DNA from: a virus
Strand: one strand, 5' to 3'
IMG/VR virus record: IMGVR_UViG_3300037219_000017
Coordinates: 1 to 64,000 of that record
DNA length: 64,000 nucleotides
How positions within the stretch are numbered: the stretch's first letter is position 1; every line of letters starts with the position of its first letter. Position numbers and translations under genes: made by a program. The notes beneath the pieces were generated by a model that did not search any database, was not told the DNA's origin, and worked only from the letters and a program-made list of their open reading frames with translations. This document shows, one piece after another, positions 1 through 64,000 of the stretch.

Positions 1-1
1 G

Positions 2-202
2 TTCGTCCCGCGAGTCCCTATATCATGGCTGCATGACTACGTAAGCATGCTGCGGGTTACGATGACCTTGAAGCCAGTCGGCGATCTAACGTCGGCTATG
101 TCCGCAACAGTGGACGCGTGTGACCATCAGATCATGCGCCGCATCGAAGAAGTTCAGACTTATCTGGACCGGCTAGACGCTGGTCCGTCGAGCATCAACT
201 AA
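2..202 (+). CDS. Partial hypothetical protein (3' end only)
   Basis: An open frame enters from the left edge and stops at TAA 200-202. The visible 66 residues end in a charged helical stretch (RRIEEVQTYLDRLDAGPSSIN). The AAGGAG Shine-Dalgarno of the next gene overlaps the stop codon, so the two are probably in one operon. An internal ATG could also be the true start. No family recognised. Confidence 0.5.
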   Translation, partial: FVPRVPISWLHDYVSMLRVTMTLKPVGDLTSAMSATVDACDHQIMRRIEEVQTYLDRLDAGPSSIN

Positions 203-213
203 GGAGATCCCAA

Positions 214-507
214 GTGCCCACCAAAGCACACTACGCCACTTGCGGTGTACGGCCGCCTTTGCGCGTGGCGCGAGGCAGCATGACCGGCATGCGCGGCTAT
301 TGTAAATACTCGAAGCGCGACTACGAGAGCTTCGCGAAATCAATTCGTGGAGCCCGCGAAGAGTGGCTGAAGTTACACACCGCAGACCCAGACGCCGGCA
401 TCGAGGCATTCAATGCTGTTATCTGGGGCCTGATTCAAATGTTCAAGAAGGACAACCCAGAGTTCGAGGAGCTGCGATTCATCGGCGCTTGCAGCTCAAC
501 AGTGTGA
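214..507 (+). CDS. Hypothetical 97-residue protein
   Basis: GTG start preceded 7 bases upstream by AAGGAG (201-206). The N-terminal third is basic and low in structure; the rest has a tyrosine- and lysine-rich segment (YCKYSKRDYESFAKSIRG) and an amphipathic C-terminal helix. It stops 24 bases before the MoxR-type ATPase start, so it is likely in the same operon. No known family recognised. The start is well supported; the function is unknown. Confidence 0.6.
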   Translation: MPTKAHYATCGVRPPLRVARGSMTGMRGYCKYSKRDYESFAKSIRGAREEWLKLHTADPDAGIEAFNAVIWGLIQMFKKDNPEFEELRFIGACSSTV

Positions 508-530
508 GCCGACAAAAACGGAGGCAGATA

Positions 531-1625
531 ATGCGCATATTAGATCTTGAAAAGATTGTGGAACCAATGTACGAAGCGGGGGATGCTGTGCATTTGGTAG
601 GGCCGCCGGGCTGTGGCAAGACGGACTTCATCGAGCACGATGTAATACGCCGATTGAGTGCCAAGTACGGTCAACAATTCGGGTTTCGCAAGAGTGTCGC
701 ACCGACACTGGATGCTCCCGACTACAAGGGCTTTCTGATCCCCACGAAGGGGCCAACAGGAGAGCCCATCAGCGTGTTCACTCGATCGCCGGAGTTCCCG
801 AGCGACGCGTATCTGGCAGAGTTCCCGAGGGGCATTTACTTCATCGATGAGCTTTCATCGGCGGAGCATCTCACCCAAAAGGCGCTGGCATCTGTGATTC
901 TAGAGAAGCAGTTCGGGAATCACAAACTGCCCAAGGACTGGCAGATCTACATAGCAAGCAACCGCGCACAGGACAGAGCTGGGGCGTTGCGTATGCTCAG
1001 CCACATCAGAAACCGAATCAGGGAGATCCCGATGGAGAACGACGCCCTGTCGTGGGCAGTCTGGGCCGAGAAGAACGGCATCCATCCGCTCATCATCGCG
1101 TGGGCGAAGTCCAATCCGACGACCGCGTTCGTTGACGAAGTACCCAACACCGATCGGCCGTTCAGTTCGGCGCGCTCTGTGGTACGTGCGGCGCATCTGC
1201 TGCAAGTCGGGCTCGCGCGGGATGAGGACGGCAAGTTGATCGACATGGAGCTGCCGAGCGACGTGCTGATTCAGCAAGCCATCTACGGCGACATTGGCGA
1301 AGGCGCCGGTGCCAATCTGTTCGGATACCTGAAGGTGTGGGACAAGCTGCCCACGTTGGATGAGATCATTGCAGATCCGAAGACGGCGAAGTGTCCGCAG
1401 GAACTCAGCGCTGGCTGGGCTGCTGGCCAGATGTGCATTCACTTTGCGAAGGGCGACAACATCGACCCGCTGTGGACCTACACCGAGCGCTTACCGCGTG
1501 AGGTTCAGGTGTCAATGGCGAAGTCGCTGCTGGAGCGCAGCGGTTCATCGCTGCTCAACTCACCGTCCCTCATCAAGTGGATTCACAAGAACAAGGCGTT
1601 GATCACGTCGAGCACAGGTCGATGA
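531..1625 (+). CDS. MoxR/CobS-type AAA+ ATPase
   Basis: 364 residues from the ATG at 531, chosen because GGAGG sits at 520-524; the frame is open further upstream but lacks a ribosome site there. Walker A GPPGCGKT is at residues 24-31 and Walker B FIDELSSA has D106 and E107. The sensor region follows (IYIASNRAQDRAGALRM). Family knowledge: MoxR-like AAA+ proteins act as hexameric chaperones or remodellers, usually paired with a VWA-domain partner. Here a VWA/HExxH protein (3556-4746) and a DUF3150-like protein (1758-2654) lie just downstream, so the three probably work together. The target is unknown. It overlaps the next small gene by ATGA. Confidence 0.85.
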   Translation: MRILDLEKIVEPMYEAGDAVHLVGPPGCGKTDFIEHDVIRRLSAKYGQQFGFRKSVAPTLDAPDYKGFLIPTKGPTGEPISVFTRSPEFPSDAYLAEFPRGIYFIDELSSAEHLTQKALASVILEKQFGNHKLPKDWQIYIASNRAQDRAGALRMLSHIRNRIREIPMENDALSWAVWAEKNGIHPLIIAWAKSNPTTAFVDEVPNTDRPFSSARSVVRAAHLLQVGLARDEDGKLIDMELPSDVLIQQAIYGDIGEGAGANLFGYLKVWDKLPTLDEIIADPKTAKCPQELSAGWAAGQMCIHFAKGDNIDPLWTYTERLPREVQVSMAKSLLERSGSSLLNSPSLIKWIHKNKALITSSTGR

Positions 1626-1783
1626 AGGCGCCGGTTCTGTACAAGAAAGCTGTAGGGCGGATGTTCCTATTCGCCTTGCGGCATGATTGCCCGCAGCTAG
1701 CAGCGACGATCTTGTTACTGCTAGGTCTGCGGATTGTGTCTATTACGAAGGAGAGAAATGACAGACTCAAATCAGCTCAATGA
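1622..1783 (+). CDS. Small membrane-like protein (53 residues)
   Basis: ATG at 1622 overlaps the TGA of the ATPase gene (ATGA), typical of translational coupling. The protein begins MKAPVLYKKAVGRMFLF and has a hydrophobic stretch around residues 25-37 (LAATILLLLGLRIV), so one weak membrane segment is possible. Its 3' end overlaps the start of the next gene (1758) by 26 bases. No family recognised. It could be a link between the ATPase and the DUF3150-like gene, or only a spurious short frame. Confidence 0.4.
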   Translation: MKAPVLYKKAVGRMFLFALRHDCPQLAATILLLLGLRIVSITKERNDRLKSAQ

Positions 1784-2654
1784 CGCTCTAGCTGCGAACT
1801 ACATGGTGGTCGATCTGACTCTCAAGAGCTGGACCGGCAACATTACAGATCGCGAAGCGTCGTCCGAAGTTATCACGTCCAAGGGAGCAGCCCAGGACAG
1901 CGGTAAGTTCGTGAAGTACCTCTTTGCGTCGGCCGACGGCGAATTGCAAGCAGTGCGCGCCTCAGCCCGCGTGATCGGGAGTTACGTGAAGCAGGAAACA
2001 TCGCCGTGGCAGGGGAGCTATAGGCTCCTAGCTGCAACTAAAGCGATCGACTTTCTGACTAAGCTCAACGGCTTCAAGCAGGACTACGACAACACAGTAG
2101 CCGCGTTGGCGAACGTCTGGGACGTTCGTGTGGCGCAAGCCATCCACAATCTCGGCGGCCTCGCCGACGCGAACGACTATCCCGATGCTGCAGAAGTGCG
2201 GGCGTTGTTCGGGATGACCATCGACCTCTTGCCGGTGCCATCTGAAAAGGACTTCTCGCGTATCAACCTACCGGCCAACGTCGTCACGGCGCTGGGCCAG
2301 CGGCACGCGAGCGCGCTGGAGAAGCAGATGCAGACAGTGCACGACGACATGAAGAAGAATCTGCTGGAGGGTATTCAGCGCATGGCGAAGCAGCTCGGCA
2401 TGCGGGGAGCGGGTGAGAAGACGCGCCTGCATGACACGATGGTGAGCAATCTGCAAGCGCAGGTCGCCATGTTGCGGACCATGAACGCATCGGGCAGTCC
2501 CGAGCTGGCAGCCCTTGCCGACAAGATCGAGCAGCAGTTGCTCGCTACGCCGATGGAGGCGTTCCGCAACTCGCCCGCTAAGGCCGCAGAGGTGGCCGAG
2601 GCAGCGAAGAACCTGGCCATCGAGGCCGCCTTGGAGGACGTATGGCAGCTGTAA
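1758..2654 (+). CDS. DUF3150-like protein of the MoxR/VWA module
   Basis: 298 residues; ATG 1758 with AAGGAGAG (1748-1755). The start MTDSNQLNDALAANYMVVDL and the helical body (VRASARVIGSYVKQETSPW, then a Q/K-rich coiled-coil half) resemble the DUF3150 proteins often found in phages and plasmids beside MoxR-type ATPases. That match is from memory and was not searched. No catalytic motif is visible; alpha-helix dominates, with possible coiled coil around residues 190-290. Position between the ATPase and the VWA gene suggests an adaptor or substrate subunit. Function unknown. Confidence 0.65.
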   Translation: MTDSNQLNDALAANYMVVDLTLKSWTGNITDREASSEVITSKGAAQDSGKFVKYLFASADGELQAVRASARVIGSYVKQETSPWQGSYRLLAATKAIDFLTKLNGFKQDYDNTVAALANVWDVRVAQAIHNLGGLADANDYPDAAEVRALFGMTIDLLPVPSEKDFSRINLPANVVTALGQRHASALEKQMQTVHDDMKKNLLEGIQRMAKQLGMRGAGEKTRLHDTMVSNLQAQVAMLRTMNASGSPELAALADKIEQQLLATPMEAFRNSPAKAAEVAEAAKNLAIEAALEDVWQL

Positions 2655-2851
2655 AATGGAACGGCCCCGTGGACGGTCTAACCGCAGAAGAGCTACACAA
2701 CATCGTGGCGGCAATCGCCTTTTACATCGAGGAATTCGAAGAAGGTGAGGACATGCGCGAGATGGAAGACCTCCAAGCGAAGATACAGCAAGAGCTGTAC
2801 TTGCGCCGCGGAGTGGCTCTGCGTCACGCCGAGCAGGAGAAGCAGAAGTGA
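2642..2851 (+). CDS. Hypothetical 69-residue acidic protein
   Basis: Starts inside the end of the DUF3150-like gene (13-base overlap). Sequence is acidic and helical (IAFYIEEFEEGEDMREMEDL) with a basic tail. Its TGA overlaps the GTG of the next gene (GTGA), which supports real translation. No family recognised. Confidence 0.6.
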   Translation: MAAVKWNGPVDGLTAEELHNIVAAIAFYIEEFEEGEDMREMEDLQAKIQQELYLRRGVALRHAEQEKQK

Positions 2852-3156
2852 GGCGCGCAGGCGCATGGCGAGCCTCGCAGGTCAAGGAAGACTTCTGCGT
2901 GATCGCCGCATCGTATGGTCCCACGAGCAAGGAAGAAGTGACTACGTACACCGTCCGCGGTGTGGTTGTCAGTCCCGTGCACGTGGCTCAAATTATTGAC
3001 AGGCAGGGTCGCGCATATGGCTGGTACGTATTCCCGACCGGCGCTGTGCAGCTCGTCAATGAAGGCAATGTCAGGGAGCGGAGGAGTGGGAGGGTGAATG
3101 GCGTACAAATCCAAGGCAAAGAGACTGATATACCGAAACAAGTGGCGCCGCAGTGA
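2848..3156 (+). CDS. Hypothetical 102-residue protein
   Basis: GTG start in a GTGA overlap with the preceding gene. The middle looks like a small beta domain (TYTVRGVVVSPVHVAQIID, then AYGWYVFPTGAVQLV). The last 59 bases overlap the start of the following HNH gene, which may have been inserted here, so the C-terminal tail (GRVNGVQIQGKETDIPKQ) may be acquired. No family recognised. Confidence 0.55.
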   Translation: MRRAGAWRASQVKEDFCVIAASYGPTSKEEVTTYTVRGVVVSPVHVAQIIDRQGRAYGWYVFPTGAVQLVNEGNVRERRSGRVNGVQIQGKETDIPKQVAPQ

Positions 3157-3559
3157 AAGGGGGCGCGCTTCGGAGCGAGCCTCCCGGAGGCGAGCAATGG
3201 CCGACCCGGTCCGTCACGCGAGAATAAAAGCCGGCGCGCGGCGCACTTACTACCGCATGGTAAAGAACCCCACGTATCGGAAAATAGTGGCGGCTCGAAC
3301 AGCTACATTTTACCGCGTTCACCGCGACAAAATACTGCGGCGGCAGCGGCTACGCAAAGGAGTGCCGGACGAAACGAGGCCGCGACCGGAACTGTGCGAA
3401 CTCGACTGTAAACGAAAAGCAAAAGTCCGCGACCACGACCACGGAACAGGGCGGTTCCGTGCGTGGTTGTGTCAGCCGTGCAATGCAGGCTTAGGTATGT
3501 TCAAAGACGATCCCGAGTTGCTCGAAAGGGCAGCAGTTCATATTAGGAGGCATAAATGA
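3098..3559 (+). CDS. Endonuclease VII-like HNH nuclease (copy 1)
   Basis: 153 residues. A long Arg/Lys-rich N-terminal region is followed by the recombination endonuclease VII fold: cysteine pair (C-E-L-D-C, one residue longer than the usual CxxC), catalytic-type DHDH, then WLCQPCNAGLGMF. Family: beta-beta-alpha-metal nucleases related to T4 gp49, common in phages as free-standing, homing-like enzymes. It overlaps both neighbours (59 bases upstream, 4 downstream) and splits the MoxR/DUF3150 genes from the VWA gene. Active-site residues look intact. It could be a selfish element or a genuine resolvase. Confidence 0.85.
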   Translation: MAYKSKAKRLIYRNKWRRSERGRASERASRRRAMADPVRHARIKAGARRTYYRMVKNPTYRKIVAARTATFYRVHRDKILRRQRLRKGVPDETRPRPELCELDCKRKAKVRDHDHGTGRFRAWLCQPCNAGLGMFKDDPELLERAAVHIRRHK

Positions 3560-4746
3560 CTCAACAGACAAAACGACACCCCGCTTTGACCGAGGCTATT
3601 TCCGCATTACTCGTAAGACACCCCTTCTTCGCGAGCTTGCTGCTGGATCTAACTGATATTGTCGAAGCAACTCAGCTGCCTAATAGCAGTCAGCTGAACA
3701 CGTGCGCGACGAACGGCAAGACCATCTGGGTGAACCCGGAGAACTTCGCTAAGTACACTATCGATGAACGCATCGGTATGCTCGTGCACGAAATCGACCA
3801 CATCATTTTCCAGCACATGTCTCGTGCACAGGCGTATCAGCAGCTCGGGGTAGGACCCGACTTGGAGACCTTCTCGCATAAGAAGTTCAACCATGCTTGC
3901 GATTACATCATCAATGCACACCTGACTAGTCAAGGATTCAAGCTCCCGCTGGGCAGTCTCCAGAATTCACAGGTCACAGCCGACGACATCGCCGACGAGG
4001 TGTACCTGAAGCTCCCCAAGGACGAGGAGAACAAGCCGGATGGTCCGGACCAGCACGTGCCAGACGATCAGCAGGTCAGCACGGACAAGCCAACCATGCA
4101 GGCAGCGCTGAAGAAAGCCCAAGAGATGGCGAAGATGCAGGGCAAGGGCGCTGGCGGCATGGAGCGGTTTATAGATGACTTCTGCACACCGAAGATCAGC
4201 TGGCAGGAGCATCTGCGCAAGGCGCTGATGGCCAACACGCGGGGGCGGGATGTCTACACATGGCAGCGGCCGAACCGGCGCAAGCTGGCAATCGCTCCGC
4301 ACGTGTACATGCCTGGTCGAGCCGGGCTCCAAGGACCGGAGATCGCGGTCGAGATCGACACGTCGGGGTCGATTGGCGAGAAGGAACTCAAGACGTTCCT
4401 CGGGGAACTCTCTGGCATCATGGATGAGATCCAACCAAGAAAAATTCACGTAGCCTACGTCGATGACGCGCTCCACGGAGACATCATCGAGTTGGAAGAC
4501 TCCAATGAGCTGACCGAGCTAGGCAAGAAGGCCGGAGGCGGTGGCGGAACTGATATGACGGTGATCTTCAGAGAGATCGAGGACCGTCAGTTGCCAATCG
4601 AATCAGTCGTCGTTTTTAGCGACGGTTACACTCCGTTCGGGGAGGACGTAGGAATCCCGACAGTGTGGGCGCTTACAACGCCGGGTATAGTAGCTCCATG
4701 GGGAACTACTGTGCATGTCCCATTGGGAGATCAAGAGGAGAGTTGA
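3556..4746 (+). CDS. VWA domain protein with HExxH motif (metallopeptidase-like)
   Basis: 396 residues, ATGA overlap with the HNH gene. The N-terminal half has a zincin-type motif, H78-E-I-D-H82, in the order seen in the VWA-like metallopeptidase family (DUF2201-like). The C-terminal half is a von Willebrand A domain: MIDAS DTSGS at residues 268-272, then GGGGGTDM and VVVFSDGYTPF. A Gln/Lys-rich linker joins them. In cellular systems such proteins partner MoxR ATPases; a MoxR-type ATPase lies at 531-1625. Whether the zinc site is active is unknown; MIDAS residues look complete. Confidence 0.85.
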   Translation: MTQQTKRHPALTEAISALLVRHPFFASLLLDLTDIVEATQLPNSSQLNTCATNGKTIWVNPENFAKYTIDERIGMLVHEIDHIIFQHMSRAQAYQQLGVGPDLETFSHKKFNHACDYIINAHLTSQGFKLPLGSLQNSQVTADDIADEVYLKLPKDEENKPDGPDQHVPDDQQVSTDKPTMQAALKKAQEMAKMQGKGAGGMERFIDDFCTPKISWQEHLRKALMANTRGRDVYTWQRPNRRKLAIAPHVYMPGRAGLQGPEIAVEIDTSGSIGEKELKTFLGELSGIMDEIQPRKIHVAYVDDALHGDIIELEDSNELTELGKKAGGGGGTDMTVIFREIEDRQLPIESVVVFSDGYTPFGEDVGIPTVWALTTPGIVAPWGTTVHVPLGDQEES

Positions 4747-4747
4747 T

Positions 4748-5095
4748 ATGGACTTTAATCTAATTTTACCAGGAGCGCTAATCATCGGGCTCGGCGCTGC
4801 GGCGTCGCACGTCCTATCTAACAGACGCATGGCGCGGCTACAGAAGCACGCGTTCGCTATGCACATACAGGGCATGAGCACCATGGCGAACATGTGTATC
4901 GAGATCCAATGCGTCAACTACGGAGCGCGGATTGAGGACGCGAAGATGGTCTTCGAGACTACGATGGCCGAGTGCGGCATGCCCATCGTCGCGGTCGATA
5001 GGCCGATCAGCGCCGCAGCCCGCGCATACCTCGAAGGAAAGCGCGCAATGTTCTTAGCCAAGGAGAAAGCGGATGTCGACACGAAATCGTCTTAA
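4748..5095 (+). CDS. Small membrane-anchored protein
   Basis: 115 residues; ATG 4748 preceded by AAGAGGAG. Residues 4-24 are hydrophobic (LILPGALIIGLGAAASHVLS) followed by basic residues, a single N-terminal membrane anchor. The remainder is helical with several cysteines (CIEIQCVN, AECGMP). It overlaps the next gene by 23 bases. No family recognised. Confidence 0.6.
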   Translation: MDFNLILPGALIIGLGAAASHVLSNRRMARLQKHAFAMHIQGMSTMANMCIEIQCVNYGARIEDAKMVFETTMAECGMPIVAVDRPISAAARAYLEGKRAMFLAKEKADVDTKSS

Positions 5096-5828
5096 CCCAA
5101 AGGAAGCAGCTGGGCTAGCTTGTGGGCTCTACGGAGTGCTGCGCAACACCATTGACTATCTGGACATTCCACTGACAGATGAACAGATGGTCGACGTGTG
5201 GGAAGTCAGCTTCCCGACGGAAATAAAGAACGCATACCTGACGCTCCACGCATCAGGCTACTCAATGAATATTCATTGCAGGCAGGTGCGGTTCTACGTC
5301 CCCGATCTGAAAATGGACGTTAGTTTCTACCAAAGAAATCGACAGGAGTGTTTCTTGAGGCCGCCAACGTCGGGACCGTGGCTGCTACACGTACCGACAC
5401 AGCGCGGCACGTCAATACGCCACATGCCGCTGATAGATTTCAAGAACGCGCTCGTGAAAGACACCTACGCCGAGTTTTTGGTCTGGTGCAGCGCCGCGGC
5501 GAAGTGCGACGAGAGACAGACTGAAGCCCGCGGCGTCATAGATGACATCATCAAGATGTTGTCGACAGCAGGGCAGCTCAGGCGTATGGTCCCCGAGCTG
5601 GTGCAGTATCTGCCAGAGAGCCATCGGAGGGCCATTGCAGATCAGCTGCGCGCGAGCCCGTTCCCCGTTGAGTGGGCGGCGTATCCGAAGGACAAGGTTG
5701 ACCGGCTGCTCGCCGCGCTGGCAGAGGGCCACCTGTTTAACGGCATGGGCAAGCGCGACACCGATAACATGTGCGGCGGGGAGAGTTGGGCGAGGTACTC
5801 CATCAGAAAAGAGGGAAAGCATGATTGA
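5073..5828 (+). CDS. Hypothetical 251-residue protein upstream of DNA polymerase
   Basis: ATG 5073 with AAGGAGAAAG upstream. N-terminal half is mixed alpha/beta with scattered cysteines; the C-terminal half is helical (VIDDIIKMLSTAGQLRRMV). It overlaps the polymerase start by 8 bases, so the two are probably co-translated. No recognised motif; the position suggests a replication accessory role but this is inference only. Confidence 0.65.
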   Translation: MSTRNRLNPKEAAGLACGLYGVLRNTIDYLDIPLTDEQMVDVWEVSFPTEIKNAYLTLHASGYSMNIHCRQVRFYVPDLKMDVSFYQRNRQECFLRPPTSGPWLLHVPTQRGTSIRHMPLIDFKNALVKDTYAEFLVWCSAAAKCDERQTEARGVIDDIIKMLSTAGQLRRMVPELVQYLPESHRRAIADQLRASPFPVEWAAYPKDKVDRLLAALAEGHLFNGMGKRDTDNMCGGESWARYSIRKEGKHD

Positions 5829-7689
5829 TATCCCGATTGATTTTGAAACTTTCTGGGACAAGGACTACCAGCTGCAAAAGATGACTACGGCTGAGTACGT
5901 CCTAGATCCGCGCTTCGAGATCATCGGTGTCGCTTTGCGCACCCCCGACGGCGTTGACCACTGGGTTTCTGGGGACGCTGATCACGTCCGCAGCGAGTTA
6001 CTCCGGCTCGTTCCCGACTGGTCCGCCGTCCGGGTGGTGGCGCATAATGCGCGCTTCGAGGCTTCGATCCTGGAGTGGCGCTTGAACATCAAACCGGGAG
6101 CGTACTTCTGCACGATGGTAGGGTCGCGCCCCCACATCCTTCCGTACACGCGGAGCGTTTCTCTTGATGCCGTTGCCCGCCACCTCGGCTGTGGCACGAA
6201 GGGCGACTATGTTCACAAGGTCCAAGGCAAGCACCGCGCGGACTTCACCGCCGCGGAGTTAACTGATTATGGTGAATACTGTAAAAACGACGAAAAAATT
6301 ACGGCGCGAATTTCGACTTACCTTTCTCGAATTTTGCCAGCCGATGAGCAAGATTATCTGGACCTGACCATAAAGAAATTCGTAAGACCGAAGCTCAGGC
6401 TCGACCGCGCAGCCCTCAGCGCCCGCTTAACACAAATCGAGACGACCAAGGCGACCCTCGCCACGCTGATTCAGACGCGCTACAAAGCGACGCTGAAAGA
6501 CATCAGGTCAAGGCCCAAGTTCGCCGCGCTGTTGGCAGCGCAGGGCGTAACGGCACCCATGAAGGCGAATAAGAAGGGCACCGGTACGACCTATGCCTTC
6601 GCCAAGGATGACCTCGCGTTCAAGGAGCTGCTCACGCATCCGAATCAGTCGGTCAGGGAGCTGGTCGCGGCCAAGAATGCCATGTCCTCAACCATGGAGG
6701 AGGGCCGTGTCAAGAGACTGATCACGCTGCACGATATCAAGGATGGCTGGCTGCCGATCCCTGTCGTGTACTACGGCTGCCATCCTGGGCGCCTGAGTGG
6801 TGACGATGAGATCAACATGCAGAACCTGCCTCGGGTAGAGACCAAGAACGGAGTCAAGAAGGGGCACCTGCGCTACGCGGTCATCGCCCCGGCGGGGTAC
6901 AGCGTGCTCGCCGCAGACTTCAGCAACATCGAAGCCCGCATAGTGGCGACGCTGGCGGGCGAGGCAGAGCTTCGCGAGGGCTTTCGCAGCGGTGCGGATA
7001 TCTATTCATCGTTCGCATCCAAGATCTACGGGCGCGAGATCAACAAGAAGGACGACCCCAACGAGAGGTTCGTCGGCAAGGGCTGCATCCTCGGGCTGGG
7101 CTATGGCATGGGCTGGAAGAAATTCCAACTCAAGATGGCACAGGAGGGAATCATGTTCACTGACGATCAGGCGAAGGACATAGTGTACCTGTATCGCTGT
7201 ACCTATCCCGGTGTCCCGGCGCTCTGGAGGCACCTTGAGTACATGGCGTCGACCTACATGCTCACGCCAGACGTACCGCACCCAAGCGAGATGGCGAACC
7301 TGATCTTCGCGAACGAGCGAATCATCCTGCCCAATGGCATGCCGCTGATGTATCCGGGGCTGCGGCACGACGGCGACGGATACAAATTTGACAGCCGGTT
7401 TGCTGGGGTTGAAGTGCCTAACTTTATTTGGGGCGGGACGTGGCTGGAGAACATATCGCAAGCCCTCGCCCGTATCATCGCCGTCAGGGCTGAGCTGCGG
7501 CTGGCACGAAGGGGATTGATAGCAGCCCATCAGGTACACGACGAGTTGATCTGGGTGGTCCCGACAGCCATCGTGGATAGAGTGAAGCCAGTAGTTGCTC
7601 TCAGCATGTGCGAAGCAGTAGACTTCCTCCCTGCTTTGCCAATAGCAATCGAGATCAAGCATGGACCCACATATGGCGATGCCAAGTGA
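5821..7689 (+). CDS. Family A DNA polymerase with 3'-5' exonuclease
   Basis: 622 residues from ATG 5821 (GAGGGAAAGC upstream). Proofreading exonuclease: Exo I D7/E9 (IDFETFW), Exo II VAHNARFEASIL, Exo III YCKNDEKIT. Polymerase: motif A ADFSNIEAR with D366, motif B from K420 (KGCILGLGYGMG), motif C HQVHDELIW with D574. All catalytic carboxylates are present. There is no 5'-3' exonuclease domain, as usual for phage enzymes. It should copy the phage genome together with the primase-helicase at 18,816 and the helicase at 15,224. Confidence 0.95.
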   Translation: MIDIPIDFETFWDKDYQLQKMTTAEYVLDPRFEIIGVALRTPDGVDHWVSGDADHVRSELLRLVPDWSAVRVVAHNARFEASILEWRLNIKPGAYFCTMVGSRPHILPYTRSVSLDAVARHLGCGTKGDYVHKVQGKHRADFTAAELTDYGEYCKNDEKITARISTYLSRILPADEQDYLDLTIKKFVRPKLRLDRAALSARLTQIETTKATLATLIQTRYKATLKDIRSRPKFAALLAAQGVTAPMKANKKGTGTTYAFAKDDLAFKELLTHPNQSVRELVAAKNAMSSTMEEGRVKRLITLHDIKDGWLPIPVVYYGCHPGRLSGDDEINMQNLPRVETKNGVKKGHLRYAVIAPAGYSVLAADFSNIEARIVATLAGEAELREGFRSGADIYSSFASKIYGREINKKDDPNERFVGKGCILGLGYGMGWKKFQLKMAQEGIMFTDDQAKDIVYLYRCTYPGVPALWRHLEYMASTYMLTPDVPHPSEMANLIFANERIILPNGMPLMYPGLRHDGDGYKFDSRFAGVEVPNFIWGGTWLENISQALARIIAVRAELRLARRGLIAAHQVHDELIWVVPTAIVDRVKPVVALSMCEAVDFLPALPIAIEIKHGPTYGDAK

Positions 7690-7897
7690 GACCGAGCGAC
7701 AACACGAATGCGTTTGCTGTCGCGGTCCGGGTATTATCCCTGCAAAGAGAGCAGATATAGAAGCGTTGTTAGGCTATAAAGTTAGCGTAGACTACTCCAC
7801 CAACGTATATCTGCCTGGCGGTTGGTGGACGTGGCGCCCGCTCTGGCACTGGGTCCGCTGGGTCGCGCAAGACAGCCCGTCCGGCAAGAGATTGTGA
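7661..7897 (+). CDS. Small cysteine- and tryptophan-rich protein
   Basis: Up to 78 residues; in-frame ATGs at 7661, 7673 and 7679, the first overlapping the polymerase gene by 29 bases. A CVCCRGPG motif near the N terminus could be half of a metal site. The C-terminal half is unusually tryptophan-rich (WWTWRPLWHWVRWV), perhaps membrane-associated. Its TGA forms a GTGA overlap with the next gene. No family recognised. Confidence 0.5.
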   Translation: MDPHMAMPSETERQHECVCCRGPGIIPAKRADIEALLGYKVSVDYSTNVYLPGGWWTWRPLWHWVRWVAQDSPSGKRL

Positions 7898-8205
7898 CTG
7901 CTAATCACTGTGATCTATTACCCGGAGGCGACGCATATGCGCAGCTGTGGATGGCGATCCTGCGACAGGCGCTGGACGACGCGACATACCACCGTCACTC
8001 CAAAACTGGCTCGTCGGAGGCCGTTGCCAACCGCGCAGACGCACGCAAGTGGTTACGCGCAGAGATTACAAGCGTTGGCTCTATGCAATGGATCTGCGAT
8101 TTGATAGGCATCCCCGCCGAGCGGGTGCGATCAGAGTTTGAAGAGAGGCTGCTCGGCAACACAGGCAAGCGACGACGCGGGCCTTATCCAAGGAAACGTA
8201 CATGA
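7894..8205 (+). CDS. Hypothetical 103-residue protein
   Basis: GTG 7894 in a GTGA overlap; the frame is open further upstream but this start fits the operon pattern. Sequence is helical with a W-Q-hydrophobic centre (AQLWMAILRQALDDATY, SMQWICDLIGIPAERVR) and a basic tail (KRRRGPYPRKRT). The spacing of the last two helices is helix-turn-helix-like, so DNA binding is possible but unproven. Confidence 0.55.
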   Translation: MTANHCDLLPGGDAYAQLWMAILRQALDDATYHRHSKTGSSEAVANRADARKWLRAEITSVGSMQWICDLIGIPAERVRSEFEERLLGNTGKRRRGPYPRKRT

Positions 8206-8756
8206 GTTACATTACACAGAACGGCACGTTACAGGCGGCCACTGCATATTACGACCCGCGCCTGCGCGCCGACAAGTCGGCTATTATCATCAGCCCCGAC
8301 AATCCCGAAGGAGATATGAAGCTGACTGTCGTGCCGGAGATCTACTTGCTCGACGCACCGCCCGTGCCCGTAGAGCCCGAACCGATGTACATCAACGCAG
8401 AGTGCGAACCTGCCCCCAAACCAATACCCGAGCCCTGCGCCCGCTTCGTGGCGCGTGGCGTGCTCCTGGTGCCGCGCGACATGGAGAAACTCCGCGGCAG
8501 CTTACGACGCATCCCATTCAAGTGCGGCAAGCCAGTGTCGTGTCGTATCGTAGTAGAGTTCTCCGTCAAAGGTTCGCTGAACATGGAGCTATGGAAAAAG
8601 CTGAAGATCCCCCCGCCATGGCACAAGGCGCCGCGCAATCAATGGAAGAACACCATCCACTACCCCGTGCGGCTGTACTGCTATCAGCCCGCCGAGCTGT
8701 CCAAGGAGCAGGTCGAGTTCTTGCAAGCGCAGATAGCCCTGATGGAGATTGCATGA
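8202..8756 (+). CDS. Hypothetical 184-residue protein
   Basis: ATGA overlap with the preceding gene. A proline-rich linker (PPVPVEPEP, PAPKPIPEPC) separates an N-terminal beta-rich segment from a basic C-terminal domain (FKCGKPVSCRIVVEFSVKGS, then WKKLKIPPPWHKAPRNQW). No family recognised. It ends in an ATGA overlap with the degenerate HNH gene. Confidence 0.6.
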   Translation: MSYITQNGTLQAATAYYDPRLRADKSAIIISPDNPEGDMKLTVVPEIYLLDAPPVPVEPEPMYINAECEPAPKPIPEPCARFVARGVLLVPRDMEKLRGSLRRIPFKCGKPVSCRIVVEFSVKGSLNMELWKKLKIPPPWHKAPRNQWKNTIHYPVRLYCYQPAELSKEQVEFLQAQIALMEIA

Positions 8757-9016
8757 TTGAACGATGGCTTCCCATTGCGGGGTTCGGAGGACGCTATGAA
8801 GTGTCAGACCGCGGCCGTGTCCGCAGCTGGTACACAAACCCATGCCCGGAGGGAATGGAGTGTCTGCACGGCCCCGACTATTCTCCCGGGAACAACGCTC
8901 TCACTAACCTTCGCTGGGGTACGCGCAAGCAGAACGTGGCGGAGATGTACGCGGCACAGCCTGAGCTACGTGCGAGACAACAAGCCACTAGGAGAATAAG
9001 ATGGCACCACCTGTAG
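8753..9016 (+). CDS. NUMOD4-HNH endonuclease with internal deletion
   Basis: 87 residues. It starts with a clean NUMOD4 module (WLPIAGFGGRYEVSDRGRVR). It then jumps straight to the end of the HNH fold (PCPEGMECLHGP, NNALTNLRWGTRKQN). In the usual NUMOD4-HNH proteins some 50-60 residues lie between, including the first catalytic histidine region. The frame is kept, so this looks like an in-frame deletion of a homing endonuclease. Activity is unlikely; the DNA-binding module may survive. It overlaps the next gene by 16 bases. Confidence 0.7.
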   Translation: MIERWLPIAGFGGRYEVSDRGRVRSWYTNPCPEGMECLHGPDYSPGNNALTNLRWGTRKQNVAEMYAAQPELRARQQATRRIRWHHL

Positions 9017-9663
9017 CCTGGAGCTATAGCCGACTGACCAGCTATGAGACGTGCCCTCGGAAGCACTGGCATCTTAATGTTAAAAAGGATTTGAAAGAAG
9101 AACCTTCCCAAGCAATGATTGATGGGAACTTAATCCACAAAGCCTTTGAACTGCGCATCCGGGATGGGAAGTTACTGCCCATTCACCTGCGCGTGCACGA
9201 GCCCGTGCTCGCGAAAATAATTGCTGCGCCGGGTGAGAAAATAGTGGAACAACAGATCGCGTTAAGCGTAGGATGGGAACCTGTTGAATGGTTTGCCAAG
9301 GACGCTTGGCTACGGATTAAATCTGACCTCACTCAATACGCTGGATCTTACGGCGTAGTATGGGATTGGAAAAGTGGTAGGCCGCACGATGACTTCACAC
9401 AGCTCAATCTCAATGCCGCGGTGCTCTTACAACTTGCGCCTGAAATTGAAGCAGTTACTCCAGCATACTACTGGACGAAGGCCCGACACGTGGCGCCAGG
9501 ACCTAGAGTCACTCGCGATCAAGTTGCGGAGATCTGGGGACCTATCCTGGAACGGGTGGGACGCTATCAAGCGGCTCACGATGCACAAGACTTTCCGCCC
9601 CGCGAAAACTTCTTTTGTAAAAATTGCCCGGTAAAGTCATGCCAATATTGGAAGCCCAAATGA
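9001..9663 (+). CDS. Cas4/RecB-like PD-(D/E)XK nuclease
   Basis: 220 residues; AGGAGAATAAG before the ATG. N-terminal YSRLTSYETCPRKHW is the typical start of RecB/Cas4-like nucleases. It is followed by the GNLIHKAFE helix, the acidic strand IKSDLTQ, VWDWKSGR (the D/E-x-K motif as D-W-K) and QLNLNAAVLL. A C-terminal cluster FFCKNCPVKSCQYW plus the N-terminal cysteine could hold an iron-sulphur cluster as in Cas4/AddB. Likely an end-processing or recombination exonuclease in DNA replication. No CRISPR array is present. Confidence 0.85.
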   Translation: MAPPVAWSYSRLTSYETCPRKHWHLNVKKDLKEEPSQAMIDGNLIHKAFELRIRDGKLLPIHLRVHEPVLAKIIAAPGEKIVEQQIALSVGWEPVEWFAKDAWLRIKSDLTQYAGSYGVVWDWKSGRPHDDFTQLNLNAAVLLQLAPEIEAVTPAYYWTKARHVAPGPRVTRDQVAEIWGPILERVGRYQAAHDAQDFPPRENFFCKNCPVKSCQYWKPK

Positions 9664-10031
9664 TTCCGAAGTGGAAGCGAGAGGACAGAACAAAGCGCCT
9701 CGCGGGTAAGCGTCGCTTCTATCGCCGCCATCGCAAGCAGATCCTTGCGAAAGGAGCGGCGTATCGTGAAGCCACTAGGGCAGACTATAACGAGCGCGCG
9801 CGGAATAACCAGCACCGGCGGCTTGGAGTGAAGCCGACGCGACCACGCCCGGAGGTCTGCGAGATTTGCTACCGCGCCCCTCGAAAGAAAGCGCTGGCAG
9901 CGGACCACGACCACACGACAAAGAAGTTTCGCGGATGGATCTGTGACCAATGCAACATCGCTCTTGGCATGGTAGGCGATAGCGTTACGATCCTGCAATC
10001 TTTGATCGACTACGTGAAGAGGCATCAATGA
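9660..10031 (+). CDS. Endonuclease VII-like HNH nuclease (copy 2)
   Basis: 123 residues from ATG 9660 (ATGA overlap); the frame continues upstream but within the nuclease gene. Basic helical N terminus, then CEIC, AADHDH, GWICDQCNIALGM. The zinc cysteines and DHDH are intact. Like the other copies it is wedged between core genes with 4-base overlaps at both ends, here a nuclease and an acetyltransferase. Confidence 0.85.
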   Translation: MIPKWKREDRTKRLAGKRRFYRRHRKQILAKGAAYREATRADYNERARNNQHRRLGVKPTRPRPEVCEICYRAPRKKALAADHDHTTKKFRGWICDQCNIALGMVGDSVTILQSLIDYVKRHQ

Positions 10032-10504
10032 AGTACACCATCAAAAAGTGCAATAGCCTAGTCAAGATGCAGGCCATCCATAAGATGGCGTTCGCTGATG
10101 ATAGCTGGCCGGGCAACGACCACGAATTCTGGGTAGCCTACGACGAGCACGGCGGTGTCGCCGGCTTCGCCTCGGCCGTCCTGATGACTACGAAGGTAGT
10201 GTTCTTATCGCGTAGTGCAGTCACTATGAAGCATCGCGGCAACGGACTGCACCGACAGCTGATCGACGTGCGCATGAAGTGGGCGCGGGACGAGGGAGCG
10301 ATCCTTGCTCTCACATACATACGGAAGTACAACTACGCATCGCTCGTTAACCTGCTGCGCCGGGACTTCCACTTCGCGGGCCGCGTCCTGATTACGGCCA
10401 GGAACGAGGACTTCCATGTGATGTTCAAAGCCATGCACGGCGACGCCAGAAAGCTGAAGCCGCACATGACCAAGTACATCAACGACATGTTGGAGATGGA
10501 CTAA
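10028..10504 (+). CDS. GNAT-family acetyltransferase
   Basis: 158 residues. The acetyl-CoA loop is visible as SAVTMKHRGNGLHRQLID (R/Q-x-x-G-x-G/A type), followed by the long helix and the strand ILALTYIRKYN. The C-terminal third is basic and may contact nucleic acid or the substrate. Phage GNAT proteins are known to modify host or phage proteins or other small groups, but the substrate here cannot be told. It is coupled to both neighbours (4-base and 1-base overlaps). Confidence 0.75.
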   Translation: MKYTIKKCNSLVKMQAIHKMAFADDSWPGNDHEFWVAYDEHGGVAGFASAVLMTTKVVFLSRSAVTMKHRGNGLHRQLIDVRMKWARDEGAILALTYIRKYNYASLVNLLRRDFHFAGRVLITARNEDFHVMFKAMHGDARKLKPHMTKYINDMLEMD

Positions 10505-12135
10505 TGATTCATCCCGGCAAGGGGCCAGTGTGCCCCAAATGCAAAGCGCATCGAATGGCGCCGGGCAGCCGCACGCGCACCGGGAAACCCGTATGGGTGT
10601 GCCGCCCAAGTATTGACGGCAAGAAGGTGTACTGCTACGGCACGACCGATCCCAAGGCCACGGTCGCTGGCATACGCAAGCGCGGCGAGTCGGACACTCC
10701 GCCGCCCGTGGTGTTCGACCGGAAGCTAGGGAAGACGCGCCACTTGATCATCACATCCGCGCAGAACGCTACGCCGGTGCACGAGAATTTCTTTCAGTCG
10801 CTGTTGGAGTACGCACGGTTCAACAACGCCGAGCTGCTGGTGATACCGCTGCGCTACCGCAACCCGACCAGCCTGTTCACCGACAAGGAGCGCGGCCAAG
10901 AGTGGTGGTTCGGCACGCCGCTGGTTCTCAAGAGCGGCGAGATCGTCCCGCACCCGTACACGAAGTACCTGTGGAACCAACGCAAGGCGATCAACTCTAA
11001 CCTCTTGCTTATGGCTGACATCAAGATCCAGGCGGCGGCGAGTGACCCGCTTTCGCAATTCGAGAGTATCTCGGGCGCGGAGTCGGCTATCTTTGGACAC
11101 ACCAAGCTGCAACAACGCACCATCCCGGTGCCGAAGAACTCGGTGGCTAAGATCCTGACCACGACAGGCGCCTGTACCGTGAAGAACTACACGGATACAA
11201 AGAGGGGCAAGATCGGCGAGTTCCACCACGCACTGGCAGCGGTCGTCGTGGAGTTCAACGACCGATTCTTCCACCTTCGCCACGTCAATGCAGACGCCAG
11301 AACTGGCGAATTCACCGACATAACCCTGCGTTATTCGCCAGGTAAGACGAGTAAAGCACCGCGGCCGTTGGCCGTAATCCTAGGAGACACGCATGTTGAC
11401 TTCATTGACCCGCTGGTTGAGCAAGCCACCTTCGGCAAGGGGGGGATCGTACCTACCGTCAATCCGGAGAACCTCGTATTCCATGACCTCAACGACGACT
11501 ATGCGATCAATCCACATCACGCTGGTAATCCTTTCAATGCGATCGCGAAACTTCGCGCTGGCCGTAACTCGGTGGCGGATGAGATTCGGCGTGCGATTGT
11601 TTACGTGGACGGGAAGCGCAACGCTACCCGGGAATGCACTGTCGTCTCTTCAAACCATGATGACTTCCTGCGCCGCTGGATAATCAAAGCGGACTGGAAA
11701 GAAGACCCGGAGAACGCCGAGACCTACCTGAAGTTGGCGCTGAGCATGGTCCAAGCGACCGCGCTCACGGTCCACGGCACAGAGTACCCTAGCCCGTTCC
11801 AACTCATGCTTGCGCAGCACGCGCCGAAGGTCAGAGCGCTGGAGGACAACGACTCGTTCGTGCTGGGCGGCGTGGAGCTAGGCATGCACGGCGACCGCGG
11901 CCCGAACGGCGCGCGGGGCAGCATCAAGAACCTGCGGCGCATAGGCACGCGAAGTATTATCGGGCATTCACATACTCCAGGCATCGAGGAGGGCTGCTAC
12001 CAGACCGGGACCAGCACGAACCTACGCCTAGAGTACAACCTCGGGCCGTCGAGCTGGATGAACACTCACTGTATCCTGCACGCTGACGGTAAGCGGCAGC
12101 TGATCAACATAATTAACGGCAAGTGGCGCCTATGA
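10504..12135 (+). CDS. Calcineurin-like metallophosphoesterase with N-terminal zinc motif
   Basis: 543 residues, TAATG overlap. The N terminus has CPKCKAHRM and a later cysteine (VWVCRP), a probable zinc ribbon. Phosphoesterase metal motifs appear in order in the C-terminal half: GDTHVDF, HDLNDD, SSNHDDFLRRW (the GNHD/E position), LGMHGDRG and IIGHSHTPG. Architecture and length recall phage T5 A1-type proteins, DNases of this superfamily used in host DNA breakdown. That assignment is inference; other roles such as Mre11-like end processing are possible. Confidence 0.8.
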   Translation: MIHPGKGPVCPKCKAHRMAPGSRTRTGKPVWVCRPSIDGKKVYCYGTTDPKATVAGIRKRGESDTPPPVVFDRKLGKTRHLIITSAQNATPVHENFFQSLLEYARFNNAELLVIPLRYRNPTSLFTDKERGQEWWFGTPLVLKSGEIVPHPYTKYLWNQRKAINSNLLLMADIKIQAAASDPLSQFESISGAESAIFGHTKLQQRTIPVPKNSVAKILTTTGACTVKNYTDTKRGKIGEFHHALAAVVVEFNDRFFHLRHVNADARTGEFTDITLRYSPGKTSKAPRPLAVILGDTHVDFIDPLVEQATFGKGGIVPTVNPENLVFHDLNDDYAINPHHAGNPFNAIAKLRAGRNSVADEIRRAIVYVDGKRNATRECTVVSSNHDDFLRRWIIKADWKEDPENAETYLKLALSMVQATALTVHGTEYPSPFQLMLAQHAPKVRALEDNDSFVLGGVELGMHGDRGPNGARGSIKNLRRIGTRSIIGHSHTPGIEEGCYQTGTSTNLRLEYNLGPSSWMNTHCILHADGKRQLINIINGKWRL

Positions 12136-12470
12136 AGTCCGCACAAGTAAGGTGGTATGAGCGCCACCCCGAGGAGCGTGGCAAGTGGGCTCGTCAGCAC
12201 CCGATCCGCAACCGGCGCAACAACCGACGGTGGCGCGGGATGCCGGAGCCTACGCACCCGAAACCGCGGCGCTGTGAACTGTGCGGCGGCACGCCGAAGA
12301 CGGGGCGCTGGAAGATTTTGCATCTGGACCACGACCACGAGACCGGGACGTTTCGCGGGTGGCTGTGTCACAACTGTAACGTGGGGCTTGGCCACTTCGA
12401 CGACAGCGTTCCGCTGCTGCGAAAGGCCATCGCCTATTTGGCAAATGGAGACTATAATGTTCTTACATGA
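12132..12470 (+). CDS. Endonuclease VII-like HNH nuclease (copy 3)
   Basis: 112 residues from ATG 12132 (ATGA overlap); a GTG at 12123 is an alternative. Shorter basic leader than other copies, then CELCGGTP, HLDHDHETG, GWLCHNCNVGLG. Zinc and catalytic residues intact. The last 14 bases overlap the MazG start, suggesting precise insertion between two operon genes. Confidence 0.85.
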   Translation: MKSAQVRWYERHPEERGKWARQHPIRNRRNNRRWRGMPEPTHPKPRRCELCGGTPKTGRWKILHLDHDHETGTFRGWLCHNCNVGLGHFDDSVPLLRKAIAYLANGDYNVLT

Positions 12471-12897
12471 ATTCCAAGACTGGGTGCGCGCCCGCTGGGC
12501 ACGCAGCCCGCGCGACGTCGATCTGTCTGTCATGGCTATGGGGCTGGCCGGCGAAGGCGGCGAAGTGGCTGAGGCAGTGGTCGGGCTGTTCAAAAACACC
12601 GGCAAGGTGATTGAACCCATCAAGAAGCTGATCCGCGGCTCGCGTCCGGGACTTGACACGTCCAAGCTGTCCCTCGAACTCGGAGACGTGCTGCACTACG
12701 TCACGGCTATAGCGAACCACTTCAACATTGATATGGAAGACGTAGTCACGGCCAACGTGGATAAGCTCGAAGCTCGCGACGCAAAAGATCCGAACTGGCT
12801 TGGCAACAACCGAAGCGCCGACACGGGCGACGGTAAAAGGGGGTTGGATCGTCCCCTCAAAGCCTTCCTCAAAGACCCGTTCGAGGACGGTTGCTGA
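12457..12897 (+). CDS. MazG-like nucleotide pyrophosphohydrolase
   Basis: 146 residues; GGAG at 12447-12450 before ATG 12457. The MazG metal motif is clear: GEGGEVAEAV on one helix and LELGDVLHYV on the next. Family reaction: NTP hydrolysis to NMP and pyrophosphate, used by phages to shape nucleotide pools or lower (p)ppGpp. A further nucleotide-type gene (13,539) follows closely. Substrate unknown. TGATG overlap with the next gene. Confidence 0.85.
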   Translation: MFLHEFQDWVRARWARSPRDVDLSVMAMGLAGEGGEVAEAVVGLFKNTGKVIEPIKKLIRGSRPGLDTSKLSLELGDVLHYVTAIANHFNIDMEDVVTANVDKLEARDAKDPNWLGNNRSADTGDGKRGLDRPLKAFLKDPFEDGC

Positions 12898-13145
12898 TGC
12901 CCTACATCACTGAGGACGAGAAGGACATGATTGGATTAGGCCACCAGCCGTCTACTGTGGGGCAGCTCACTTATGCAATCACACGTGAATGCAACGCCTA
13001 CGCAGCGACACAGGGCACGCTGAAATTCATGACGATTGCGTTGGTGATGGGCGCACTGGTCTGCGCCATGCTTGAGTTCTACCGGCGACGCGCAGTGCCG
13101 TATGAAGAAGGCAAAATCAAACTCAACGGAGATGCGTATGACTAA
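12897..13145 (+). CDS. Conserved small phage protein (DUF6899-like)
   Basis: 82 residues, starting MPYITEDEKDMIGLG and ending LEFYRRRAVPYEEGKIKLNG. Start, length and the YRR-PYE-K-NGD ending match a small conserved phage family (DUF6899, from memory). A middle segment (MTIALVMGALVCAML) is hydrophobic. Function not known. It overlaps the next gene by 8 bases. Confidence 0.7.
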   Translation: MPYITEDEKDMIGLGHQPSTVGQLTYAITRECNAYAATQGTLKFMTIALVMGALVCAMLEFYRRRAVPYEEGKIKLNGDAYD

Positions 13146-13542
13146 GAAGTATTACCTCGCGGGTCCCATGAGCGGCATCCCGCAGTCTAACTTCCCGCTG
13201 TTCTTTGAAGTCGCGGAGAAGCTGCGCAAGCAGCACTACACGATCATCTCGCCGGCGGAACTCGACGACGAGAAGGTTAAAGCTGAGACTCTGGCGGGAG
13301 TCTCACACAAGCATCTGTGGGGAGACTTCCTCTCGCGCGACGTGAAGATCATCGCCGAGCAGGTGCAGGGTATTGTCTTCCTGCCAGGGTGGGAGTGCTC
13401 ACGCGGGGCACGACTGGAAGCCACAGTCGGCCTGTTGCAGAAGGACTTCACCTTCTTGCAATGGAACGAGTGGGAACAAATAGCTGTGCCAATGAATCGA
13501 GTAACCGTTGCGTGCATGCTGCACGTGGAGCTAGTTAAATGA
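13138..13542 (+). CDS. DUF4406 nucleoside 2-deoxyribosyltransferase-like protein
   Basis: 134 residues from ATG 13138. YYLAGPMSGIP at the N terminus and FLPGWECSRGARLEA in the second half are signatures of the DUF4406 / nucleoside deoxyribosyltransferase-like fold (YAGP, then D-glycine/serine-E loop). Such phage proteins are thought to act in nucleotide salvage or turnover; the reaction is unproven. Lies in a run with MazG and the dATP/dGTP-type gene, so nucleotide metabolism is a fair inference. Confidence 0.75.
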   Translation: MTKKYYLAGPMSGIPQSNFPLFFEVAEKLRKQHYTIISPAELDDEKVKAETLAGVSHKHLWGDFLSRDVKIIAEQVQGIVFLPGWECSRGARLEATVGLLQKDFTFLQWNEWEQIAVPMNRVTVACMLHVELVK

Positions 13543-13916
13543 GCCTACCAACAGATCGCGACGCCCGCAACGCCCTGCCAGTGTGGGACGGCGCCATCGC
13601 CTACTTCCCTGATGTCTGGGCCGAAGTCGCCAAGGTATCCGTGCTCGGCAACAAACAGCACAACCTAGGCGACACTCTGCATTGGAACACGCACGTGTCC
13701 ACGGACCACAAGAACAAGGCCATGCGACACATGCTCGACGACGACCATACGGTGATGGATGATGACGACACGTACCATCTAGCCAAGGCGGTGTGGCGAC
13801 TGAGCGCGGCGCTACAGATACGGATCTGGAAGCGCAACGGGCGCGACGAGCACGGTCAGCTGCTGCCGCCGAAGGGTACAGCTAACGTAATTGAAGATAG
13901 ACGCCCGCCGCCATGA
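13539..13916 (+). CDS. dATP/dGTP diphosphohydrolase N-terminal (DUF5664)-like protein
   Basis: 125 residues. The pattern R-N-x-L-P-V-W-D, YFPDVWAEVAKVSVLGN, KQHNLGDTLHW and MRHMLDD then HLAKAVWRLSAALQ fits the phage DUF5664 family, named after dATP/dGTP diphosphohydrolases. The acidic and histidine residues of the presumed metal site are retained. Some members occur in phages that replace adenine by 2-aminoadenine, but the family is much wider. ATGA overlaps on both sides. Confidence 0.75.
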   Translation: MSLPTDRDARNALPVWDGAIAYFPDVWAEVAKVSVLGNKQHNLGDTLHWNTHVSTDHKNKAMRHMLDDDHTVMDDDDTYHLAKAVWRLSAALQIRIWKRNGRDEHGQLLPPKGTANVIEDRRPPP

Positions 13917-14290
13917 CACCCGAAGGTGCAGTGAAGGCGAGGGTCGACGGCGTGCTGAGGCTCGCGTCGGCGTACAAGCACAAGCCCGTGCAGAACGGAA
14001 TGGGCGAGCCCGCGCTGGACTACCACGTGTGCTGCCTCGGCTTCTATGCCGTCATCGAATGCAAGCGGCCGGGCAAGACATTCACTGACCGTCAAGCCCG
14101 CATAGCCCGCAACGTGCTAGCAGCTGGCGGGTCCGTGTTCTTGGTAGACGAAATTAGTGGTGCGGGGATGGACGAGCTGACCCGCTGGCTCAACAGTCCG
14201 CGTGCCGGGTTTGTTGGAATCCACACAGCCAAACATTTATCGCTGCACCTGTGCAGTCGCGGTTTTGACGATAACTTAGGAGAAGAGTGA
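13913..14290 (+). CDS. VRR-NUC type nuclease
   Basis: 125 residues. TPEGAVKARVDGVL at the start, then the PD-(D/E)XK pattern: PALDYHVCCLGFYAVIECKRPG (conserved D, then E-C-K), and ARIARNVLAAGGSVFLV. This is the small VRR-NUC / Holliday-junction-resolvase-like nuclease found in many phages. Likely role: processing of branched DNA during replication or recombination. Confidence 0.8.
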   Translation: MTPEGAVKARVDGVLRLASAYKHKPVQNGMGEPALDYHVCCLGFYAVIECKRPGKTFTDRQARIARNVLAAGGSVFLVDEISGAGMDELTRWLNSPRAGFVGIHTAKHLSLHLCSRGFDDNLGEE

Positions 14291-14982
14291 TGACAAACCG
14301 AGCGATGATTGACTTAGAAACCTTGAGCACCGAGGACAACGCAGCGGTGGTCTCCATAGGTGTCGTGATCTTTGACGACAAAGCGATCCTTGACAGCGCC
14401 CACATGCCCCTGACTATGAACGGTCTCACCGGGCACATCGATCCGATGACGGTGCGATGGTGGATGGAGCAGTCCAAAGACGCCCAGCTCGCGACGTTCA
14501 GTGGTGATCGCTTCATGCCCCACATGGCCGCGGAGAAACTCTGGGACATGTGCCACGGAGTTGATACCGTCTGGGCCAACGACCCGCACTTCGACATCGT
14601 GATCCTCAAGAACTGGTGGCGCCGGCACCGCGAAGACGCGAAGTTCGCTGCGCCGATCGGCGTTGTGCTGCCGGCGGTGATCGGCAAACCGTGGCCGTTC
14701 AATTACAACCAACCCCGTTCGTACCGCACGATCCTGGAGTACGCGAGGCGCGAAGGGTTCACCAACGAATTGTATGACGCAGTGAAAGGCGAAGGCACGA
14801 AGCACAACGCCATGGACGACGCCGCAGCCCAAGCCCGCGTGGTGATAGCCTGCGAGCAGTGGCTGAGCCGGTCTTCTGTTCGGCTGGTCGAGCGGATGTT
14901 CCCCGACCCTGGCGACAAAGTGGTGCAGTCGATCAACGGCGACGTGATTGCCACGGGTTGGCGTGATGGGACTAAGACATGA
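14290..14982 (+). CDS. 3'-5' exonuclease, Rv2179c-like (DEDDh)
   Basis: 230 residues. ATG 14290 is favoured over the GTG at 14287 because GGAG at 14279-14282 has ideal spacing. DEDD motifs: MIDLETLST (D, E), a long insert with DPMTVRWWMEQ typical of the family, VWANDPHFD and HNAMDDAAAQARVV (final H...D). Family: Rv2179c-like 3'-5' exoribonucleases/exonucleases. Could trim RNA or DNA during infection. Confidence 0.85.
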   Translation: MTNRAMIDLETLSTEDNAAVVSIGVVIFDDKAILDSAHMPLTMNGLTGHIDPMTVRWWMEQSKDAQLATFSGDRFMPHMAAEKLWDMCHGVDTVWANDPHFDIVILKNWWRRHREDAKFAAPIGVVLPAVIGKPWPFNYNQPRSYRTILEYARREGFTNELYDAVKGEGTKHNAMDDAAAQARVVIACEQWLSRSSVRLVERMFPDPGDKVVQSINGDVIATGWRDGTKT

Positions 14983-15227
14983 GCACCGTCAATCAACACC
15001 CTATAAAAGTACAGTATGTCATCCTCGATGTGACTGGCTGCCCCCGCTCAGTGTGGGATCTTTCACCGAGCGGGTTCATCAAGAGCGGTGAGTCGTACCC
15101 CGATACTTATGGGGCGGTGATGATTCCAATTGATCCAGTCACAGCGCTGCGCCTTAACTTAGCGACAGCGCAGGAGCTGGGAGTGAGTGACGCGTTTGCG
15201 TCTACGTTAGCGCTGCTTCATCCGTGA
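14979..15227 (+). CDS. Hypothetical 82-residue protein
   Basis: ATGA overlap upstream, GTGA overlap downstream with the helicase gene, so it is firmly within the operon. Sequence looks like a small beta-rich domain (KVQYVILDVTGCPRSVWDLS) with a helical end. No family recognised. Confidence 0.6.
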   Translation: MSTVNQHPIKVQYVILDVTGCPRSVWDLSPSGFIKSGESYPDTYGAVMIPIDPVTALRLNLATAQELGVSDAFASTLALLHP

Positions 15228-16789
15228 AAGTTTTCCCTGAGCATCGGAGGATCGTACTGCCCTACCGAGCGGACGTTGACCACGTCCTTCCCGTAGCACA
15301 GAAGTTCCAGGCCGGCGGCGCGTGGTGGCTAGCTGTTCCACATACAGTGGATGTGGTGCGCCTCCTGCGAAACCTGGGTCTGAATGCACCGAGTCCTATC
15401 AGTTACTACTATGACTGGACGGGCGGCACGCCTTTCGATTCTCAACGCGTGACAGCTGACATGTGCAGCATCGCGCGCCGCGCCTATGTTCTTAGTGAGA
15501 TGGGCGTGGGCAAAACGCGGGCAGTCTTGTGGGTGTATGACTACCTCCGCCGTGAGGGTCTGCTGCACAAGCTGCTCGTTGTCGCGCCGCTGTCGACACT
15601 GGTCACAGTCTGGCAGAACGAGATTTTTGAGAACTTCCCACACCTAGAAACCAGGGTGCTACATGCCTACAGCAAAGCCAGGCGGCTCCGCGAACTCGCG
15701 CAGTCAGCCGATGTCTACATCGTCAACCATGATGGCGTTGAAGTCATCCACCAGGAACTCTTTGCGCGAGCTGACATTGATGGAGCGGTTATTGACGAGC
15801 TGGCATCGTACCGTAATCGGCGAACCAACCGTTGGAAGTACGTCGAGCCTATTGTGCGAAGAAGTAACTACGCGTGGGGCCTTACGGGAAGCGCAATCAA
15901 TCACGCGCCAACTGACGCGTATGGTCAGAGCCGCCTCCTCACTCCAGCACTCGCTGGCTTCTCGTTTAAGGCGTTCAAAGACCGCACCATGCGACAAGTC
16001 TCCAACTTCACATGGGTCCCGCGCCCGGAAGCCAACGACATCGCCCATGGGATACTACAGCCAGCAGTCAGATTCACGCGGGCGGAGTGCTTTGATCTAC
16101 CACCCACCACGTACAGTAGCCGTGCGGTCGGACTTAGTCCCGCTGCTACGAAAGCGTACAAAGAAATGCATCAGCAGCTCGCGACCCAAATCAGGAAGCA
16201 CGAGATCACCGCGGCCAACGAAGGGGTCAAGCTCTCAAAGCTCCTCCAAATCGCGGCGGGCTTCGCGTACGACGCGGGAGGGAAGGGGCGCTATGTTGGC
16301 GGCACTGACCGCTTCCAGGAGATCATCGACCTTATTGAGGCGTCATCCGGGAAGGTTATAGTCTTCGCGCCATTCAGATACATGGTGGAACTTCTCAACG
16401 GAGTGCTGTCGAAGAAGTTCACGGTGGCTATGATCCATGGTGACGTGTCGCCCGCGAAGCGCACGGAGATCTTCGCCGCGTTCCAGAGCACCAACCCGGA
16501 CGGCAGCACGACTGAGCCACGCGTGATCGCCGCGCACCCTCAAACTATGTCGCACGGGCTGACGCTGACCGCGGCGAACACCATTATATGGGCGAGTCCG
16601 CCTACCAGCCTGGAAACTTTTCAGCAAGCAAACGCTCGAATTACTAGGGTAGGACAGACGCAGAACACACACATCGTTATGATTGGCGGGACGCCTATTG
16701 AAGCAAAAGTGTACGCGAAGTTAAAGCGACACGCTTCAGCGCAGGGCGCCCTCTTGGAGCTTTTCGAGGAGCAGACTCGTGCCATATAA
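15224..16789 (+). CDS. SNF2-like (superfamily 2) DNA helicase/translocase
   Basis: 521 residues, GTG start in a GTGA overlap. Motif I SEMGVGKTRA (near residue 94), motif Ia VVAPLSTLVTVW, motif II as VIDELASY (DELA in place of DEAH), GLTGSAINH (motif III), then helicase lobe 2 with VIVFAPFRYM and QANARITRVGQTQ (motif VI). The short length without extra domains is typical of phage SNF2 proteins. Probably remodels or unwinds DNA in replication or recombination. The GTG overlaps the stop of the small gene before it. Confidence 0.9.
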   Translation: MKVFPEHRRIVLPYRADVDHVLPVAQKFQAGGAWWLAVPHTVDVVRLLRNLGLNAPSPISYYYDWTGGTPFDSQRVTADMCSIARRAYVLSEMGVGKTRAVLWVYDYLRREGLLHKLLVVAPLSTLVTVWQNEIFENFPHLETRVLHAYSKARRLRELAQSADVYIVNHDGVEVIHQELFARADIDGAVIDELASYRNRRTNRWKYVEPIVRRSNYAWGLTGSAINHAPTDAYGQSRLLTPALAGFSFKAFKDRTMRQVSNFTWVPRPEANDIAHGILQPAVRFTRAECFDLPPTTYSSRAVGLSPAATKAYKEMHQQLATQIRKHEITAANEGVKLSKLLQIAAGFAYDAGGKGRYVGGTDRFQEIIDLIEASSGKVIVFAPFRYMVELLNGVLSKKFTVAMIHGDVSPAKRTEIFAAFQSTNPDGSTTEPRVIAAHPQTMSHGLTLTAANTIIWASPPTSLETFQQANARITRVGQTQNTHIVMIGGTPIEAKVYAKLKRHASAQGALLELFEEQTRAI

Positions 16790-17126
16790 AAACAGAGAAG
16801 ACCACAAGGCGAACTGTCGAAAGCGATATGCGAGCGACAAACCGCGGCATCGCGCCGCTATGGCGAAGTGGCTAGCTCGGCATTCAGGGTATGAGCTGGC
16901 GCGCGGTCGCCGACGCGCGGGGCTGCCTGCGCCTACGCGCCCATGCCCCGCAGTGTGCGAAGGGTGCGGAGGAGTGAACAAGAGTGGTCGCGCCCTGGCG
17001 TTGGATCACGTGGGCAACACGTTCCGTGGATGGTTGTGCATTAAGTGCAACCGTACATTAGGACTCGCCGACAATAGCGGGGCGCGTCTTAGAGGCTTAC
17101 TACGCTATCTTAGGAGGCACACATGA
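16779..17126 (+). CDS. Endonuclease VII-like HNH protein (copy 4, altered active site)
   Basis: 115 residues, GTG start inside the helicase 3' end. CEGCGG and WLCIKCNRTLGL keep the four zinc cysteines, but the catalytic segment reads LDHVGNTFRGW: the second histidine of DHxH and three residues of the usual loop are missing. It may be inactive or recently decayed. TGA overlaps the next ATG. Confidence 0.75.
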   Translation: MPYKNREDHKANCRKRYASDKPRHRAAMAKWLARHSGYELARGRRRAGLPAPTRPCPAVCEGCGGVNKSGRALALDHVGNTFRGWLCIKCNRTLGLADNSGARLRGLLRYLRRHT

Positions 17127-17503
17127 ATATCGAGACAGTGATCGCAGGCTATGTCAAGCTGCGAACTCAAAGAGACGCGTTGAAGAAGGAGCAGGCACTT
17201 GCCATGGCACCTATCAACGACGCCATGTTCAAGCTGTCCAGCTGGCTGCACAAGCAATTGCAGGAGTCAGGCCAGACCAGCGCGAAGACCGAGTCGGGTA
17301 CTGCGTTCCTGCAGACCGATACATCAGTTGCAATTGACGACTGGGAGAGTACAATCGCGTTCATCAAAGACCACAACCTGTGGTCCATGTTAGAGAGACG
17401 CGTGTCAAAGTCCGTCGTCACCGACTACATAGAATCAACTAAAGAGATACCTCCAGGCTTGTCGATCAAGTCCGAGATCTCTTGTCATGTCCGCAAGGCT
17501 TAG
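17123..17503 (+). CDS. Conserved phage protein of unknown function (126 residues)
   Basis: ATGA overlap. N-terminal helical coiled-coil part (KLRTQRDALKKEQALAMAP), then KTESGTAFLQTDTSVAIDDW and SKSVVTDYIE with PPGLSI. This pattern recurs in many phages next to replication genes, in my memory, without known function. Stop codon overlaps the strong TTAGGAGG ribosome site of the next gene. Confidence 0.65.
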   Translation: MNIETVIAGYVKLRTQRDALKKEQALAMAPINDAMFKLSSWLHKQLQESGQTSAKTESGTAFLQTDTSVAIDDWESTIAFIKDHNLWSMLERRVSKSVVTDYIESTKEIPPGLSIKSEISCHVRKA

Positions 17504-17512
17504 GAGGCCGTC

Positions 17513-18811
17513 GTGTCCAACACTCAAGTGACTTTGTTCCAGCAGGAGGGCGGCGCGAAGCTGTCCGATAAATTCAAGCCGCTAGTCTCAGCCGGCGTCG
17601 GAGCTGATCTCGGCGATGGCATCAGGGGTAGCTACGGAATTGTTGGTATCAAGGCGGGAAAGTTCCGCCTGAAGTACAAGGGCGAAGAAACCGTCCTGAT
17701 GGACGGCGACAGCCCGGTCGGCTTCATTGACGTCGTAATCGTCAAGGCCAATGGGTTCCTCAACAAGCAGTATTTCAAGGGCAAGTACGTCGAGGGGAAC
17801 ACGTCCCCGCCGGTATGCTACAGCTTGGATGGCGTGGTGCCGAGCGACGCGAGCCCGGAGAAACAGGCAACGTCGTGCGCGCTGTGCCCGAAGAACCAGT
17901 TCGGATCTTTGATCGGCGACAACGGTGTCAAGCAGAAAGCCTGCCGCGACACCAAGAAGCTCGCGGTCGTTCCGCTTCAGGACATCAAGAACGCTACGAT
18001 GGGTGGCGCCATGCTGTTCCGCGTGCCGCCCAGCTCGCTCAAGGATCTGTCGGTGATGGCTGATCAGCTCAAGGGCCGCGGCTATCCGTACAACTCAGTG
18101 GCCGTGCGGATCGCGTTCGATCTGGAAGCCAGCCATCCGAAGCCGATCTTCAAAGCCCTGCGCCCGCTCAACGACGAAGAGGCTGACGACGTGCTGGAGA
18201 TGTTCGAGAGTGACAGCGTGCTGCGAGTCCTGGCTGACAACGACATCGTTGCTGACCACGGCGAGGAAGCGGTTGGTGCCGCGCAGCCCGTCACACCCGC
18301 AGGCGCGAAGCCGCATCGTGACGTCCCGTTGATGCCGACAGAGGAAGAGAGACGCCCAGTGCCGCAGGCCAAGACGATGCCGCCCGTGATGCCGCCGCCT
18401 CTCAGTGAGGTAGCGGCGCAGCTGGCAGCCGGTGCAGTGATGATCGCGCCCGCGACCACAGGCCGCGTGGCCATGCCGACGGCAGAGACAGGAGCGCCAA
18501 AGGTGCTGCGCGTGCAGCCCGACGAGCCGTTGCCCCACAAGCCGGCTAACCCTTTCGCACCGCCGGCACTGCATGCCGCAGCCGGAGCGGCGGCAGCGCC
18601 CACGCAGACCGCGAAAGTAGCAGCAGTGAATCCCTTCGCGCCAAAGCCGGCGAAGGAGAAGAAGGCACGAGTGCCGAAGGAAGTCCCGGCGCCCGTGGCC
18701 GTAGATGTACCGACTGCGGTACAGGCCGAGGCGCCAGCAGAGACCACGCCAGCCGCGACGCAGCTGGATACAGACATCAACTCGATCCTTTCAGGATTGA
18801 GCATGGGGTAG
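17513..18811 (+). CDS. Replication-region protein with cysteine cluster and proline/alanine-rich tail
   Basis: 432 residues, GTG start with TTAGGAGG. Residues 1-235 form a folded beta-rich domain with a likely metal cluster (SCALCPKNQFGS, then a cysteine in QKACRDTKK). Residues 240-415 are disordered, rich in Ala/Pro/Val, and the end is short and acidic (DTDINSILSGLSMG). A folded domain, long linker and acidic tip is the layout of single-stranded DNA-binding proteins, and the gene precedes the primase-helicase, so that is a candidate role. No sequence family recognised. Confidence 0.65.
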   Translation: MSNTQVTLFQQEGGAKLSDKFKPLVSAGVGADLGDGIRGSYGIVGIKAGKFRLKYKGEETVLMDGDSPVGFIDVVIVKANGFLNKQYFKGKYVEGNTSPPVCYSLDGVVPSDASPEKQATSCALCPKNQFGSLIGDNGVKQKACRDTKKLAVVPLQDIKNATMGGAMLFRVPPSSLKDLSVMADQLKGRGYPYNSVAVRIAFDLEASHPKPIFKALRPLNDEEADDVLEMFESDSVLRVLADNDIVADHGEEAVGAAQPVTPAGAKPHRDVPLMPTEEERRPVPQAKTMPPVMPPPLSEVAAQLAAGAVMIAPATTGRVAMPTAETGAPKVLRVQPDEPLPHKPANPFAPPALHAAAGAAAAPTQTAKVAAVNPFAPKPAKEKKARVPKEVPAPVAVDVPTAVQAEAPAETTPAATQLDTDINSILSGLSMG

Positions 18812-18815
18812 ACGA

Positions 18816-21227
18816 ATGAGCTTTTACGACAGGGTCCTCCCTGCGAAAGGCCCGTTTACCTTGATGACTGGGGTCTATGGACCCGACGGTAAGCTACATG
18901 ACCCGACGCACTGGGAGCGATTGCAGACGCACGAGGCGCTAGAGAAGAAAGTCCGGGAGCTGGCCACCCAGCCCCAGGAGATCTACTACGCGGTGGGTTC
19001 CTATGCGGGTAGGAGACGCAAGGGATCCATCGCGAAGCGTGCGTTCTTTCTCGACCTGGACTTCAAGTCGTTTGACTCCCCGCAAGATGCTATCCGTGGC
19101 CTGAATGTGTTCGTGAATACTGTGGGTTTGCCTCCTCCAAGTATTTATGTCAGTTCAGGCCACGGCATGCACATCTATTGGTGCCTCAACCGCGACGTTC
19201 CGATCGCGGAGTGGGAGCCGGTGGCTGACGCGCTCAAGGCGAAGTGCGCGGAGCTGAAGTTCCGCGCCGACCCGATGGTCACTGCTGACGCCGCGCGCAT
19301 CCTGCGCTGCCCCGGCACACTCAACCGCAAAGCTAAGGAGCCTGTCCCATGCGAAGTACGAATAGACAACGGAGCTACCTACTCTCTCGAAGCAATCGCA
19401 GCGCCGTTAGACGCTGCATCAGCCCCTTCAAATGTATCAAAACTGCTCGCCCTGGCTCCACCAGATGCGCTGATCACCAAACCGAACTTCCCAAAGCTCA
19501 GCGCCGACGAAGTAACAGCGATGTTGGCAAGCATCAAGCTGCAAAAGGACGAGCGCGAAAAATGGACGCACATCCTGTGCGCGATGCAGGACTGGGGACA
19601 GAAATCGGAAGAGTCGTGGGAGATCTTCTCCGAGTGGTCGGCTACGCAGCCGGACCACCACCCGGAAAAAATACGCGGAGAGTGGGAGGGCTTCCACGTG
19701 GGCGGTGGTATAACAATCGGTACACTGGTGAAGATGGCAAAGGACGCAGGCTACGAGCCGCCCGGCGTACCGCAGCCCGTGACGATCGAGCAGCCCACAA
19801 GTCTATCCGAGCAGATGGCAGCCGCGGCGCAGCCAAGCGCAGTCGACGATGACGTGCTTGTACCGGTCGTCGTCACGGTGGTGTCTGATCCACTTATGAT
19901 CGCCGCGCAGCACGCAGTCAACTTAACCGGCAGAGTGCGGTTCACTGAGCAAGACGCTATCAACTGGCTCGGCGCAGAGTTTGTCACTGTCGACAACGCG
20001 CCGGAGTATTACTTCTCCATGACGAAGCGCGAGCTGCTCAAAGACAACATCATCAATAAGAGGATCACCCGCTACATGCCATTGAACAGCCAGCGTAAGC
20101 CAATCAAAGCGACGGTTATCATGGAGCAGTGGGGCGTCAAACAATCAGTCAAAGCCCCGGGCTACCACCCCACGGCGGCAACGATCTACACAGAAGGTGG
20201 CGTTAACTACGTGAACAGATACACTCCGCCGGACGTCATGCTGCAAGCGAATAAGTTCGAGATCCAAATGATCGAGCTATTCTGGAAGCATATGTTCCCG
20301 CGCCCGCAGGACCAGCAGTTCAGCAAGTACATGCTGCAGACCTACGGGCACCTGGTCCAACACCCAGACATCAAGATCGAGTCGGCGCCGCTGATCATCG
20401 GCGAGCCCGGCAGCGGCAAGACCACGCTGGCCTTCGCCATAGTGCGGCGCTTAGTGGGCACACAAAACGCTTTGCTGGTCGACAACGAGACGTTGAAGGG
20501 AACGTTCAATGGCCACGCCGGGGACAAGCATGTATTCTACTTCGACGAGATCAAAGTGCAGGGCAGATGGGACAGCGAAGACATCGCCAACTCCCTTAAG
20601 AACCTGGTGGTCGGCGAAACGATGTTGATCCACCCAAAGTTTTTGACGCCATTCGAGCTGCCGAACAGAATGTTTATCACGGCTACGTCCAACTACGACG
20701 ACGCGATGCACCTGTCGTCTGACAAGGAGCGGCGATGGGGGGTGTACGAGCACTTCCCACCACACAGCACAGCTGCTATGAAGAAATTCTTTGTCGCATT
20801 TCACGACTGGATGAAGGGACCGCGCGGGCCTGGCGTGCTGCGCTGGTACTTCAGCCAAGTGGACCTGACAGGATACAGCCCACACGACGAGCCGCCATGG
20901 ACGGACGCCAAGGGGACCATGGTGGAGCAATCGCAGTGCAGAGAGGTTCAGAGTATCGTCGCTGCGATGAAGAACGGAGAGGCGCCGTTTGCGGGGGCTC
21001 TCACGACTCGCCTGCTGGTGCAGAATTTCTTACACTCGCAGACCGGGAAAACATATACGACCGAGGAGGCTGGGAAGCACCTAAGTAAGTCGTCGCCGGA
21101 GAGGGTTGTAGAGATAAAAACAATGAGGATCGGAGGCAAGGCGACGGTCGTCTACTGTTGGAAGGATACAAAATACTGGGCCGATCCCAAACGCACAGAC
21201 GACGAACGAAGAAAAGCAATTGGCTAA
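18816..21227 (+). CDS. Primase-helicase (AEP-type primase, PriCT-2, superfamily 3-like helicase)
   Basis: 803 residues. The primase has FFLDLDFK with D80 and D82, SSGHGMHIYW with H116/H119, and DAARILRCPGTLNRK. A PriCT-2-like domain follows at about residues 225-310 (REKWTHILCAMQDWG, WSATQPDHHPEK). The C-terminal helicase has Walker A GEPGSGKTT at 529-537, Walker B VFYFDEIK near 575 and FITATSNYDD. It should prime and unwind at the replication fork with the polymerase at 5821. Its stop overlaps the stop of the convergent giant gene by four bases. Confidence 0.9.
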   Translation: MSFYDRVLPAKGPFTLMTGVYGPDGKLHDPTHWERLQTHEALEKKVRELATQPQEIYYAVGSYAGRRRKGSIAKRAFFLDLDFKSFDSPQDAIRGLNVFVNTVGLPPPSIYVSSGHGMHIYWCLNRDVPIAEWEPVADALKAKCAELKFRADPMVTADAARILRCPGTLNRKAKEPVPCEVRIDNGATYSLEAIAAPLDAASAPSNVSKLLALAPPDALITKPNFPKLSADEVTAMLASIKLQKDEREKWTHILCAMQDWGQKSEESWEIFSEWSATQPDHHPEKIRGEWEGFHVGGGITIGTLVKMAKDAGYEPPGVPQPVTIEQPTSLSEQMAAAAQPSAVDDDVLVPVVVTVVSDPLMIAAQHAVNLTGRVRFTEQDAINWLGAEFVTVDNAPEYYFSMTKRELLKDNIINKRITRYMPLNSQRKPIKATVIMEQWGVKQSVKAPGYHPTAATIYTEGGVNYVNRYTPPDVMLQANKFEIQMIELFWKHMFPRPQDQQFSKYMLQTYGHLVQHPDIKIESAPLIIGEPGSGKTTLAFAIVRRLVGTQNALLVDNETLKGTFNGHAGDKHVFYFDEIKVQGRWDSEDIANSLKNLVVGETMLIHPKFLTPFELPNRMFITATSNYDDAMHLSSDKERRWGVYEHFPPHSTAAMKKFFVAFHDWMKGPRGPGVLRWYFSQVDLTGYSPHDEPPWTDAKGTMVEQSQCREVQSIVAAMKNGEAPFAGALTTRLLVQNFLHSQTGKTYTTEEAGKHLSKSSPERVVEIKTMRIGGKATVVYCWKDTKYWADPKRTDDERRKAIG

Positions 21228-24200
21228 GGCTGATCCCAGCGCGTCTGGTCTGTGACCTGTTGATTTTCCTTTCCAAGCGGCACTCCATACTGAATCTTCA
21301 AATCTTTGTTCGTTGTACCTTGAATCTCCCCGCTAGAAATCCAGGCGCCAGGGTTCCGGGCATTAAAACTATTGCTGCGATCCCAAGCGGCAACCGCCTC
21401 CGGCGATCCAGGGGGCGCGCTAATGATAGCGCGAACGATTGCCGTCCTCGCAAGACTCTGCGCCTTTGTAATTCCAGTCGCCACTCGATGCTTCTCTTGT
21501 GCATCGGCCACGTCTGCTGGAAGAAATCCAAACGTCTTCTTCGCCGCGTCGAGGCTCGACGGCTTCGTGATCGGCACCCCTGCACTATTCAACTTCCCTG
21601 TGTGAGCCAACTCATATCCCTGTGCGCCATCCTGGTACACCTTCAACGGGATCATACTACTGATCGCCCCTGGAACATCCCCGTTGATCAACTTCCCCAT
21701 CGCTCCCATCGCGTTCTTCCCCACCATCTGAACCAAGGCGCCTGCCTCATCGTTCACAAAATTCTTCCACGCGTCTTTGTCTCCCGATAATATATCCGGC
21801 ATGTCGTGGAAAATTATATTTGCAAACCCCATCCGCTCCTGCAGATCTATCCCCAACCCTTGCGCAATCGGCCCACGCGCAAGGTAGTTTCCCACCGTCG
21901 GGCCAGCGAGATCCGTCAACCATCCATGGATCGCGTTCTTCATATCAAAATACTCTCCCTCCTTGTCGAAGATCTTGTGATAGGCATACACAGCAAGATG
22001 TGCCGGTGCTATACCGGCCACACCGTACACTCCTGTGTACAAGAACGACCCAACCGCCAGACCGCCCAGTGTCTTTGCCGCCTGCCATGACCGCTGATTC
22101 TGCGTCTGCTCACCCACGTCGGAGCGCAGCCCGGGCACGGCTTTGATCACCTCAGCTATGTTCCCATAGGCCAAGTGCGCCATCGCCTGCGAGTAAGTCA
22201 TCATCATCGTCAGGGTGTTGCCCCCCCATATTTTATTCACGGCCTGAAACGCCCGCGGCTTATTCGCCGCGGAGTAGTCCGCGTGGTACTTCTCCACATC
22301 GTCCGCGGCCTTGCGCAGACCGTTCGCCAGGTCCTCCGGATCGTCTGGATTTTTGACGTTGAGTTCGAGGGACGCAAGGGCCGTGCTAGTACGGTTGAAC
22401 GCGTCGGTCATCGTGGGCATCATGCGGGCGTAGTCCATGACCTTAAGCACGGACGGCCACGTGCCACGTGCGATCTCATTCAGCGAATTCGCGAACCCGT
22501 GGCTGATCACGCCGCGCTCGTGCAGGATCTTGAGAGCCGGCGCGAACCTGTTCATGCCGCTCTTGGCTACGGCGTTCTGAATCGCTGTCTGAATGTTCTC
22601 CGGCGACGGTCCACCGTCAGCATTCCACCGAGAGAACTGTTCGTGCATCCCTGTGCGCAGTGCCGGTGACATCACCACGCCCATCGCCTTATACATCGCA
22701 GCCCGCGCAGGCAGCTGGCCGTGCTCGGCCGCCAGCCCGGGGATGGTCGTAGTGAAATTCTGCGTGCCCCATATGACAGCGTGCGCCGGTGACGTGAGGT
22801 AGTTCAGGAACCCCAGTCGCGCGGTCTGTCGATTGAGAAACCCCCCGGTGTTTATCTCCGCGTCGGTAGCGGCGCGGGCTGCGAGAGTGTGCACGATCTC
22901 TCCGCGTTTGAACATCGTGTCCTGACTAACCGGGCGCCCGATGTCGTTGCCCGCGTCGGACGACGCCATCGTACGCAGAGTCGCCATCGCGTCCGCCCGC
23001 TCGAACATCGTGCTGATCTGCGCGCTGTGCCAGATAGTGCTGGTTGCGTGGTCCGCGAAGTTCCGCCGCATCTCGCTGGCTTTCACACCTGCGAACCCCT
23101 TGCGCGTCAGTTGCGAGCTGGCACTCGCGCTGCGTGTGGCTTGTTTCTCCAGGTAGGCGCTATGCAGTGAGTCTATCAACGCCTTCGTTCCTTTGTCCGT
23201 ACCACCACGCTCGATCCTGGAGATAGCTGCTGTCATCAGCTCGTGCATACCAGGATCAAGAGACTTCGCTTCAGTGTGATCATAGACTTTCGTCGACACC
23301 AGCGGAGACTTATAGCCGGCGTCCAGCAGAGCACGCCGCGCCTGGAGAGCATCGTTCTGGCTGTCGTGCATCGACACATGGTCGACTTTGTAGTCCACAC
23401 GCCAGTCATTGGCGCCGGCGTTTCTGACTGTGGCTGTCGAGTTCGGCGATTCGTTACTAACCTGCTCTGCAAATGCGCGGGCCTTCGCTTCGTTGGCAAA
23501 CGACTGTCCCTCCGGCGCAGACTCGTTGGTCGCCTTGACGACGTACTGCCCATCTCGACCCAGGTGGGCGTACGGTCCGTCGATGTCAGAGCCCACCCAG
23601 GACTTCAAAGCCGCGAGCACCTTCGCGTTCTTTGGACCGACATCCACGGCGCCGCGTGGCTTGAGCAACCCTTTCAGCGCGCCTTCGTTCTTCGCACCGT
23701 ACAAATGCTTCAGCTGCTCAGAATTGAGACCCAACTCGAACGCCTGGTTCGCCGTGTCCACAGCACTCTTGCGCTCCATGACACGGAGCGCCTTGCTGGC
23801 AACAAGGGCACCGTCATAGACGCGGCGCGCGACAGGTGACAAACCTTTGTAGCTGTTCTCCATATCGGCGTGTCGTGCTGCGAAGCCAGCGCGCGCACTG
23901 GTGGCAGGTAGTTGCTGATCAGCCGCCGTGCGAGGGTCGATCTTCCACAAAGAGGAGTCGCGCAGCAGGCCGGCGACTGCCAGGTTGTCGTGGTTGGACA
24001 ATCCGTTCCACTCACGCACGACGGGGTTTACTATCTCCTGGCCCTTGTGAACACGTACTTGACGCGCCCACTCTGACTCTCGGATTTTGTTGAGTGGGTT
24101 CGCGGCGTCGTCGTTGCCGAAGAACCGTTTGCCGTCGCGAAAGATCTGCCCCACAGATTTGAGAGCAAACGTGGTCTTCCGTCCGAGATCCACGAGCTTG

Positions 24201-27200
24201 CTGCTCGTCAGCGCGTGCACCGTGTCGCGGATCTTGTCAGTCGCTTCGTCGCCTATCGCCGCGCGGATCGCCCCCTCCGCCTTCACGGGGCGCGAAGGAC
24301 GTTGCAGTTCGTTCTTATCATCCTCAGCATCTCTCGCCTGCGAAAAGGCTATATCATCCGGGCGAGCAGACGCATCAATGTAACCTGATCTACCCTCACC
24401 CGGCGCCGCCCCCAACGCCCGCACGTAGTCCGGGTCCAGATTGGCGTTCGCCCTGTATAACGCCCCTTCGTCGTACATGCTGGGGAACTTCATTCGCTGT
24501 ACGTCTGCAGCAGTGTCGTGCAAGTCCATCATATGCAGCGCCAGCTCAGGGTTCTTGTACCCCATGTGCTCTGCAACAGCGTTGACGATCTTCATCAACA
24601 GACCGGGGATACCCTTCCGCATCCCGGTCGGTGGGATGTACTCTCCCTTCTGTTTGAAATCCTCTGACCGGATAACCTCTTCAAGGAACTGCGGGTTGCT
24701 GTGCAGCTCAGACATCATCTCATCGATGTTCTTTATGCCATACAGGTGCCCGAACTCCGACTGATCCACGGGAGTAAACATTGACCCCGGCTCGCCGGAT
24801 AATGAATTAACGTAGTCATTGAACCCTGACGCCTTTCCCTCAGCTTTGTATTTGGCGCCCAGGCGAGAGACGAGGATGCTTAGTGCCGACTTCAGCTGCG
24901 TCGCCAGCTTGCCGTCGGGGTTCGTCTTCGTCTCGTACATGACTGCCGAGTGATCGACTTCGTGCATGATCGTATGGACAATCCGGTAGGCCGTCGTGCC
25001 GCCTACTCCGTTGATATCTCCGTCGTGTAAGCGGATCTGGATGGACGGCGCATCGGACTGCGCGGCAAACATTCCCTTAAAGCCGGGGCCGTACACCTCA
25101 AGAGTGTGCGGGTTGACGGTGTTCGACCGGATAAACGTCGGCACGTCCGGCGACTGCGCCCGCAGCGCTATGAGGCGCTGCTTCAATCCCTCCCCCTTCG
25201 TCTTCGCCTGCTCAATCAAGTGATCGAGAATCTCGTGCGATGACATCGGAATACCCGTGTCCCGCATGTCCCTCATCTTGGCGACGAGCCCGCTGTCGGT
25301 CAGGTGCCGGCCGAGATCCTCCATCTCCCGCATCATCGCGACGGTGTGGCCGTGCCATCTATTGAGCAGCGCGCGGACTATGCCCGGGCCGCCACTGGGG
25401 CGGAACACTTTCGATATTCCGGCCGCTTCTCCGCGCGGGCCAGTCAACTCCTTGCGCTGCTCGTCTGATACTTCAGGCGGCTGTTCGTCTTCTGGTATAG
25501 CGTTGGCGTCGCGCTGTGTCTGTACGTGTCGCAGCCACGCGTCCACCTCGGCCGCGATCTGATCGGCGGGGTGCCCGAGACGGGTTGCCACTGCATGGAT
25601 GTGCGCTACCAAAGCATCCGATGCCTTTGAGAGATCCTCCGGCTTCGCCTCGACGGCGTTACGGATCAGATCTCGCGCCCGGTTGGCTTCTTTCTCGGTC
25701 GCGACAGTCGCCTTCTCTTTTGGTTTGGCAGCGGCGATCTCGTCAGCGATGACTTTCCTGCTGGCATCGCCATACGACAGGCCCTCCGCGCGCATCAGAG
25801 CTTTGATTGCCTGGACCCTGTTCTTCGGCTTTCCCTTGCCAAGCTCCGTGTATTTAGGTTTCACAGAACCCCCTTCCTCGGGGGGTTTCGTGACAGGTTT
25901 CTCCGCAGGTTTATCGGCCACCTTATCGGCCACTACCGGTTTATCGGCCACGGGTTCAGGCTGCCCAAGCAGTTCCCGCGCAGCAGCGTGCATCTCATCG
26001 ACGCGCTTCGTGATCTGAGCATGCGACGTCCACAGTCCCTTGCCGGTGTCGCGTACGTTGTCCGCGCGCTGCAGGACTTGGCTCGCAGCTTCCGCGGCAC
26101 GCGAGCCGGCATCTCCCTCGACACCCTTCGCGGCTGCCTTGAGCGCTGTCGCAAAAGCAGACGCATTGGCCACGCGCTCCGGCAGCTTTGTCGCATTCTT
26201 CTTCCCAGCGACTTTAGCCTCCTGCGTCTCGTGGAGCTTGAGAGCGGCCGGTAGCTGCTCCAGGGGGGAGCCCTTGGTCTTCACTGGCTCGGCTTCGTGC
26301 ACTGGTTCGCTTGATGTGGCATTGGTACGAACGCTCTCCGCCGGCACGAGTCGTCCCGCCCCGGGCTCGCCGCTGTCGTCCAGGGGGTGGACCATGACGC
26401 GCCCGTCGGGAGCCTTCTCACCTACGTGAACTGCGACCTCCGTCCCAGAATCTGTTTTGAAGTACCCTGCGCGGGCCGTATCGGGCACCTTGGGCTCGAT
26501 AACGGGCTCTTTAGGGCTCGCAGGCGCTGCTGGCTCGGCCTCCTTGGTAGCAGGGGCAGGGGCCTCTTCCTTCGGCGCAGCGGCCTCCTCCGGGTTCCTG
26601 GTCTTCCAAATCTTCATGGCCGAGTCCCGCGTACGACCCTCCTCGTTCATGATGTCGGTCACACCCGCCTGGTGCTCGGGGGGTAGCGCGTCGAACGCGG
26701 CGCTGGCCTTGTCATCCGCGTGGGCTTCAGGGCTGAACACATCGTCCGGCTTATGGACAACGTCGGCGCGGGCCTTAGTCAAGCGGGCGTTCTCAGCACT
26801 GACTACGCGTCGATCTTCTACCCGCTGGTCGGTATCAACAGGAGAATCAGCCTCCCGGCGATCGGGGGCGCCGCGATTGTCCTGTTCGTCGAATCCGGGA
26901 GCGCCAATCTGCGCCTCAGCCTTCTCGGCGTTGACACTCTGCGTGCGCTCATTAATCACACCCTCCGGCGTCATCGTGACTGGGATCGTGCCACGCTCGA
27001 CCATAGCCTGACGCGTAACTGCTTCGGCTGCAGGCGCCACTGTCGTCTCATGGATGACGCTGCCGTCAGCCGCGCGCCCCTGAACCACCACGGTCTGATC
27101 AGGAGACTTGCCACCGCCGGCACCAGTGACGCGGCCGATCACAGACTGCGGGTCCTCGCCGGCGGCGAGACGCGAGCGAACTACGCCAGCAGCTTTTTGA

Positions 27201-29089
27201 TTGGGCAGTACAAGAGTGCCGGTGTCAGTGTCCACAGTACGGCCCTGTGTCTGCGCTTGTGTTATCTGCCGCTTGACTGTGTCTCCGTGCTCGTGACCGT
27301 CGGGCAGAGAATCTAGGTGAGCCTGGGTCTCAGTCGAGACCAACACGCCGTCTTTATTGCCAAGCCGCATCGATGCGAGCTGTTCGCGGATCTGCTTCGC
27401 AGGCTCTGCAGTCGGCGTGTCTGCCACAGCGGGCGCTGCGGGCACGGGCTTGATGGGGGCAGTCGACGCCGCGGGCGACGGACCAGGAGGCGGAGGAGGC
27501 TCATTGCCGTCTGTACCGGGCTTCAACGCCGTGGCGGCTGCCGGCGACGGTTGCGTATCGGGCGCTGGTTTCGGTGCCTTCGCTCCGCCCTCATGCGTCA
27601 ACGCTCCGAAGATCGCGCCCATCAATGTGTTCTCGATGAAACTCTTTGGATCGGTAAGCGCCTTCTTGAACTCTTGCACTGCACCCTGGTAGCCGGGGTC
27701 GTTCAGTATCTTTTTGGTCGCAGTTTCTGCCAGTGGGTTAATGGCGATGTTGGCGCCGGCACCGCCGAGGATGCGCGTCCACAGCGGAAAACTCTTAAGC
27801 AGGCCAGGAGCCTTGATGCCAGCAGCGGTAGAGGCGGCGTTAAGCAGACCGACCTTAATCGCTGTATCCAAACTCTTGTTGGCGTCTACAGCATCCACCG
27901 AGCCGTTTGCCATTGCTGACGTCACCATCAGTGTCGTACCCAACGGACCAGTCAGCAACGGCGCAGCCATGGCCGCGGTGTCACCAACGATCTGCGCGCC
28001 AGTGCCGCCGGGCTTGTCAGGCGTCCAGTGTTGGGGATTTGCCCACGGGTGATTATTTATGAAGCTATCCAGGTGTTTGAAGTAGGTGTCAGCAGCAGCC
28101 TGTCCTTGATTCGGTCCGCCGCCAGGATTGTTCAACGATCCTGCGACAGCTGCACCAGCGCCACCGAATACTCCGACGGCGTGGCCGAGCAGGGCGAACC
28201 CGCGCATCAGGCCGTTGCCGAGGTTAGATCCAAAACCCTCGAAGTATGACGGTGATGGACCTTGCACTGGAGGTACGACAGGCGCTGCGTTGACTGGTGA
28301 GTGGGAGCCAGGAGGTGCAGCTGCGGCAGCAGCCGAAGGGTTGTACGGCGGAGGAGGCTGAAGCGCAGTCCCGGGTTGCACCTTTGTGCCGACGCGCCGT
28401 ACGGCTGCACCAGGTTGATCATCAGTGAACGCGTTGTCGGGGTTCATCTCCTGTGCAGTAGGGATGCCTTGAGTAGCGATCGGCTGTTGAGGAGCCCGAT
28501 TAGCCATGAACTTTTGGACGTACGGATCTTTCTGCACCTGGTCAGGGGTAGCCTTTTCAGCAGCACCCATGCCGTGATTGTAGGCATAGGCCGCCGTTGC
28601 CGGATCTCCGTTGAACTTGTCGAGACCCGCTTTATATAAATCCAATCCGCGGCCGGTGTTCCATTCCGGATCGAGGGCATTGTCCTCTTCACCAGGGTGG
28701 ATGTTCGTATCGTTGATTTGAAACAAACCGTGGTCTTGCGTACCGTTCTTATTTGTGTTGACGATATTCGGATCGCCGCCACTTTCTCCCATCATAAGCG
28801 CATTGGCGTCGTTAGGATCAACACCGCGGTGTGTTGCGGCATTCGATACCATAGTTGAAATCTGAGGATCAATATGATGCGCAGCAGGCGGGCCGCCCTG
28901 CGGACGATACACAGCCGCAGCTGCAGCAGATGGTTGTGTACCCGTATCTGGGATACTTGACGAACTGCTGCCGCTCATGCCACGGACGTGTTGAATCTCA
29001 GCGTCGATAGCAGATCGTGTTTGAGCTACAGCAGCATCTTCTGGTGTCGGCGCTGGGGTAGCGGCGGGAGGAGGGGTAGCGTCAGCCAC
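21224..29089 (-). CDS. Giant internal virion/ejection protein with lytic transglycosylase and zincin domains
   Basis: 2621 residues, GTG start with an AGGTG site. Residues about 75-170 form an SLT-type lytic transglycosylase: GESGGDP with likely catalytic E102, then HGLFQIN and AAYAYNHG. A long Ala/Pro/Lys-rich linker region follows. Around 1290-1450 lies a gluzincin-like domain, H1376-E-V-D-H1380 with IKNIDEMMSELHSNP as third-ligand segment. The remainder is helical, with a hydrophobic stretch near 2333-2373. Size and content match polyvalent phage proteins that are packaged and ejected; T7 gp16 is an analogue for the transglycosylase. It probably opens the cell wall and acts inside the host. 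Last gene of the late operon. Confidence 0.85.
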   Translation of the reverse strand: MADATPPPAATPAPTPEDAAVAQTRSAIDAEIQHVRGMSGSSSSSIPDTGTQPSAAAAAVYRPQGGPPAAHHIDPQISTMVSNAATHRGVDPNDANALMMGESGGDPNIVNTNKNGTQDHGLFQINDTNIHPGEEDNALDPEWNTGRGLDLYKAGLDKFNGDPATAAYAYNHGMGAAEKATPDQVQKDPYVQKFMANRAPQQPIATQGIPTAQEMNPDNAFTDDQPGAAVRRVGTKVQPGTALQPPPPYNPSAAAAAAPPGSHSPVNAAPVVPPVQGPSPSYFEGFGSNLGNGLMRGFALLGHAVGVFGGAGAAVAGSLNNPGGGPNQGQAAADTYFKHLDSFINNHPWANPQHWTPDKPGGTGAQIVGDTAAMAAPLLTGPLGTTLMVTSAMANGSVDAVDANKSLDTAIKVGLLNAASTAAGIKAPGLLKSFPLWTRILGGAGANIAINPLAETATKKILNDPGYQGAVQEFKKALTDPKSFIENTLMGAIFGALTHEGGAKAPKPAPDTQPSPAAATALKPGTDGNEPPPPPGPSPAASTAPIKPVPAAPAVADTPTAEPAKQIREQLASMRLGNKDGVLVSTETQAHLDSLPDGHEHGDTVKRQITQAQTQGRTVDTDTGTLVLPNQKAAGVVRSRLAAGEDPQSVIGRVTGAGGGKSPDQTVVVQGRAADGSVIHETTVAPAAEAVTRQAMVERGTIPVTMTPEGVINERTQSVNAEKAEAQIGAPGFDEQDNRGAPDRREADSPVDTDQRVEDRRVVSAENARLTKARADVVHKPDDVFSPEAHADDKASAAFDALPPEHQAGVTDIMNEEGRTRDSAMKIWKTRNPEEAAAPKEEAPAPATKEAEPAAPASPKEPVIEPKVPDTARAGYFKTDSGTEVAVHVGEKAPDGRVMVHPLDDSGEPGAGRLVPAESVRTNATSSEPVHEAEPVKTKGSPLEQLPAALKLHETQEAKVAGKKNATKLPERVANASAFATALKAAAKGVEGDAGSRAAEAASQVLQRADNVRDTGKGLWTSHAQITKRVDEMHAAARELLGQPEPVADKPVVADKVADKPAEKPVTKPPEEGGSVKPKYTELGKGKPKNRVQAIKALMRAEGLSYGDASRKVIADEIAAAKPKEKATVATEKEANRARDLIRNAVEAKPEDLSKASDALVAHIHAVATRLGHPADQIAAEVDAWLRHVQTQRDANAIPEDEQPPEVSDEQRKELTGPRGEAAGISKVFRPSGGPGIVRALLNRWHGHTVAMMREMEDLGRHLTDSGLVAKMRDMRDTGIPMSSHEILDHLIEQAKTKGEGLKQRLIALRAQSPDVPTFIRSNTVNPHTLEVYGPGFKGMFAAQSDAPSIQIRLHDGDINGVGGTTAYRIVHTIMHEVDHSAVMYETKTNPDGKLATQLKSALSILVSRLGAKYKAEGKASGFNDYVNSLSGEPGSMFTPVDQSEFGHLYGIKNIDEMMSELHSNPQFLEEVIRSEDFKQKGEYIPPTGMRKGIPGLLMKIVNAVAEHMGYKNPELALHMMDLHDTAADVQRMKFPSMYDEGALYRANANLDPDYVRALGAAPGEGRSGYIDASARPDDIAFSQARDAEDDKNELQRPSRPVKAEGAIRAAIGDEATDKIRDTVHALTSSKLVDLGRKTTFALKSVGQIFRDGKRFFGNDDAANPLNKIRESEWARQVRVHKGQEIVNPVVREWNGLSNHDNLAVAGLLRDSSLWKIDPRTAADQQLPATSARAGFAARHADMENSYKGLSPVARRVYDGALVASKALRVMERKSAVDTANQAFELGLNSEQLKHLYGAKNEGALKGLLKPRGAVDVGPKNAKVLAALKSWVGSDIDGPYAHLGRDGQYVVKATNESAPEGQSFANEAKARAFAEQVSNESPNSTATVRNAGANDWRVDYKVDHVSMHDSQNDALQARRALLDAGYKSPLVSTKVYDHTEAKSLDPGMHELMTAAISRIERGGTDKGTKALIDSLHSAYLEKQATRSASASSQLTRKGFAGVKASEMRRNFADHATSTIWHSAQISTMFERADAMATLRTMASSDAGNDIGRPVSQDTMFKRGEIVHTLAARAATDAEINTGGFLNRQTARLGFLNYLTSPAHAVIWGTQNFTTTIPGLAAEHGQLPARAAMYKAMGVVMSPALRTGMHEQFSRWNADGGPSPENIQTAIQNAVAKSGMNRFAPALKILHERGVISHGFANSLNEIARGTWPSVLKVMDYARMMPTMTDAFNRTSTALASLELNVKNPDDPEDLANGLRKAADDVEKYHADYSAANKPRAFQAVNKIWGGNTLTMMMTYSQAMAHLAYGNIAEVIKAVPGLRSDVGEQTQNQRSWQAAKTLGGLAVGSFLYTGVYGVAGIAPAHLAVYAYHKIFDKEGEYFDMKNAIHGWLTDLAGPTVGNYLARGPIAQGLGIDLQERMGFANIIFHDMPDILSGDKDAWKNFVNDEAGALVQMVGKNAMGAMGKLINGDVPGAISSMIPLKVYQDGAQGYELAHTGKLNSAGVPITKPSSLDAAKKTFGFLPADVADAQEKHRVATGITKAQSLARTAIVRAIISAPPGSPEAVAAWDRSNSFNARNPGAWISSGEIQGTTNKDLKIQYGVPLGKENQQVTDQTRWDQP

Positions 29090-29097
29090 TTGTCACC

Positions 29098-32000
29098 TCA
29101 CTCTGAGTCTTGGCCAGTCGCCACCTGAGCTTCCTCTGGGCTTGTAGCGTCATCGGCGCTACCGCCGCCGCCGCCCCCTCCGCCACGGGAGGGTGCGCCG
29201 CCACCTGGGTCGATCGCAGGGCCGCGCGTGTCGATGTTAGCGGACAGCCAGAAGCGATCGTAGCTCTGCTTCGCTGGGTTCCAAATGAACTTCGCGGGAT
29301 GGTCCTGTCCGTCGCCGACACCCTTCCGTCCTTTGACCATATCAGTCACCACATCTTTATCTGGCTTCTTTGTCTGGGGGTTGATGTGCTGCGGGGGATT
29401 GTGCGGATCTTTCGCAACCGACTTGTTGTAGTTGATGATCTGCGCAGCCGCGCGGACGATCGTGCGAGAGTCTGATTCTATGTTCGCGCCATGCAACTCG
29501 CCAGCCAGAGCGGCACCCTGCTGAATATCCTCCTGCGTCTGACCCGCAAAGACAGGGTCCCGGTTAGCAATATCACGTACACCAGGTTTATTAGCCTGCG
29601 GATTTGGCATCATTGCTTTGTGAGTGGGGTCATTCGGATTAGGAACCATTGCCGGTTGCTGCGTAATCTCTCCTTGCGACGAATCCATATATTGCTTCGA
29701 CGAATCATTCTGAGCCGCACGAAGATTAGCTATCGTGACTTTCGTTCCGCCGCCTCCGCCGGTTGCCTGATCACTGGCGAGCTTATTAGCTACGGCAGTG
29801 TTCCGATCTGCGTTCCCTTGCATCTCAGCACCGCGATACGGAGAGAGCGCCTCGTTCGTGAGCGAGTTCCGAACGGCCGCTTGGCCCATCATGTTACGGC
29901 CACTGGCAAGTGTCTGTGCCGCATGCGCGCGCTGCAATTCAGCCGACGCCTTGGCACCTGCCACATATTGACCCTGCAGTCCAGTACCGAACGCAACAGG
30001 ATCTTGCGCAGCCTGCAGCATCGAACTGAGGGAGATAGCAGTGAGCGGAACTTTCGTCGGAGAGCCCTCATGTCCCGGCATCCCGGCGAACGGGTTCTGA
30101 ACAATGAACGTACCGGCGGTAACCGGGTTTCCGGGTTGGCTGTACTGCGTAGCTTCCTCCGCAGTAGCTTTGTGCAGCTGCAACGGGGCGCCGTTCGGAA
30201 GGTAGTAGCTCATCGCTTTGACCGCCTGCTCTACGCCATCTTGATCGCCATTCTGAAGACGCTGCAAGGCGACGCCACCCCACTTCATGTACTGCCCTTG
30301 CAAGTGTGCGGTCTGCAGGTTCGTCAATGACTGATAAACCTGATTGCCGTCCATACCAGCGGCCGTCGCTGCGCGGGCGGCTTTCCACTTAGCCTTCTCC
30401 ATATCTTCCCAGTCGTGTTGGTCAAGCGACTCTTTGGTGCCGCCTTGGCCAGGGATCTGAGCGGGCGCTGATGTGGGCTTGATAGTAGCAGTGGCATCAC
30501 CTACAGCTGTGCCAGACGCAGCAGCTGCTTCGGGGGTTGCACCAGCGGCAGCTGCGCCGCCAGTAGTTTGAGAGGCCGCCTTTCCTGCCGCCACGGCAGT
30601 CTGCGGAGGAGCGCCTGTAGCCTGCGCTGTCTGGGCGACATCTGCGCCGACGGCAGGCGGTGAACCGGGAGGCGGCGGAGGTGGAATAGCGGGCGCGGCG
30701 GCAGCGGGTGCGCCAGGAGGGCGCTGCCCCGTCACAGTCACCTGCGGCATACCTCCAGGCGCGCCAGGAGCGGGTGCTGGCGTGCCGGGAGTACCAGGAG
30801 CGCCACCCACGCCAGGCTTGCCAGGTTGGCCGGGCGCAGTCGCGCCCTGCGCGGGCGGAGGCGGAGGAGCAGGAGCAGCGGGAGTCGGGTTCCACGGTGG
30901 CGGAGCTTGCACACCGGCAGTTGGCGGAACTGTGTTGCTACCAGGGGCCACGCCGGTGTTCGTAGGCGGGAGGCCGGGAGCGGCAGTATTCGCCTTGTCG
31001 TCCAACGTCTTGCTGTGAATCAGATCAGCAAACTTGTCGATGTAGCCATGAACCATACCAACGGCGCCGGTCTGGCCAGACGCCTGTTGATCAGCAGTAG
31101 GCAGCCCCTGCGACTCATGGTACTTGTCCATGTTCGCTTTTTCTTGAGCAGTCTCCGCATCTTGGACGGCGTTGCGTTGCTCACGTTGACGCCAATTTTC
31201 CTGGATGTTTTTCATCACATCCATGCCCTGCCCCATGCCACCTACTAAGCCAGTACCGCGAGTCATGCCGAGCGAAGACGCCGACTGCGCGGGCTGCATA
31301 GGCGTCCACGCCGAACCAGACGGGGGCATCCCGAGACTTTCATTCACTGGTCCTGCGTTATCCAGACCGCCCATCATTGCGCTAATGGGGCCGCCGGCGG
31401 CGTGCCCGAGCACCACAGGAACACCAGAGGATGTGCCGCCGCCGTGAACAAAGTAGGCTTGCTTTGCCGCAGCTGTCGGATCGGGCGGCACAGGACCACC
31501 ACCGTCCATGGTGAGGACTTGTCCTTCTGGCGACGCAGGTGTGATGCCCTGCCCCATGCTCCGACCAGACGGAATAGCTCCCATGGCGCGGCCGGGGAAC
31601 ATCGGCAATCTGTTCGTACGCGACCCATAATTCTGCACAGAGCCACCTTGCTGATAGTTCCGCGCGCTGCCGAAGTTCGCCGGTAGCGGACCAGTGGGGG
31701 GCATCTTGCTGACAGGAGTTATAACACCGCCCTTTGACATGGCGGGCGGCTGACCTTGCATCGAGGCGGGATCGAAGCTCGGCTCTGTCTGCACAGGCTG
31801 ATGCACACCACTCGTAGGACCTGGAGGAGCAGGTATTCCAGCTTTACCCATGCCGGATACGTGATGCAGCAAGCCCCACATCGGGTGAGTCGGATGAGCC
31901 ATCGGGTGTACGAAGCCGCCGCCTTGCATACCAGCAAGAGCGGACGAAGCGGTAGCAGAATTCAAATCGCTGCCGGCGTTGGCGTCCCCCATCAGAGGAG

Positions 32001-32262
32001 TCAGGTTCCCTTGACCGGAGCCGTTCGCGCCTGGTGCAAGAGGTGCGCTACCGCCGGACGGGTTCATAGCATTGAACGCTGCACCCCCAAGTCCGGAGCC
32101 GCCTGCTCCATAGTTCTGAGCCATGCCACCCAGCGCGCCAGCTATAGCGCCAGCGCCGCTCTGCCCGCCAGTGTTTGCCATTGGCGTATACCCAGCCGTG
32201 CCAGCGCCGGTGCCGGGAACCCGAGCTATAGGTGCTGCTGGTGCTGAGGAACCGCCGCCCAT
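29098..32262 (-). CDS. Gly/Pro/Ala-rich internal virion-type protein
   Basis: 1054 residues, TAATG overlap with the gene before. Roughly the first 640 residues are low complexity, rich in G, A, P and Q, with repeated GG-turn motifs (SKGGVITP, MDGGGPVP, AAGGPISAMMGGL). From about 640 the chain is more ordered and helical (WEDMEKAKWKAARAATA, IDSDSRTIVRAAAQI-like helix). It lies between two other late virion-type genes, the place of T7 gp14-16. Probably an internal or ejection protein; no catalytic motif seen. Confidence 0.75.
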   Translation of the reverse strand: MGGGSSAPAAPIARVPGTGAGTAGYTPMANTGGQSGAGAIAGALGGMAQNYGAGGSGLGGAAFNAMNPSGGSAPLAPGANGSGQGNLTPLMGDANAGSDLNSATASSALAGMQGGGFVHPMAHPTHPMWGLLHHVSGMGKAGIPAPPGPTSGVHQPVQTEPSFDPASMQGQPPAMSKGGVITPVSKMPPTGPLPANFGSARNYQQGGSVQNYGSRTNRLPMFPGRAMGAIPSGRSMGQGITPASPEGQVLTMDGGGPVPPDPTAAAKQAYFVHGGGTSSGVPVVLGHAAGGPISAMMGGLDNAGPVNESLGMPPSGSAWTPMQPAQSASSLGMTRGTGLVGGMGQGMDVMKNIQENWRQREQRNAVQDAETAQEKANMDKYHESQGLPTADQQASGQTGAVGMVHGYIDKFADLIHSKTLDDKANTAAPGLPPTNTGVAPGSNTVPPTAGVQAPPPWNPTPAAPAPPPPPAQGATAPGQPGKPGVGGAPGTPGTPAPAPGAPGGMPQVTVTGQRPPGAPAAAAPAIPPPPPPGSPPAVGADVAQTAQATGAPPQTAVAAGKAASQTTGGAAAAGATPEAAAASGTAVGDATATIKPTSAPAQIPGQGGTKESLDQHDWEDMEKAKWKAARAATAAGMDGNQVYQSLTNLQTAHLQGQYMKWGGVALQRLQNGDQDGVEQAVKAMSYYLPNGAPLQLHKATAEEATQYSQPGNPVTAGTFIVQNPFAGMPGHEGSPTKVPLTAISLSSMLQAAQDPVAFGTGLQGQYVAGAKASAELQRAHAAQTLASGRNMMGQAAVRNSLTNEALSPYRGAEMQGNADRNTAVANKLASDQATGGGGGTKVTIANLRAAQNDSSKQYMDSSQGEITQQPAMVPNPNDPTHKAMMPNPQANKPGVRDIANRDPVFAGQTQEDIQQGAALAGELHGANIESDSRTIVRAAAQIINYNKSVAKDPHNPPQHINPQTKKPDKDVVTDMVKGRKGVGDGQDHPAKFIWNPAKQSYDRFWLSANIDTRGPAIDPGGGAPSRGGGGGGGGSADDATSPEEAQVATGQDSE

Positions 32263-33524
32263 TATTGCAGACTCACGTGTGGAGGATGGTGGATAGGGAT
32301 CGCCCGGCGAAGGTTCGCTTTCTCACGCGCGCTGTCGATCAGCTTGTGGAAGTGTTCGTTGCCAAAATGGTCGACGACATCCTTCGGTATGACGAATTCT
32401 CCAGGGGTCAAGAGAGCGGGCTTCGTATCGGTCGAGCCAGGTATCGGACTGGCAGGAAGTGCACCACGCGCAGAGACTTGTCCGCCGGCTATGTACTGTC
32501 CATAGGGGGCGCTCGTGAGTCGACCACCAGCCAAGATCTGTCGCGGGCCGGGGACTACGCGGGCTGAGGGAGAGTTGAGAGTCGGCGTGCTCGGCGGCAC
32601 GTAGTCATAGTTTTCAACAACGCCACCTGACGCAAAGACAGGTATGCCCCGCCGGAACGTGATCGGGCCGCCGTCTTCCATACCGGCCATCATCGAAGTG
32701 ATTGGACCACCCCCTCCCATCATCGCTGCCATGCCAGCTACCTGTCCGATCTGCTGCATCTGCGCGGCCTGCGCCGCAGCAGCGTCCTGATAGGACGTTT
32801 GCTGATCGCTGAACTGATCCTGTACGCCGGTCATCGAATTCTGGTTCGCCGTATTGGCGACGTTCAACATCGAGTTCGCGCCAGCTAAGTTGGAAACGTC
32901 CGCGGCACCAGTAGCGTTCGCAGCCCCCTGTCCACCCTGCGCGGTCGATGCCGCACCAGCCATGCCGGCATTGCCGGCTGCGCCAACATTGAGGCCGAGC
33001 TGGTTGGCGGTGTTAGACATGTTGAACGCCTGCTGCTGTCCCTGGATACCGGCCTGCGTTCCAGCGTTAGCCGCAGCGGCAGCGTTCTGCACGTTGCCCT
33101 GCGCCTGGATGGCGCCACCGTGAATACTTGCGGGATCGACGCCCTCGGACGCGAGCGCAGCGGCGTTGTTCTGCTGACCAGCCTGATTGGCCGCGCCGAC
33201 ATTGCCGATCGCCTGCCCCTGCAGCTTCTGTATGTTGGCGTTCGATCCATACGCCGACGCCTGCTGAGCCTCCTGACCCTGAAGAGGTTGGAAGTTCTGC
33301 TGGTAAGAATTCATGTTCGACTGAGCTTGACCGCTCATAGCCGAAGCAGCGTTGTTCGTCGTGCCAAGAGTCGACGTAAGGTTATTGTTCGCGACAGAGT
33401 TCTGCGCGTTCGCAACCTGCGTACCCTGCGCGGAGTTGGCGCTAGCCGTTCCGAACGTCTGATTAGCCTGCCCTATTTGGGAGCCTAGACTGGGGGCTGA
33501 TGGGGGTGTGGGTCCGCCTGACAT
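32262..33524 (-). CDS. Gln/Asn/Ala-rich virion protein with C-terminal LTPGEFVIP motif
   Basis: 420 residues from ATG 33524, chosen for the GGAG at about -10; the frame extends 12 codons upstream. The N-terminal 280 residues are long helix rich in A, N, Q and G. The C-terminal part has GG motifs (GGGGPITSMM, DGGPITF, ASGGVVENYD) and ends with LTPGEFVIPKDVVDHFGN, a motif seen in phage tail and injection proteins. Likely an internal core or tail-associated protein. It overlaps the acetyltransferase-like gene by 40 bases. Confidence 0.75.
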   Translation of the reverse strand: MSGGPTPPSAPSLGSQIGQANQTFGTASANSAQGTQVANAQNSVANNNLTSTLGTTNNAASAMSGQAQSNMNSYQQNFQPLQGQEAQQASAYGSNANIQKLQGQAIGNVGAANQAGQQNNAAALASEGVDPASIHGGAIQAQGNVQNAAAAANAGTQAGIQGQQQAFNMSNTANQLGLNVGAAGNAGMAGAASTAQGGQGAANATGAADVSNLAGANSMLNVANTANQNSMTGVQDQFSDQQTSYQDAAAAQAAQMQQIGQVAGMAAMMGGGGPITSMMAGMEDGGPITFRRGIPVFASGGVVENYDYVPPSTPTLNSPSARVVPGPRQILAGGRLTSAPYGQYIAGGQVSARGALPASPIPGSTDTKPALLTPGEFVIPKDVVDHFGNEHFHKLIDSAREKANLRRAIPIHHPPHVSLQ

Positions 33525-33928
33525 GATCGTTGCTTCTCCAGTGGTGCTACCCACTTGCAATCTTGTTTTCCTAGTATCCCAAACCAGAGATCGTCCGTCA
33601 CGGCCAGCTGCTTGAAGCCCAGGCGTCGTCCAATATTCAATGACTTAGGGTTCGACGTCTGGATAATAGCATAACAAGCGCTGTAACCCCACTGGCAGAA
33701 CATAGTCCAGAAGACTTCGTGCAGGAGGGGGCGTGTATAAGGGCGGTCAGTGACAGTGTGAAGTGCGCAGGAATGATCCTGAAAACTGTCGAAGCCGAAG
33801 GCGGAAACGATCACTCCGTCCACTTCGCGGGCTATGGAGTGAAAAGCTATCTGAATAGGAAGCCCGGACCGGGAGTGCATCCACAACTGCGTCCGGGCAT
33901 CGTTGACTACTAGTCGATCAGTGTGCAA
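33485..33928 (-). CDS. GNAT-like acetyltransferase in late operon
   Basis: 147 residues. A central beta sheet with EVDGVIVSAFGFDSF, then PLLHEVFWTMFCQWG and ACYAIIQTSNPKSLNIGRRL matches the C-terminal half of GNAT folds (N-P-x-x-x-x-x-x-x-x-G-F). The start is uncertain: TTG 33928 after GGATAG, or ATG 33880. Phage particles often carry such genes between structural genes; substrate unknown. Confidence 0.6.
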   Translation of the reverse strand: MHTDRLVVNDARTQLWMHSRSGLPIQIAFHSIAREVDGVIVSAFGFDSFQDHSCALHTVTDRPYTRPLLHEVFWTMFCQWGYSACYAIIQTSNPKSLNIGRRLGFKQLAVTDDLWFGILGKQDCKWVAPLEKQRSCQADPHPHQPPV

Positions 33929-34355
33929 TCACTATCCAGCTGATGTGGTCGCCTGACACGATCGTCGCTGCGCCTGTGCCGCAAGTCGAACTTGTCGGCG
34001 TCGCCTCAGCCAATGCGTCTGCTGGCGTAGTGTCGTCTTTGAACCAACACTCGTAGAAGTTCGGCGCCTTGTACGGGAACGTCAGGGTCGTAGTGCACGT
34101 AGTCACTGCGCCTGAAATCACCGAACCACTAGAACTTCCGCCGACCTGTGCGCCGCGCGTACCGCATGATCCAGAAACTACCGGTGCGTTAAGGCCGCCG
34201 GTATCCGTCGCGAAGAGAGTGCCGTTCAGACCGTAGAGACCGGTGAGCGGGTTGAGGCCGGAATACGCCGTGTAGGTGACGGCAGCAGCGAGCGCTACGC
34301 TGACAACGAATGCAGCGGGGATGCAGCGGCCGAGGAATTTCAGAATTGATTTCAT
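33918..34355 (-). CDS. Membrane-anchored or exported protein
   Basis: 145 residues with a signal-anchor at residues 7-30 (FLGRCIPAAFVVSVALAAAV) after two basic residues. The rest is Ser/Thr/Gly-rich beta sequence with four to five cysteines (GSCGTRG, TTCTTTL, YECWF, SSTCG), which could form disulphides in the periplasm or on the virion. No family recognised. It follows the lysis genes. Confidence 0.6.
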   Translation of the reverse strand: MKSILKFLGRCIPAAFVVSVALAAAVTYTAYSGLNPLTGLYGLNGTLFATDTGGLNAPVVSGSCGTRGAQVGGSSSGSVISGAVTTCTTTLTFPYKAPNFYECWFKDDTTPADALAEATPTSSTCGTGAATIVSGDHISWIVIAH

Positions 34356-34384
34356 GGTCGAGATACCTGTGTTGTGAGAGAAGC

Positions 34385-34576
34385 CTAGCCGTGCCGCCTC
34401 ATGAAGGCAGGCGCCCGTTGAGGCAAGGATATCGCACTCCCCGCACTCTGTCTATGTGCCCGCGCAATGTCTGCGCGGGCGAAGTCCTTGCCGACATTCT
34501 GTGGAATTCCTAACGTGGAATGACCGGCCGCGGCGGCGAACATGGCGCGGCTTTGCTGTTTACTGACTGATGGCAT
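34385..34576 (-). CDS. Small conserved phage protein (63 residues)
   Basis: Starts [20 protein letters not shown], then [15 protein letters not shown], a pattern I recall from small proteins of unknown function in many Gram-negative phages. The GGGGAAG site overlaps the spanin stop codon. Basic and probably helical. It sits between the spanin and the exported-protein gene. Confidence 0.65.
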
Positions 34577-34578
34577 AA

Positions 34579-35064
34579 TTACTTCCCCGTCAGTGACTTG
34601 CGCTCGGCTTGGAGGGCGCTGAGTTCGGCGGCGTCGGCGGCGGCGGCGTCAAGGAGTCGTTGAGTTGCTGCTGCAACTCCTGCATCGCTTCCGGCGACAG
34701 GGGCGGGACCATCAGGTTTGCTGGGGGCGGCGGGACCTGCGGGCAGGGCGTGGAGACAGCGATTACGTGCGGCGTACTGGCGCAGGCTGATAGTAAGCTC
34801 GTCAGCACGACCAACAGCGGTAGCGAGTGTGGCTTGATACGCATTTTCAGTGTCCTTTAATTTCGTCTGGTAGTCCGCAGCTATCGCTGCGTTGCGCGAG
34901 GCAGCGGCTGCCACCTCGCGGGCGGTTGCAGCCTTATCTGCCGCCTCAATTTTCTGTTCGCCGATCACCCGCTCGTGGTGCACGAAGACGCCAAAGCCTA
35001 TCACCAGAGCCAGGATGACGCCTAAATAAATCCAATCTTTAAGGGGGACGAGGCCAAGCATCAC
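34579..35064 (-). CDS. Rz: Rz-like inner membrane spanin
   Basis: 161 residues; GTG 35064 or ATG 35061, both after GGAG. One N-terminal membrane span ([17 protein letters not shown]) followed by a long Ala/Glu/Lys coiled coil reaching into the periplasm, the standard i-spanin plan. A smaller frame inside it encodes a lipoprotein (o-spanin). Role: fusing inner and outer membranes as the last lysis step, which implies a Gram-negative host. Confidence 0.85.
34590..34844 (-). CDS. Rz1: Rz1-like outer membrane lipoprotein spanin, embedded in Rz
   Basis: 84 residues, wholly inside the Rz gene in another frame, with AAAGGA before ATG 34844. Lipoprotein signal [11 protein letters not shown] with lipidated C21, then a proline-rich mature part ([25 protein letters not shown]). 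This is a classical o-spanin, and the embedded arrangement matches the lambda layout. It should pair with the Rz protein. Confidence 0.85.
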
Positions 35065-35459
35065 GCATTCTCCACATGCAGTAGAAGCCGGAACAGAGTT
35101 CGGGGATCGTCGCGCGCGAGCATTAATATACTATTGCAGCGATGGCATGTCCAACCACGGAAAGCGTTCGTCGCGTGATCGTGTTCCAGGCAAAGCGCCT
35201 TCTTTTGGGCGTGAGCCTTCCCACCTATTTCACAAAACTCTGGCATTGGGCGAGTCGGAACTGGGAACCCTCGTCGTTTATGACACGACTTGCGTACTAG
35301 CTCTCGATATCGAATTGGATTGGCCAGCCGCCATGCCTTCGATTTAGCGATGACTTTTTTCTTGTTGCGCAAATACCATGCAGAGCTGTAGCCCGGATTC
35401 GCGAGCCGCCATCTAGCGTTTGCAGCGCGTTGCTTATCGGTGGTCGCCAAAGTGGGCAT
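35061..35459 (-). CDS. Endonuclease VII-like HNH protein (copy 5, altered active site)
   Basis: 132 residues. Basic repeated N terminus (RWRLANPGY, AWRLANPIRY). The first zinc pair is CEIGG instead of CxxC, and the catalytic segment is LEHDH (E for D). The second pair and the asparagine remain (CHRCNS). Probably inactive. It lies between holin and spanin, overlapping the holin stop by 26 bases and the spanin start by 4. Confidence 0.75.
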   Translation of the reverse strand: MPTLATTDKQRAANARWRLANPGYSSAWYLRNKKKVIAKSKAWRLANPIRYRELVRKSCHKRRGFPVPTRPMPEFCEIGGKAHAQKKALCLEHDHATNAFRGWTCHRCNSILMLARDDPRTLFRLLLHVENA

Positions 35460-35724
35460 CCTGATAAAACTTAAAAATTAATCCCATGAGACCGGCCAAC
35501 ATCGTTTGAGTTCCCCCCACCCACGTCGTAAAAGTCGTTGTCTGAGCGGCAAGCGGGAGGTGTACGAAAATCAAAGTCGTGTATATCAAAAACCAAACAA
35601 AAACGCCGCCGTAAACCATCAGGACGATGATCGACGCGACATGGTGCGCGATCACCAGCTTGGGGGGCACGGGCGTACCCCCAACTGTGGTGTGCCCTTC
35701 GGCGTCTATGGTTATGTCAGGCAC
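35434..35724 (-). CDS. Holin candidate with two membrane segments
   Basis: 96 residues from GTG 35724; the frame is open upstream without a better start. Two hydrophobic stretches: LVIAHHVASIIVLMVYGGVF with WFLIYTTLIFVHLPL, and TQTMLAGLMGLIFKFY near the end. It is next to the lysozyme gene and overlaps it by 13 bases. Charged end FYQDAHFGDHR fits holin tails. A role in releasing the endolysin, which has no signal, is inferred from position. Confidence 0.65.
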   Translation of the reverse strand: MPDITIDAEGHTTVGGTPVPPKLVIAHHVASIIVLMVYGGVFVWFLIYTTLIFVHLPLAAQTTTFTTWVGGTQTMLAGLMGLIFKFYQDAHFGDHR

Positions 35725-36176
35725 GTGCCACCGGGGTAATTGCCATACAGCATGTAGTTCGCGATCCGCCGCACGCGGTCGATCCCTACTTCTGCGACCC
35801 ACTCGGGACTGGCTATCAAGTGATCGTGCGCGGCCTGCCAGTCCTGCGCCGCAAGGGCCGCCCGCGTCTTCGGGAACTCCGTTATCCAGTGCGCGATGCC
35901 GAGATTAAATACGCACTCCAGGACGGCGTTTTGACGGCAGGTCGTGTTCAGGTCTTTCCATTCATTGAGCGGTTCACACTCGTTCTGCGTCTCTGACAGG
36001 TCGTCAGCAAGCCACGCATCGGACTGCGCGGGCGAGATCGTGTAGGCCGTCCAATCCTTAGACAGAGGCAGCAGGAGGTGGCCCACGCCGATCGTCCAGT
36101 TGCCGAGCTTATCCTTGTAGGCAGTGAGGCGTCGCCCCTCGGCCTGGTTCAGATCGGCTATGAGTGACTCGTACAT
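35712..36176 (-). CDS. T4-type lysozyme (GH24) endolysin
   Basis: 154 residues. EGRRLTAYKDKLGNWTIGVGH carries the E13, D22, T28 triad with the same spacing as T4 lysozyme. No signal peptide or signal-arrest helix is visible, so a holin is needed. It should cut peptidoglycan glycan strands. TAATG overlap with the membrane protein gene upstream. Confidence 0.92.
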   Translation of the reverse strand: MYESLIADLNQAEGRRLTAYKDKLGNWTIGVGHLLLPLSKDWTAYTISPAQSDAWLADDLSETQNECEPLNEWKDLNTTCRQNAVLECVFNLGIAHWITEFPKTRAALAAQDWQAAHDHLIASPEWVAEVGIDRVRRIANYMLYGNYPGGTCLT

Positions 36177-36598
36177 TATTTGATCGTGCCCTCGGAGCTG
36201 GATGCGGGCTGCGCTTGCAGGAGGAGACTCGCAGCGTGATCGGCGGCGTCAGATGCAACTAACGCGGCCTTGTCTGTTCCGATCTTGGTAGCAGCAGCAA
36301 CGGCGGTAGCCGTGATCGCAGCCTGCTTCAACTCCATAAGCTCGGCGGTCATCGCCGACAGGCGACCGTCCGTATCGACGTGGATCTGCGTCACCAGGTT
36401 GTGGTTCTTGTTGCTGAGGTACATCGCCACAGCAGAGAAGATACCAGCCAGCGTAGAACCAGCGAGTGTAAGGATAGCACTCATGTTGGCGCTAATCCAA
36501 GTGGGTGCCTTGGCGACCTCAATCACCGGCTGAACAACAGGAGTCGCAACAGCAGTCGTAAGAGCCTCCTTGATAAATTCAAAAAGCTGTATGTTCAT
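36176..36598 (-). CDS. Single-pass membrane protein beside the lysozyme
   Basis: 140 residues. One hydrophobic segment at about residues 38-60 (MSAILTLAGSTLAGIFSAVAM), N terminus amphipathic, C terminus an Ala-rich helical coil (AAITATAVAAATKIG). It could be a second holin, an antiholin or a holin-like scaffold. ATGA and TAATG overlaps place it firmly in the lysis cassette. Confidence 0.6.
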   Translation of the reverse strand: MNIQLFEFIKEALTTAVATPVVQPVIEVAKAPTWISANMSAILTLAGSTLAGIFSAVAMYLSNKNHNLVTQIHVDTDGRLSAMTAELMELKQAAITATAVAAATKIGTDKAALVASDAADHAASLLLQAQPASSSEGTIK

Positions 36599-38517
36599 GT
36601 TTGTTGTAGCTCCTTCGCCGTCTCTGCAATCGCCAGTGAGTACACTGGACTATTCCCAATGATCGTAGCATACCAGCCGTCACTCTTCACGCCGGCGGGC
36701 AGCCGGTAGATCTGCTCGGAGAATATGCCAGCCTGGAAGATGTTGATCCAGGCAGATGACAACAAGTCTCGACAGTAAACAAAGACAGTCGCGCCAGCTG
36801 TGATGTTCTCCATCGAAGCCAGGGGGAATAGCCCTGAGCCGCCGATGGGCTCCCTGATCTCAGGTATGGGCGAATAACCCGCGGGGTTCGCGAAGGTGGG
36901 CTGCTGCAGCGTGCGTACGCCGTTGATCACGGCACCATTGATGGGGTTCAGCGGCTTCTGGATGCGCTGGGCATTGTAGGCAGAGTACAACAACAGCTGC
37001 GCCGGACTGACAAAGATGGTGCCGGAGTTAAACTTCAAACGCAGCGCGCCCATGTTGACCGGCTTCGGCAAGTCGAACTGCTTCGACGTCCAGGTGTACT
37101 CCAAAGGGGTCGTGTTGACAGGGTCCCAAAGCTGGGCCTGGTTGTTCGTAACCAAGTAGACATCGCCGGAGTAGGCGTCGATCTGTATCGCCGTGACGTG
37201 CGAGAAGCGGTCCAGCGTGGTCAGCGGGGTGGACTGGTCGGTTGGGCTAAAGATAAAGCCGGTGGACTCGGTGTCGAATGCCACTATCTCCACGCCATAT
37301 GGCGCCGCGTAGACAGTCGTCGGGCTGAAATCCTCTTGCCATTCCTGCCGTGTGAACAACTGCCTAGTCACGAGCTGCGTGTAACCGCCCGTGTTCAGGA
37401 TGATACCCTGCGGACTCGCATAGTAGACGCCGTCAACAGTCGTCACGATGCTGCGTCGGCTCACGCACGGATCGATAGAGTCCATCTTTTGCAGGGTCAC
37501 GTTGGCAGGGTTCATGCCCTCCGCGAAGTACGGGTGGGACGTCGTCATAACCATGATGCAGTTCTGATAGATCGCGAGTCCGACGATCTCTGTTTGACAC
37601 GTCTGGATGTTCTCCACGGGCCACGCGTGCGGTTGATACGGCTGCGACATCCACAGGTCACGTCCGGAGAAGCCGACCAGAAAACCGCCGGGGTGCGCCA
37701 CGAGGCCCTGCAGAGTTATTGGCGGCTGCGTGTAGGTGATCGACGGGATGGTGTAGTTGAGACCTATAACTTCGTCCAACGCGGCGTCATCGTAGGTCGT
37801 CGTTCCTAAAGTCACATTGCCCACATAGAAATACGACCCGGAGAGTGATCGATAGATGTTCACTGATGCGACGTTAAACCAGCTGGGATTTACCGAAGGG
37901 ACCTGAACCGTCGGCTGGATGCCAGTGATGTACCAGATACCGTTGGTGTTGCCGGTCGCTATCGTCGGCGGGGACGGCGCGCTCTCTTCACCGTAGGCAG
38001 AAACGAACGTGTAGATATAGGCTCGGACTTCGGACTGGGAGGCGGTGGCGACCGGGGGCGTGATGGTTGGGGCAACAGTAGGGGCTGGGATGCCGAGTAT
38101 CCAGGCGTGGGAACCTGGGTTGGGGCCGGCATTGAGCCCCGAGCGGGTACTGTAGGCAGGCGCCCCGCCGAAGGGGGTGAGGGTGTCGTCGCCGGTCCAG
38201 TAGTATCGTTCGAAGCTGTCTTCGAGGACGGGGGTTCGGACGAAGTCGACGCCGGGGTCGGGGAAGCCGATCCAGTCGTCGGAGCCCCCGATAGGGAGCG
38301 GGGCTGCCACAGATGCCGGGAGCCGAAAAGCCCTGGCGATGGTGTATCCGAGTTCGTCTTGGTTGAAGTCGTAGAGTACCGTCGGTTCACAATAGCCTCG
38401 CAGTTCTCCGGAAAGCAGCTTCGCGTTCGCGGCCGTGACCGCCTGGTTCTGTTGCAACAGGCGGGCTGAGCGGCGGGGCGCTATACCGGAGAAATTATCG
38501 ATCTTAAGAAGAGTCAT
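36595..38517 (-). CDS. Virion structural (tail-associated) protein
   Basis: 640 residues. N terminus IDNFSGIAPRRSARLLQQNQ with an ANAKLLSGELRGY segment resembles podovirus virion proteins that I know only as structural. The body is beta-rich with fibronectin-like spacing (AYIYTFVSAYGEESAPSPP), then many aromatic strands suggesting a propeller. It is near the fibre genes, so a tail hub or adsorption-apparatus role is likely. No enzyme motif. Confidence 0.7.
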   Translation of the reverse strand: MTLLKIDNFSGIAPRRSARLLQQNQAVTAANAKLLSGELRGYCEPTVLYDFNQDELGYTIARAFRLPASVAAPLPIGGSDDWIGFPDPGVDFVRTPVLEDSFERYYWTGDDTLTPFGGAPAYSTRSGLNAGPNPGSHAWILGIPAPTVAPTITPPVATASQSEVRAYIYTFVSAYGEESAPSPPTIATGNTNGIWYITGIQPTVQVPSVNPSWFNVASVNIYRSLSGSYFYVGNVTLGTTTYDDAALDEVIGLNYTIPSITYTQPPITLQGLVAHPGGFLVGFSGRDLWMSQPYQPHAWPVENIQTCQTEIVGLAIYQNCIMVMTTSHPYFAEGMNPANVTLQKMDSIDPCVSRRSIVTTVDGVYYASPQGIILNTGGYTQLVTRQLFTRQEWQEDFSPTTVYAAPYGVEIVAFDTESTGFIFSPTDQSTPLTTLDRFSHVTAIQIDAYSGDVYLVTNNQAQLWDPVNTTPLEYTWTSKQFDLPKPVNMGALRLKFNSGTIFVSPAQLLLYSAYNAQRIQKPLNPINGAVINGVRTLQQPTFANPAGYSPIPEIREPIGGSGLFPLASMENITAGATVFVYCRDLLSSAWINIFQAGIFSEQIYRLPAGVKSDGWYATIIGNSPVYSLAIAETAKELQQT

Positions 38518-38532
38518 GATTCCATGACTCTA

Positions 38533-38817
38533 TCACACAGCGGGGGGTTGAGGCTCGGGGGCTACGATACCTTCGGCTTGCGCAGCCGGCCCAGTGTTTC
38601 CGAATGGCGCAGGGACGCGAAGGACAGCGACTGCCTCGGCCTCCGTAGCGGATAGAGCATCCAAGATAGCGCCTTTCTGCACAGCGTTGTGCAGCTCGAC
38701 GAACTTGTTCACGAGAGGCTGCCGTCGCAGGGCGTTTATGTAGCTTCCCACAGGGGAGTTGATGATCATCTCCAGCAGAGTGTGCATCTCTGCCGGAGAT
38801 ATATTCTGGCTGGCCAT
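38533..38817 (-). CDS. Hypothetical 94-residue protein
   Basis: TAATG overlap with the gene before. Helical N-terminal half (EMHTLLEMIINSPVGSYI, QPLVNKFVELHNAVQKG), acidic and proline-rich end. Its place in the late operon suggests a small virion or assembly factor. No family recognised. Confidence 0.55.
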   Translation of the reverse strand: MASQNISPAEMHTLLEMIINSPVGSYINALRRQPLVNKFVELHNAVQKGAILDALSATEAEAVAVLRVPAPFGNTGPAAQAEGIVAPEPQPPAV

Positions 38818-39185
38818 TACACTAGTCCAATCTCGCCTTCAGCTTCAAAAACAAGGGTAGTCACGACGCTCGCCGTGCCGGAGAGGAAGTCAGCCGGCTC
38901 CAGGCGCACGCGCCCGTACCAGTCGACGTAGCTGTTCTGGGCAACCGAGTAGCCGTTGAAGGCGAACTCCGTGCCAGCAGCCGATCCAGCGGTCGCACCA
39001 ATGTACAGGGAGACGGTGGCTGCACCAGCGCCTTTGTTCACGATGCGGATGTGGGTAAGAAGGATGTACGGCTGCGTCATCGTGAAGCCGACTGGGCCGG
39101 ATAAGGACGTGACGGCTCCGTTGACCATGTTCGTAGCGGCGACTGGCATTGCCGTCGGTCCGCATCGTAAGGCTCGGTTTTGCAT
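38817..39185 (-). CDS. Small beta-rich virion protein
   Basis: 122 residues with alternating beta strands (PYILLTHIRIVNKG, AATVSLYIGATAG, VDWYGRVRLEPADFL), the look of a small jelly-roll or decoration-type fold. Adjacent to the collagen-like fibre gene. Possibly a head or tail decoration; function inferred from fold only. Confidence 0.55.
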   Translation of the reverse strand: MQNRALRCGPTAMPVAATNMVNGAVTSLSGPVGFTMTQPYILLTHIRIVNKGAGAATVSLYIGATAGSAAGTEFAFNGYSVAQNSYVDWYGRVRLEPADFLSGTASVVTTLVFEAEGEIGLV

Positions 39186-39240
39186 GTTATTTTCCTCTCA
39201 GAGAGTGGTAGCTTAAAACAAATTCCCGAATTCAGCAAGA

Positions 39241-41115
39241 TCAGGCCGCAAACAGCGGCATGTAGTACAGCGTGCCGCCTAGCGTCACCGGGAGCCATAT
39301 GGCTGGAGTCGTCTGATTGGTGGTTCCGGGTTTGTTCGCGGACGTGAAAGTGGCAGTCTTAGCACCAGTAGTCCCAGCTGCGGACAACCCGAGAGTGGGG
39401 GTTGATGCACCCCCAGCATAAATATAGAGCGCTCCCGCGGAATAGATGGCGGAGTCAGTTTTCAACCGCACACCACCAGCAACGCCGAAATCTGTGCCGG
39501 CTTGTAAGATGGTGTTGCCGGCGGTGTTACGCCAAGTAAAAACAGTTGAGTCCCCGATGACATTCAAATTATGAGTGGCGTCTATATAAAAACTCGCAAC
39601 ACTGTTGGTGCCGAACATCAACGGAACAGCACCCACTGTGTAAAAGTTTGCGCTCTCACCGGCGACTCCGTTTGGCAACCACGCCCCCACATAGCCTGTC
39701 GAAGTGAGAGTGAGTTGAACAGCGTGCGGCGCCGTATTTTGCACCGCGAATCGCACGTAGTCAGCAACACCGACAGTCGTCAATGTCTCCACCAGAGTGT
39801 AGGACCCTGCGCCTTCAAACACATAGGCGCCTGTAATCGTCTGAGGCTGCGCAGGATTAAACTGCGGCCACATTTGGGATGCGTCGTCAAAATCGTAGTC
39901 GCCGTATGCCGACCACATCGGAACAATTGAACCCTGCGCACCAGTAGGGCCTAGCTGCCCAGTGGGGCCGGGGATGACCAGAGCATCGTCCACGTCATCG
40001 GGGTACAGGAAGGGTGAGATCTGCCCTGCTGCACCGGTAGCACCCGCTGCGCCGGCTGCGCCAGGGAGGCCGGGGATGACCAGAGCATCGTCCACGTCAT
40101 CGGGGTACAGGAAGGGTGAGATCTGCCCTGCTGCACCGGTAGCACCCGCTGCGCCGGCTGCGCCAGGGAGGCCGGGGATGACAAGGGGATCATCCGGGTC
40201 GTCAGGGTACAGCTGAGGGGCATTGTATCCGGAGGCGCCTGTAAGTCCTGTCAAGCCTTTCGGGCCGGGGACGATCAATGAATCTTCCATGTCGTCCGGG
40301 TACAGCTGTGGGGCATTGAATCCCGCGGGGCCGATGATGCCGGTCAAGCCGATCGGACCGGGGACAATATGTGCATCGTCCGGATCATCCGGCCAAGTGA
40401 CGACGGGGGCAGAGGCTCCAGGCAGACCGGGAGCACCAGATGATCCTGTTGCTCCAACAGCGCCGGGAGTTCCGGGGACAATCATCGGGTCCTCTGGATC
40501 GTCAGGCCACACGAACATAGCGTTCGTGCCGGCTTTGCCTGCAGCACCGACGGCACCAGTAGCGCCGGGAATCATCAACTGGTCGTCCGGATCATCCTGA
40601 ATCAGCACGGGAAGGCCAAGAGTCAAAGTCTGAAGTGGTGTAGCAACCCATCCCTTCGCGGTGCGGTACGGAACGCCGCCGACTTTAGAACCCATTTGAT
40701 CGAGCATGGGCAACTGGAAACGTGCGAACGGTGCCGCGTCATCTTGGTCCTCGGGGTACATCGACTGCCCGATCGCGGCTAAGCCAGCTGCGCCGGTTGC
40801 CCCAACCGTGCCCACGCCAGGGCCGCTCACTCCGCCAGCTCCTACACCGGCTGGAATAGAAGCCGCGCCAGCAGCGCTCCCGCCAGTGAGTTGAAGGGCG
40901 CCGTTGACCATCGTACCGAGACCGAGGGCGACAATCTCGTTCGCGCGTACATAGCTGAAACCCGTGTCGCCGCGCTGACGAGCCGCAACCTCGACAGATT
41001 CTTTCAACTGCCGAAGAATGGTCGCATGGTTAGACCCATCGGCCGCCGGCACCTGAATCGCTGAGACGGGGATAGGGATCGTCCGCGCCGGGATGGTTAC
41101 ACCTGAGACCGCCAC
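39241..41115 (-). CDS. Collagen-like tail fibre protein
   Basis: 624 residues. The N terminus (to about 140) is globular. Residues roughly 160-390 carry collagen-like G-x-y blocks (GATGAVGAAGKAG, GLPGAAGAAGATG) alternating with an acidic (Y/W)PDDxDD-x-IPG module, about seven full copies. The end is a beta-rich domain suited for receptor contact. Two modules are exact 102-base DNA duplicates (39,966-40,169). Probable trimeric fibre. Collagen triplets in phage fibres are known; the PDD module is unusual. Confidence 0.8.
   Translation of the reverse strand: MAVSGVTIPARTIPIPVSAIQVPAADGSNHATILRQLKESVEVAARQRGDTGFSYVRANEIVALGLGTMVNGALQLTGGSAAGAASIPAGVGAGGVSGPGVGTVGATGAAGLAAIGQSMYPEDQDDAAPFARFQLPMLDQMGSKVGGVPYRTAKGWVATPLQTLTLGLPVLIQDDPDDQLMIPGATGAVGAAGKAGTNAMFVWPDDPEDPMIVPGTPGAVGATGSSGAPGLPGASAPVVTWPDDPDDAHIVPGPIGLTGIIGPAGFNAPQLYPDDMEDSLIVPGPKGLTGLTGASGYNAPQLYPDDPDDPLVIPGLPGAAGAAGATGAAGQISPFLYPDDVDDALVIPGLPGAAGAAGATGAAGQISPFLYPDDVDDALVIPGPTGQLGPTGAQGSIVPMWSAYGDYDFDDASQMWPQFNPAQPQTITGAYVFEGAGSYTLVETLTTVGVADYVRFAVQNTAPHAVQLTLTSTGYVGAWLPNGVAGESANFYTVGAVPLMFGTNSVASFYIDATHNLNVIGDSTVFTWRNTAGNTILQAGTDFGVAGGVRLKTDSAIYSAGALYIYAGGASTPTLGLSAAGTTGAKTATFTSANKPGTTNQTTPAIWLPVTLGGTLYYMPLFAA
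39966..40169 (-). repeat. Two exact 102-bp tandem repeats in the fibre gene
   Basis: 39,966-40,067 and 40,068-40,169 appear base-for-base identical, with a diverging third copy starting at 40,170. Each encodes one 34-residue collagen plus acidic module. Exact identity suggests a recent duplication by slippage or recombination. Confidence 0.9.
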
Positions 41116-41124
41116 GTATCACCT

Positions 41125-42168
41125 CTACGATTTCATAATAAAGAAAATCCCGTAGTACGGGGGAGACGTCGCAGTGAATGTATGCGTGTGCGAACCACCG
41201 CTGGCCATGGTGGGAGTGAACGGTGCGGCAGTTCCAGCAGTGTTCGGAGAACCGGCGAAGCTTACCTTCGTGCCAGCGCCGGTGCCGGCAAACAGATAAG
41301 AACCGGGAGCGCCGTAGCCGGGAATGCCGATGACAGCCGCGCCGCTTCCAAAGTAGTAATCGAACGGGTGCAAGTGCGACGGAAGGTTAGCAGTCGTCAA
41401 CACAACAGGAGTAAGCGTCACACCAGTCGCGGCATGAGCATCGGTCGTACCTGTGACACCGCCTTGCGTGCCAAGCCCATAAAGATTACCCGCGGCGACA
41501 GGAAACATGTCCGTCATGTTGGGAGTAGTAGGATAGTTAGCAGCGTTGCACAGCAAATAACCAGCGGGGATCGCGTTGCTCGCGCCGCTCCACATGATGA
41601 CAGCTTGCGACGGCACCAGGCCGTAGCCAGACGGCATGTGGGCCGCTATATTCGCCGTCGTCAGAATCGTGCTACCGCCAGAGGTCGCAGGCGTGGCGCT
41701 GTCCGAGGAGACCAAAACCTGGTTACCCGTCTGCGCCGGCGCCCCGCGAAGGGCACCAGTGAACTCTCCCCCCTGGATACTCCCGGTGGAACCGAGAGCG
41801 ATAACGCCGTTGACAGCCGTTGAACCAGTCAGAGTGTCCCCGCCTTTCTTTTGTAGGAACGAACCCAGCACACCGGAGGTCACGCGCATCTCTACGCGGG
41901 AGCCGGACGCGAAATTCTGCTCGGGAGTACCTTCCTCCCCGCGCGTAACAGACAGAACGTCGGTGGCGATACCAGTGACGTACATCACTTCGATGTTTCC
42001 GGAAGTGTCTTCTACGGTGACTGCCAGCTGAGAAGTAGGGTAGCTCGGCACGGGGAAATTCGCGCCGGTGGTAGCCGTCACATTGATAGACGCGTCTCCG
42101 GCATTGACGAGACTGGACAACAACGTCGAAACGTTGTCCTTGAACAAAAACAGTGGGGCGTTGCTCAT
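41125..42168 (-). CDS. Tail fibre with tail-collar-like domain
   Basis: 347 residues. Middle segment (IMWSGASNAIPAGYLLCN) and two histidine motifs (LPSHLHPF, GGSHTHTFTA) with a closing YGIFFIMK are typical of phage tail collar and short fibre tip proteins. The N-terminal part is a beta-rich attachment region. Likely an adsorption protein working with the collagen-like fibre. Confidence 0.8.
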   Translation of the reverse strand: MSNAPLFLFKDNVSTLLSSLVNAGDASINVTATTGANFPVPSYPTSQLAVTVEDTSGNIEVMYVTGIATDVLSVTRGEEGTPEQNFASGSRVEMRVTSGVLGSFLQKKGGDTLTGSTAVNGVIALGSTGSIQGGEFTGALRGAPAQTGNQVLVSSDSATPATSGGSTILTTANIAAHMPSGYGLVPSQAVIMWSGASNAIPAGYLLCNAANYPTTPNMTDMFPVAAGNLYGLGTQGGVTGTTDAHAATGVTLTPVVLTTANLPSHLHPFDYYFGSGAAVIGIPGYGAPGSYLFAGTGAGTKVSFAGSPNTAGTAAPFTPTMASGGSHTHTFTATSPPYYGIFFIMKS

Positions 42169-42500
42169 GGGTCAATCTTCTCTTTGATATTGTACACAAC
42201 GACATCTTCCAAAATTTGACCTAGGCTGGTCGTCGCGAGGAACTGCACGACGTACTGGTTCTGATCAGCAATGGTCGGGTTGGCGCAGCTGGCGAAGTAC
42301 GCAGCCTGAAGCGACGGCGCGGGCGCGATGGCTATGCTCGTAATCGCGAAGCCACCCGCGTTGGCCAAGTCCGTCGGTGACGTAATCTCGTTCGCAACCA
42401 CCGAAACCAGGATCTCGCCTGTGGCTAACTCAAGGGTGTAGTCGAGAAGGTAGCGTTTATTCTCGATCGGGCTCTGGTTAAAACGGGCACTGATGTTCAC
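42165..42500 (-). CDS. Small tail-associated protein
   Basis: 111 residues, ATGA overlap with the LamG-type gene upstream and the collar-like fibre downstream. Beta-rich (KRYLLDYTLELATGEILVSV, QNQYVVQFLATTSLGQILED). Position suggests a fibre connector or minor tail protein. No family recognised. Confidence 0.6.
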   Translation of the reverse strand: MNISARFNQSPIENKRYLLDYTLELATGEILVSVVANEITSPTDLANAGGFAITSIAIAPAPSLQAAYFASCANPTIADQNQYVVQFLATTSLGQILEDVVVYNIKEKIDP

Positions 42501-43387
42501 TTTGCCACCACCGTAGTGTTTTCCACTGGCATGTAAATCTTAGGATTTATCGAATCCGCTGCGTTCAGCATAACAGGCGGGAAGACCTGGGTCGAACGGA
42601 ACCCTCCACAGAGGGTCGAGGTTAGAGGCAGGCACGAGCCGCCGAACGGGCCGGCGGGTACGAAATTCGCGGTGTAGCGGGCTAAGCCGGCTGTCACGCG
42701 CACTTCGTCGATGTACCCCGGAGCGATGCCGCCCTCTACGCCAGAGTCCCATCCAATAGTAAAAAACGAAGGGCCTGGCACGCCGTTCGTCGGGAACACA
42801 TAGGTATCCCATACCGGGGCGCCTACAAAGCCACCTGGCGCACCCACCCCATTCAGATAAAGATTTATGTACGTACCATATCGCACCAGTGCGACATGAT
42901 TCCATGCGCCCAGCGCGAAGCCGGGCGAGACTGTAATGCTCAGTTCGCCGAAGCCGGCGTTCGTGCCTGGCTGCACGCTGACGCCGTTGTTGTCGCTGCT
43001 AATATAATAGCAGGCGAAACTGAGGCCGCCCTGATTGCCAGCGTATGCGCCTTGATCGGCTCCGTAGTTGAGAAGTACCGGCTCTCCGACAGCAGAAACA
43101 AGCCACACCCAAAACTCGATGGTAAAATCGGCGATGCCACTTAGGACATCCAGCGGGCCGCCCTGGATAATGGGCACAGAAATATACGTGTTAGCGCTCG
43201 TAGCGGTGTCCGGCAGTGAGAGCGCCGACGAGCCAAACATCGCCTCGGTTGTCGACAGCGCGGCGTTCCCGGAAAAGGACATCGGAAAAGCATTCACCGA
43301 CGAATCAATGGTAGACGTCTGCGCGTTGCCGCCATCAAGATGCAGCAAGAGGGCATCATCGTAATAGTACGGATCGCAGGCAGTCAT
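42497..43387 (-). CDS. LamG/concanavalin-like jelly-roll adsorption protein
   Basis: 296 residues from ATG 43387 (ATGA overlap). Signatures of the LamG-like fold: FTIEFWVWL, W-N-H-V-A-L-V-R-Y, INLYLNGV, YIDEVRVTAG. Such domains bind carbohydrates and are common in phage tail fibres. Probably host-surface binding. C-terminal part has a Cys-rich patch (GGSCLPLTSTLCGG). Confidence 0.75.
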   Translation of the reverse strand: MTACDPYYYDDALLLHLDGGNAQTSTIDSSVNAFPMSFSGNAALSTTEAMFGSSALSLPDTATSANTYISVPIIQGGPLDVLSGIADFTIEFWVWLVSAVGEPVLLNYGADQGAYAGNQGGLSFACYYISSDNNGVSVQPGTNAGFGELSITVSPGFALGAWNHVALVRYGTYINLYLNGVGAPGGFVGAPVWDTYVFPTNGVPGPSFFTIGWDSGVEGGIAPGYIDEVRVTAGLARYTANFVPAGPFGGSCLPLTSTLCGGFRSTQVFPPVMLNAADSINPKIYMPVENTTVVAK

Positions 43388-43818
43388 ACCTGGAACCAAC
43401 CGCCGTGAGCTTGATCCGGCGCGATGTAATAATTAAAACCGTCCGCCGTGAATGGAAAACCCGCTCCAGCTGACGAGTAATAGATCAGTTCCGACGTTGA
43501 GTCGACGCCTGTGTCGACATATAGGATTATTCCTATAATCGGGTTCGGCCATGTGACGCCGTCGAATTGGGGCAGCAGCCCATAACACAGGCCGTTCACA
43601 GACGTCTGAGCTTCCATGTAGGAGCCCAACACATTCGAGCGCGCGGCAATGGCGCCGGCGGGGATATCGCTGACGTTTTTATCTTTGTTGATCAGTGGAA
43701 TGTAAGTGCTGTCCACGAGTAATGCGGAAACCCGCAACGCAATCCAGGTCCACTGTTTGGTCGCGAACTGCTGACTAGCGTTGCCATAGAGGAACGTGAG
43801 AGTCGTAGGCGCAGTCAT
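43384..43818 (-). CDS. Tail-region structural protein
   Basis: 144 residues, beta-rich (LTFLYGNASQQF, WTWIALRVSALLV, GIILYVDTGVDS) with no recognised motif. Placed between the adaptor-like gene and the lectin-like fibre protein, so a tail or neck part is likely. Weak ribosome site; the start is not certain. Confidence 0.55.
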   Translation of the reverse strand: MTAPTTLTFLYGNASQQFATKQWTWIALRVSALLVDSTYIPLINKDKNVSDIPAGAIAARSNVLGSYMEAQTSVNGLCYGLLPQFDGVTWPNPIIGIILYVDTGVDSTSELIYYSSAGAGFPFTADGFNYYIAPDQAHGGWFQV

Positions 43819-43821
43819 GGC

Positions 43822-44565
43822 TCAATCCGCCACTGCTGTCGGGTTTCCGATGAAGTGCCGCCCTGCGAACGGCGGGAACCGTGCGGGGGTGTCAACACCC
43901 GAGTAAGCCCGGTTTGCTTCATCGCGAGCTTTCAGGATCTCCAGGCGATACATCGTGTGATAGTCTCCTGCGGCTGCCGGGTCGCTCCACGGCTTTCCCC
44001 TCATGCGATACAGCCGCGCCATCGTACCCCACTGCAACGCGTCCAGATGCTGCGTAAGGGCGATGTTCGGCAGCTTCGTGGTGTTGACCACGGGCAGCAG
44101 CACAGCGTAGATCCACAGGATAGATCCGTAAGCCTTATCCGGAACAGGGTACAGCTGCAGCAGGTCAGGGCGGATCATGAAGTAGCGTGACGGCGGCGAG
44201 ACGTCGGGACCGATCAGCAAGCGGGCGGACGGAATCAACGCCTGCGGAAACTGCGCGCCTGTGACGGTTGGATACAGCCACGCATCCAACACGTACTGGA
44301 TCTGCTTGTATTGATCCACCGGGTTCAGTTCGATCGGATTGCCGATCGCGCCGGCGCCCTGCGCAATGTTGTACGGGCCGACAGTGTCCCGCCAACCAGT
44401 GGACATCGTGTAGAAGTGTCTGATCGTGTCCTGCAATTCGCTATTGACCAGACTGTCCGGGATGGCTGGAGACCTTGTTAAAATCTTCGACACTATGTAA
44501 GTAGTGGATTGTCCCGCAATCGCCGACGACGACTGCCCCACCCCATCCAAGGTAACTAAGGCCAT
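43822..44565 (-). CDS. Head-tail adaptor-like protein
   Basis: 247 residues; GGAGAATAAAA before the ATG. Helical N-terminal part with LQDTIRHFYTMSTGW, a proline-rich middle, then HLDALQWGTMARLYRMRGKPW and DEANRAYS. This resembles the second connector of podoviruses, found after the adaptor at 45,028. Inferred to join portal and tail. Confidence 0.6.
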   Translation of the reverse strand: MALVTLDGVGQSSSAIAGQSTTYIVSKILTRSPAIPDSLVNSELQDTIRHFYTMSTGWRDTVGPYNIAQGAGAIGNPIELNPVDQYKQIQYVLDAWLYPTVTGAQFPQALIPSARLLIGPDVSPPSRYFMIRPDLLQLYPVPDKAYGSILWIYAVLLPVVNTTKLPNIALTQHLDALQWGTMARLYRMRGKPWSDPAAAGDYHTMYRLEILKARDEANRAYSGVDTPARFPPFAGRHFIGNPTAVAD

Positions 44566-44567
44566 TT

Positions 44568-45107
44568 TTATTCTCCAGCGCGTTCAAGATACGCTATCGC
44601 CCTCCGCAGTCCAGCTATAGTATCACCGAGCTTGCCAATCGACGTATTACAGTCGAAACACAACCAGCCGCGGAAGCGCTTCGGGTTTTCGGCGTGGTCT
44701 AGGCATAGCTCTCTAAATTGGCCAGACGGCGGCTTATTACAGTTTTCACAAGTCGCCGGCTGCGGGCGAGTAGGCTCTGGAAGCCCGGCGCGGCGTCTGC
44801 GCCACGCAGAAACCTTCGCCCTGTTCTTCGCCTTCCATGCGGCATTCGTCGCTGCGCGGGCCGCGGGATGCGACACTGCGTACTTCTTCGTAGCTGCCGC
44901 TCGTTTACCGGGGTTTTTAGCCGCCCATCGCCGCTGATAGTCAGGATTCTTAAGCCGCCAGAGGCGACGAACTTCCTTTGCGTGCTCGCGATTAGCCGCA
45001 TAGTATGCACGTTGATACGCGCTCCGATCAGCCGCCGGCGCCCCCGAGCATTTGCTTGAAGGAGGCGAGGAGTTGAGAGGATCTGCCTTGGTCGGTAAAT
45101 TCATCAT
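44568..45107 (-). CDS. Endonuclease VII-like HNH protein (copy 6, altered active site)
   Basis: 179 residues, the longest copy, with a basic repeat-like N terminus (YQRAYYAANREHAKEVRRLW). CENCNK and WLCFDCNTSIGK keep the zinc cysteines, but the catalytic segment is LDHAENPKRFRGW: the second histidine is absent. It separates the two connector-like genes and overlaps the first by 80 bases. Starts at 45,107 or 45,104. Confidence 0.8.
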   Translation of the reverse strand: MMNLPTKADPLNSSPPSSKCSGAPAADRSAYQRAYYAANREHAKEVRRLWRLKNPDYQRRWAAKNPGKRAAATKKYAVSHPAARAATNAAWKAKNRAKVSAWRRRRAGLPEPTRPQPATCENCNKPPSGQFRELCLDHAENPKRFRGWLCFDCNTSIGKLGDTIAGLRRAIAYLERAGE

Positions 45108-45441
45108 CCCCCAATTCTAGCAGGCCCGTAACCAGAAAGCAAAGAGCATTAAAAAACAAACGATCATCCACAGGGAGGGGAGTTGGCGGCGTGAGCCCAA
45201 GATCGATTTCGGCGTTGAAGTACGCCATCGGAAGGGAGGCATTTGAAAGAATGCCCTGCGTGAAATTTCCGATCCACGCATCAGGCCGATACCGGTACAG
45301 CTCACGAAGCGCTGTGTTGATCTTCCCCATCACCATATCTTGGGTATAACGGAAATTTGATCCGCCGACGCCCACATCATTGATCAGAAGCCTGATCTCA
45401 GAGACCAGATCATCCAAACTTTTTGTGGTGTACGTAACCAT
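45028..45441 (-). CDS. Head-tail adaptor-like protein (first connector)
   Basis: 137 residues. Helical: LDDLVSEIRLLINDVGV and MVMGKINTALRELYRYRPD, then a loop region and FLVTGLLELGDDEF. Fold and position after the capsid gene resemble phage adaptor proteins (DUF6682-type, from memory). The 3' end is overlapped by the HNH gene, so its last 27 codons share DNA with the start of that gene. Confidence 0.65.
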   Translation of the reverse strand: MVTYTTKSLDDLVSEIRLLINDVGVGGSNFRYTQDMVMGKINTALRELYRYRPDAWIGNFTQGILSNASLPMAYFNAEIDLGLTPPTPLPVDDRLFFNALCFLVTGLLELGDDEFTDQGRSSQLLASFKQMLGGAGG

Positions 45442-45456
45442 TATGTTGTTCTCTTT

Positions 45457-45849
45457 CTAGGTACGCGCGGGCGCGCGCTGTGTTTGTGACCATGGACGCT
45501 CTTTTTTGAGATATAAAATGGCGCGTTCGAGTGCTTCGATGGTATCACCTAGCTTGCCTAGCCCCAAGTTGCAGGCGTTGCAAAGCCAGCCGCGGAAGAG
45601 AGCGTGCTTGTGATCGACGGAGAGATGACAAAGCGTCCCTCTTCGGACCAGCACCTCGGCCTTCCCACAGATCTCGCATCCAGCGGGCTCAGGGGTTACA
45701 GGGTCCGGACACCCACGAAACTTGCGCACCGCCTTGCGCGTCTTCAACCTGTGATATTCCGGGTTCTTAGCGCGCTTATCCTTGTCGTATTTGCTGTATT
45801 TCGCCGGGTTTTCCTTACGATCCGCCCTCTGCTTTGCCGCGTCCCACAT
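45457..45849 (-). CDS. Endonuclease VII-like HNH nuclease (copy 7)
   Basis: 130 residues from ATG 45849 (GGAGAGG just upstream; ATG 45861 also possible). CEICGK, SVDHKH, WLCNACNLGLG are intact. It directly follows the major capsid gene and its hairpin. A late-operon homing-like element, apparently functional. Confidence 0.82.
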   Translation of the reverse strand: MWDAAKQRADRKENPAKYSKYDKDKRAKNPEYHRLKTRKAVRKFRGCPDPVTPEPAGCEICGKAEVLVRRGTLCHLSVDHKHALFRGWLCNACNLGLGKLGDTIEALERAILYLKKERPWSQTQRAPART

Positions 45850-45866
45850 ACACCTCTCCATACGAT

Positions 45867-45900
45867 GAAAGCCCCAAACCGTTGCCAGCTTGGGGCTTTC
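45867..45900 (-). terminator. Terminator-like hairpin after the major capsid gene
   Basis: An 11-bp perfect inverted repeat (GAAAGCCCCAA / TTGGGGCTTTC) with a 12-base loop lies 24 bases past the capsid stop on the minus strand, before the HNH gene. There is no strong T-run after it, so it may partially terminate or protect the capsid mRNA 3' end. Confidence 0.6.
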
Positions 45901-45923
45901 AGATCGTCATGTCAAGGCTTATT

Positions 45924-47054
45924 TTACAGCCCGGAGTTGACCACTACTGCGAAGCCTACTAAGGTAGGGTTTATTACTTGAAATCCCCAAACCATCAGCC
46001 CGCGCATCAGGGTGCCGAAAGTTGACTCAGAACGCAAGGTCTCAACCTTCGTCATCTGCGACGCGAACGTCAGGCCGAGCGAGTGGCCGAAGTACACGCC
46101 GTACTCCGTGTTGGTGGTCGTTAGAGCGTTGACCCCCAACCCGCCTGTGCCGGCCGGGTTGTTGATCGAGGCCAGTTCCGGGTAGGTCGTACCGGTCGCC
46201 TGCGCATTCGTCGTGTTGCCCATCGGCATCAGGTTCGAAACGTAGACGGTGAACCGGTCGATCATACCGAGGCGCCCGTTGCGGGCGATAGACACGGCAT
46301 CGCCTGTCAAATACGCCTGCTGGAAGACGCCACGCTTGATCATCGCAGCTGCCCATGCCGGCAGCACGATCCAGCGACCAGTCTCGGGAACGCGCTGTTC
46401 GTCGAGCACCAGCCCGCAGTCGATGATGAAGTCCACAATCTTACGTGCGAGCAAGGTCGTGGTACCCGTGTTGCCGTTCGTGCCGGCAACTGAGCCTAGG
46501 AACAGAGGCACGCCAGGGACGCCGGCGGCCGTCAGCGTGTTGACGCTGTAGCCGAGGTTGATCGAGGCGCTGATGCGGCCCGCGGCCGTTCCCATGTTGT
46601 TCGCGGAAACGTTGTTGCCGATGGAGTCGATCAGGAGGAGCTGCGTGTCGACGTAGACTTTCATCTGCTCAGAGGCGTTGTCCGCCCAGTTGCTGAGAAG
46701 ATCGACGTCGGACTGGATCTCCATCACATCGTCGAGGACGGTATTGAAATACGCGCCCTGGTTGATGGACAGAGTGACCAACGGGCTCGACGGGCGCTGC
46801 ACAACCAGAGCCTGGTTCGCGGCGTACGCCTGAATGTTGATCGTCGGATGCGTGCGGATGTTGACGGTGTCGCCGAAGTTTCGGATCTCACCCTCGTAGT
46901 CCGTGGACGCGATGGCACCCATGACGGTAGCATCGTAGAACTTCTCTACGAATTTGCCGGACCAGATGACCGGAATGAAGACGCCTGAATAGGCGGGACT
47001 GGCATTACTGCCAAGATACGGAGTACCCAGTGGGTATGCACCAACGTTGCTCAT
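45924..47054 (-). CDS. Major capsid protein
   Basis: 376 residues; AAGGTGAAG before the ATG. Sequence runs from WSGKFVEKFYDATVMGAI through GEIRNFGDTVNIRT and VPETGRWIVLPAWAAAMIKR, the usual progression of HK97-fold capsid proteins in podoviruses. It is preceded by a scaffold-like gene and followed by connectors. Forms the head shell. Confidence 0.88.
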   Translation of the reverse strand: MSNVGAYPLGTPYLGSNASPAYSGVFIPVIWSGKFVEKFYDATVMGAIASTDYEGEIRNFGDTVNIRTHPTINIQAYAANQALVVQRPSSPLVTLSINQGAYFNTVLDDVMEIQSDVDLLSNWADNASEQMKVYVDTQLLLIDSIGNNVSANNMGTAAGRISASINLGYSVNTLTAAGVPGVPLFLGSVAGTNGNTGTTTLLARKIVDFIIDCGLVLDEQRVPETGRWIVLPAWAAAMIKRGVFQQAYLTGDAVSIARNGRLGMIDRFTVYVSNLMPMGNTTNAQATGTTYPELASINNPAGTGGLGVNALTTTNTEYGVYFGHSLGLTFASQMTKVETLRSESTFGTLMRGLMVWGFQVINPTLVGFAVVVNSGL

Positions 47055-47094
47055 GACACTTCACCTTTTCCCGAAGGAATCTGTTGTTGTTCTT

Positions 47095-48105
47095 CTACCG
47101 ATTCGCATGGATGTCGGGTCGGTCGGGTTTCACCCGGCCTTCCGCGGTCGCCAAAGCGACTTCGGCCTGGAAGCGCGCGTACTCTTCTGCAGAGACTTGC
47201 TTCTTCCGCACGCGGGTGTAGAAGTTTCGGATCTCAGTCTCACTGATAACCCTCTTCGACCCGCTACCTTGGGGAGTCGCCGGAGGCTGTCCGCCCTGTG
47301 TCTGGGGGACTACGAGTGTCGCTGGGTCCACGATCGGGGCGCCAGGGGCTCGTGCCTGCTCGGGGTGTTCCGTTGCATACGCCTCAAAGATGGCCACAAC
47401 GCGTGCGCGGTCGAGGTTCTTGAAGGCGCTCGCCAGTGCTACGTGGCGAGTTACACCACTGAATATATCAACAATTCTCAGCCAGTCAAGAAAATGGTCA
47501 CTTTCGTTGATGACCCGCCATTGCGATACGGCGCGGTCGAGGGCGTCCCAAATGTCCTGTTTTCGGTTCTCGATGCTCGACGTCGCGTTCTGCGTAGCGG
47601 CCTGTCGCAGCTGCCGCAGCTCATTTTCGAGCTTGCCGATCGTCGGCTGATACATGTTCTGGGCAAGTCGAACCACTATTGGGAGCAGCTCGCCATAGTC
47701 CTTTATGTCGGTATCTGTAGCACCAAGAGACTTCAGGAAGTCCTCGGGAGACTGGGGGGCTGACGGCACCTGCGCGGGCGGCTGAGTCGTCGGCTGGCGT
47801 GAGAGCAGGTCCCGCACAAGCAGGCTGTTCTCCTCCATCTGGTTGCGCATGGCGCTCGTCTCGGCATTGTACTTGCCCTGCAGAGCGGCGTAGCGGGCTT
47901 CAGCGAGGCGCAGGCGTTCGGCCTCAGAGACGGCAGGGGGCGCCGCGGCAGCGCCGGGGGAGGGGCCTGCGGGGGCGCCAGGGGGCGCGGCGGGCGGCTC
48001 GTCGCCAGCGGGGGGAGTGTTCAAGTCCTTGATCATCTGATTCGCGGTATCCACCTGCTTCTGAACAGCAGACGGAAGTTTCGCGCCGCCAGGGGCTGGG
48101 CTCAT
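47095..48105 (-). CDS. Scaffold-like protein
   Basis: 336 residues. Pro/Ala-rich N terminus, central coiled coil (AERLRLAEARYAALQGKYN, IGKLENELRQLRQAA), helical end and a short basic tail. This is the usual build of capsid assembly scaffolds, and it lies directly upstream of the capsid gene (ATGA overlap with the gene before). Confidence 0.7.
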   Translation of the reverse strand: MSPAPGGAKLPSAVQKQVDTANQMIKDLNTPPAGDEPPAAPPGAPAGPSPGAAAAPPAVSEAERLRLAEARYAALQGKYNAETSAMRNQMEENSLLVRDLLSRQPTTQPPAQVPSAPQSPEDFLKSLGATDTDIKDYGELLPIVVRLAQNMYQPTIGKLENELRQLRQAATQNATSSIENRKQDIWDALDRAVSQWRVINESDHFLDWLRIVDIFSGVTRHVALASAFKNLDRARVVAIFEAYATEHPEQARAPGAPIVDPATLVVPQTQGGQPPATPQGSGSKRVISETEIRNFYTRVRKKQVSAEEYARFQAEVALATAEGRVKPDRPDIHANR

Positions 48106-48317
48106 GTCAGATCTCCATTGTGTCGGTTTATGTTAAGAAGGAGGTTGCGCAGCGCGCGGCACTCGCCGCGGAGCGCCTCGTCGGGCATAGGACTGTTGAG
48201 CAACGCCGTGACACGGTCATTGTAATGTGACTCGATTGTACGCACGTAATGCGTAAAGCTGGCGTTGTCTTTTAGGCGGGTGATGGCATCTGCCAACTCC
48301 GCTCGGTTGAATGGCAT
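48102..48317 (-). CDS. Hypothetical 71-residue protein
   Basis: Overlaps on both sides (TGATG upstream, ATGA with the scaffold-like gene). Helical (ELADAITRLKDNASF, ECRALRNLLLNINRH). Small helical proteins in this position often take part in head assembly; unproven here. Confidence 0.6.
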   Translation of the reverse strand: MPFNRAELADAITRLKDNASFTHYVRTIESHYNDRVTALLNSPMPDEALRGECRALRNLLLNINRHNGDLT

Positions 48318-48559
48318 CAGTATTTCAGTGGGTTTCCCAACGCTCCTGTAACAAGATCAGTATCGCCTTTTGAGGCGGCAGTCTTGCTGTAATCACGCAT
48401 ATACAGCCGGCGGTGAGCCGCTGCAGGACCAATGTCAGACGGCTCGCCGTCCGACAGCAGCTGCTCTTTCAAGCATTTGCTGCCGTGTGACTGCTCGCGC
48501 TTCGACTCCGGCCCCTTTTTAGGGTAGGAGTCGCCTGACTTGGTGCCGGATTTCTGCAT
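48317..48559 (-). CDS. Hypothetical 80-residue basic protein
   Basis: TAATG overlap upstream. Lys/Ser/Gly-rich, low complexity N terminus (KSGDSYPKKGPESKREQ), then YMRDYSKTAASKGD. No family recognised. In the head-gene block. Confidence 0.55.
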   Translation of the reverse strand: MQKSGTKSGDSYPKKGPESKREQSHGSKCLKEQLLSDGEPSDIGPAAAHRRLYMRDYSKTAASKGDTDLVTGALGNPLKY

Positions 48560-48915
48560 TAGAAAATGCTCGGTGCTTTGTGGGACATCGTCTTGCCTTT
48601 CTTGTCGTAGGACGTCTTGAGTCCGTACGCGGGCGGAGACTGGCCGCCAGAGCCCGTGCCGTGGCCGCCCAGTTTGAAGTGGCCGGAGTTCGAGCCGATG
48701 ACCTTCGAGGACTGCGGGTGCGTGTTCGCACTGCCAATTGTGGCAATCGGCTTATTCTCAGTGTGGGTAGGCCCAGTGGACTGAGACTGCGCAGTGCTCG
48801 ACTTGATCTTGCCGGACGTCTTGCCCGGACCGTGAAACTTGGATGGGTCAGTGGCCTGAAGAGTCGGACCAGCTTTCTGTTCCTCGATGCCACCTGGATG
48901 TATCTTGCCTTTCAT
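48559..48915 (-). CDS. Hypothetical 118-residue Gly/Lys/Ser-rich protein
   Basis: Disordered-looking, rich in G, S, K, T, H with short repeats (GKIHPGG, GPGKTSGKI, GSGGQSPPAYG). Basic. It lies between portal and scaffold-like genes and may be a head-associated or DNA-binding component. No family recognised. Confidence 0.55.
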   Translation of the reverse strand: MKGKIHPGGIEEQKAGPTLQATDPSKFHGPGKTSGKIKSSTAQSQSTGPTHTENKPIATIGSANTHPQSSKVIGSNSGHFKLGGHGTGSGGQSPPAYGLKTSYDKKGKTMSHKAPSIF

Positions 48916-48967
48916 GGGGTTCGTCCCTCTTGTTGTGTGGTGATGATATTACACGAGTCTCGTCAGG

Positions 48968-51265
48968 TCAAACCTGCGGAAGAGGGGCCGCCTGGACAGT
49001 ATTAAGTGGTGCGAACCCCTGCGGCGCGGCTGGAATTCCTTGGACCCCCCCAGTTCCAGGCGGCGCAGCGCCCGACGGCGCCGGCGTCTGCGCCCCCGTA
49101 GAATTGAAGCCGGCACCGGTGCCTCCGGGAGGCGCGGGCGGGGGAAGCGCTGCGGACGCGGGCCAGCCCGGAGGGACGATGACGCCAGGAGGCAGACCCG
49201 GCAGAGCGGGCGGCTGACCAGCGGCGGCGATAGCGTCCTCGGGCTGTGTGACTTTGATTTCCATACCGATGTTGTCTGCGATCTGCTGCAAGATGCGAGC
49301 CATCTCCCCCGGACCGAGGAGACCCTGATAGGACGGGTTGTTGACCAACTGCAAGAACTGAAGTTGCTTCGTCAGGTCCTGCTCCTGCTTCGCCGCCTGG
49401 CGCACACCCTCGACTACGATGCTCTCGTCACCACGCAGCATCCCGGTGGAGTCCGTCAACATGATGAAATCGTAGAGCATCTCCAGCAGGGGCTGGAATA
49501 TGTCGGTGTCAATGTTGTCTGCGACGTTTTGCAACGTCTTGTTCGCATTGTTGATCAGCATCGACAAGCCCGATGCTGTGCGCCCGGCGCCCCCCGCCTG
49601 TCCGTTACCGGTGAGGTACTTAGGGATTGTGCTCACGTCGTCGAGCATCGATGAAAACTTGTCCACGATCCCCATCAGCTCCTGCGCATTGCTCTGGGGT
49701 TGGAAGAACTCTACGGGTTTCGATTGTGGGTTGGACGGGTCGCTCAGGACCTTCCACCGCTTCCACGGATACAGCGAGTCGTCCTGCGACGGGGACAGCA
49801 ACTCCTCGTGGTAGACCACCTGGGGTCCCGAGGAGATCGCTATGTTGTTGATCAGGGCGCGCAGCGTGGCGTTGATGACGTCAGTGATGTCATTCGCGAG
49901 TGCGGGGATGCCGTTGCCGTACAGCGACCCCGGCTGTTTATCGAAACTCGTGATGTAGTACGGCACGCGCAGACGCGGGCTGGGGTTCATCATGACTTTG
50001 AAGATGCGCTTGTCGACCATCCAGGCGGTAACGAAGTACGGCTTCAGCGGATCATCCACTCCGGGCACCTCGTACTCCATCAAATAGCGACCGAGCACAA
50101 AACCGTGGAACTCGATGGCATTTATGAACGCGTCATCCAGCACGTTGTTGCGCCCCTCCATCTGGGCGCGCTCATAGTCGAAGATCTGAATCCATTCTTT
50201 GAATCCGCGCCCCTCGTAGGCTTGAATGATCTCGCGAATGTCGTCCTCGCGGTAGCCGGGGAGCCCGATGAGGTTGTAGAGATCGTTCACCGACATACGC
50301 TGGCGCTCGAAGACCTCTGTATTCTTGATTGACGTCGCTCCCGGGCTGAACCATATGTCCCAAGGGCTCACACGCTCCCACTGGAACACCGCGGACTCGT
50401 GCGCGACGAGCTTTTTCTTCTTTTTTTCCCACTTCAGCTCGGTTTTCTTGCGCGTGATCGGCCCTTTGATCACCGCGTACTTGTAGATGGGCAAGTCGGA
50501 CAGGAATTCACTCAACGCATTGTAAAAATAGCCCTTTTCGAGGATATCATCGACCTTCAGCTGCGCTTTCTTCGCCTCTTCCCCCGCTTTTCGCCGCTCA
50601 TTGAGCTTGACAGCGTCGTACAACTCCTCCAACCGCTCGATGATCAGATCCTGACCGACCAATTTTCCCTCTTGGTTCTGTTTCATAATCTCTTCGTGGA
50701 CTAATCCGGCGATATTCATCTCCAAAGACTCCGGAATCACGGGGTCTTCGCACGGCGCGAGCGTCCATGGGCGGTCAGAGTTCATGTAGACGTTGCGCAA
50801 GAGGGCAGTTGCGCCGCGGCACTTCATTGTCATGAGGCGCGAGTACGTTGTGGCGCCCCCCATCGACTGAATTTGCTGCAAAATCCCCGGATCATAGACA
50901 CCGTTGTAGGCGCGCATGTCGCGGATCAGCTCGTCGTCGACGGAAATCACGCGGCGGTGGCGTACCGCCTTCTCAAAACGCTGCCGGATGTAGTTCGCAA
51001 GTTCAGTTGCGACCTCAACTGGGATGTCGGCGAGGCTCACGGAGCGCTTTTCGGCGGCGTCCAACTCGTCATTGCCCACCACGCGCAGTAGTCCGCGCCC
51101 CTGGTGCTTCATTGGCTCCATGGACTTGTCTATTTTCTTCGAACTGCCGGCGGCTGCGCCATCAAACAGGCCAGGAAGCGGGCTCATGGCGCGGGCCGAG
51201 TTGCCTAGATTGCCGCCGGTGCCGGCGAAACCGGCTGTGCCGGGGTTGGTATCGATCGCGCCCAT
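48968..51265 (-). CDS. Portal protein
   Basis: 765 residues. It has the long mixed alpha/beta body of large portal proteins: MRAYNGVYDPGILQQI, VSPWDIWFSPGAT, VPYYITSFDKQPGSLYGNG and TGNGQAGGAGRTASGLSML. The last segment resembles the region before the crown. The C-terminal 80 residues are Pro/Gly/Ala-rich and disordered. It follows the terminase in transcription order, as expected. It forms the dodecameric DNA gate at the capsid vertex. Confidence 0.85.
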   Translation of the reverse strand: MGAIDTNPGTAGFAGTGGNLGNSARAMSPLPGLFDGAAAGSSKKIDKSMEPMKHQGRGLLRVVGNDELDAAEKRSVSLADIPVEVATELANYIRQRFEKAVRHRRVISVDDELIRDMRAYNGVYDPGILQQIQSMGGATTYSRLMTMKCRGATALLRNVYMNSDRPWTLAPCEDPVIPESLEMNIAGLVHEEIMKQNQEGKLVGQDLIIERLEELYDAVKLNERRKAGEEAKKAQLKVDDILEKGYFYNALSEFLSDLPIYKYAVIKGPITRKKTELKWEKKKKKLVAHESAVFQWERVSPWDIWFSPGATSIKNTEVFERQRMSVNDLYNLIGLPGYREDDIREIIQAYEGRGFKEWIQIFDYERAQMEGRNNVLDDAFINAIEFHGFVLGRYLMEYEVPGVDDPLKPYFVTAWMVDKRIFKVMMNPSPRLRVPYYITSFDKQPGSLYGNGIPALANDITDVINATLRALINNIAISSGPQVVYHEELLSPSQDDSLYPWKRWKVLSDPSNPQSKPVEFFQPQSNAQELMGIVDKFSSMLDDVSTIPKYLTGNGQAGGAGRTASGLSMLINNANKTLQNVADNIDTDIFQPLLEMLYDFIMLTDSTGMLRGDESIVVEGVRQAAKQEQDLTKQLQFLQLVNNPSYQGLLGPGEMARILQQIADNIGMEIKVTQPEDAIAAAGQPPALPGLPPGVIVPPGWPASAALPPPAPPGGTGAGFNSTGAQTPAPSGAAPPGTGGVQGIPAAPQGFAPLNTVQAAPLPQV

Positions 51266-51307
51266 CTTGTTTTTCTCGTTCTAAGTGCCTGGAGTATAAC
51301 AGCTTTC

Positions 51308-52729
51308 TTATGTCCATGCCCTCGGGTCAGGCGGCGGGGTAGGTTTGTCGTTCCGTCGAATACGGTTTAACCGACTGAGAACATTACCACTATGCCCAAG
51401 GACACCATACTGCAATGCGTCTGCTATGTCACTCCAGGGATGACTTTTGCTTGGCAGCGGTTTCAGCTGACCGTCCTTGAGCCGATCATATCGGTAGCGT
51501 GCCTGCATGGCGCGTATGAGGTTCGTGCAGGACGGGGATATCAGGAGCGCAGCGCCGCCGTCCCGCTGCTGCAGCAGCCACTTCTCGACGGCGCGCAGGC
51601 GCGGGTCGATCAGATTCGTCATGGCGGGCTGCGAGGCAAAGCCGAGGCGCGTGATCGCGCGGAACACACTCTCCTCACCAATCTGTCCGCGGGCTATGCC
51701 GGAGGGGTCGCCTACGATCCCCACGGGGAGGCGGGCGTATTTGGCTTGAGAGAGAAGCGGGCGCAGCTGCAGCGCGATGAACTGCTCGACGCCCATGCTG
51801 CCAGAATTCTCTGTGATCACTTCGTCTATGACAACGAGTCGCCCGCGGGCGTCCATCTGGGTAATGACAGCCGCAGGGTTTCTTCCGAAGTCCATTCCAA
51901 CCACGACGAGAGTTCCGGGGACGGGTAGGAGGTTGCTCTTTGCGACGTGGAAGTCACTGCGGAAAGACGCGCGGAATACAGCCTCGCCGGCAAGGCTAGC
52001 AGTAATCTTGTTGTCAACATACTGCTCTACCCACTCCGCTGAATTGTTGAGGATCAGATCTTCGTAGTATCCAGGCACGAGATGCTCACGGTTCTCGGCC
52101 CCAGGGTCCCGCGCCCCTGGCTGTGTCCAGTAACCCCAGCTCGGGGGCCTTGGCTTGCCGTCTGGCATGACCCCCTCCTCCAATATAGGATACCAAGGAG
52201 AGTCTTCTGAGAACGAGTTGGTTTCGCCAATGACGCCGTGCCAGGTCGGTCCTCCATTATCCATCGAAGGAAAGCGCCCGCATCTACCATAAACGTCCAT
52301 GAGAATTTGAGGGGGAAGTTCACGCAACTCAGAAAGCCAACCAGCCGTGATGTCGAGAGAAAGGAGGCGTTGTACGTTTTCAGGCGTATCCAACGGCAGC
52401 ATGATCCATTCGGATTCGACATCACCAGTCCGCAACCAGAATGTCTTGTGTTGTGCTTCATAGGTCACTACTCCGCGGAGTAACTCCGCTACGGTCTTCG
52501 CGGTCGTTGTTTGCAGCTGCGGCAACGTGTTGCGCACGAGCGCGAAGCGCGTACGCCGCTTGCCATCCTTCGGGTCCGGCCGTTGCTGCATGGCGCGGCG
52601 CACCAACTCCATAACCATACCCGATGACTTCCCCGAGCCCACCGGGCCGCGGATCAAGCGCACGCGTTGATCCGACTCCATCAGCTTGCTGACGGTCGGC
52701 GACGCGTGATACTCGAACTCATTCGACAT
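51308..52729 (-). CDS. terL: Terminase large subunit
   Basis: 473 residues from ATG 52729 (ATGA overlap; the frame extends upstream). Walker A GPVGSGKS at residues 28-35; a downstream GRCGRFPSMDNGG segment; RNase H-like nuclease motif VVGMDFGRNPAAV with D280, VGDPSG, and a final SDIADALQYG acidic motif. Motor and nuclease of DNA packaging, working with the portal. Confidence 0.92.
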   Translation of the reverse strand: MSNEFEYHASPTVSKLMESDQRVRLIRGPVGSGKSSGMVMELVRRAMQQRPDPKDGKRRTRFALVRNTLPQLQTTTAKTVAELLRGVVTYEAQHKTFWLRTGDVESEWIMLPLDTPENVQRLLSLDITAGWLSELRELPPQILMDVYGRCGRFPSMDNGGPTWHGVIGETNSFSEDSPWYPILEEGVMPDGKPRPPSWGYWTQPGARDPGAENREHLVPGYYEDLILNNSAEWVEQYVDNKITASLAGEAVFRASFRSDFHVAKSNLLPVPGTLVVVGMDFGRNPAAVITQMDARGRLVVIDEVITENSGSMGVEQFIALQLRPLLSQAKYARLPVGIVGDPSGIARGQIGEESVFRAITRLGFASQPAMTNLIDPRLRAVEKWLLQQRDGGAALLISPSCTNLIRAMQARYRYDRLKDGQLKPLPSKSHPWSDIADALQYGVLGHSGNVLSRLNRIRRNDKPTPPPDPRAWT

Positions 52730-53013
52730 CAGCGCACTCGTGCCACGTTGACGGTCGACGGAATGTGCAGGATGCACTGATCGCAAGCAGGGTACGGCCC
52801 TCTGAGACCGCCGTGACCGCGGGCGCCCTTAAAAATCACGCACAGGTTGTGCCATGTCGTGCCGATGGAACGGCCACAGTAGGTGTAGTCGCCCTCGACG
52901 GGGTTCTTGCGCTTCGCGGGCGCGGGGACCATGTGGGCGACACGGCCTGTAGCGCAGCGCACCCAGAAAAATCGGGACATCCGGTTCATTTTCGCTCTCC
53001 ATTTGGGGTTCAT
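52729..53013 (-). CDS. Small cysteine-rich protein upstream of terminase
   Basis: 94 residues from ATG 53013 (TTAGGAGAT). Basic N terminus, cysteine pairs (YCGR, CDQC) and histidines in GHGGLRGPYPACDQCILH suggest a zinc-binding fold. ATGA overlap with the terminase. No family recognised. Confidence 0.6.
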   Translation of the reverse strand: MNPKWRAKMNRMSRFFWVRCATGRVAHMVPAPAKRKNPVEGDYTYCGRSIGTTWHNLCVIFKGARGHGGLRGPYPACDQCILHIPSTVNVARVR

Positions 53014-53057
53014 GTTTGATCTCCTAAAAAGTGGGGGCGGCGTCCCGCCCCGTAAGC

Positions 53058-53183
53058 TCACATCAGCTTAAACCCCTTCTTGATGAGGAGTTCGGTTGCG
53101 CGAGTTAGCTGTTTTGATCTCATCTCGCGCTCGATGCGTTTCCGCAGCTGCGGGTTCAGGTGACTCCACGTGTGCTGACTCAT
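53058..53183 (-). CDS. Possible 41-residue overlapping protein
   Basis: An alternative frame within the 3' end of the next gene: MSQHTWSHLNPQLRKRIERE then a basic helical end KGFKLM. Composition and helix pattern look protein-like, but there is no clear ribosome site, so this is a weak call. Confidence 0.25.
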   Translation of the reverse strand: MSQHTWSHLNPQLRKRIEREMRSKQLTRATELLIKKGFKLM

Positions 53184-53568
53184 TTGTTTGATCTGCCGGC
53201 GCAGATGAGTCTGCCTGTCCGGCGGCAGGAAGAGGGTTGTTGGCCATGCGGGCGTTGACATCCAACTGAGCCTGGGCCTGCGTGGCGAAGGTGTCGTCAT
53301 CCATTGCGGTCTGCAGCACGGCAATCGCGGCGTCCATTTCGCGGGAGGCTGTTTCCATGCCTTCGAGCTGCACGACAGCGGAGACGAACTGATTGACCGA
53401 CTGCGGGTGCTCCCACTTCTTGAGTAGCTGCTTGATAGACGCCATCGACTCGTCGTCTATTTGCACAACAGCTTGGCGGCAAATTGCCAGGTTCTTTTCC
53501 ACCTGTTCGCGGTTGCGGGTGATGTTGCCCAATAGGCCGGGCAGGCTTTTCGTAATGTCCACATTCAC
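53068..53568 (-). CDS. Hypothetical 166-residue helical protein
   Basis: GTG start in a GTGA overlap with GAAGGA ahead. Helical coil (REQVEKNLAICRQAVVQIDD, ETASREMDAAIAVLQTA) with an Ala/Pro/Glu-rich tail. It is in the packaging gene block; no family recognised. Confidence 0.6.
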   Translation of the reverse strand: MNVDITKSLPGLLGNITRNREQVEKNLAICRQAVVQIDDESMASIKQLLKKWEHPQSVNQFVSAVVQLEGMETASREMDAAIAVLQTAMDDDTFATQAQAQLDVNARMANNPLPAAGQADSSAPADQTNESAHVESPEPAAAETHRARDEIKTANSRNRTPHQEGV

Positions 53569-53948
53569 TCCTTCGAAGAAAAGTAGCCGGCGGATTTCGA
53601 ACTAGCGGACAGCCCAGCTACAACTTCTGGCCGCTTCTCGCGCCTACGCGTGTCGCGCAGGTTGTCGAGTCTCTCTTGGGCGTCGCGCAGTTGATCCTGG
53701 CAGACGGACAATTGGTTCAGCAATTCTTTGAGGCGCCTGTCCTGATTCTGCGCCGTCTGCCGCAGCGACTGGATCAGCGTCCCAGTCTGCATGTAGGTCT
53801 CCATCGACGTGATGACGATTTGCTGCAGCGGCGACGCGGGGTTCGCCATCTGATAATACTTGTCGTTCTCGCAGTTGCCGTTAGGGAATTCGTTCGGCGT
53901 CGGCGGCGGCTGGGGCTGGGAGTATCCCGATCGCGGTTCGTTCATCAT
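53565..53948 (-). CDS. Coiled-coil protein of the packaging block
   Basis: 127 residues from ATG 53948 (GGAG at -9). A Pro/Gln-rich N terminus, then a long coiled coil (TLIQSLRQTAQNQDRRLKEL, QDQLRDAQERLDNLRD). Its 5' end overlaps the terminase-small-like gene by 68 bases. Function unknown; perhaps an assembly factor. Confidence 0.6.
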   Translation of the reverse strand: MMNEPRSGYSQPQPPPTPNEFPNGNCENDKYYQMANPASPLQQIVITSMETYMQTGTLIQSLRQTAQNQDRRLKELLNQLSVCQDQLRDAQERLDNLRDTRRREKRPEVVAGLSASSKSAGYFSSKE

Positions 53949-54477
53949 GATTCTCCGAGACAACAACCACCTTTTGTGGGTTGTCGCCTCCAAAATGGAT
54001 GGAAATTCTGCGCGGCTCGCCAGAAGGCTCCAGGTCCTTCGGCACGTGCGCGACTGTCGAAATCTTAATCAGTTTTTCAATGGCCTCCAGCTTAGCGGCG
54101 GTCGACTTGTCCGACGACACGATCTTAAACAGCGGCATCAGCGAATCTTCCAGCAAGTAGGCCGCTTTCGCGCGTATCCTATCACGAAGGTTGGTATCGG
54201 AATTCCAGAACGTCACCTGCTCGCGATACCGGTTGGCCCAGTCAGGGTTCCTGGTTCTCGCGACCAGATCCTCTTTCGTCAATCCGTAGTGCGACAGGAT
54301 GGCAGCTGGAGTTCGCAGGCGAGCAACGAGGTCGAGGATGAGCTGGTTGTCGAAGTCGGTGAGCGCATCCCGGCTGCCGCTAGGAGCAGTATCCCCAGCA
54401 AACAAAACAGGAGCACCAGCACTTCCAGCCAGTCCGGCCAGCGCGGCGGAGATGTCTTCATTGTGTTCCTCGCTCAT
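53881..54477 (-). CDS. Terminase small subunit candidate
   Basis: 198 residues, ATGA overlap. Residues 38-80 look helix-turn-helix-like (DFDNQLILDLVARL, TPAAILSHYGLTKEDLVAR), then a helical oligomerisation-type region (RDRIRAKAAYLLEDSLMPLF, STAAKLEAIEKLIKIST). The plan and location upstream of the large subunit suggest the DNA-recognising small terminase. Not confirmed by a family match. Confidence 0.5.
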   Translation of the reverse strand: MSEEHNEDISAALAGLAGSAGAPVLFAGDTAPSGSRDALTDFDNQLILDLVARLRTPAAILSHYGLTKEDLVARTRNPDWANRYREQVTFWNSDTNLRDRIRAKAAYLLEDSLMPLFKIVSSDKSTAAKLEAIEKLIKISTVAHVPKDLEPSGEPRRISIHFGGDNPQKVVVVSENHDERTAIGILPAPAAADAERIP

Positions 54478-54767
54478 ACCATGTCAGCCTTAATCGCCAA
54501 GTCCAATAATTCCTTGCAAACACGCACCCACTCCTCAAACGGGGCGCCGTACGGGATTTTTCGCTCGTCATCCGTCACACCAGTCACCACATAGCAGTCC
54601 TCACCCAGTTTCACTCGACACAAATTCTTCACGATCGTGGCGACGTACGCCGGATCTTGCGGAGGCTGCACAGGGTCCTTCGCGGCGCGGATTATTGAAG
54701 TCCGGCCGCGCGGGAGCCCACCATCCAAATTAAAGGTTGGGTGTGCCCTTGAGCCAGAGAATTGCAT
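54474..54767 (-). CDS. Hypothetical 97-residue protein
   Basis: GGAG before ATG 54767; ends in an ATGA overlap with the terminase-small-like gene. Mixed sequence with NLCRVKLGEDCYVVTGV and FEEWVRVCKELLDLAI. No family recognised. Confidence 0.6.
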   Translation of the reverse strand: MQFSGSRAHPTFNLDGGLPRGRTSIIRAAKDPVQPPQDPAYVATIVKNLCRVKLGEDCYVVTGVTDDERKIPYGAPFEEWVRVCKELLDLAIKADMV

Positions 54768-55026
54768 GGAGCGCTCCCATTGGAATTCGCATCGTAATTA
54801 TATGCCCGGATACCCGGACAAATACACATGGCGCGATCGAGTAGTACGCCGGAAACGTGTGCGCGGGGTCATCACATTTGCACGGGCCGATGTGGGCGAT
54901 CAATCCCATGCGGCCGGCTCGCTTCAGGGTGTCTTCCTTCTCACCGGCGGCGTCGCCGAAGTGAAAAAGACCTAGAATTCGCGGGCGGTCGCTCACGTAG
55001 GCTTTGGATGCAACTCCGTCGTTCAT
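54730..55026 (-). CDS. Hypothetical 98-residue protein
   Basis: ATGA overlap with the ribbon-helix-helix gene and a 38-base overlap with the next. CKCDDPAHTFPAYYSIAPC could bind metal. C-terminal hydrophobic stretch (MGALHAILWL). No family recognised. Confidence 0.55.
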   Translation of the reverse strand: MNDGVASKAYVSDRPRILGLFHFGDAAGEKEDTLKRAGRMGLIAHIGPCKCDDPAHTFPAYYSIAPCVFVRVSGHIITMRIPMGALHAILWLKGTPNL

Positions 55027-55223
55027 AACCGAATCTCCTCGATGGCTGTTCGCTCCGCAATGGCTTTCGTGCCCTCACGGACCAGGTAATCGCGGCACGC
55101 GATGCGAATCAACTCCGACGGCGTCGTATTCTTGACGGCGGCGACGGCGTAGATCGCATTGATGACAGTTTCGTCCATGTACAGATGGAACGCCTTCCTG
55201 ACGCCGATTTTTGGGCGCGCCAT
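55023..55223 (-). CDS. Ribbon-helix-helix-like small protein
   Basis: 66 residues; GGAGAACTGAT before the ATG. KAFHLYMDETVINAIYAVA then TTPSELIRIACRDYLVREG reads as one beta strand and two helices, the RHH/CopG-type DNA-binding plan. Could regulate late or early transcription. Family match is by eye. Confidence 0.55.
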   Translation of the reverse strand: MARPKIGVRKAFHLYMDETVINAIYAVAAVKNTTPSELIRIACRDYLVREGTKAIAERTAIEEIRL

Positions 55224-55224
55224 A

Positions 55225-55596
55225 TCAGTTCTCCGTGCCTACAGCGTCGCCGATGAAGCTCTTGAGCACACTCTGCCACTCTGAGAACGGCGCCTCTGCG
55301 CTAGCTCCTGTTTCGATGCGCCACTTCTGCCCGGGGCGTATTTTCACGCCAAGCGGCCACTGCCCAGACTCTTTGCGACGCGTAATGCGCCAATAGTTAA
55401 TCACCCACTGCGCCTGGCAGCCGTTCATAATCAGCAGTGCCTGCACCGCGTCGGAAATCTTCGGGGCAGTCGTGCCGGCCGACGTCATCGCCGGGTTTTG
55501 CACCTGTTTGTAGTTTGACGGGTCAGGGCTACTCGTTTCACCGTCATCTGACAAGTCATCGCCTGTCAGTTTGGCCAATTCGATCTTAGCGCTCAT
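55225..55596 (-). CDS. Hypothetical 123-residue protein
   Basis: ATG 55596 with GAGGAG. Acidic N terminus (SDDGETSSPDPSNYK), helical core (SDAVQALLIMNGCQAQWVIN) and tryptophan-rich end (GQWPLGVKIRPGQKWRIE). No family recognised. Confidence 0.6.
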   Translation of the reverse strand: MSAKIELAKLTGDDLSDDGETSSPDPSNYKQVQNPAMTSAGTTAPKISDAVQALLIMNGCQAQWVINYWRITRRKESGQWPLGVKIRPGQKWRIETGASAEAPFSEWQSVLKSFIGDAVGTEN

Positions 55597-55900
55597 GAAA
55601 ATTCTCCTCGTCGATGACTGACGCCGCAGGAATAGCGACACTGTCAACTTTTTGTGTTCGGCCCCACCCGCGCGGGTGCTTGTCTCTGCAAATCAAGTCC
55701 GCCAGGTACGTCAGCACGTCCGGCCACGTATGTTCGTCGCCAACGCTCACGAAGTACAGCGCCTTGTCGCACCCCTCCGGATAAACGGTCCAGCCGGCGC
55801 CTTCCCACATAACCCTGAGCCCCAGCAACCCGAGCTTCGTCTCTGTGTCGCCGGGGAGGGCAATACAGCAGTTCCTGTTCGTGCCGGGGGAGTGCAGCAT
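55586..55900 (-). CDS. Hypothetical 104-residue protein
   Basis: ATG 55900 in a TGATG overlap; GTG 55909 possible. WEGAGWTVYPEGCDKALYFV and WPDVLTYLADLICRDKHPRG resemble small phage proteins without known role. Overlaps the next gene by 11 bases. Confidence 0.55.
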   Translation of the reverse strand: MLHSPGTNRNCCIALPGDTETKLGLLGLRVMWEGAGWTVYPEGCDKALYFVSVGDEHTWPDVLTYLADLICRDKHPRGWGRTQKVDSVAIPAASVIDEENFHER

Positions 55901-56826
55901 CACATCCACCCCGACTTCTTTATATCAAACACGTCGTCGATCATCGGCGGGGGAGCCATCTTCGCCATGTGTTCCTGCATGGCGAGCTGCGCGCGTTCCC
56001 GCATGGCGTGCTGCTGTCGCATGAACGCGTTCTGCTGGCCCTGCATACCCTGTGCGTTCTGTTCCCCCATGCCGGCGACGCCGAGCTGCGCAGCCTGCTG
56101 CGGATGCACAACTCCGTGACCGTACACCATGCCGGCGACGCCGAGCTGCGCAGCCTGCTGCGGATGCACAACTCCGTGACCGTACACCATGCCGGCGACG
56201 CCGAGCTGCGCAGCCTGCTGCGGATGCACAACTCCGTGACCGTACATCTGCGGCGGGGGCGGCGGCACGATCTTCGGAAGATCCTTCTTGTTCTCCACGA
56301 ACCAGGATTTCTCATCTTTGATCATGTCGGCCATCTCGGCCAGCTGCAGCCGCCACTCGGTTTCGTCGCCGCCACGACCGTTGGCTATCCATTGGTGCGT
56401 GAGGTCCAACACCGGATGGTGTATTGACCAGATCAGCTTCGCTTCGTGCACTCTGGCGCCCTGGCTGCGCACGGCACGAACAAATTTATCGTGCGGGCTG
56501 TAAAGCCACGAGGCTTCTTTATCGTGCGGGCTGTAAAGCCACGAGACTTCGCAGTCGAGGAGCTTCAATGCAGCGGTCACGTAATCGCGCAGCTCTGGGT
56601 CCAGTGCGCGCAGCGGGTCCGGCGCGGGCTGCAGCACATTCGCCGTATCGAGATGGTTCGACACGTGCTGGTACGGCTGCGCAGTCGCGGCGGCGAGCCC
56701 ACCGCAGTTCGCCTGCATCTGACCAATTGCCATCGCCTTCGCGGCGCGGACCTGGTCCGGGTGCATACCCGTGAGCTTATCGATCTCGCGGGCGATATCC
56801 ATCATGGTTTTTGAGGTCAGTCCCAT
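55900..56826 (-). CDS. Repeat-containing hypothetical protein (308 residues)
   Basis: N-terminal two thirds helical. An 11-residue duplication WLYSPHDKEAS sits near residue 95. Residues about 194-253 contain three copies of a 20-residue unit starting YGHGVVHPQQ and ending GVAGM. The tail is Met/Gln-rich (FMRQQHAMRERAQLAMQEHM). A hairpin abuts the start codon and no Shine-Dalgarno is visible. Function unknown; location at the head of the packaging genes. Confidence 0.65.
   Translation of the reverse strand: MGLTSKTMMDIAREIDKLTGMHPDQVRAAKAMAIGQMQANCGGLAAATAQPYQHVSNHLDTANVLQPAPDPLRALDPELRDYVTAALKLLDCEVSWLYSPHDKEASWLYSPHDKFVRAVRSQGARVHEAKLIWSIHHPVLDLTHQWIANGRGGDETEWRLQLAEMADMIKDEKSWFVENKKDLPKIVPPPPPQMYGHGVVHPQQAAQLGVAGMVYGHGVVHPQQAAQLGVAGMVYGHGVVHPQQAAQLGVAGMGEQNAQGMQGQQNAFMRQQHAMRERAQLAMQEHMAKMAPPPMIDDVFDIKKSGWM
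56067..56246 (-). repeat. Three exact 60-bp tandem repeats
   Basis: 56,067-56,126, 56,127-56,186 and 56,187-56,246 read identically. They keep the frame and give three identical 20-residue units rich in His, Gln and Gly. Perfect identity implies recent amplification. Confidence 0.93.
56485..56550 (-). repeat. Two 33-bp tandem repeats (32/33 identical)
   Basis: 56,485-56,517 and 56,518-56,550 differ at one base (GGC/GAC context) and duplicate 11 residues in frame in the same gene as the 60-bp repeats. Confidence 0.9.
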
Positions 56827-56851
56827 AACGTGAGCATAGCAGGCTCACGTT
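56827..56851 (-). promoter_or_regulatory. Perfect 8-bp inverted repeat abutting a start codon
   Basis: AACGTGAG, nine-base loop, CTCACGTT exactly fills the gap between the stop of the FN3-like gene and the ATG of the repeat protein. No T-run follows and no ribosome site is seen, so it may regulate translation or stabilise RNA ends. Confidence 0.5.
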
Positions 56852-57478
56852 CTATGTCAACGTGACCGTGATCCCCAGTATCGACGGGACACTCGCGACT
56901 GCCGGGTTGCCGGCGCCAACCTGCAACGATACGACTGGGCTCATGCCACTTTCGGCCGGCGCCAAGTTCGTGACGGCGAAGTAGTACACGCCGGGAGCGA
57001 GCGACGGGCTGGTCCACGCGCTCACGCCCGCAACGGTCGCGACCTTGACAAGCGACCCTGGCGAGCCGCCCTGGTAAATGTTCGATCCGGTGGACGTCGT
57101 GGGATTTTGCCACGCCAAGACGGCGGACGCTTTCGGCAGCGTCGGATATGCGGTGAGCGCCGCGGAGAGATACGCCTGCTGCGCGGCCTGCGACATCTTA
57201 GTGCCCTTCGAGAGCGCCTCGATCAGCTGCGCATAGGCGTACGCGTACGCCGGAGTAGTCGCGTACATAAACCCCGGCGTGACGAGCCACTGATCACTAG
57301 GGACGAGCACGAACGCCGCGACAGCCGCAGTAAACGCCGCCTCCTGCTGCGGCATCGTCATAGCGACACCGGTAGCGAGCCGCGCCATCACGGCCGCAAC
57401 CGCGGCCTTGTAGACGACAGGCGCGTTTGTGGACTGGCCCCAAGTACCCAGCAGGAATGGTGCAGGAGTGACGGCCAT
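56852..57478 (-). CDS. Virion-type protein with C-terminal FN3-like domain
   Basis: 208 residues. Ala/Tyr-rich helical N-terminal part (ATTPAYAYAYAQLIEALSKG), then from about residue 118 a fibronectin type III-like domain (ASAVLAWQNPTTSTGSNIYQ, GVYYFAVTNLAPAESGMS). FN3-like domains are common on phage surfaces and may bind carbohydrate. Location with other small exported-type genes. Confidence 0.6.
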   Translation of the reverse strand: MAVTPAPFLLGTWGQSTNAPVVYKAAVAAVMARLATGVAMTMPQQEAAFTAAVAAFVLVPSDQWLVTPGFMYATTPAYAYAYAQLIEALSKGTKMSQAAQQAYLSAALTAYPTLPKASAVLAWQNPTTSTGSNIYQGGSPGSLVKVATVAGVSAWTSPSLAPGVYYFAVTNLAPAESGMSPVVSLQVGAGNPAVASVPSILGITVTLT

Positions 57479-57479
57479 C

Positions 57480-57827
57480 CTAATGCACCGTCACGTTTGT
57501 AGGCGCGTCTGGCGTCGGCCCACCCTGCGTCCAAGTTACGCTGCCAGAGGGGACACTTACGCCATTTGCGTCAGCAGCCTCGATGTCAGCGCTGTAGCTC
57601 GTTCCAACAACCGGTGAAAACGCCGGCGTGAGTGATGCGAACGGGATCGACTCTGTGCTGCCGGGCACCCATGTGGCCGGCGCCGTGAATGCGTAGGACG
57701 TCTGTACGCCGCCCGAGGGCGTGATCTGCACGACGTACTCAGTGACTTCGCCCAGCGCGCACGCCGAGCCGTCGTTGTTCAACGTCGGCGTGACGAGCGT
57801 GAAGCCCGTTTGCGGAAGGCCGATCAT
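57480..57827 (-). CDS. FN3/Ig-like small protein
   Basis: 115 residues, almost all one beta-sandwich domain (VTPTLNNDGSACALGEVTEY, SYSADIEAADANGVSVP) and a PDAPTNVTVH end typical of an FN3 boundary. May decorate the virion. Its ATG overlaps the stop codon of the membrane protein gene. Confidence 0.6.
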   Translation of the reverse strand: MIGLPQTGFTLVTPTLNNDGSACALGEVTEYVVQITPSGGVQTSYAFTAPATWVPGSTESIPFASLTPAFSPVVGTSYSADIEAADANGVSVPSGSVTWTQGGPTPDAPTNVTVH

Positions 57828-58000
57828 TTTATCGTCCCCGGGAACACGTGGCCCCCACCGGTGAAGTGCTCAACGAACTCCCAGATGGAAAGCAGTAGGA
57901 TCGCAACCGCGAGCGCCTGCGGGAAGATCAGCGGCTTGATGAGGAACAGGAACGCTATCAACAGCGCTCCGCCGCAGAGAATTAAGAATAAAACATCCAT
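57824..58000 (-). CDS. Two-span membrane protein (58 residues)
   Basis: ATG 58000 with GGAGG, TGATG overlap with a 24-residue gene. Two hydrophobic segments: VLFLILCGGALLIAFLFLI and LAVAILLLSIWEFV, then HFTGGGHVFPG. Holin-like in size, but far from the lysis genes. Function unknown. Confidence 0.6.
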   Translation of the reverse strand: MDVLFLILCGGALLIAFLFLIKPLIFPQALAVAILLLSIWEFVEHFTGGGHVFPGTIK

Positions 58001-58074
58001 CACACCCTCCGAATGAGCCAAACGATCAGGAGAATCAGCACGATCGTCCCGAGTATACCACCCCCGAGGAACAT
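58000..58074 (-). CDS. 24-residue membrane microprotein
   Basis: MFLGGGILGTIVLILLIVWL plus IRRV, one membrane helix with a basic end. Start by TAATG with the exported-protein gene, end by TGATG with the two-span membrane gene, so both borders are coupled. Much shorter than genes usually called, yet the coupling supports expression. Confidence 0.6.
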   Translation of the reverse strand: MFLGGGILGTIVLILLIVWLIRRV

Positions 58075-58391
58075 TAACGATGCCCCTGTGAGTGAGCGAG
58101 GCGCGAGTGCCGGTGCCCATGTGATCGGTGGTTCCCGTGATCTCGCAAGTCCCAGTGCCCGTGTCCGTATCCCCCGTGACCGAAGCCGAACCATAGCGGG
58201 TCCCACGCCGAGCCCGTCCAATATCCGCACCCCGGATTGTAGAACCCTACCGGTCCGGCATACGCAACGCACGGAAGCGCCACGCCGACCCCAACACTCA
58301 CGCCTTGAGCCCGTGCGAGAGACGATCCAGCAATGAGGGCCAAACCAGTCATGACGAAGTGAACGAAGTGCTTTCGCAAAAAACTGTCCAT
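58074..58391 (-). CDS. Exported His/Gly-rich protein (105 residues)
   Basis: TTAGGAG before the ATG. Signal peptide-like N terminus (FVMTGLALIAGSSLARAQ, cleavage near ARA-Q). The mature part is Tyr/Gly/Trp-rich (GYWTGSAWDPLWFGFGHGG) and ends in a histidine-rich stretch (GNHRSHGHRHSRLAHSQGHR), suited to bind metal ions in the periplasm. No family recognised. Confidence 0.6.
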   Translation of the reverse strand: MDSFLRKHFVHFVMTGLALIAGSSLARAQGVSVGVGVALPCVAYAGPVGFYNPGCGYWTGSAWDPLWFGFGHGGYGHGHWDLRDHGNHRSHGHRHSRLAHSQGHR

Positions 58392-58421
58392 CGGCTTTCT
58401 CCTAATCTGCGATGCCGTCCA

Positions 58422-58985
58422 TCATTTCCCCACTACGACCGTCGAACCAGGATTCGCATTCGCAGTCGCCAGAGCGGAGTCCCGCGCCTGAGCCGACTGA
58501 ATCGCCGCGTCCGTCGCCGGCTGGTTCGCAGCCTTCGCATCCGCAGCCGTCTTCGCCCGCGCAGCCTGATCCGCGTTCCAAGCGGCCACTTCCTCAGCAG
58601 TCGGATTCGGGCCTAGACCAGGGACAGCGTGCCCCGGCGGGAACCCCGCGCCTTCCTGGCCAACCACGAAGCCCGCGGAGTGGACTGTGCCTGCCGGTAC
58701 GGCAGCCGCAGCTACCTGCGCGGTGCCCGCGGGGCGCTGCGTGGTCTGCATGATCGGCTCTACGTACGGCCGCAGATGTGCGGTCGCGCCGCCGAGAGGC
58801 GTGCCATCGAAGTACCGACGCGCTTGCTGGCGCTGGAGATAGGCGAGGTTGCCCTGCAAGGCATCCATCATCTGCTCAGCTTCGGATTCTGTCTGGGCGC
58901 CGCCCTCGTTTTCCCATTTGGTCTCGGACTGAACGGGGCCGTCAGAATAGATCCTGGTGGTGTGCGTTGCGAGCAAAGTTGACAT
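58422..58985 (-). CDS. Hypothetical 187-residue Ala-rich protein at the head of the late operon
   Basis: CAGGAG before the ATG. Helical middle (EQMMDALQGNLAYLQRQQARR), Ala/Gly/Pro-rich C-terminal half (AAAAVPAGTVHS, KAANQPATDAAIQSAQARD). First clear gene of the leftward late block apart from the HNH gene; the late promoter should lie upstream. Function unknown. Confidence 0.6.
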   Translation of the reverse strand: MSTLLATHTTRIYSDGPVQSETKWENEGGAQTESEAEQMMDALQGNLAYLQRQQARRYFDGTPLGGATAHLRPYVEPIMQTTQRPAGTAQVAAAAVPAGTVHSAGFVVGQEGAGFPPGHAVPGLGPNPTAEEVAAWNADQAARAKTAADAKAANQPATDAAIQSAQARDSALATANANPGSTVVVGK

Positions 58986-59027
58986 GTTGGAAACTCCTGA
59001 AAAAACGCGGAAAAATCACAAATTCGG

Positions 59028-59100
59028 TAGCGCAGGTCGGACTCGGACCGACGATAACCGCCTTATGAGGGCGGTGCCTTAGCCGCTAGGCGACTGCGCA
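59028..59100 (-). tRNA. tRNA with CAU anticodon (Met or Ile2)
   Basis: 73 bases fold fully: acceptor TGCGCAG/CTGCGCT (first pair T-T mismatched), D arm GCCT-AGCGGCTA-AGGC, anticodon arm CCGCC-CTCATAA-GGCGG, variable TTATC, T arm GTCGG-TCCGAGT-CCGAC, discriminator A. The 3' CCA is not encoded (CCG follows). The T loop has C at position 55. CAU can be Met or lysidine-modified Ile; sequence does not decide, but the anticodon stem lacks the initiator GGG/CCC pairs. Confidence 0.8.
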
Positions 59101-59145
59101 GGTACTGACTGTATCCTGCGTTTATGCAACGTACAATGGGGGAAG

Positions 59146-59643
59146 TTAACAATATATAAACTTATTTTTGAGTGCGTCTACCCGGCGCGCTTCTGTACGG
59201 ATGGCGTGGCAGCAAGCACAGACAACATCACACCGATCGAGTTCGGCCTGGATATCTACATAGCTGTGGGATCGAGCCTTGGATATCACGAAGTTCTTTC
59301 CCTCCCCAGGTCGATGATCAAATTGCATCGCGCATGGAGGGAAGTTGTTGTGGCAGTCTGCGCAAGGCTGTTTTTTCAGCTCTAAAATTTTTTGGAGCGT
59401 CGCATCTCGCAGCTCACGATGTCGCGTACGGATAGGAACTCCTAGTGCGTCGTCGATCGACATCCCGCGAGCGACTCGCTTGCGAAACGTGTCGCGGCTC
59501 ATGCCGGCCTCACGCGCCCATTGCCTCTGCGGCTTCGTCACGCCGTTGTGCGTCAGCATATTCACTTTGCCGCTAGACGGGCTGCGCGGGCCGAGGGATT
59601 GGCGGCGCGGGAATCCTAGCTCTGGCTGGTATGGTCTGTTCAT
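59146..59643 (-). CDS. HNH endonuclease with helix-turn-helix module
   Basis: 165 residues from ATG 59643 (other frames upstream are open but unsupported). REAGMSRDTFRKRVARG with SIDDALGVPI is a DNA-binding module common in phage homing endonucleases. The nuclease part has CADC, MQFDHRPGEGK and CDVVCACCHAIR. It differs from the seven endonuclease VII-like copies. It lies 45 bases from the tRNA gene, a common place for mobile elements. Confidence 0.75.
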   Translation of the reverse strand: MNRPYQPELGFPRRQSLGPRSPSSGKVNMLTHNGVTKPQRQWAREAGMSRDTFRKRVARGMSIDDALGVPIRTRHRELRDATLQKILELKKQPCADCHNNFPPCAMQFDHRPGEGKNFVISKARSHSYVDIQAELDRCDVVCACCHAIRTEARRVDALKNKFIYC

Positions 59644-60368
59644 GTCCGGACTATACACACCCTGGACAAAGAGCGCAAGTGCTGGACAAGTAAAAAATCT
59701 CAACAATTCTATGCACTTACAGTGAGCCGCGCAGCACCACCCGGGGCACCGGTCCACACCCCTATGGGGTCTGTTACATATTCCTCAGCCCGCTCAGCCC
59801 GCGCTGTCATAACGCGACGCATATCCCTAGTGATAGGTGCAGCGCACGCCACAAGGCCCGCTGCACAGTACGGTGTAGGCAGAGGCGCATACACGACAGC
59901 CATAGGTTCAGGACACGCAGTAGGTTCGCAGGATAACGACGGCCGCAATGCAAGCTGGCGTCGCTTAGCGGGCTCGCTGGCACAGTCGCAGAACGAGCTT
60001 ATGGTCGGCCTAAACTGACATTGGTCTCAGTCGGTCCTGTCACAGACTGCGCGCAGGAAATTATGGTTGGACCGTGCAAACGGTCGCAAGAGTACCAGTG
60101 CTGCTATCTTCATCGTGGTGCCTAAGAGGGGCATCTATCTAAACGCCAATTCGGACCCTAGTGCATGTCATGGGACAGGCTAAGCGGGCTTACAAGCTCG
60201 CGTTCCGATTACAGGGCCGCAGTGTTACTACTGCGGAACCCCAAGGCATATTTACCGGGGGTTATGCTCTCTTAATTAGTTATGGCGAGCGCGTTATCTC
60301 GTTGCCAGATAGCAAGGCGACCGATAACACGCGTAAGTCATTGAGCGATAAGCTAGATTCCGGCTTTT

Positions 60369-60532
60369 GTTATTCTGTTATTATATTATTAAAGGATTTA
60401 GTATATATATATATAGAGGGGACCGCCGATTTTAGCTGTGCGGGCTTCGCTCGGAATTCGTCTAGGTTTTCGAGAAAAGCGATAACAGAATAACAGCGTT
60501 GATTTATAAGCATATTTCCGTTATTCTGTTAT
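60369..60532. repeat. Three copies of GTTATTCTGTTAT, one inverted
   Basis: Copies at 60,369-60,381 (plus), 60,482-60,494 (minus) and 60,520-60,532 (plus). The last two form a perfect 13-bp inverted repeat around a 25-base loop. Possible operators or initiator-binding iterons. Confidence 0.8.
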
Positions 60533-60618
60533 TGGGGACCGATAACGACCCTCCGCCGCGCCCGCGCGGCCCGCGCAGCGAAAAAGCCGATCGTTGATTT
60601 ATAAGCATATTTTCGTTA
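60497..60618. repeat. 27-bp direct repeat, 95 bp apart
   Basis: 60,497-60,523 and 60,592-60,618 (beginning CGTTGATTTATAAGCATATT) match at 26 of 27 bases. The first copy overlaps the 13-bp inverted repeat. Candidate protein-binding sites in an origin or promoter region. Confidence 0.85.
60499..60527 (+). promoter_or_regulatory. Candidate early promoter
   Basis: TTGATT (60,499-60,504), 17-base spacer, TATTCT (60,522-60,527) on the plus strand. It lies inside the repeats, so a bound regulator could cover it. About 200 bases upstream of the first rightward gene. A weak match to sigma70 boxes. Confidence 0.35.
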
Positions 60619-60723
60619 CCGCGGTTATTAAAGCGCTAACGTTTTGACAACACTTCGCGCCCGCGCAGCCCGCATGACTAATTCAGTGAGCATAATCCCC
60701 TAGTAGCAAAAGAGGTTTAATAT

Positions 60724-60987
60724 ATGATGATCAAAGGTATCCCACGACTTGCACCGTATATACGGGAAGTCACGCGCGACGGTAATCGCTGGCTAGCAGT
60801 TTGCAAACCGACGAGTTTGACCGATCGCATTGCTTTACGGTCTACTGAGAATCTTGTCATTACTTCAGCTATGCGCAATGCGCCGATGGGCGCGAGCGTG
60901 CTCTGCAATCAGAAAGCGGCATACTCGCGACGTTGCGGCCAATGGGCGCGCGCTGTTCGTAAAGCTCGATTCGCGGGGCGATCGTGA
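60724..60987 (+). CDS. Small early protein (87 residues)
   Basis: AAAGAGG before ATG 60724. Basic, with IPRLAPYIREVTRDGNRW and a Cys-containing C-terminal half. First rightward gene after the control region. No family recognised. Confidence 0.55.
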   Translation: MMIKGIPRLAPYIREVTRDGNRWLAVCKPTSLTDRIALRSTENLVITSAMRNAPMGASVLCNQKAAYSRRCGQWARAVRKARFAGRS

Positions 60988-61082
60988 AAGCGTTGGCAGG
61001 CTTGGCAATCGTCGTGTCCGGATGTGTCGCGGCGCAGTGGCTGATAATCGGCGCACTGTGGCTAATCGTGAGCATTCTGTGA
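60984..61082 (+). CDS. 32-residue membrane microprotein
   Basis: GTG start in a GTGA overlap with the preceding gene. MKALAGLAIVVSGCVAAQWL then IIGALWLIVSIL is almost wholly hydrophobic, with a lipobox-like VSGC. Coupling to the gene before supports expression; function unknown. Confidence 0.45.
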   Translation: MKALAGLAIVVSGCVAAQWLIIGALWLIVSIL

Positions 61083-61215
61083 GCGGCGCGGGCTTTTTCG
61101 CTTGGCCGCGACATGGTTGCGTATCCATACGAATCCGCATGGGATTTTGGGGGTACGTGTTTTTCTTCACAAGCTGAATCTAGCCTTAGCGCTTCGCTGC
61201 AAGCGTTGCGCTCGG

Positions 61216-61235
61216 GGTAGGTAAGTTCGCCTACC
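61216..61235 (+). promoter_or_regulatory. 6-bp hairpin in the leader of the 219-residue gene
   Basis: GGTAGG, eight-base loop, CCTACC ending 22 bases before the ATG and just before the CCCGGAG ribosome site. May stabilise the mRNA 5' end. The region 61,083-61,257 holds no other clear gene. Confidence 0.3.
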
Positions 61236-61257
61236 GCATAATCCCCGGAGTTCTTAT

Positions 61258-61917
61258 ATGTCAATCGTAAAATTGTTAGCAGCTGGCGCGGAATTCAACG
61301 AACTGGTTTCAAAGATCGGCAAGTCGTCGTCCGCAGTTCAGGCAGATATTCATCAAGCCGCTTGTTCAGCGTTTAATCATGCGTTCACGCATGGTGACAA
61401 TACTGGAGTCAGGCAGTTAATGGATGCGGTGGAACCCTCGAAGGGTATCCGCCGTCTTGCCATTGCTCACTGGTTCAACCATTTCAGTGACGGCAAGATC
61501 GTGCTATCTCAGGAAAAAGAGGTTAACGCGGACACTGGTTTCAAGGACTGGAAGATCAACCATGATCGTTTTCAGGGTTGGGACAAGTGCGACGTGCACA
61601 CCAATCTGACGGAAGTAATCGAGGAAGCGATGGAAACGTCTTTCGCTGACTTGGTTCCTGAGAAAGCTCATACAACGCTGATCCTCAAGAAGTTCCTCAA
61701 GAGCTTGTCACGGTCGGCTACCAATCGGAAGATGTTCGATGGTACGCGCATCCCGCAAGTGTCTGGCGAGGTTAACGAGATAGCGTCAATGTTGGTGGGC
61801 ATCGTCGAGAAGTACATGGCTGAGCGTGATGCAGCGAAGCCTTCGATCGATGTCGTCAACGCAATCAAGGATGCGCAGGTAGGCATCGACATCCCGGCGT
61901 TGCTGAAAGCAGCGTAA
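61258..61917 (+). CDS. Early 219-residue protein of unknown function
   Basis: CCCGGAG before the ATG and its own terminator after it, so it is probably strongly expressed alone. Sequence VQADIHQAACSAFNHAFTHG with a following RRLAIAHWFNHF resembles conserved early phage proteins I recall without function. Helical throughout; no catalytic motif. Confidence 0.75.
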   Translation: MSIVKLLAAGAEFNELVSKIGKSSSAVQADIHQAACSAFNHAFTHGDNTGVRQLMDAVEPSKGIRRLAIAHWFNHFSDGKIVLSQEKEVNADTGFKDWKINHDRFQGWDKCDVHTNLTEVIEEAMETSFADLVPEKAHTTLILKKFLKSLSRSATNRKMFDGTRIPQVSGEVNEIASMLVGIVEKYMAERDAAKPSIDVVNAIKDAQVGIDIPALLKAA

Positions 61918-61940
61918 CTGAAGGTCGCTTAGGTTATTTT

Positions 61941-61974
61941 CCCCGGTAGTGCACGTTGGCTACCGGGGTTTTTT
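61941..61974 (+). terminator. Rho-independent terminator
   Basis: CCCCGGTAG, ten-base loop, CTACCGGGG, then six T. Perfect 9-bp GC-rich stem 23 bases after the stop of the 219-residue gene. Confidence 0.92.
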
Positions 61975-62016
61975 CCTAAGCGTCGCTTTTTGGAGTTCAG
62001 CCCGCTGAGCCCGTGA

Positions 62017-62049
62017 GAGTGCTGCATCAGCCGAGTGTCGATAGCACTC
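62017..62049. repeat. Short inverted repeat upstream of a promoter
   Basis: GAGTGCT (62,017-62,023) and AGCACTC (62,043-62,049) with a 19-base gap, ending 8 bases before the TTGACA box. Could be an operator; could be chance. Confidence 0.3.
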
Positions 62050-62057
62050 AAAACCTA

Positions 62058-62088
62058 TTGACATCGCGCGGGCTCACCATGCTAAACT
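62058..62088 (+). promoter_or_regulatory. Candidate sigma70-type promoter
   Basis: A perfect TTGACA at 62,058-62,063, then TGCTAAACT as an extended -10 (TAAACT at 62,083-62,088, 19-base spacer; GCTAAA gives 17). Right after a terminator and before a run of small genes, the expected place for a new early transcript. The stretch 61,918-62,199 holds no convincing gene. Confidence 0.55.
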
Positions 62089-62199
62089 TTCGACGCGAGG
62101 CACGTGATTCTAGGCTTGTTTGCAATGCCTTTAACTTAAATGGCTGCGCAGGTATTCACGCGCCTCGCCCCTTTTTTCAATGCGAAAGGAAATGACACG

Positions 62200-62289
62200 A
62201 TGAAAGCTATTTGCCTCTTCCTTGTGGTGGCAATAATTCTAGGCATTTTAATTGTGTTCGGAGTACGCGACATCGCAGCGGCAGGATGA
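62200..62289 (+). CDS. 29-residue membrane microprotein
   Basis: GAAAGGA (62,184-62,190) nine bases before ATG 62200. MKAICLFLVVAIILGILIVF plus GVRDIAAAG is a single membrane helix. First gene after the candidate promoter. Could anchor in the host inner membrane; function unknown. Confidence 0.55.
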   Translation: MKAICLFLVVAIILGILIVFGVRDIAAAG

Positions 62290-62293
62290 TCCA

Positions 62294-62536
62294 ATGAGCT
62301 GTCTAACACACGCGCAGGAGGTAGCTAAAATCCGCGCGTTGCACGGACTACAATCAGAAGCCGAGCGCGTCGAGCGCGTCAAGTTCATGGTCGCGCATAA
62401 TGCCAAAGCTGAGGAGCTGTGGACGGCGTATAAGCCTAATCCGTGGCGCATGCCCGACCCGAAAGATAAACCCCCAACAGACACCGGCAGTTTGCGCGAC
62501 ATGATTGAGCACCAATATCAACGGAGGGCCAGATGA
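62294..62536 (+). CDS. Hypothetical 80-residue protein
   Basis: ATG 62294 with CAGGATGAT upstream. Helical, charged (QEVAKIRALHGLQSEAERVE), proline-rich end. Ends in ATGA overlap with the next gene. No family recognised. Confidence 0.6.
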   Translation: MSCLTHAQEVAKIRALHGLQSEAERVERVKFMVAHNAKAEELWTAYKPNPWRMPDPKDKPPTDTGSLRDMIEHQYQRRAR

Positions 62537-62766
62537 GAAATTTCAAATACCCGACTGAACGCGTGAGCGTACAGCTCCGTAGCCCGCCGGGTGGGTTCAC
62601 GTCGAAAGCGCTGGAGGACTCACGAGGCGCGCTGGCGCGAAGGCAGTTATCCGTCATGGATGGACCAAGGTGTAAAGTCTGCGGCGACCGGCGCACGCAC
62701 CTACGCCACGCGCGATTCGTGACTGAGTTCGACCACCAGTTTGTGCCAATGAGGATACAATCGTGA
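62533..62766 (+). CDS. Small protein with CxxC motif (77 residues)
   Basis: ATGA overlap. RCKVCGDRRTHLRHARF contains a CxxC followed by histidines, possibly zinc-binding. GTGA overlap with the following gene. No family recognised. Confidence 0.6.
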   Translation: MRNFKYPTERVSVQLRSPPGGFTSKALEDSRGALARRQLSVMDGPRCKVCGDRRTHLRHARFVTEFDHQFVPMRIQS

Positions 62767-62978
62767 CTGAGTTTTCATGGGATAGAGTGCCGTCGGCTGA
62801 CGCCACCGACAGGAATTACAACAGGCGCCGCAGGATACGGCGCGCGATCATCGAAGCAGCAGACAGGCGCATCCGTGATCGCAGACAGGCAGATCCGCCG
62901 ACGCTGTGCCTAGCCAGCGATTGCAAATGCGATCTGATCCATAAACTAGGCGGCGATACGCTCACGCTCGCGCCATGA
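62763..62978 (+). CDS. Small basic protein (71 residues)
   Basis: GTG start in GTGA overlap. An Arg-rich helix (RRRRIRRAIIEAADRRIRDR) then CLASDCKCDL. Could bind nucleic acid. No family recognised. Confidence 0.55.
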   Translation: MTEFSWDRVPSADATDRNYNRRRRIRRAIIEAADRRIRDRRQADPPTLCLASDCKCDLIHKLGGDTLTLAP

Positions 62979-63124
62979 AGCCAGAGGACGAGACTACAAT
63001 CGAGCTGCCGCTGTGGGAGATACAGGAAGCGTTCAAGCGCTTGTTACCTGGGCTAACATTTGGCACGAACGAGCTTCGAGCCGCCGAGCCCGCAGAATCG
63101 GAAGTTAAATGCGACCGAATGTGA
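62975..63124 (+). CDS. Small acidic protein (49 residues)
   Basis: ATGA overlap. MKPEDETTIELPLWEIQEAF, acidic, ends KCDRM. Too short for family recognition; the coupled start supports it. Confidence 0.5.
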   Translation: MKPEDETTIELPLWEIQEAFKRLLPGLTFGTNELRAAEPAESEVKCDRM

Positions 63125-63162
63125 GTCAGGCTTGGCGGCCCGATTTTTAATCAGGAGCTTCA

Positions 63163-63450
63163 ATGCTACCGGCACCGCAGATAGCAGCGTTATGGTTGAT
63201 GCTGCACCATCCTAGCTATCACCACAATTGGGTGGATAGCTCGTATCAGGACGAGATTGGGAATTTCGGCGATAGCTTAGCACTCGCAAGAACAAAGAGG
63301 TGTGGGCAGTTCCCGCGCATGCGTCGCTTGCTGATTGAGCTAAGCCGCGACATGCCGATCAGCGACTCAGATTCATATTACAGCGATGTATTCCTCGCAC
63401 TGATGGAGATAGCAGATGGCCACAGAACAGAAAAAGCAGGGCAAAGGTAA
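63163..63450 (+). CDS. Hypothetical 95-residue protein
   Basis: CAGGAG before the ATG. LPAPQIAALWLMLHHPSYHH and LIELSRDMPISDSDSYYSD are the notable segments; helical. Overlaps the next gene by 35 bases. No family recognised. Confidence 0.6.
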   Translation: MLPAPQIAALWLMLHHPSYHHNWVDSSYQDEIGNFGDSLALARTKRCGQFPRMRRLLIELSRDMPISDSDSYYSDVFLALMEIADGHRTEKAGQR

Positions 63451-63667
63451 GAAGCTGCGCCGCTGCTCGAAGCACGTGCCAATGTATAAGGAACAGTTCT
63501 TCACCACCGAGCGCAACAAGAAGCGCACGCTGGGTCGGCGCATCCGGCACCATCCCAATGACCTACAAGCGATCAAGCTGTACGACGCGCGCTACCACAT
63601 CGGCAGCGCCGGGCATCTCAACAATCTCACCGGCAAGGGTCGGTGGCTATTGGAGCGCCGCGCATGA
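63416..63667 (+). CDS. Small basic protein (83 residues)
   Basis: Starts within the end of the preceding gene. Lys/Arg-rich N terminus (KKQGKGKKLRRCSKHVPM), a mixed middle. ATGA overlap with the next gene. Possibly nucleic-acid binding. Confidence 0.55.
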   Translation: MATEQKKQGKGKKLRRCSKHVPMYKEQFFTTERNKKRTLGRRIRHHPNDLQAIKLYDARYHIGSAGHLNNLTGKGRWLLERRA

Positions 63668-63765
63668 ACACGCTCAGACGCTGGGCATTCAGGTTCTATT
63701 GGTTCGTGATGGCTATAACGACGGCCTTCACGATTTGGATTTATCTCAACTCACCGACAAATTAG
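63664..63765 (+). CDS. 33-residue membrane microprotein
   Basis: ATGA overlap with the preceding gene. MNTLRRWAFRFYWFVMAITT then AFTIWIYLNSPTN gives one membrane helix behind a basic start. Its stop lies within the ribosome site of the next gene. Confidence 0.5.
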   Translation: MNTLRRWAFRFYWFVMAITTAFTIWIYLNSPTN

Positions 63766-63773
63766 GAGATATC

Positions 63774-64000
63774 ATGTGTTTTTTGATTGATCGCGCAGTC
63801 ACGAGCTGCGCGCGTCGCACTGTCTATAAGATTGTGCGACCAGAGTCACGCACGCGATTCCACAGCCGCACATACTGCGGCGAGTTCGTAGTAGGCAAGG
63901 AAACTTTCGCGGATGCTGGTCGCACGTCCGGGGGTAGCAAGCGCAGGCACGCACACCACGGCATCTACGTGTTCTTGCATCTCAAACAAGCGCGCATCGA
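63774..64000 (+). CDS. Partial hypothetical protein running off the window
   Basis: TTAGGAGAT before ATG 63774; 75 residues visible before the right edge. Cys/Arg/His-rich (MCFLIDRAVTSCARRTVYKI, KRRHAHHGIYVFLHL). 3'-truncated, so full length is unknown. Confidence 0.6.
   Translation, partial: MCFLIDRAVTSCARRTVYKIVRPESRTRFHSRTYCGEFVVGKETFADAGRTSGGSKRRHAHHGIYVFLHLKQARI

Follow-up and report, generated by a model that had tools for sequence, protein, structure and literature searches.

A MoxR-like ATPase paired with a VWA protein is already known from phages. The N4 proteins gp24 and gp25 form such a pair and are listed among the core genes of N4-like phages (Schitoviridae), and a MoxR-vWA chaperone has been described in jumbo phages (Iyer et al. 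2021). The literature searched yielded no function for N4 gp24/gp25, and the accessible portion of the CRISPRi-ART paper contained a passage on rIIAB and no fitness data for the N4 pair. DUF3150 was absent by name from the literature searched, and we did not find it there as a third part of a MoxR/VWA set.

The window analyzed here is a 64,000-nucleotide stretch of viral DNA (positions 1 to 64,000 of IMG/VR record IMGVR_UViG_3300037219_000017). At positions 531-4746 it carries three intact genes, encoding a MoxR ATPase, a DUF3150-like middle protein and a DUF2201 protein that combines an HExxH site with a MIDAS. The features of this module are as follows:

531..1625, plus strand: MoxR-like AAA+ ATPase, 364 aa, N4 gp24 family (phrog_1297, E 1.1e-59, residues 2-359)
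600..623, plus strand: Walker A motif GPPGCGKT, residues 24-31 (P26, G27, G29 and K30 invariant in 13 rows)
834..851, plus strand: Walker B motif IYFIDE, residues 102-107 (D106 and E107 invariant in 13 rows)
1622..1783, plus strand: small ORF, 53 aa, overlapping the MoxR stop (no relatives, no Pfam match)
1758..2654, plus strand: DUF3150-like third component, 298 aa, divergent superfamily member (hhalign to a DUF3150 profile)
2642..2851, plus strand: small ORF, 69 aa (no relatives in 10 related loci; best match E 0.086)
2848..3156, plus strand: conserved small protein of 102 aa (located between the DUF3150 and VWA genes in 6 of 10 clade loci)
3098..3559, plus strand: recombination endonuclease VII (HNH) gene (PF02945, 2.4e-14)
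3556..4746, plus strand: DUF2201 protein with predicted metallopeptidase and VWA domains, 396 aa, N4 gp25 family (Pfam; phrog_1314, 3e-76)
3787..3816, plus strand: HExxHxxxxH metal site, H78-H87 (H78, E79, H82, H87 and D116 invariant in 42 rows)
4237..4326, plus strand: conserved linker, residues 228-257, candidate finger-in-pore element (conservation and low pLDDT)
4324..4737, plus strand: VWA domain with complete MIDAS (D268, S270, S272, T332 and D356 invariant in 42 rows)

The ATPase belongs to the N4 gp24 family, as the phrog_1297 profile covers nearly its full length (residues 2-359 of 364). It has MoxR-family features, namely Walker A and B motifs, a sensor-1 asparagine (Asn144, invariant in 13 aligned rows) and a linked VWA partner. 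It fell below the Pfam gathering score (AAA_5, 17.9 bits vs 22; no match to AAA_3), and its Planktothrix relative cleared AAA_5 at 23.6 bits. A profile of the ATPase (A3) also picked out plasmid genes annotated as 'MoxR family ATPase' in loci L101, L102 and L103, and among PDB sequences matched Midasin and other AAA+ proteins. Because of these motifs and this family, the protein is expected to hydrolyse ATP as a hexameric ring.

Two Pfam families, PF13203 (1.8e-39; 136.5 bits vs 23.2) and PF09967 (4.7e-18; 65.9 bits vs 26.4), matched the single DUF2201 protein. The initial annotation had noted intact Walker motifs in the ATPase and an HExxH site joined to a complete MIDAS in this protein, and both observations were borne out by the invariance of the key positions. 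The VWA domain aligned by VIA-align with VWA domains such as 6snk_A (Z 10.6, rmsd 3.0, 133 residues), and a search of PDB sequences with the DUF2201 protein returned no solved relative. The linker was slightly more conserved than the whole protein (2.84 vs 2.53 bits, with W236 and P253 highest), and its pLDDT was below 50 at residues 231-257, which the shallow alignment (36 rows) may be enough to explain. The motif suggests that the N-terminal domain is a metal-dependent peptidase, and the label 'HNH endonuclease' carried by N4 gp25 homologues is probably wrong.

The same residues bear on a metallo-cofactor insertion role like that of NorQD, in which the machine would open a target enzyme so that metal can be loaded, with the HExxHxxxxH site binding or carrying the metal without cleaving peptides; phage nucleotide-metabolism enzymes could be such targets. 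NorQD drives iron insertion, according to the accessible part of that work, and the pair has a dCTP deaminase or thymidylate synthase gene nearby in N4, RaK2, SD-2_S15, RHEph16, RG-2014 and phiCB2047-B. However, such genes are commonplace in phage replication arms, and no gene of this kind was recognized beside the window trio, while the invariance of E79 in 42 rows goes beyond what plain metal binding needs. We consider this role very unlikely.

The middle gene, whose ATG at 1758 is preceded by the Shine-Dalgarno sequence AAGGAGAG, encodes a protein with no Pfam match to DUF3150 (PF11348, gathering score 24.9), and DUF3150 homology was therefore sought through plasmid and bacterial relatives. 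A viral scan with the single middle protein was empty and an alignment query found relatives; likewise, a genome scan with the phage sequences was empty and plasmid sequences used as the query found bacterial relatives. The best trio member (locus L097) scored 22.1 bits against PF11348, still under the gathering score of 24.9. Profile-profile comparison placed the middle protein in the wider DUF3150 superfamily: hhalign of the phage profile (A1) against DUF3150 members from five genomes, each with a match above the Pfam cut-off (A7), gave a probability of 97.8 and an E-value of 1.2e-12 over 252 columns. A DUF3150 match in Rhizobium phage TM3_14A was set aside as chance (E 0.0025, about 75 positions, opposite strand). 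The gene had been annotated initially as a DUF3150-like helical protein; the kinship stands at the profile level, and the purely helical description does not, since the AlphaFold model (pLDDT 91.6) combines alpha and beta elements and is helical in its C-terminal half. Foldseek with this model gave no significant match (best E 0.28), and VIA-align returned mostly helical bundles at Z < 10, which is usual for helical models; we claim the fold neither as known nor as new.

The co-occurrence check proposed in the initial annotation was run on 80 viral contigs, a partly redundant sample chosen solely by the middle protein from 126 relatives. The MoxR gene was present in 77, the VWA gene in 73 and both in 72, on the same strand and within 900 bp; the eight incomplete loci were all truncated by a contig end. 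Linkage of the three genes was thus strict, and it occurred in two gene orders, MoxR-DUF3150-VWA in nine loci and DUF3150-MoxR-VWA in 63, with the middle proteins falling into 15 clusters at 60% identity. The trio also extends to bacteria and plasmids. Complete trios, on one strand and in the MoxR-DUF3150-VWA order, were found in 58 of 79 bacterial loci, and large Burkholderiales plasmids carry the trio, often near type IV secretion genes. In 14 of 18 further DUF3150 loci the DUF3150 gene was preceded on its own strand by a PF00004-type AAA+ gene, and in the other four the DUF3150 frame starts within 142 bp of the contig start. This gene linkage supports the phage MoxR–DUF3150–VWA genes as one functional set and clearly contradicts the absence of co-occurrence that the initial annotation had named as refuting its reading.

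In the tree of the VWA protein, phages with the DUF3150-MoxR-VWA order lay beside pair-only phages (mostly Schitoviridae) and away from the window clade, so the trio may lack one simple history. Seventeen of 18 sampled isolated phages (N4 and 16 others) had no clear DUF3150 match, and the exception had been chosen for its DUF3150 gene; the N4-family phages in the sample had the ATPase and the peptidase-like partner only, and the third part is therefore dispensable or replaced in N4-like phages.

The small genes at 1622-1783, 2642-2851 and 2848-3156 had been suggested as adaptors. That suggestion finds no support for the first two, which had no recognizable relatives in 10 related loci (no match better than E 0.57 for 1622-1783). 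It may hold for the third, whose alignment (A4) has 14 invariant columns and whose product, given its presence in six of 10 loci, is a candidate fourth component in the window's phage clade. The endonuclease VII gene, unmentioned in the initial annotation, overlaps both 2848-3156 and 3556-4746. It is missing at the same site in the closest relative (L006), and relatives occur elsewhere in the locus in three of 10 clade loci, so it is probably a mobile insertion.

The module genes are under purifying selection: against the nearest relative, dN/dS was about 0.09 for MoxR, 0.08 for VWA and 0.34 for DUF3150, compared with 0.14 for the DNA polymerase. A promoter scan found two sites where 3.4 were expected by chance, and an NCBIfam search yielded no name. 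The module sits in the replication arm, oriented opposite to the head genes of the window, with DNA polymerase A downstream in 10 of 10 clade loci. This position argues against a virion-assembly chaperone and processing protease, in which the MoxR/VWA part would assist assembly and the peptidase domain would trim structural proteins, as does the status of N4 gp24 and gp25 as middle genes and the presence of the trio on conjugative plasmids, which form no virion. Even so, Iyer et al. (2021; PMC7824862) proposed, in the accessible text, a virion role for this combination of domains in jumbo phages of group 2.2, and a second structural module adjoins the N4 gp24/25 homologues in roseophage RPP1. 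An analogy is the tail-development pair p618/p892 of Acidianus two-tailed virus (ATV): according to the available part of PMC4124505, the MoxR protein p618 is a virion component, and its ATPase activity increases on binding the VWA protein p892. On this evidence, a virion role seems unlikely.

The spread of the trio bears on a host-takeover or counter-defense machine that would extract or degrade a host protein, such as a transcription or repair factor or one belonging to a defense complex. Phages and conjugative plasmids, which must overcome the same barriers in the host, both carry the trio; 39 of the 53 bacterial loci with enough flank have a VirB4-type conjugation gene downstream; and the Planktothrix phage trio groups with the Rhodovastum plasmid trio in both of the trees built. 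However, a search of PADLOC-DB 2.0.0 with the three proteins gave no convincing match: none at all for the DUF3150-like and DUF2201 proteins, and for the ATPase only a 38-residue match to MkoA (E 3.7e-4) in the P-loop region. The pair is, moreover, listed as core in N4-like phages, which speaks against a narrow counter-defense role and is more in keeping with a core step of infection than with accessory counter-defense. Host takeover is a doubtful explanation. The initial annotation had proposed remodeling or disarming of a host complex or defense; remodeling agrees with the MoxR/VWA precedents, and disarming of host defense found no support.

Our best reading is that the module, part of the replication-stage gene block, acts as an ATP-driven machine that remodels proteins and may also cleave them. 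The MoxR-like ring would hydrolyse ATP with the DUF2201 protein as its VWA co-chaperone, whose MIDAS would grip either the target or the DUF3150 subunit. The flexible, conserved linker preceding the VWA domain may insert into the ring; finger-in-pore contact and twisting have a precedent in NorQD, as described in the accessible text. The N-terminal HExxHxxxxH domain, held at the substrate, would cut it or handle metal. The DUF3150-like protein would be a constant subunit with the AAA+ ring, most likely acting as an adaptor for substrates or as a regulator, given that DUF3150 proteins are found next to a second, different AAA+ family as well. Such a complex would presumably work in early-to-middle infection, during the DNA-replication phase, on some protein. 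Taken as a whole, this three-component AAA+ machine has, in our judgment, an even chance of being correct. A broader proposal, which we offer tentatively, is that DUF3150 is a general, unrecognized class of AAA+ partner and that the phage and plasmid trio is an ATP-driven targeted metalloprotease, in which the MoxR ring unfolds a protein picked via DUF3150 and the MIDAS and passes it to the HExxHxxxxH domain, so that phages and conjugative plasmids rewire a new host cell.

Among the closest known systems, N4 gp24/gp25 share with the module the ATPase and DUF2201 families, the active-site residues and a position before replication genes. However, gp24 and gp25 are adjacent with no clear DUF3150 gene, whereas the window has a middle gene. 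Only gp24 and gp25 of 21 N4 proteins matched the window (tblastn, E <= 0.01), the other 19 giving none; with no recognizable N4 vRNAP, RNAP1/2, DNA polymerase, capsid or portal at this threshold, the window phage is not recognizable as a member of the Schitoviridae, though more remote homologues of these proteins may be present. The two genes gp24/gp25 are listed in the core set of this large family of lytic phages. The group 2.2 jumbo phages have the same architecture, a MoxR-vWA pair with an N-terminal metallopeptidase, but the accessible text (PMC7824862) describes a pair; in RaK2 and SD-2_S15 both pair genes are adjacent, and we found no DUF3150 in either.

The MoxR-vWA ternary conflict systems of Kaur et al. 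(2020; PMC7159879) likewise combine MoxR and VWA with a constant third protein. In the available part of that article the third proteins are of VMAP, iSTAND, FtsH and beta-propeller types and DUF2201 is not named; the window middle protein, compared via Pfam only, matched none of the four. ATV p618/p892 resembles the module in that a virus encodes a MoxR ATPase that has a VWA partner, but belongs to an archaeal virus and to tail development, and the accessible text (PMC4124505) names neither a metallopeptidase nor DUF3150. NorQ/NorD and RavA/ViaA, with a MoxR ring and VWA co-factor, serve as mechanistic templates, although they are cellular systems, and for NorQD the available text names neither DUF2201 nor DUF3150. 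Finally, DUF3150 (PF11348) lies beside a PF00004 AAA+ gene in Planctomycetes and Deltaproteobacteria, a homologous third component by an AAA+ gene. There the AAA+ protein is of another family, one locus (L167) has IetA-like PADLOC matches, and no DUF2201 VWA gene was found within the stretch examined around the PF00004-linked loci. The linked third gene, its DUF3150 homology and the occurrence of the trio on plasmids of culturable Burkholderiales make for a testable complex, and they offer a tangible clue that DUF3150 proteins may partner AAA+ ATPases.

The initial annotation treated an ATPase, a DUF3150-like middle protein and a metallopeptidase-VWA protein as one set, and the relevant part of the window is laid out as follows:

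531-1625, + strand, MoxR-like ATPase, matching phrog_1297 (N4 gp24 family) at 1.1e-59
1758-2654, + strand, middle protein, DUF3150-like by profile-profile comparison
3098-3559, + strand, endonuclease VII/HNH gene (Pfam)
3556-4746, + strand, metallopeptidase-VWA protein, with PF13203 (putative metallopeptidase) and PF09967 (VWA-like) both far over cut-off

An IMG/VR scan with the middle-protein alignment as the sole query retrieved 126 relatives, and we analyzed the best 80 of these. Profile searches found the ATPase in 77 of these viral loci, the VWA protein in 73 and both in 72, always on the same strand as the middle gene and less than 900 bases away; the remaining eight loci were all at contig ends. 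The proposed co-occurrence of the three genes in related phages was thus upheld. The order was ATPase-DUF3150-VWA in nine loci (the window's clade) and DUF3150-ATPase-VWA in 63. Because the middle proteins form 15 clusters at 60% identity, the 80 loci do not represent 80 independent events.

Among 50,697 phage records, tblastn (E ≤ 1e-5) matched the VWA protein in 484 and the ATPase in 334. We sampled 18 isolated phages, 13 picked by a VWA match alone and five by ATPase or DUF3150 matches. The ATPase was present in all 18, including 13/13 of the VWA-picked phages. A clear DUF3150 gene was present in one, a Planktothrix phage itself picked for DUF3150, so the sampled N4-like and jumbo phages carry the ATPase/VWA pair. 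A weak DUF3150 match in TM3_14A (E 0.0025) was taken as chance. The trio belongs to the window's clade, to the Planktothrix/Synechococcus phages and to many uncultured ones. Iyer et al. 2021 (PMC7824862) describe jumbo phages in which this ATPase occurs together with a metallopeptidase-VWA protein. The pair is already known. The word DUF3150 was absent from the papers searched, a set with few subscription papers and preprints, and its literature on MoxR, DUF2201, N4-like phages and Schitoviridae yielded no description of the trio.

Both outer proteins retain their expected sites. Walker A, Walker B and sensor-1 residues of the ATPase did not vary across 13 aligned rows, and its Pfam AAA_5 score was below cut-off. 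In 42 aligned rows of the VWA protein, H78, E79, H82, H87, D116 and five MIDAS residues were invariant; metzincin spacing differs from HExxHxxxxH. The predicted model places the VWA domain at residues 257-394 (VIA-align to 6snk_A, Z 10.6, rmsd 3.0, 133 residues). The preceding segment, residues 231-257, has pLDDT under 50, and the segment before the domain is conserved above average (2.84 vs 2.53 bits); by analogy with the NorD finger, we propose that it would become ordered upon ring binding. PHROGs and RefSeq label this family, including N4 gp25 (11164-12306 of the N4 locus) and many RefSeq phage records, 'HNH endonuclease'. Pfam finds metallopeptidase and VWA domains without HNH in the 3556-4746 protein, and the label on the gp25 family is probably a propagated mislabel.

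Pfam gave no noteworthy match for the window's middle protein. A profile built from 10 phage relatives matched an alignment of five DUF3150 proteins across 252 columns (probability 97.8, E 1.2e-12). Of 12 genomes or records searched, the five that supplied these proteins had a hit over the DUF3150 cut-off, and the two of the proteins scanned directly were both over it. A Cupriavidus basilensis plasmid relative annotated as DUF3150 scored 22.1 bits, slightly below the cut-off of 24.9. The AlphaFold model is of high confidence (pLDDT 91.6, pTM 0.66) and combines alpha and beta elements, the C-terminal half being helical; a fold search with it returned no significant match.

The trio also occurs on plasmids and in bacteria. 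Four of seven plasmid regions examined carried it with the genes arranged as in the window (Cupriavidus, Rhodovastum, Burkholderia cenocepacia and Simplicispira, the last with the ATPase ~3.6 kb upstream), and three carried the pair only (Mycolicibacterium, Allomeiothermus and Sphaerotilus). The Burkholderia DUF3150 protein was matched by 41 of 72,556 plasmid records. Querying GTDB with sequences from three plasmids gave 79 loci, of which 58 held the complete trio as ATPase-DUF3150-VWA on one strand, counting one (L132) whose ATPase is 4.9 kb away. The others held DUF3150 with VWA (2), DUF3150 with ATPase (2, including L169 with a weak cross-match to another AAA+ gene) or DUF3150 only (17). 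A VirB4-type gene was found in 39 of the 53 bacterial loci having at least 3.5 kb past the VWA gene. In 14 of 18 distant DUF3150 loci (L165-L182), a PF00004-type AAA+ gene lies upstream on the same strand; in the other four the DUF3150 frame starts within 142 bases of the contig start. Because DUF3150 proteins accompany two different AAA+ families, we read the middle protein as a ring partner. The PF00004-DUF3150 pair has IetA-like PADLOC matches in L167 (5239-7849) and a PD-(D/E)XK nuclease and UvrD helicase nearby in L177 (4690-7882), and L174 has a DUF6094 methyltransferase and helicase nearby; the surroundings of these distant genes are possibly a mobile-element or defence island.

In the VWA tree (97/92) as in the DUF3150 tree (99/96), the Planktothrix phage and the Rhodovastum plasmid group together, so on at least one occasion the three genes probably passed jointly between phage and plasmid lineages. 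The DUF3150-ATPase-VWA phages adjoin eight pair-only phages, mostly Schitoviridae, in the VWA tree (95/91) and the window's clade in the DUF3150 tree (98/94). Schitoviridae may have lost DUF3150, or modules may have recombined, on trees with long branches and an arbitrary root.

The IMG/VR record is 64,701 bases long, 64,000 of them in the window, and has tailed-phage gene content:

+ strand, replication genes (DNA polymerase A, helicase, primase, exonucleases)
minus strand, head, portal-like and terminase genes

A megablast search with the initial 25 kb found no near relative in the phage collection. Because gp24 and gp25 alone matched among 21 N4 proteins (tblastn, E ≤ 0.01), the phage is not N4-like at that threshold. 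A giant 2,621-aa ORF in the late arm (21224-29089, -) matches only an endolysin domain, weakly and close to the N-terminus, and there is a single phage tRNA-Met gene (59026-59100, -, anticodon CAT). A 543-aa protein (10504-12135, +) matches phrog_1745 'DNA transfer protein' very strongly (4.7e-139), and clade loci also have this type downstream. Positions 1-8000 contain 15 terminator-like hairpins vs 6.3 expected from shuffles, the majority antisense to the genes, on the - strand.

Module genes abut or overlap, several with good ribosome-binding sites. DNA polymerase A lies downstream in 10/10 clade loci, and a related polymerase lies 3.8-5.3 kb downstream in 9 of the 20 DUF3150-ATPase-VWA loci whose flank is 5.5 kb or longer, the other 11 each having below 5.7 kb. 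In comparison with the closest relative, at 78% identity, dN/dS came to ~0.09 (ATPase), ~0.08 (VWA), ~0.34 (DUF3150) and ~0.14 (polymerase), from one pair with dS near saturation. Relatives of 2848-3156 occupy the same place in 6/10 clade loci, and its product is a possible fourth component; no relative of 1622-1783 or of 2642-2851 was found in related loci (best E 0.57 and 0.086). The closest relative lacks the endonuclease VII/HNH gene at the site matching 3098-3559, and endonuclease relatives occur elsewhere in 3/10 clade loci, in two between the ATPase and DUF3150 genes. Conserved sites are preferred targets of homing endonucleases, so the endonuclease would fit an important module. The gp24-type ATPase is in two pieces in Pseudomonas phage ZC08, where an HNH gene overlaps the gap, and is likewise split in Pseudoalteromonas phage pYD6-A; we read these as an intron or homing insertion.

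N4 gp24/gp25 are middle genes and are listed among the core proteins tabulated for N4-like viruses, with gp25 included there by one method out of three. Gene position, this timing and presence on conjugative plasmids lead us to favour a replication-stage protein-remodelling machine. Counter-defence or host takeover by the trio is a less likely reading. Conjugative plasmids have no virion yet carry the trio. This, with the replication-arm position and the middle-gene timing of N4 gp24/gp25, argues against virion assembly with proteolytic processing, which seems unlikely for the trio. Iyer et al. 2021 (PMC7824862) proposed that role for jumbo phages. Protein remodelling has precedents among MoxR/VWA pairs: NorQD, proposed to twist its target for iron insertion, and ATV p618/p892, assigned to tail development (PMC4124505).

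Follow-up and report, generated by a model that had tools for sequence, protein, structure and literature searches.

A giant polyvalent protein of a podovirus-like genome, with a lytic transglycosylase domain and a predicted zincin site also found in podovirus ejection proteins

Polyvalent proteins of phages, giant polypeptides that combine several unrelated catalytic domains, were defined by Iyer et al. in 2017 (PMC5512222). For their zincin domains, recognised by an HExxH helix and a glutamate on a second, C-terminal helix, zincin-driven processing or an attack on host proteins was already proposed in that work. Processing precedes packaging for phage P1 DdrB, but the virion RNA polymerase of N4, which has a similar site, enters the particle unprocessed (PMC5512222); self-cleavage before packaging is therefore not general. 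A smaller protein, the ejection protein of Pectobacterium phage PhiM1, has been modelled within the phage particle, and its region 268-528 was described as endolysin/exotransglycosidase-like (PMC11440229).

Here we analyze a giant gene in a window of 64,000 nucleotides (the whole stretch of DNA studied), which is part of a 64701-base IMG/VR virus record. The 2621-residue reading frame proposed by the initial annotation is confirmed as a single ORF and lies on the minus strand, with a GTG start at 29089 and a stop codon ending at 21224. The GTG start fits well, since a GAGGTGA ribosome-binding-like stretch is located immediately 5' of it and the colinear homologue in L007 (2661 aa) starts at the same place (MADPTG.. 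against VADATP..). This start lies 8 bases past the end of the upstream 1054-aa gene, and at its 3' end the giant shares 4 bases with a convergent primase-like gene (18816-21227), at the stop of the latter. A similar convergent arrangement is seen in the 62.7-kb record of a relative (L019), with a 2232-aa giant facing an 803-aa gene. No relatives emerged when viral contigs were scanned with the full-length protein, and the first 25 kb of the window had no megablast match among phages. The features discussed below are the following.

21224..29089, minus strand: whole gene, 2621 aa (ORF; colinear 2661-aa homologue in L007)
28544..28849, minus strand: SLT lytic transglycosylase, residues 81-182 (Pfam PF01464, E=6.6e-13)
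28142..28198, minus strand: hydrophobic stretch, residues 298-316, a possible membrane contact (hydropathy scan)
26795..27568, minus strand: conserved block, residues 508-765, within the variable region between SLT and zincin (40% identity to G003/L017)
24560..25186, minus strand: zincin-like metallopeptidase domain, approximately residues 1302-1510 (alignments; PDB profile matches; hhalign to PhiM1-type ejection proteins)
24950..24964, minus strand: HEVDH, residues 1376-1380, predicted zinc ligands and catalytic base (sequence; conservation)
24707..24721, minus strand: E1457-E1461, probable third zinc ligand (E1457) and second-shell residue (E1461) (conservation)
23705..24037, minus strand: LPD39-like region, residues 1685-1795 (Pfam PF18858, E=5.3e-5, below the cut-off)
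21320..23389, minus strand: PLxRFG 'tail-700' domain, residues 1901-2590 (NCBIfam NF032893, E=9.4e-55)
29098..32262, minus strand: 1054-aa protein immediately upstream, whose position makes it a probable ejectosome partner (counterparts in L007, L011 and RHph_TM29)
32262..33560, minus strand: 432-aa virion structural protein, probable ejectosome partner (phrog_8003, E=5.2e-11)
36595..38517, minus strand: 640-aa member of an 'internal virion protein' family, same gene block (phrog_511, E=2e-112; homologue in Bcep22-like podoviruses)

Upstream of the giant, on the same strand, we find terminase, portal, major head, tail-fibre and internal virion genes, and the giant is the last gene of this head/portal/internal-virion block. 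The order of 432-aa protein, 1054-aa protein and giant recurs in L007 (410, 975 and 2661 aa), in L011/L017 (382, 810 and 2322 aa) and in Rhizobium phage RHph_TM29, and recalls the ejectosomes of T7-like phages, which consist of three proteins. The 1054-aa neighbour has no match to a Pfam or PHROG family, and a scan of viral contigs with it returned no relatives. The giant of the Bcep22-like podovirus JC1 (gp69), which carries an SLT domain, an HEAFH site and LPD38, was detected in CsCl-purified virions with 51 unique peptides (PMC9144972). Together, the gene order and JC1 gp69 support, short of proof, a virion location of the window giant, which is probably present in the particle and injected first. 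Elsewhere in the window, a 543-aa protein in the replication half (10504-12135, plus strand) resembles phrog_1745 'DNA transfer protein' over nearly its full length (E=4.7e-139), and a 300-aa protein of this podovirus-like genome (42497-43399, minus strand) resembles baseplate wedge and virion structural families (E down to 1.5e-26).

The C-terminus is the known PLxRFG domain, scoring 186 bits against a curated cut-off of 100. The LPD39-like region in front of it stays below its threshold (23.4 bits against a curated cut-off of 27), and five of six family members match this model. Membership of the PLxRFG/LPD39-like group, gene position and a virion-proven relative thus lend support to the proposal of the initial annotation that this is a polyvalent protein of the ejected type.

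At the other end of the protein, the SLT motif with E102 noticed earlier is borne out: the putative catalytic residue (28784-28786, within MMGESGG) falls inside the curated family match, which scores 48.7 bits against a cut-off of 21.3. The ES, GLxQI and AYNxG motifs are all present, the latter two reading GLFQIN and AYNHG. By eye, no SLT is seen in the N-terminal sequences of the L017 and L019 giants, and the latter has no Pfam match at all. Nonetheless, the downstream parts of both align although the SLT is absent, with L019 being 46% identical in the C-terminal part. The SLT thus looks like an optional module that is gained and lost (it is missing in these two relatives, and the zincin is found in all aligned homologues), and the core of the protein looks like zincin plus C-terminus.

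The stretch between SLT and zincin is mostly rich in Pro, Ala and Glu, and no known enzyme domain was recognised in it in the window giant. The hydrophobic stretch at residues 298-316 was not reproduced at the same place in L007 (hydropathy), and a match to a YwqJ-deaminase (E=0.09) was rejected as noise. Relatives do hold enzymes here: the giant of RHph_TM29 (L002:6496-13482) has an inorganic pyrophosphatase domain (E=6e-48) before the zincin, and that of Pseudomonas phage Skulduggery has an SNF2 helicase and a methylase. Such exchangeable cargo, together with the host attack listed as an alternative by Iyer et al. (PMC5512222), might suggest that the zincin itself is a host-directed effector, cleaving for instance a defence or envelope protein, with the remainder of the giant serving for delivery. 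The zincin, however, keeps a constant place just before the C-terminal module and is present in every aligned homologue, including smaller ejection proteins without cargo. Because of this constant place and universal presence it behaves like an integral component of the machine and not like an effector that can be swapped, and we consider the effector reading quite unlikely.

The HEVDH motif at residues 1376-1380, also reported by the initial annotation, is indeed present, though an HExxH alone is little proof since 505 of 5000 shuffled versions of the giant (10%) contain one. Its significance comes from conservation. In an alignment of 14 homologous segments (from viral contigs, annotated phages and one contig extension), which are only 16-58% identical over the zincin region, T1373, H1376, E1377, H1380, Y1450, G1451, E1457, E1461, N1465 and F1468 are identical throughout. 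The two x positions (1378 and 1379) vary freely, as in VGASVMSMMIMMMM and DETEVIVTTTATTT, and the spacing between HExxH and the glutamate motif ranges from 43 to 94 residues across loci. Given the invariance of H1376, E1377, H1380, E1457 and E1461, the metal site is under selection, and the pattern is supported as an HExxH + Glu site of zincin/gluzincin-like type. The frequency of the motif in shuffles would fit a chance occurrence without any zincin, but the site is invariant in the 14 homologues and likewise in nine ejection proteins far removed from them, and the profile-profile similarity is significant (see below). At the level of sequence conservation this explanation is already refuted, and it is highly improbable.

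The segment proposed to supply a third ligand was found after HEVDH as IKNIDEMMSELHSNP (residues 1452-1466, approximately), with the glutamate helix DEMMSEL at 1456-1462, and its glutamates are invariant. In thermolysin E166 is a zinc ligand and D170 a second-shell residue, with ExxxD spacing. By analogy, E1457 is the likely third ligand and E1461 a second-shell residue; the assignment of the initial annotation thus holds for the segment, with E1457 the better candidate: the distant ejection proteins matched by the zincin profile retain this glutamate but not E1461. The zincin/gluzincin-like site as such is supported by both conservation and profile matches, with activity as a prediction. The Pfam model MPTase-PolyVal (PF18818) does not match the window segment; one of six segments tested matched, a different one, at E=0.059. 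Since the MPTase polyvalent proteins form 12 clades (PMC5512222), which need not fit one model, this only lowers the claim to that particular Pfam family. A scan of genome contigs with the zincin alignment gave no matches.

Structure prediction was less informative. The AlphaFold model of residues 1230-1570 has a mean pLDDT of 67 (pTM 0.68): the HExxH helix (1367-1389) reaches 76-80, the next helix 90-96 and the glutamate helix 75-85, and much of the expected sheet region is below 60. Foldseek against the PDB returned nothing at E<1 (noise only). A search of the viral library BFVD placed Internal protein D of Bordetella phage BB8 first (E=1.5e-4); polyvalent and crAss-like proteins ranked lower. 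Given the lack of a PDB match for a model with such a low-confidence sheet, the zincin assignment is one that rests on sequence. The model of the C-terminal part (pLDDT 55.6, pTM 0.37) was too poor for a fold search.

Profile searches link the zincin to podovirus ejection proteins. Built from the 14 segments, the zincin profile hits three PDB entries: 9sfn_G 'internal virion protein' (E=1e-13), 8vb2_A 'tetrameric ejection protein (gp48)' of phage PhiM1 (E=6.8e-7) and 23sg_S 'gp10' (E=9e-6), and all three alignments run through the HExxH and the glutamate helix. With a smaller zincin profile, weak matches (E 0.07-0.5) were found to a WLM-domain metalloprotease, IrrE and a lethal-factor-type protease. 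We then compared nine PhiM1-type proteins from Pectobacterium, Pseudomonas, Vibrio, Proteus and Klebsiella phages: H385, E386, H389 and E449 (PhiM1 numbering) are invariant in all nine, and hhalign of the giant family against them gives a probability of 98.2 (E=5.8e-14) for the zincin only. The C-terminal parts do not align (hhalign probability 1.2), which doubles as a control. Homology of the C-terminus to the PhiM1 ejection proteins, suspected by eye, was accordingly dropped, there being also no NCBIfam PLxRFG match. The same motif pair, HELVH ... NIDEFFAEAFANSSF, is observed in a 2007-aa protein (L005:6462-12485) of the crAss-like phage cr55_1; this link started at E=0.7 and was later supported by the shared motifs.

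The zincin alignment spans PhiM1 residues 382-512, which points to a zincin in this part instead of an exotransglycosidase. The PhiM1 protein (L033:2198-5989) and its eight counterparts (L034-L041), all with the invariant HExxH...E, are annotated as 'endolysin domain' or 'peptidoglycan lytic exotransglycosylase', and for PhiM1/KP34-type proteins this is a probable misannotation. Apart from the N4 work and the 2017 survey, the open-access papers searched contained no account of a zincin in ejection proteins of this type. The new link would be that many ordinary podoviruses also carry this protease-like domain, within their injection machinery. As a tentative extension, for which we see somewhat less than even chances, podovirus ejection may rely on this zincin as a conserved, working component, which would not be confined to giant polyvalent proteins and would share its catalytic residues with the tetrameric ejection proteins of PhiM1/KP34 type; proteolysis would then generally take part when these phages build or open the channel.

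It might be argued that HExxH + E is a structural zinc site or proteolytically dead, and that the domain serves the ejection complex purely as a component: the virion RNA polymerase of N4 is uncut in the particle (PMC5512222), and the PhiM1 ejection protein was modelled in the particle with proteolysis unmentioned (PMC11440229). The catalytic base E1377 is nevertheless invariant together with the ligands; zinc binding for structure alone would not require it, which makes this reading rather unlikely.

SLT domains in internal proteins of phages are known biology, from which the peptidoglycan-cutting role is taken. Overall, the likely explanation for the giant as a whole is that of a polyvalent protein of the podovirus virion core (ejectosome), in which packing, ejection, SLT cutting and zincin action are combined. 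The helical C-terminal PLxRFG/LPD39-like module would pack the giant in the head above the portal, and the C-terminus would dock it. Gene order and the virion-proven relative suggest that it is ejected along with its 432- and 1054-aa neighbours and ahead of the DNA. The N-terminal SLT, a clear family match, would cut peptidoglycan to let the channel pass. The zincin-like domain, with its conserved zinc-site residues, may act as a zinc protease around ejection. Its target would most likely be the phage's own ejection proteins, which it would release or remodel, and less likely a host protein. The suggestion of the initial annotation that the protease could free the domains or attack host proteins repeats what Iyer et al. 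had put forward (PMC5512222).

The gain from the window giant alone is modest: it adds another polyvalent giant, with a clean layout of SLT, zincin and PLxRFG. The zincin shared with ejection proteins is the wider point and matters more. If the zinc site is catalytic in the PhiM1/KP34 relatives, one mutation of a catalytic residue could test how the channel is built, and calling that part of the protein an 'exotransglycosidase' would need correction.

Compared with known systems, the giant combines an SLT and a zincin site in 2621 aa of a phage record, with HEVDH and an invariant E1457 on the second helix; by these predicted domains it is a polyvalent protein in the sense of Iyer et al. 2017, and of an already known kind. 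The MPTase polyvalent proteins are likewise very large, combine lysozyme/transglycosylase, MPTase and LPD-type domains and have the same proposed roles, whereas the window giant has only two recognisable enzymes and its MPTase segment is unmatched by the MPTase-PolyVal model. The PLxRFG ('tail-700')/DarB-like podovirus giants (Skulduggery, POI1126, Itty13, PEp14 and LASTA) share the C-terminal module. Skulduggery also has an N-terminal SLT and an HExxH ahead of this module, but differs by the helicase and methylase in between: no such domains were found in the window giant, and 'DarB-like', after the antirestriction protein DarB that shields phage DNA against type I restriction, is the annotation of relatives only. 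The N4 virion RNA polymerase (PMC12633501), likened here by description, is an ejected giant in which an HExxH domain precedes a large C-terminal domain of mostly helical structure; its RNA polymerase domain was not found in the window giant. The PhiM1 ejection protein (PDB 8vb2; PMC11440229) is shorter (1263 aa), with no SLT found and no C-terminal homology detected, but it has a homologous zincin domain with the same catalytic residues, and its gene adjoins that of another ejection protein.
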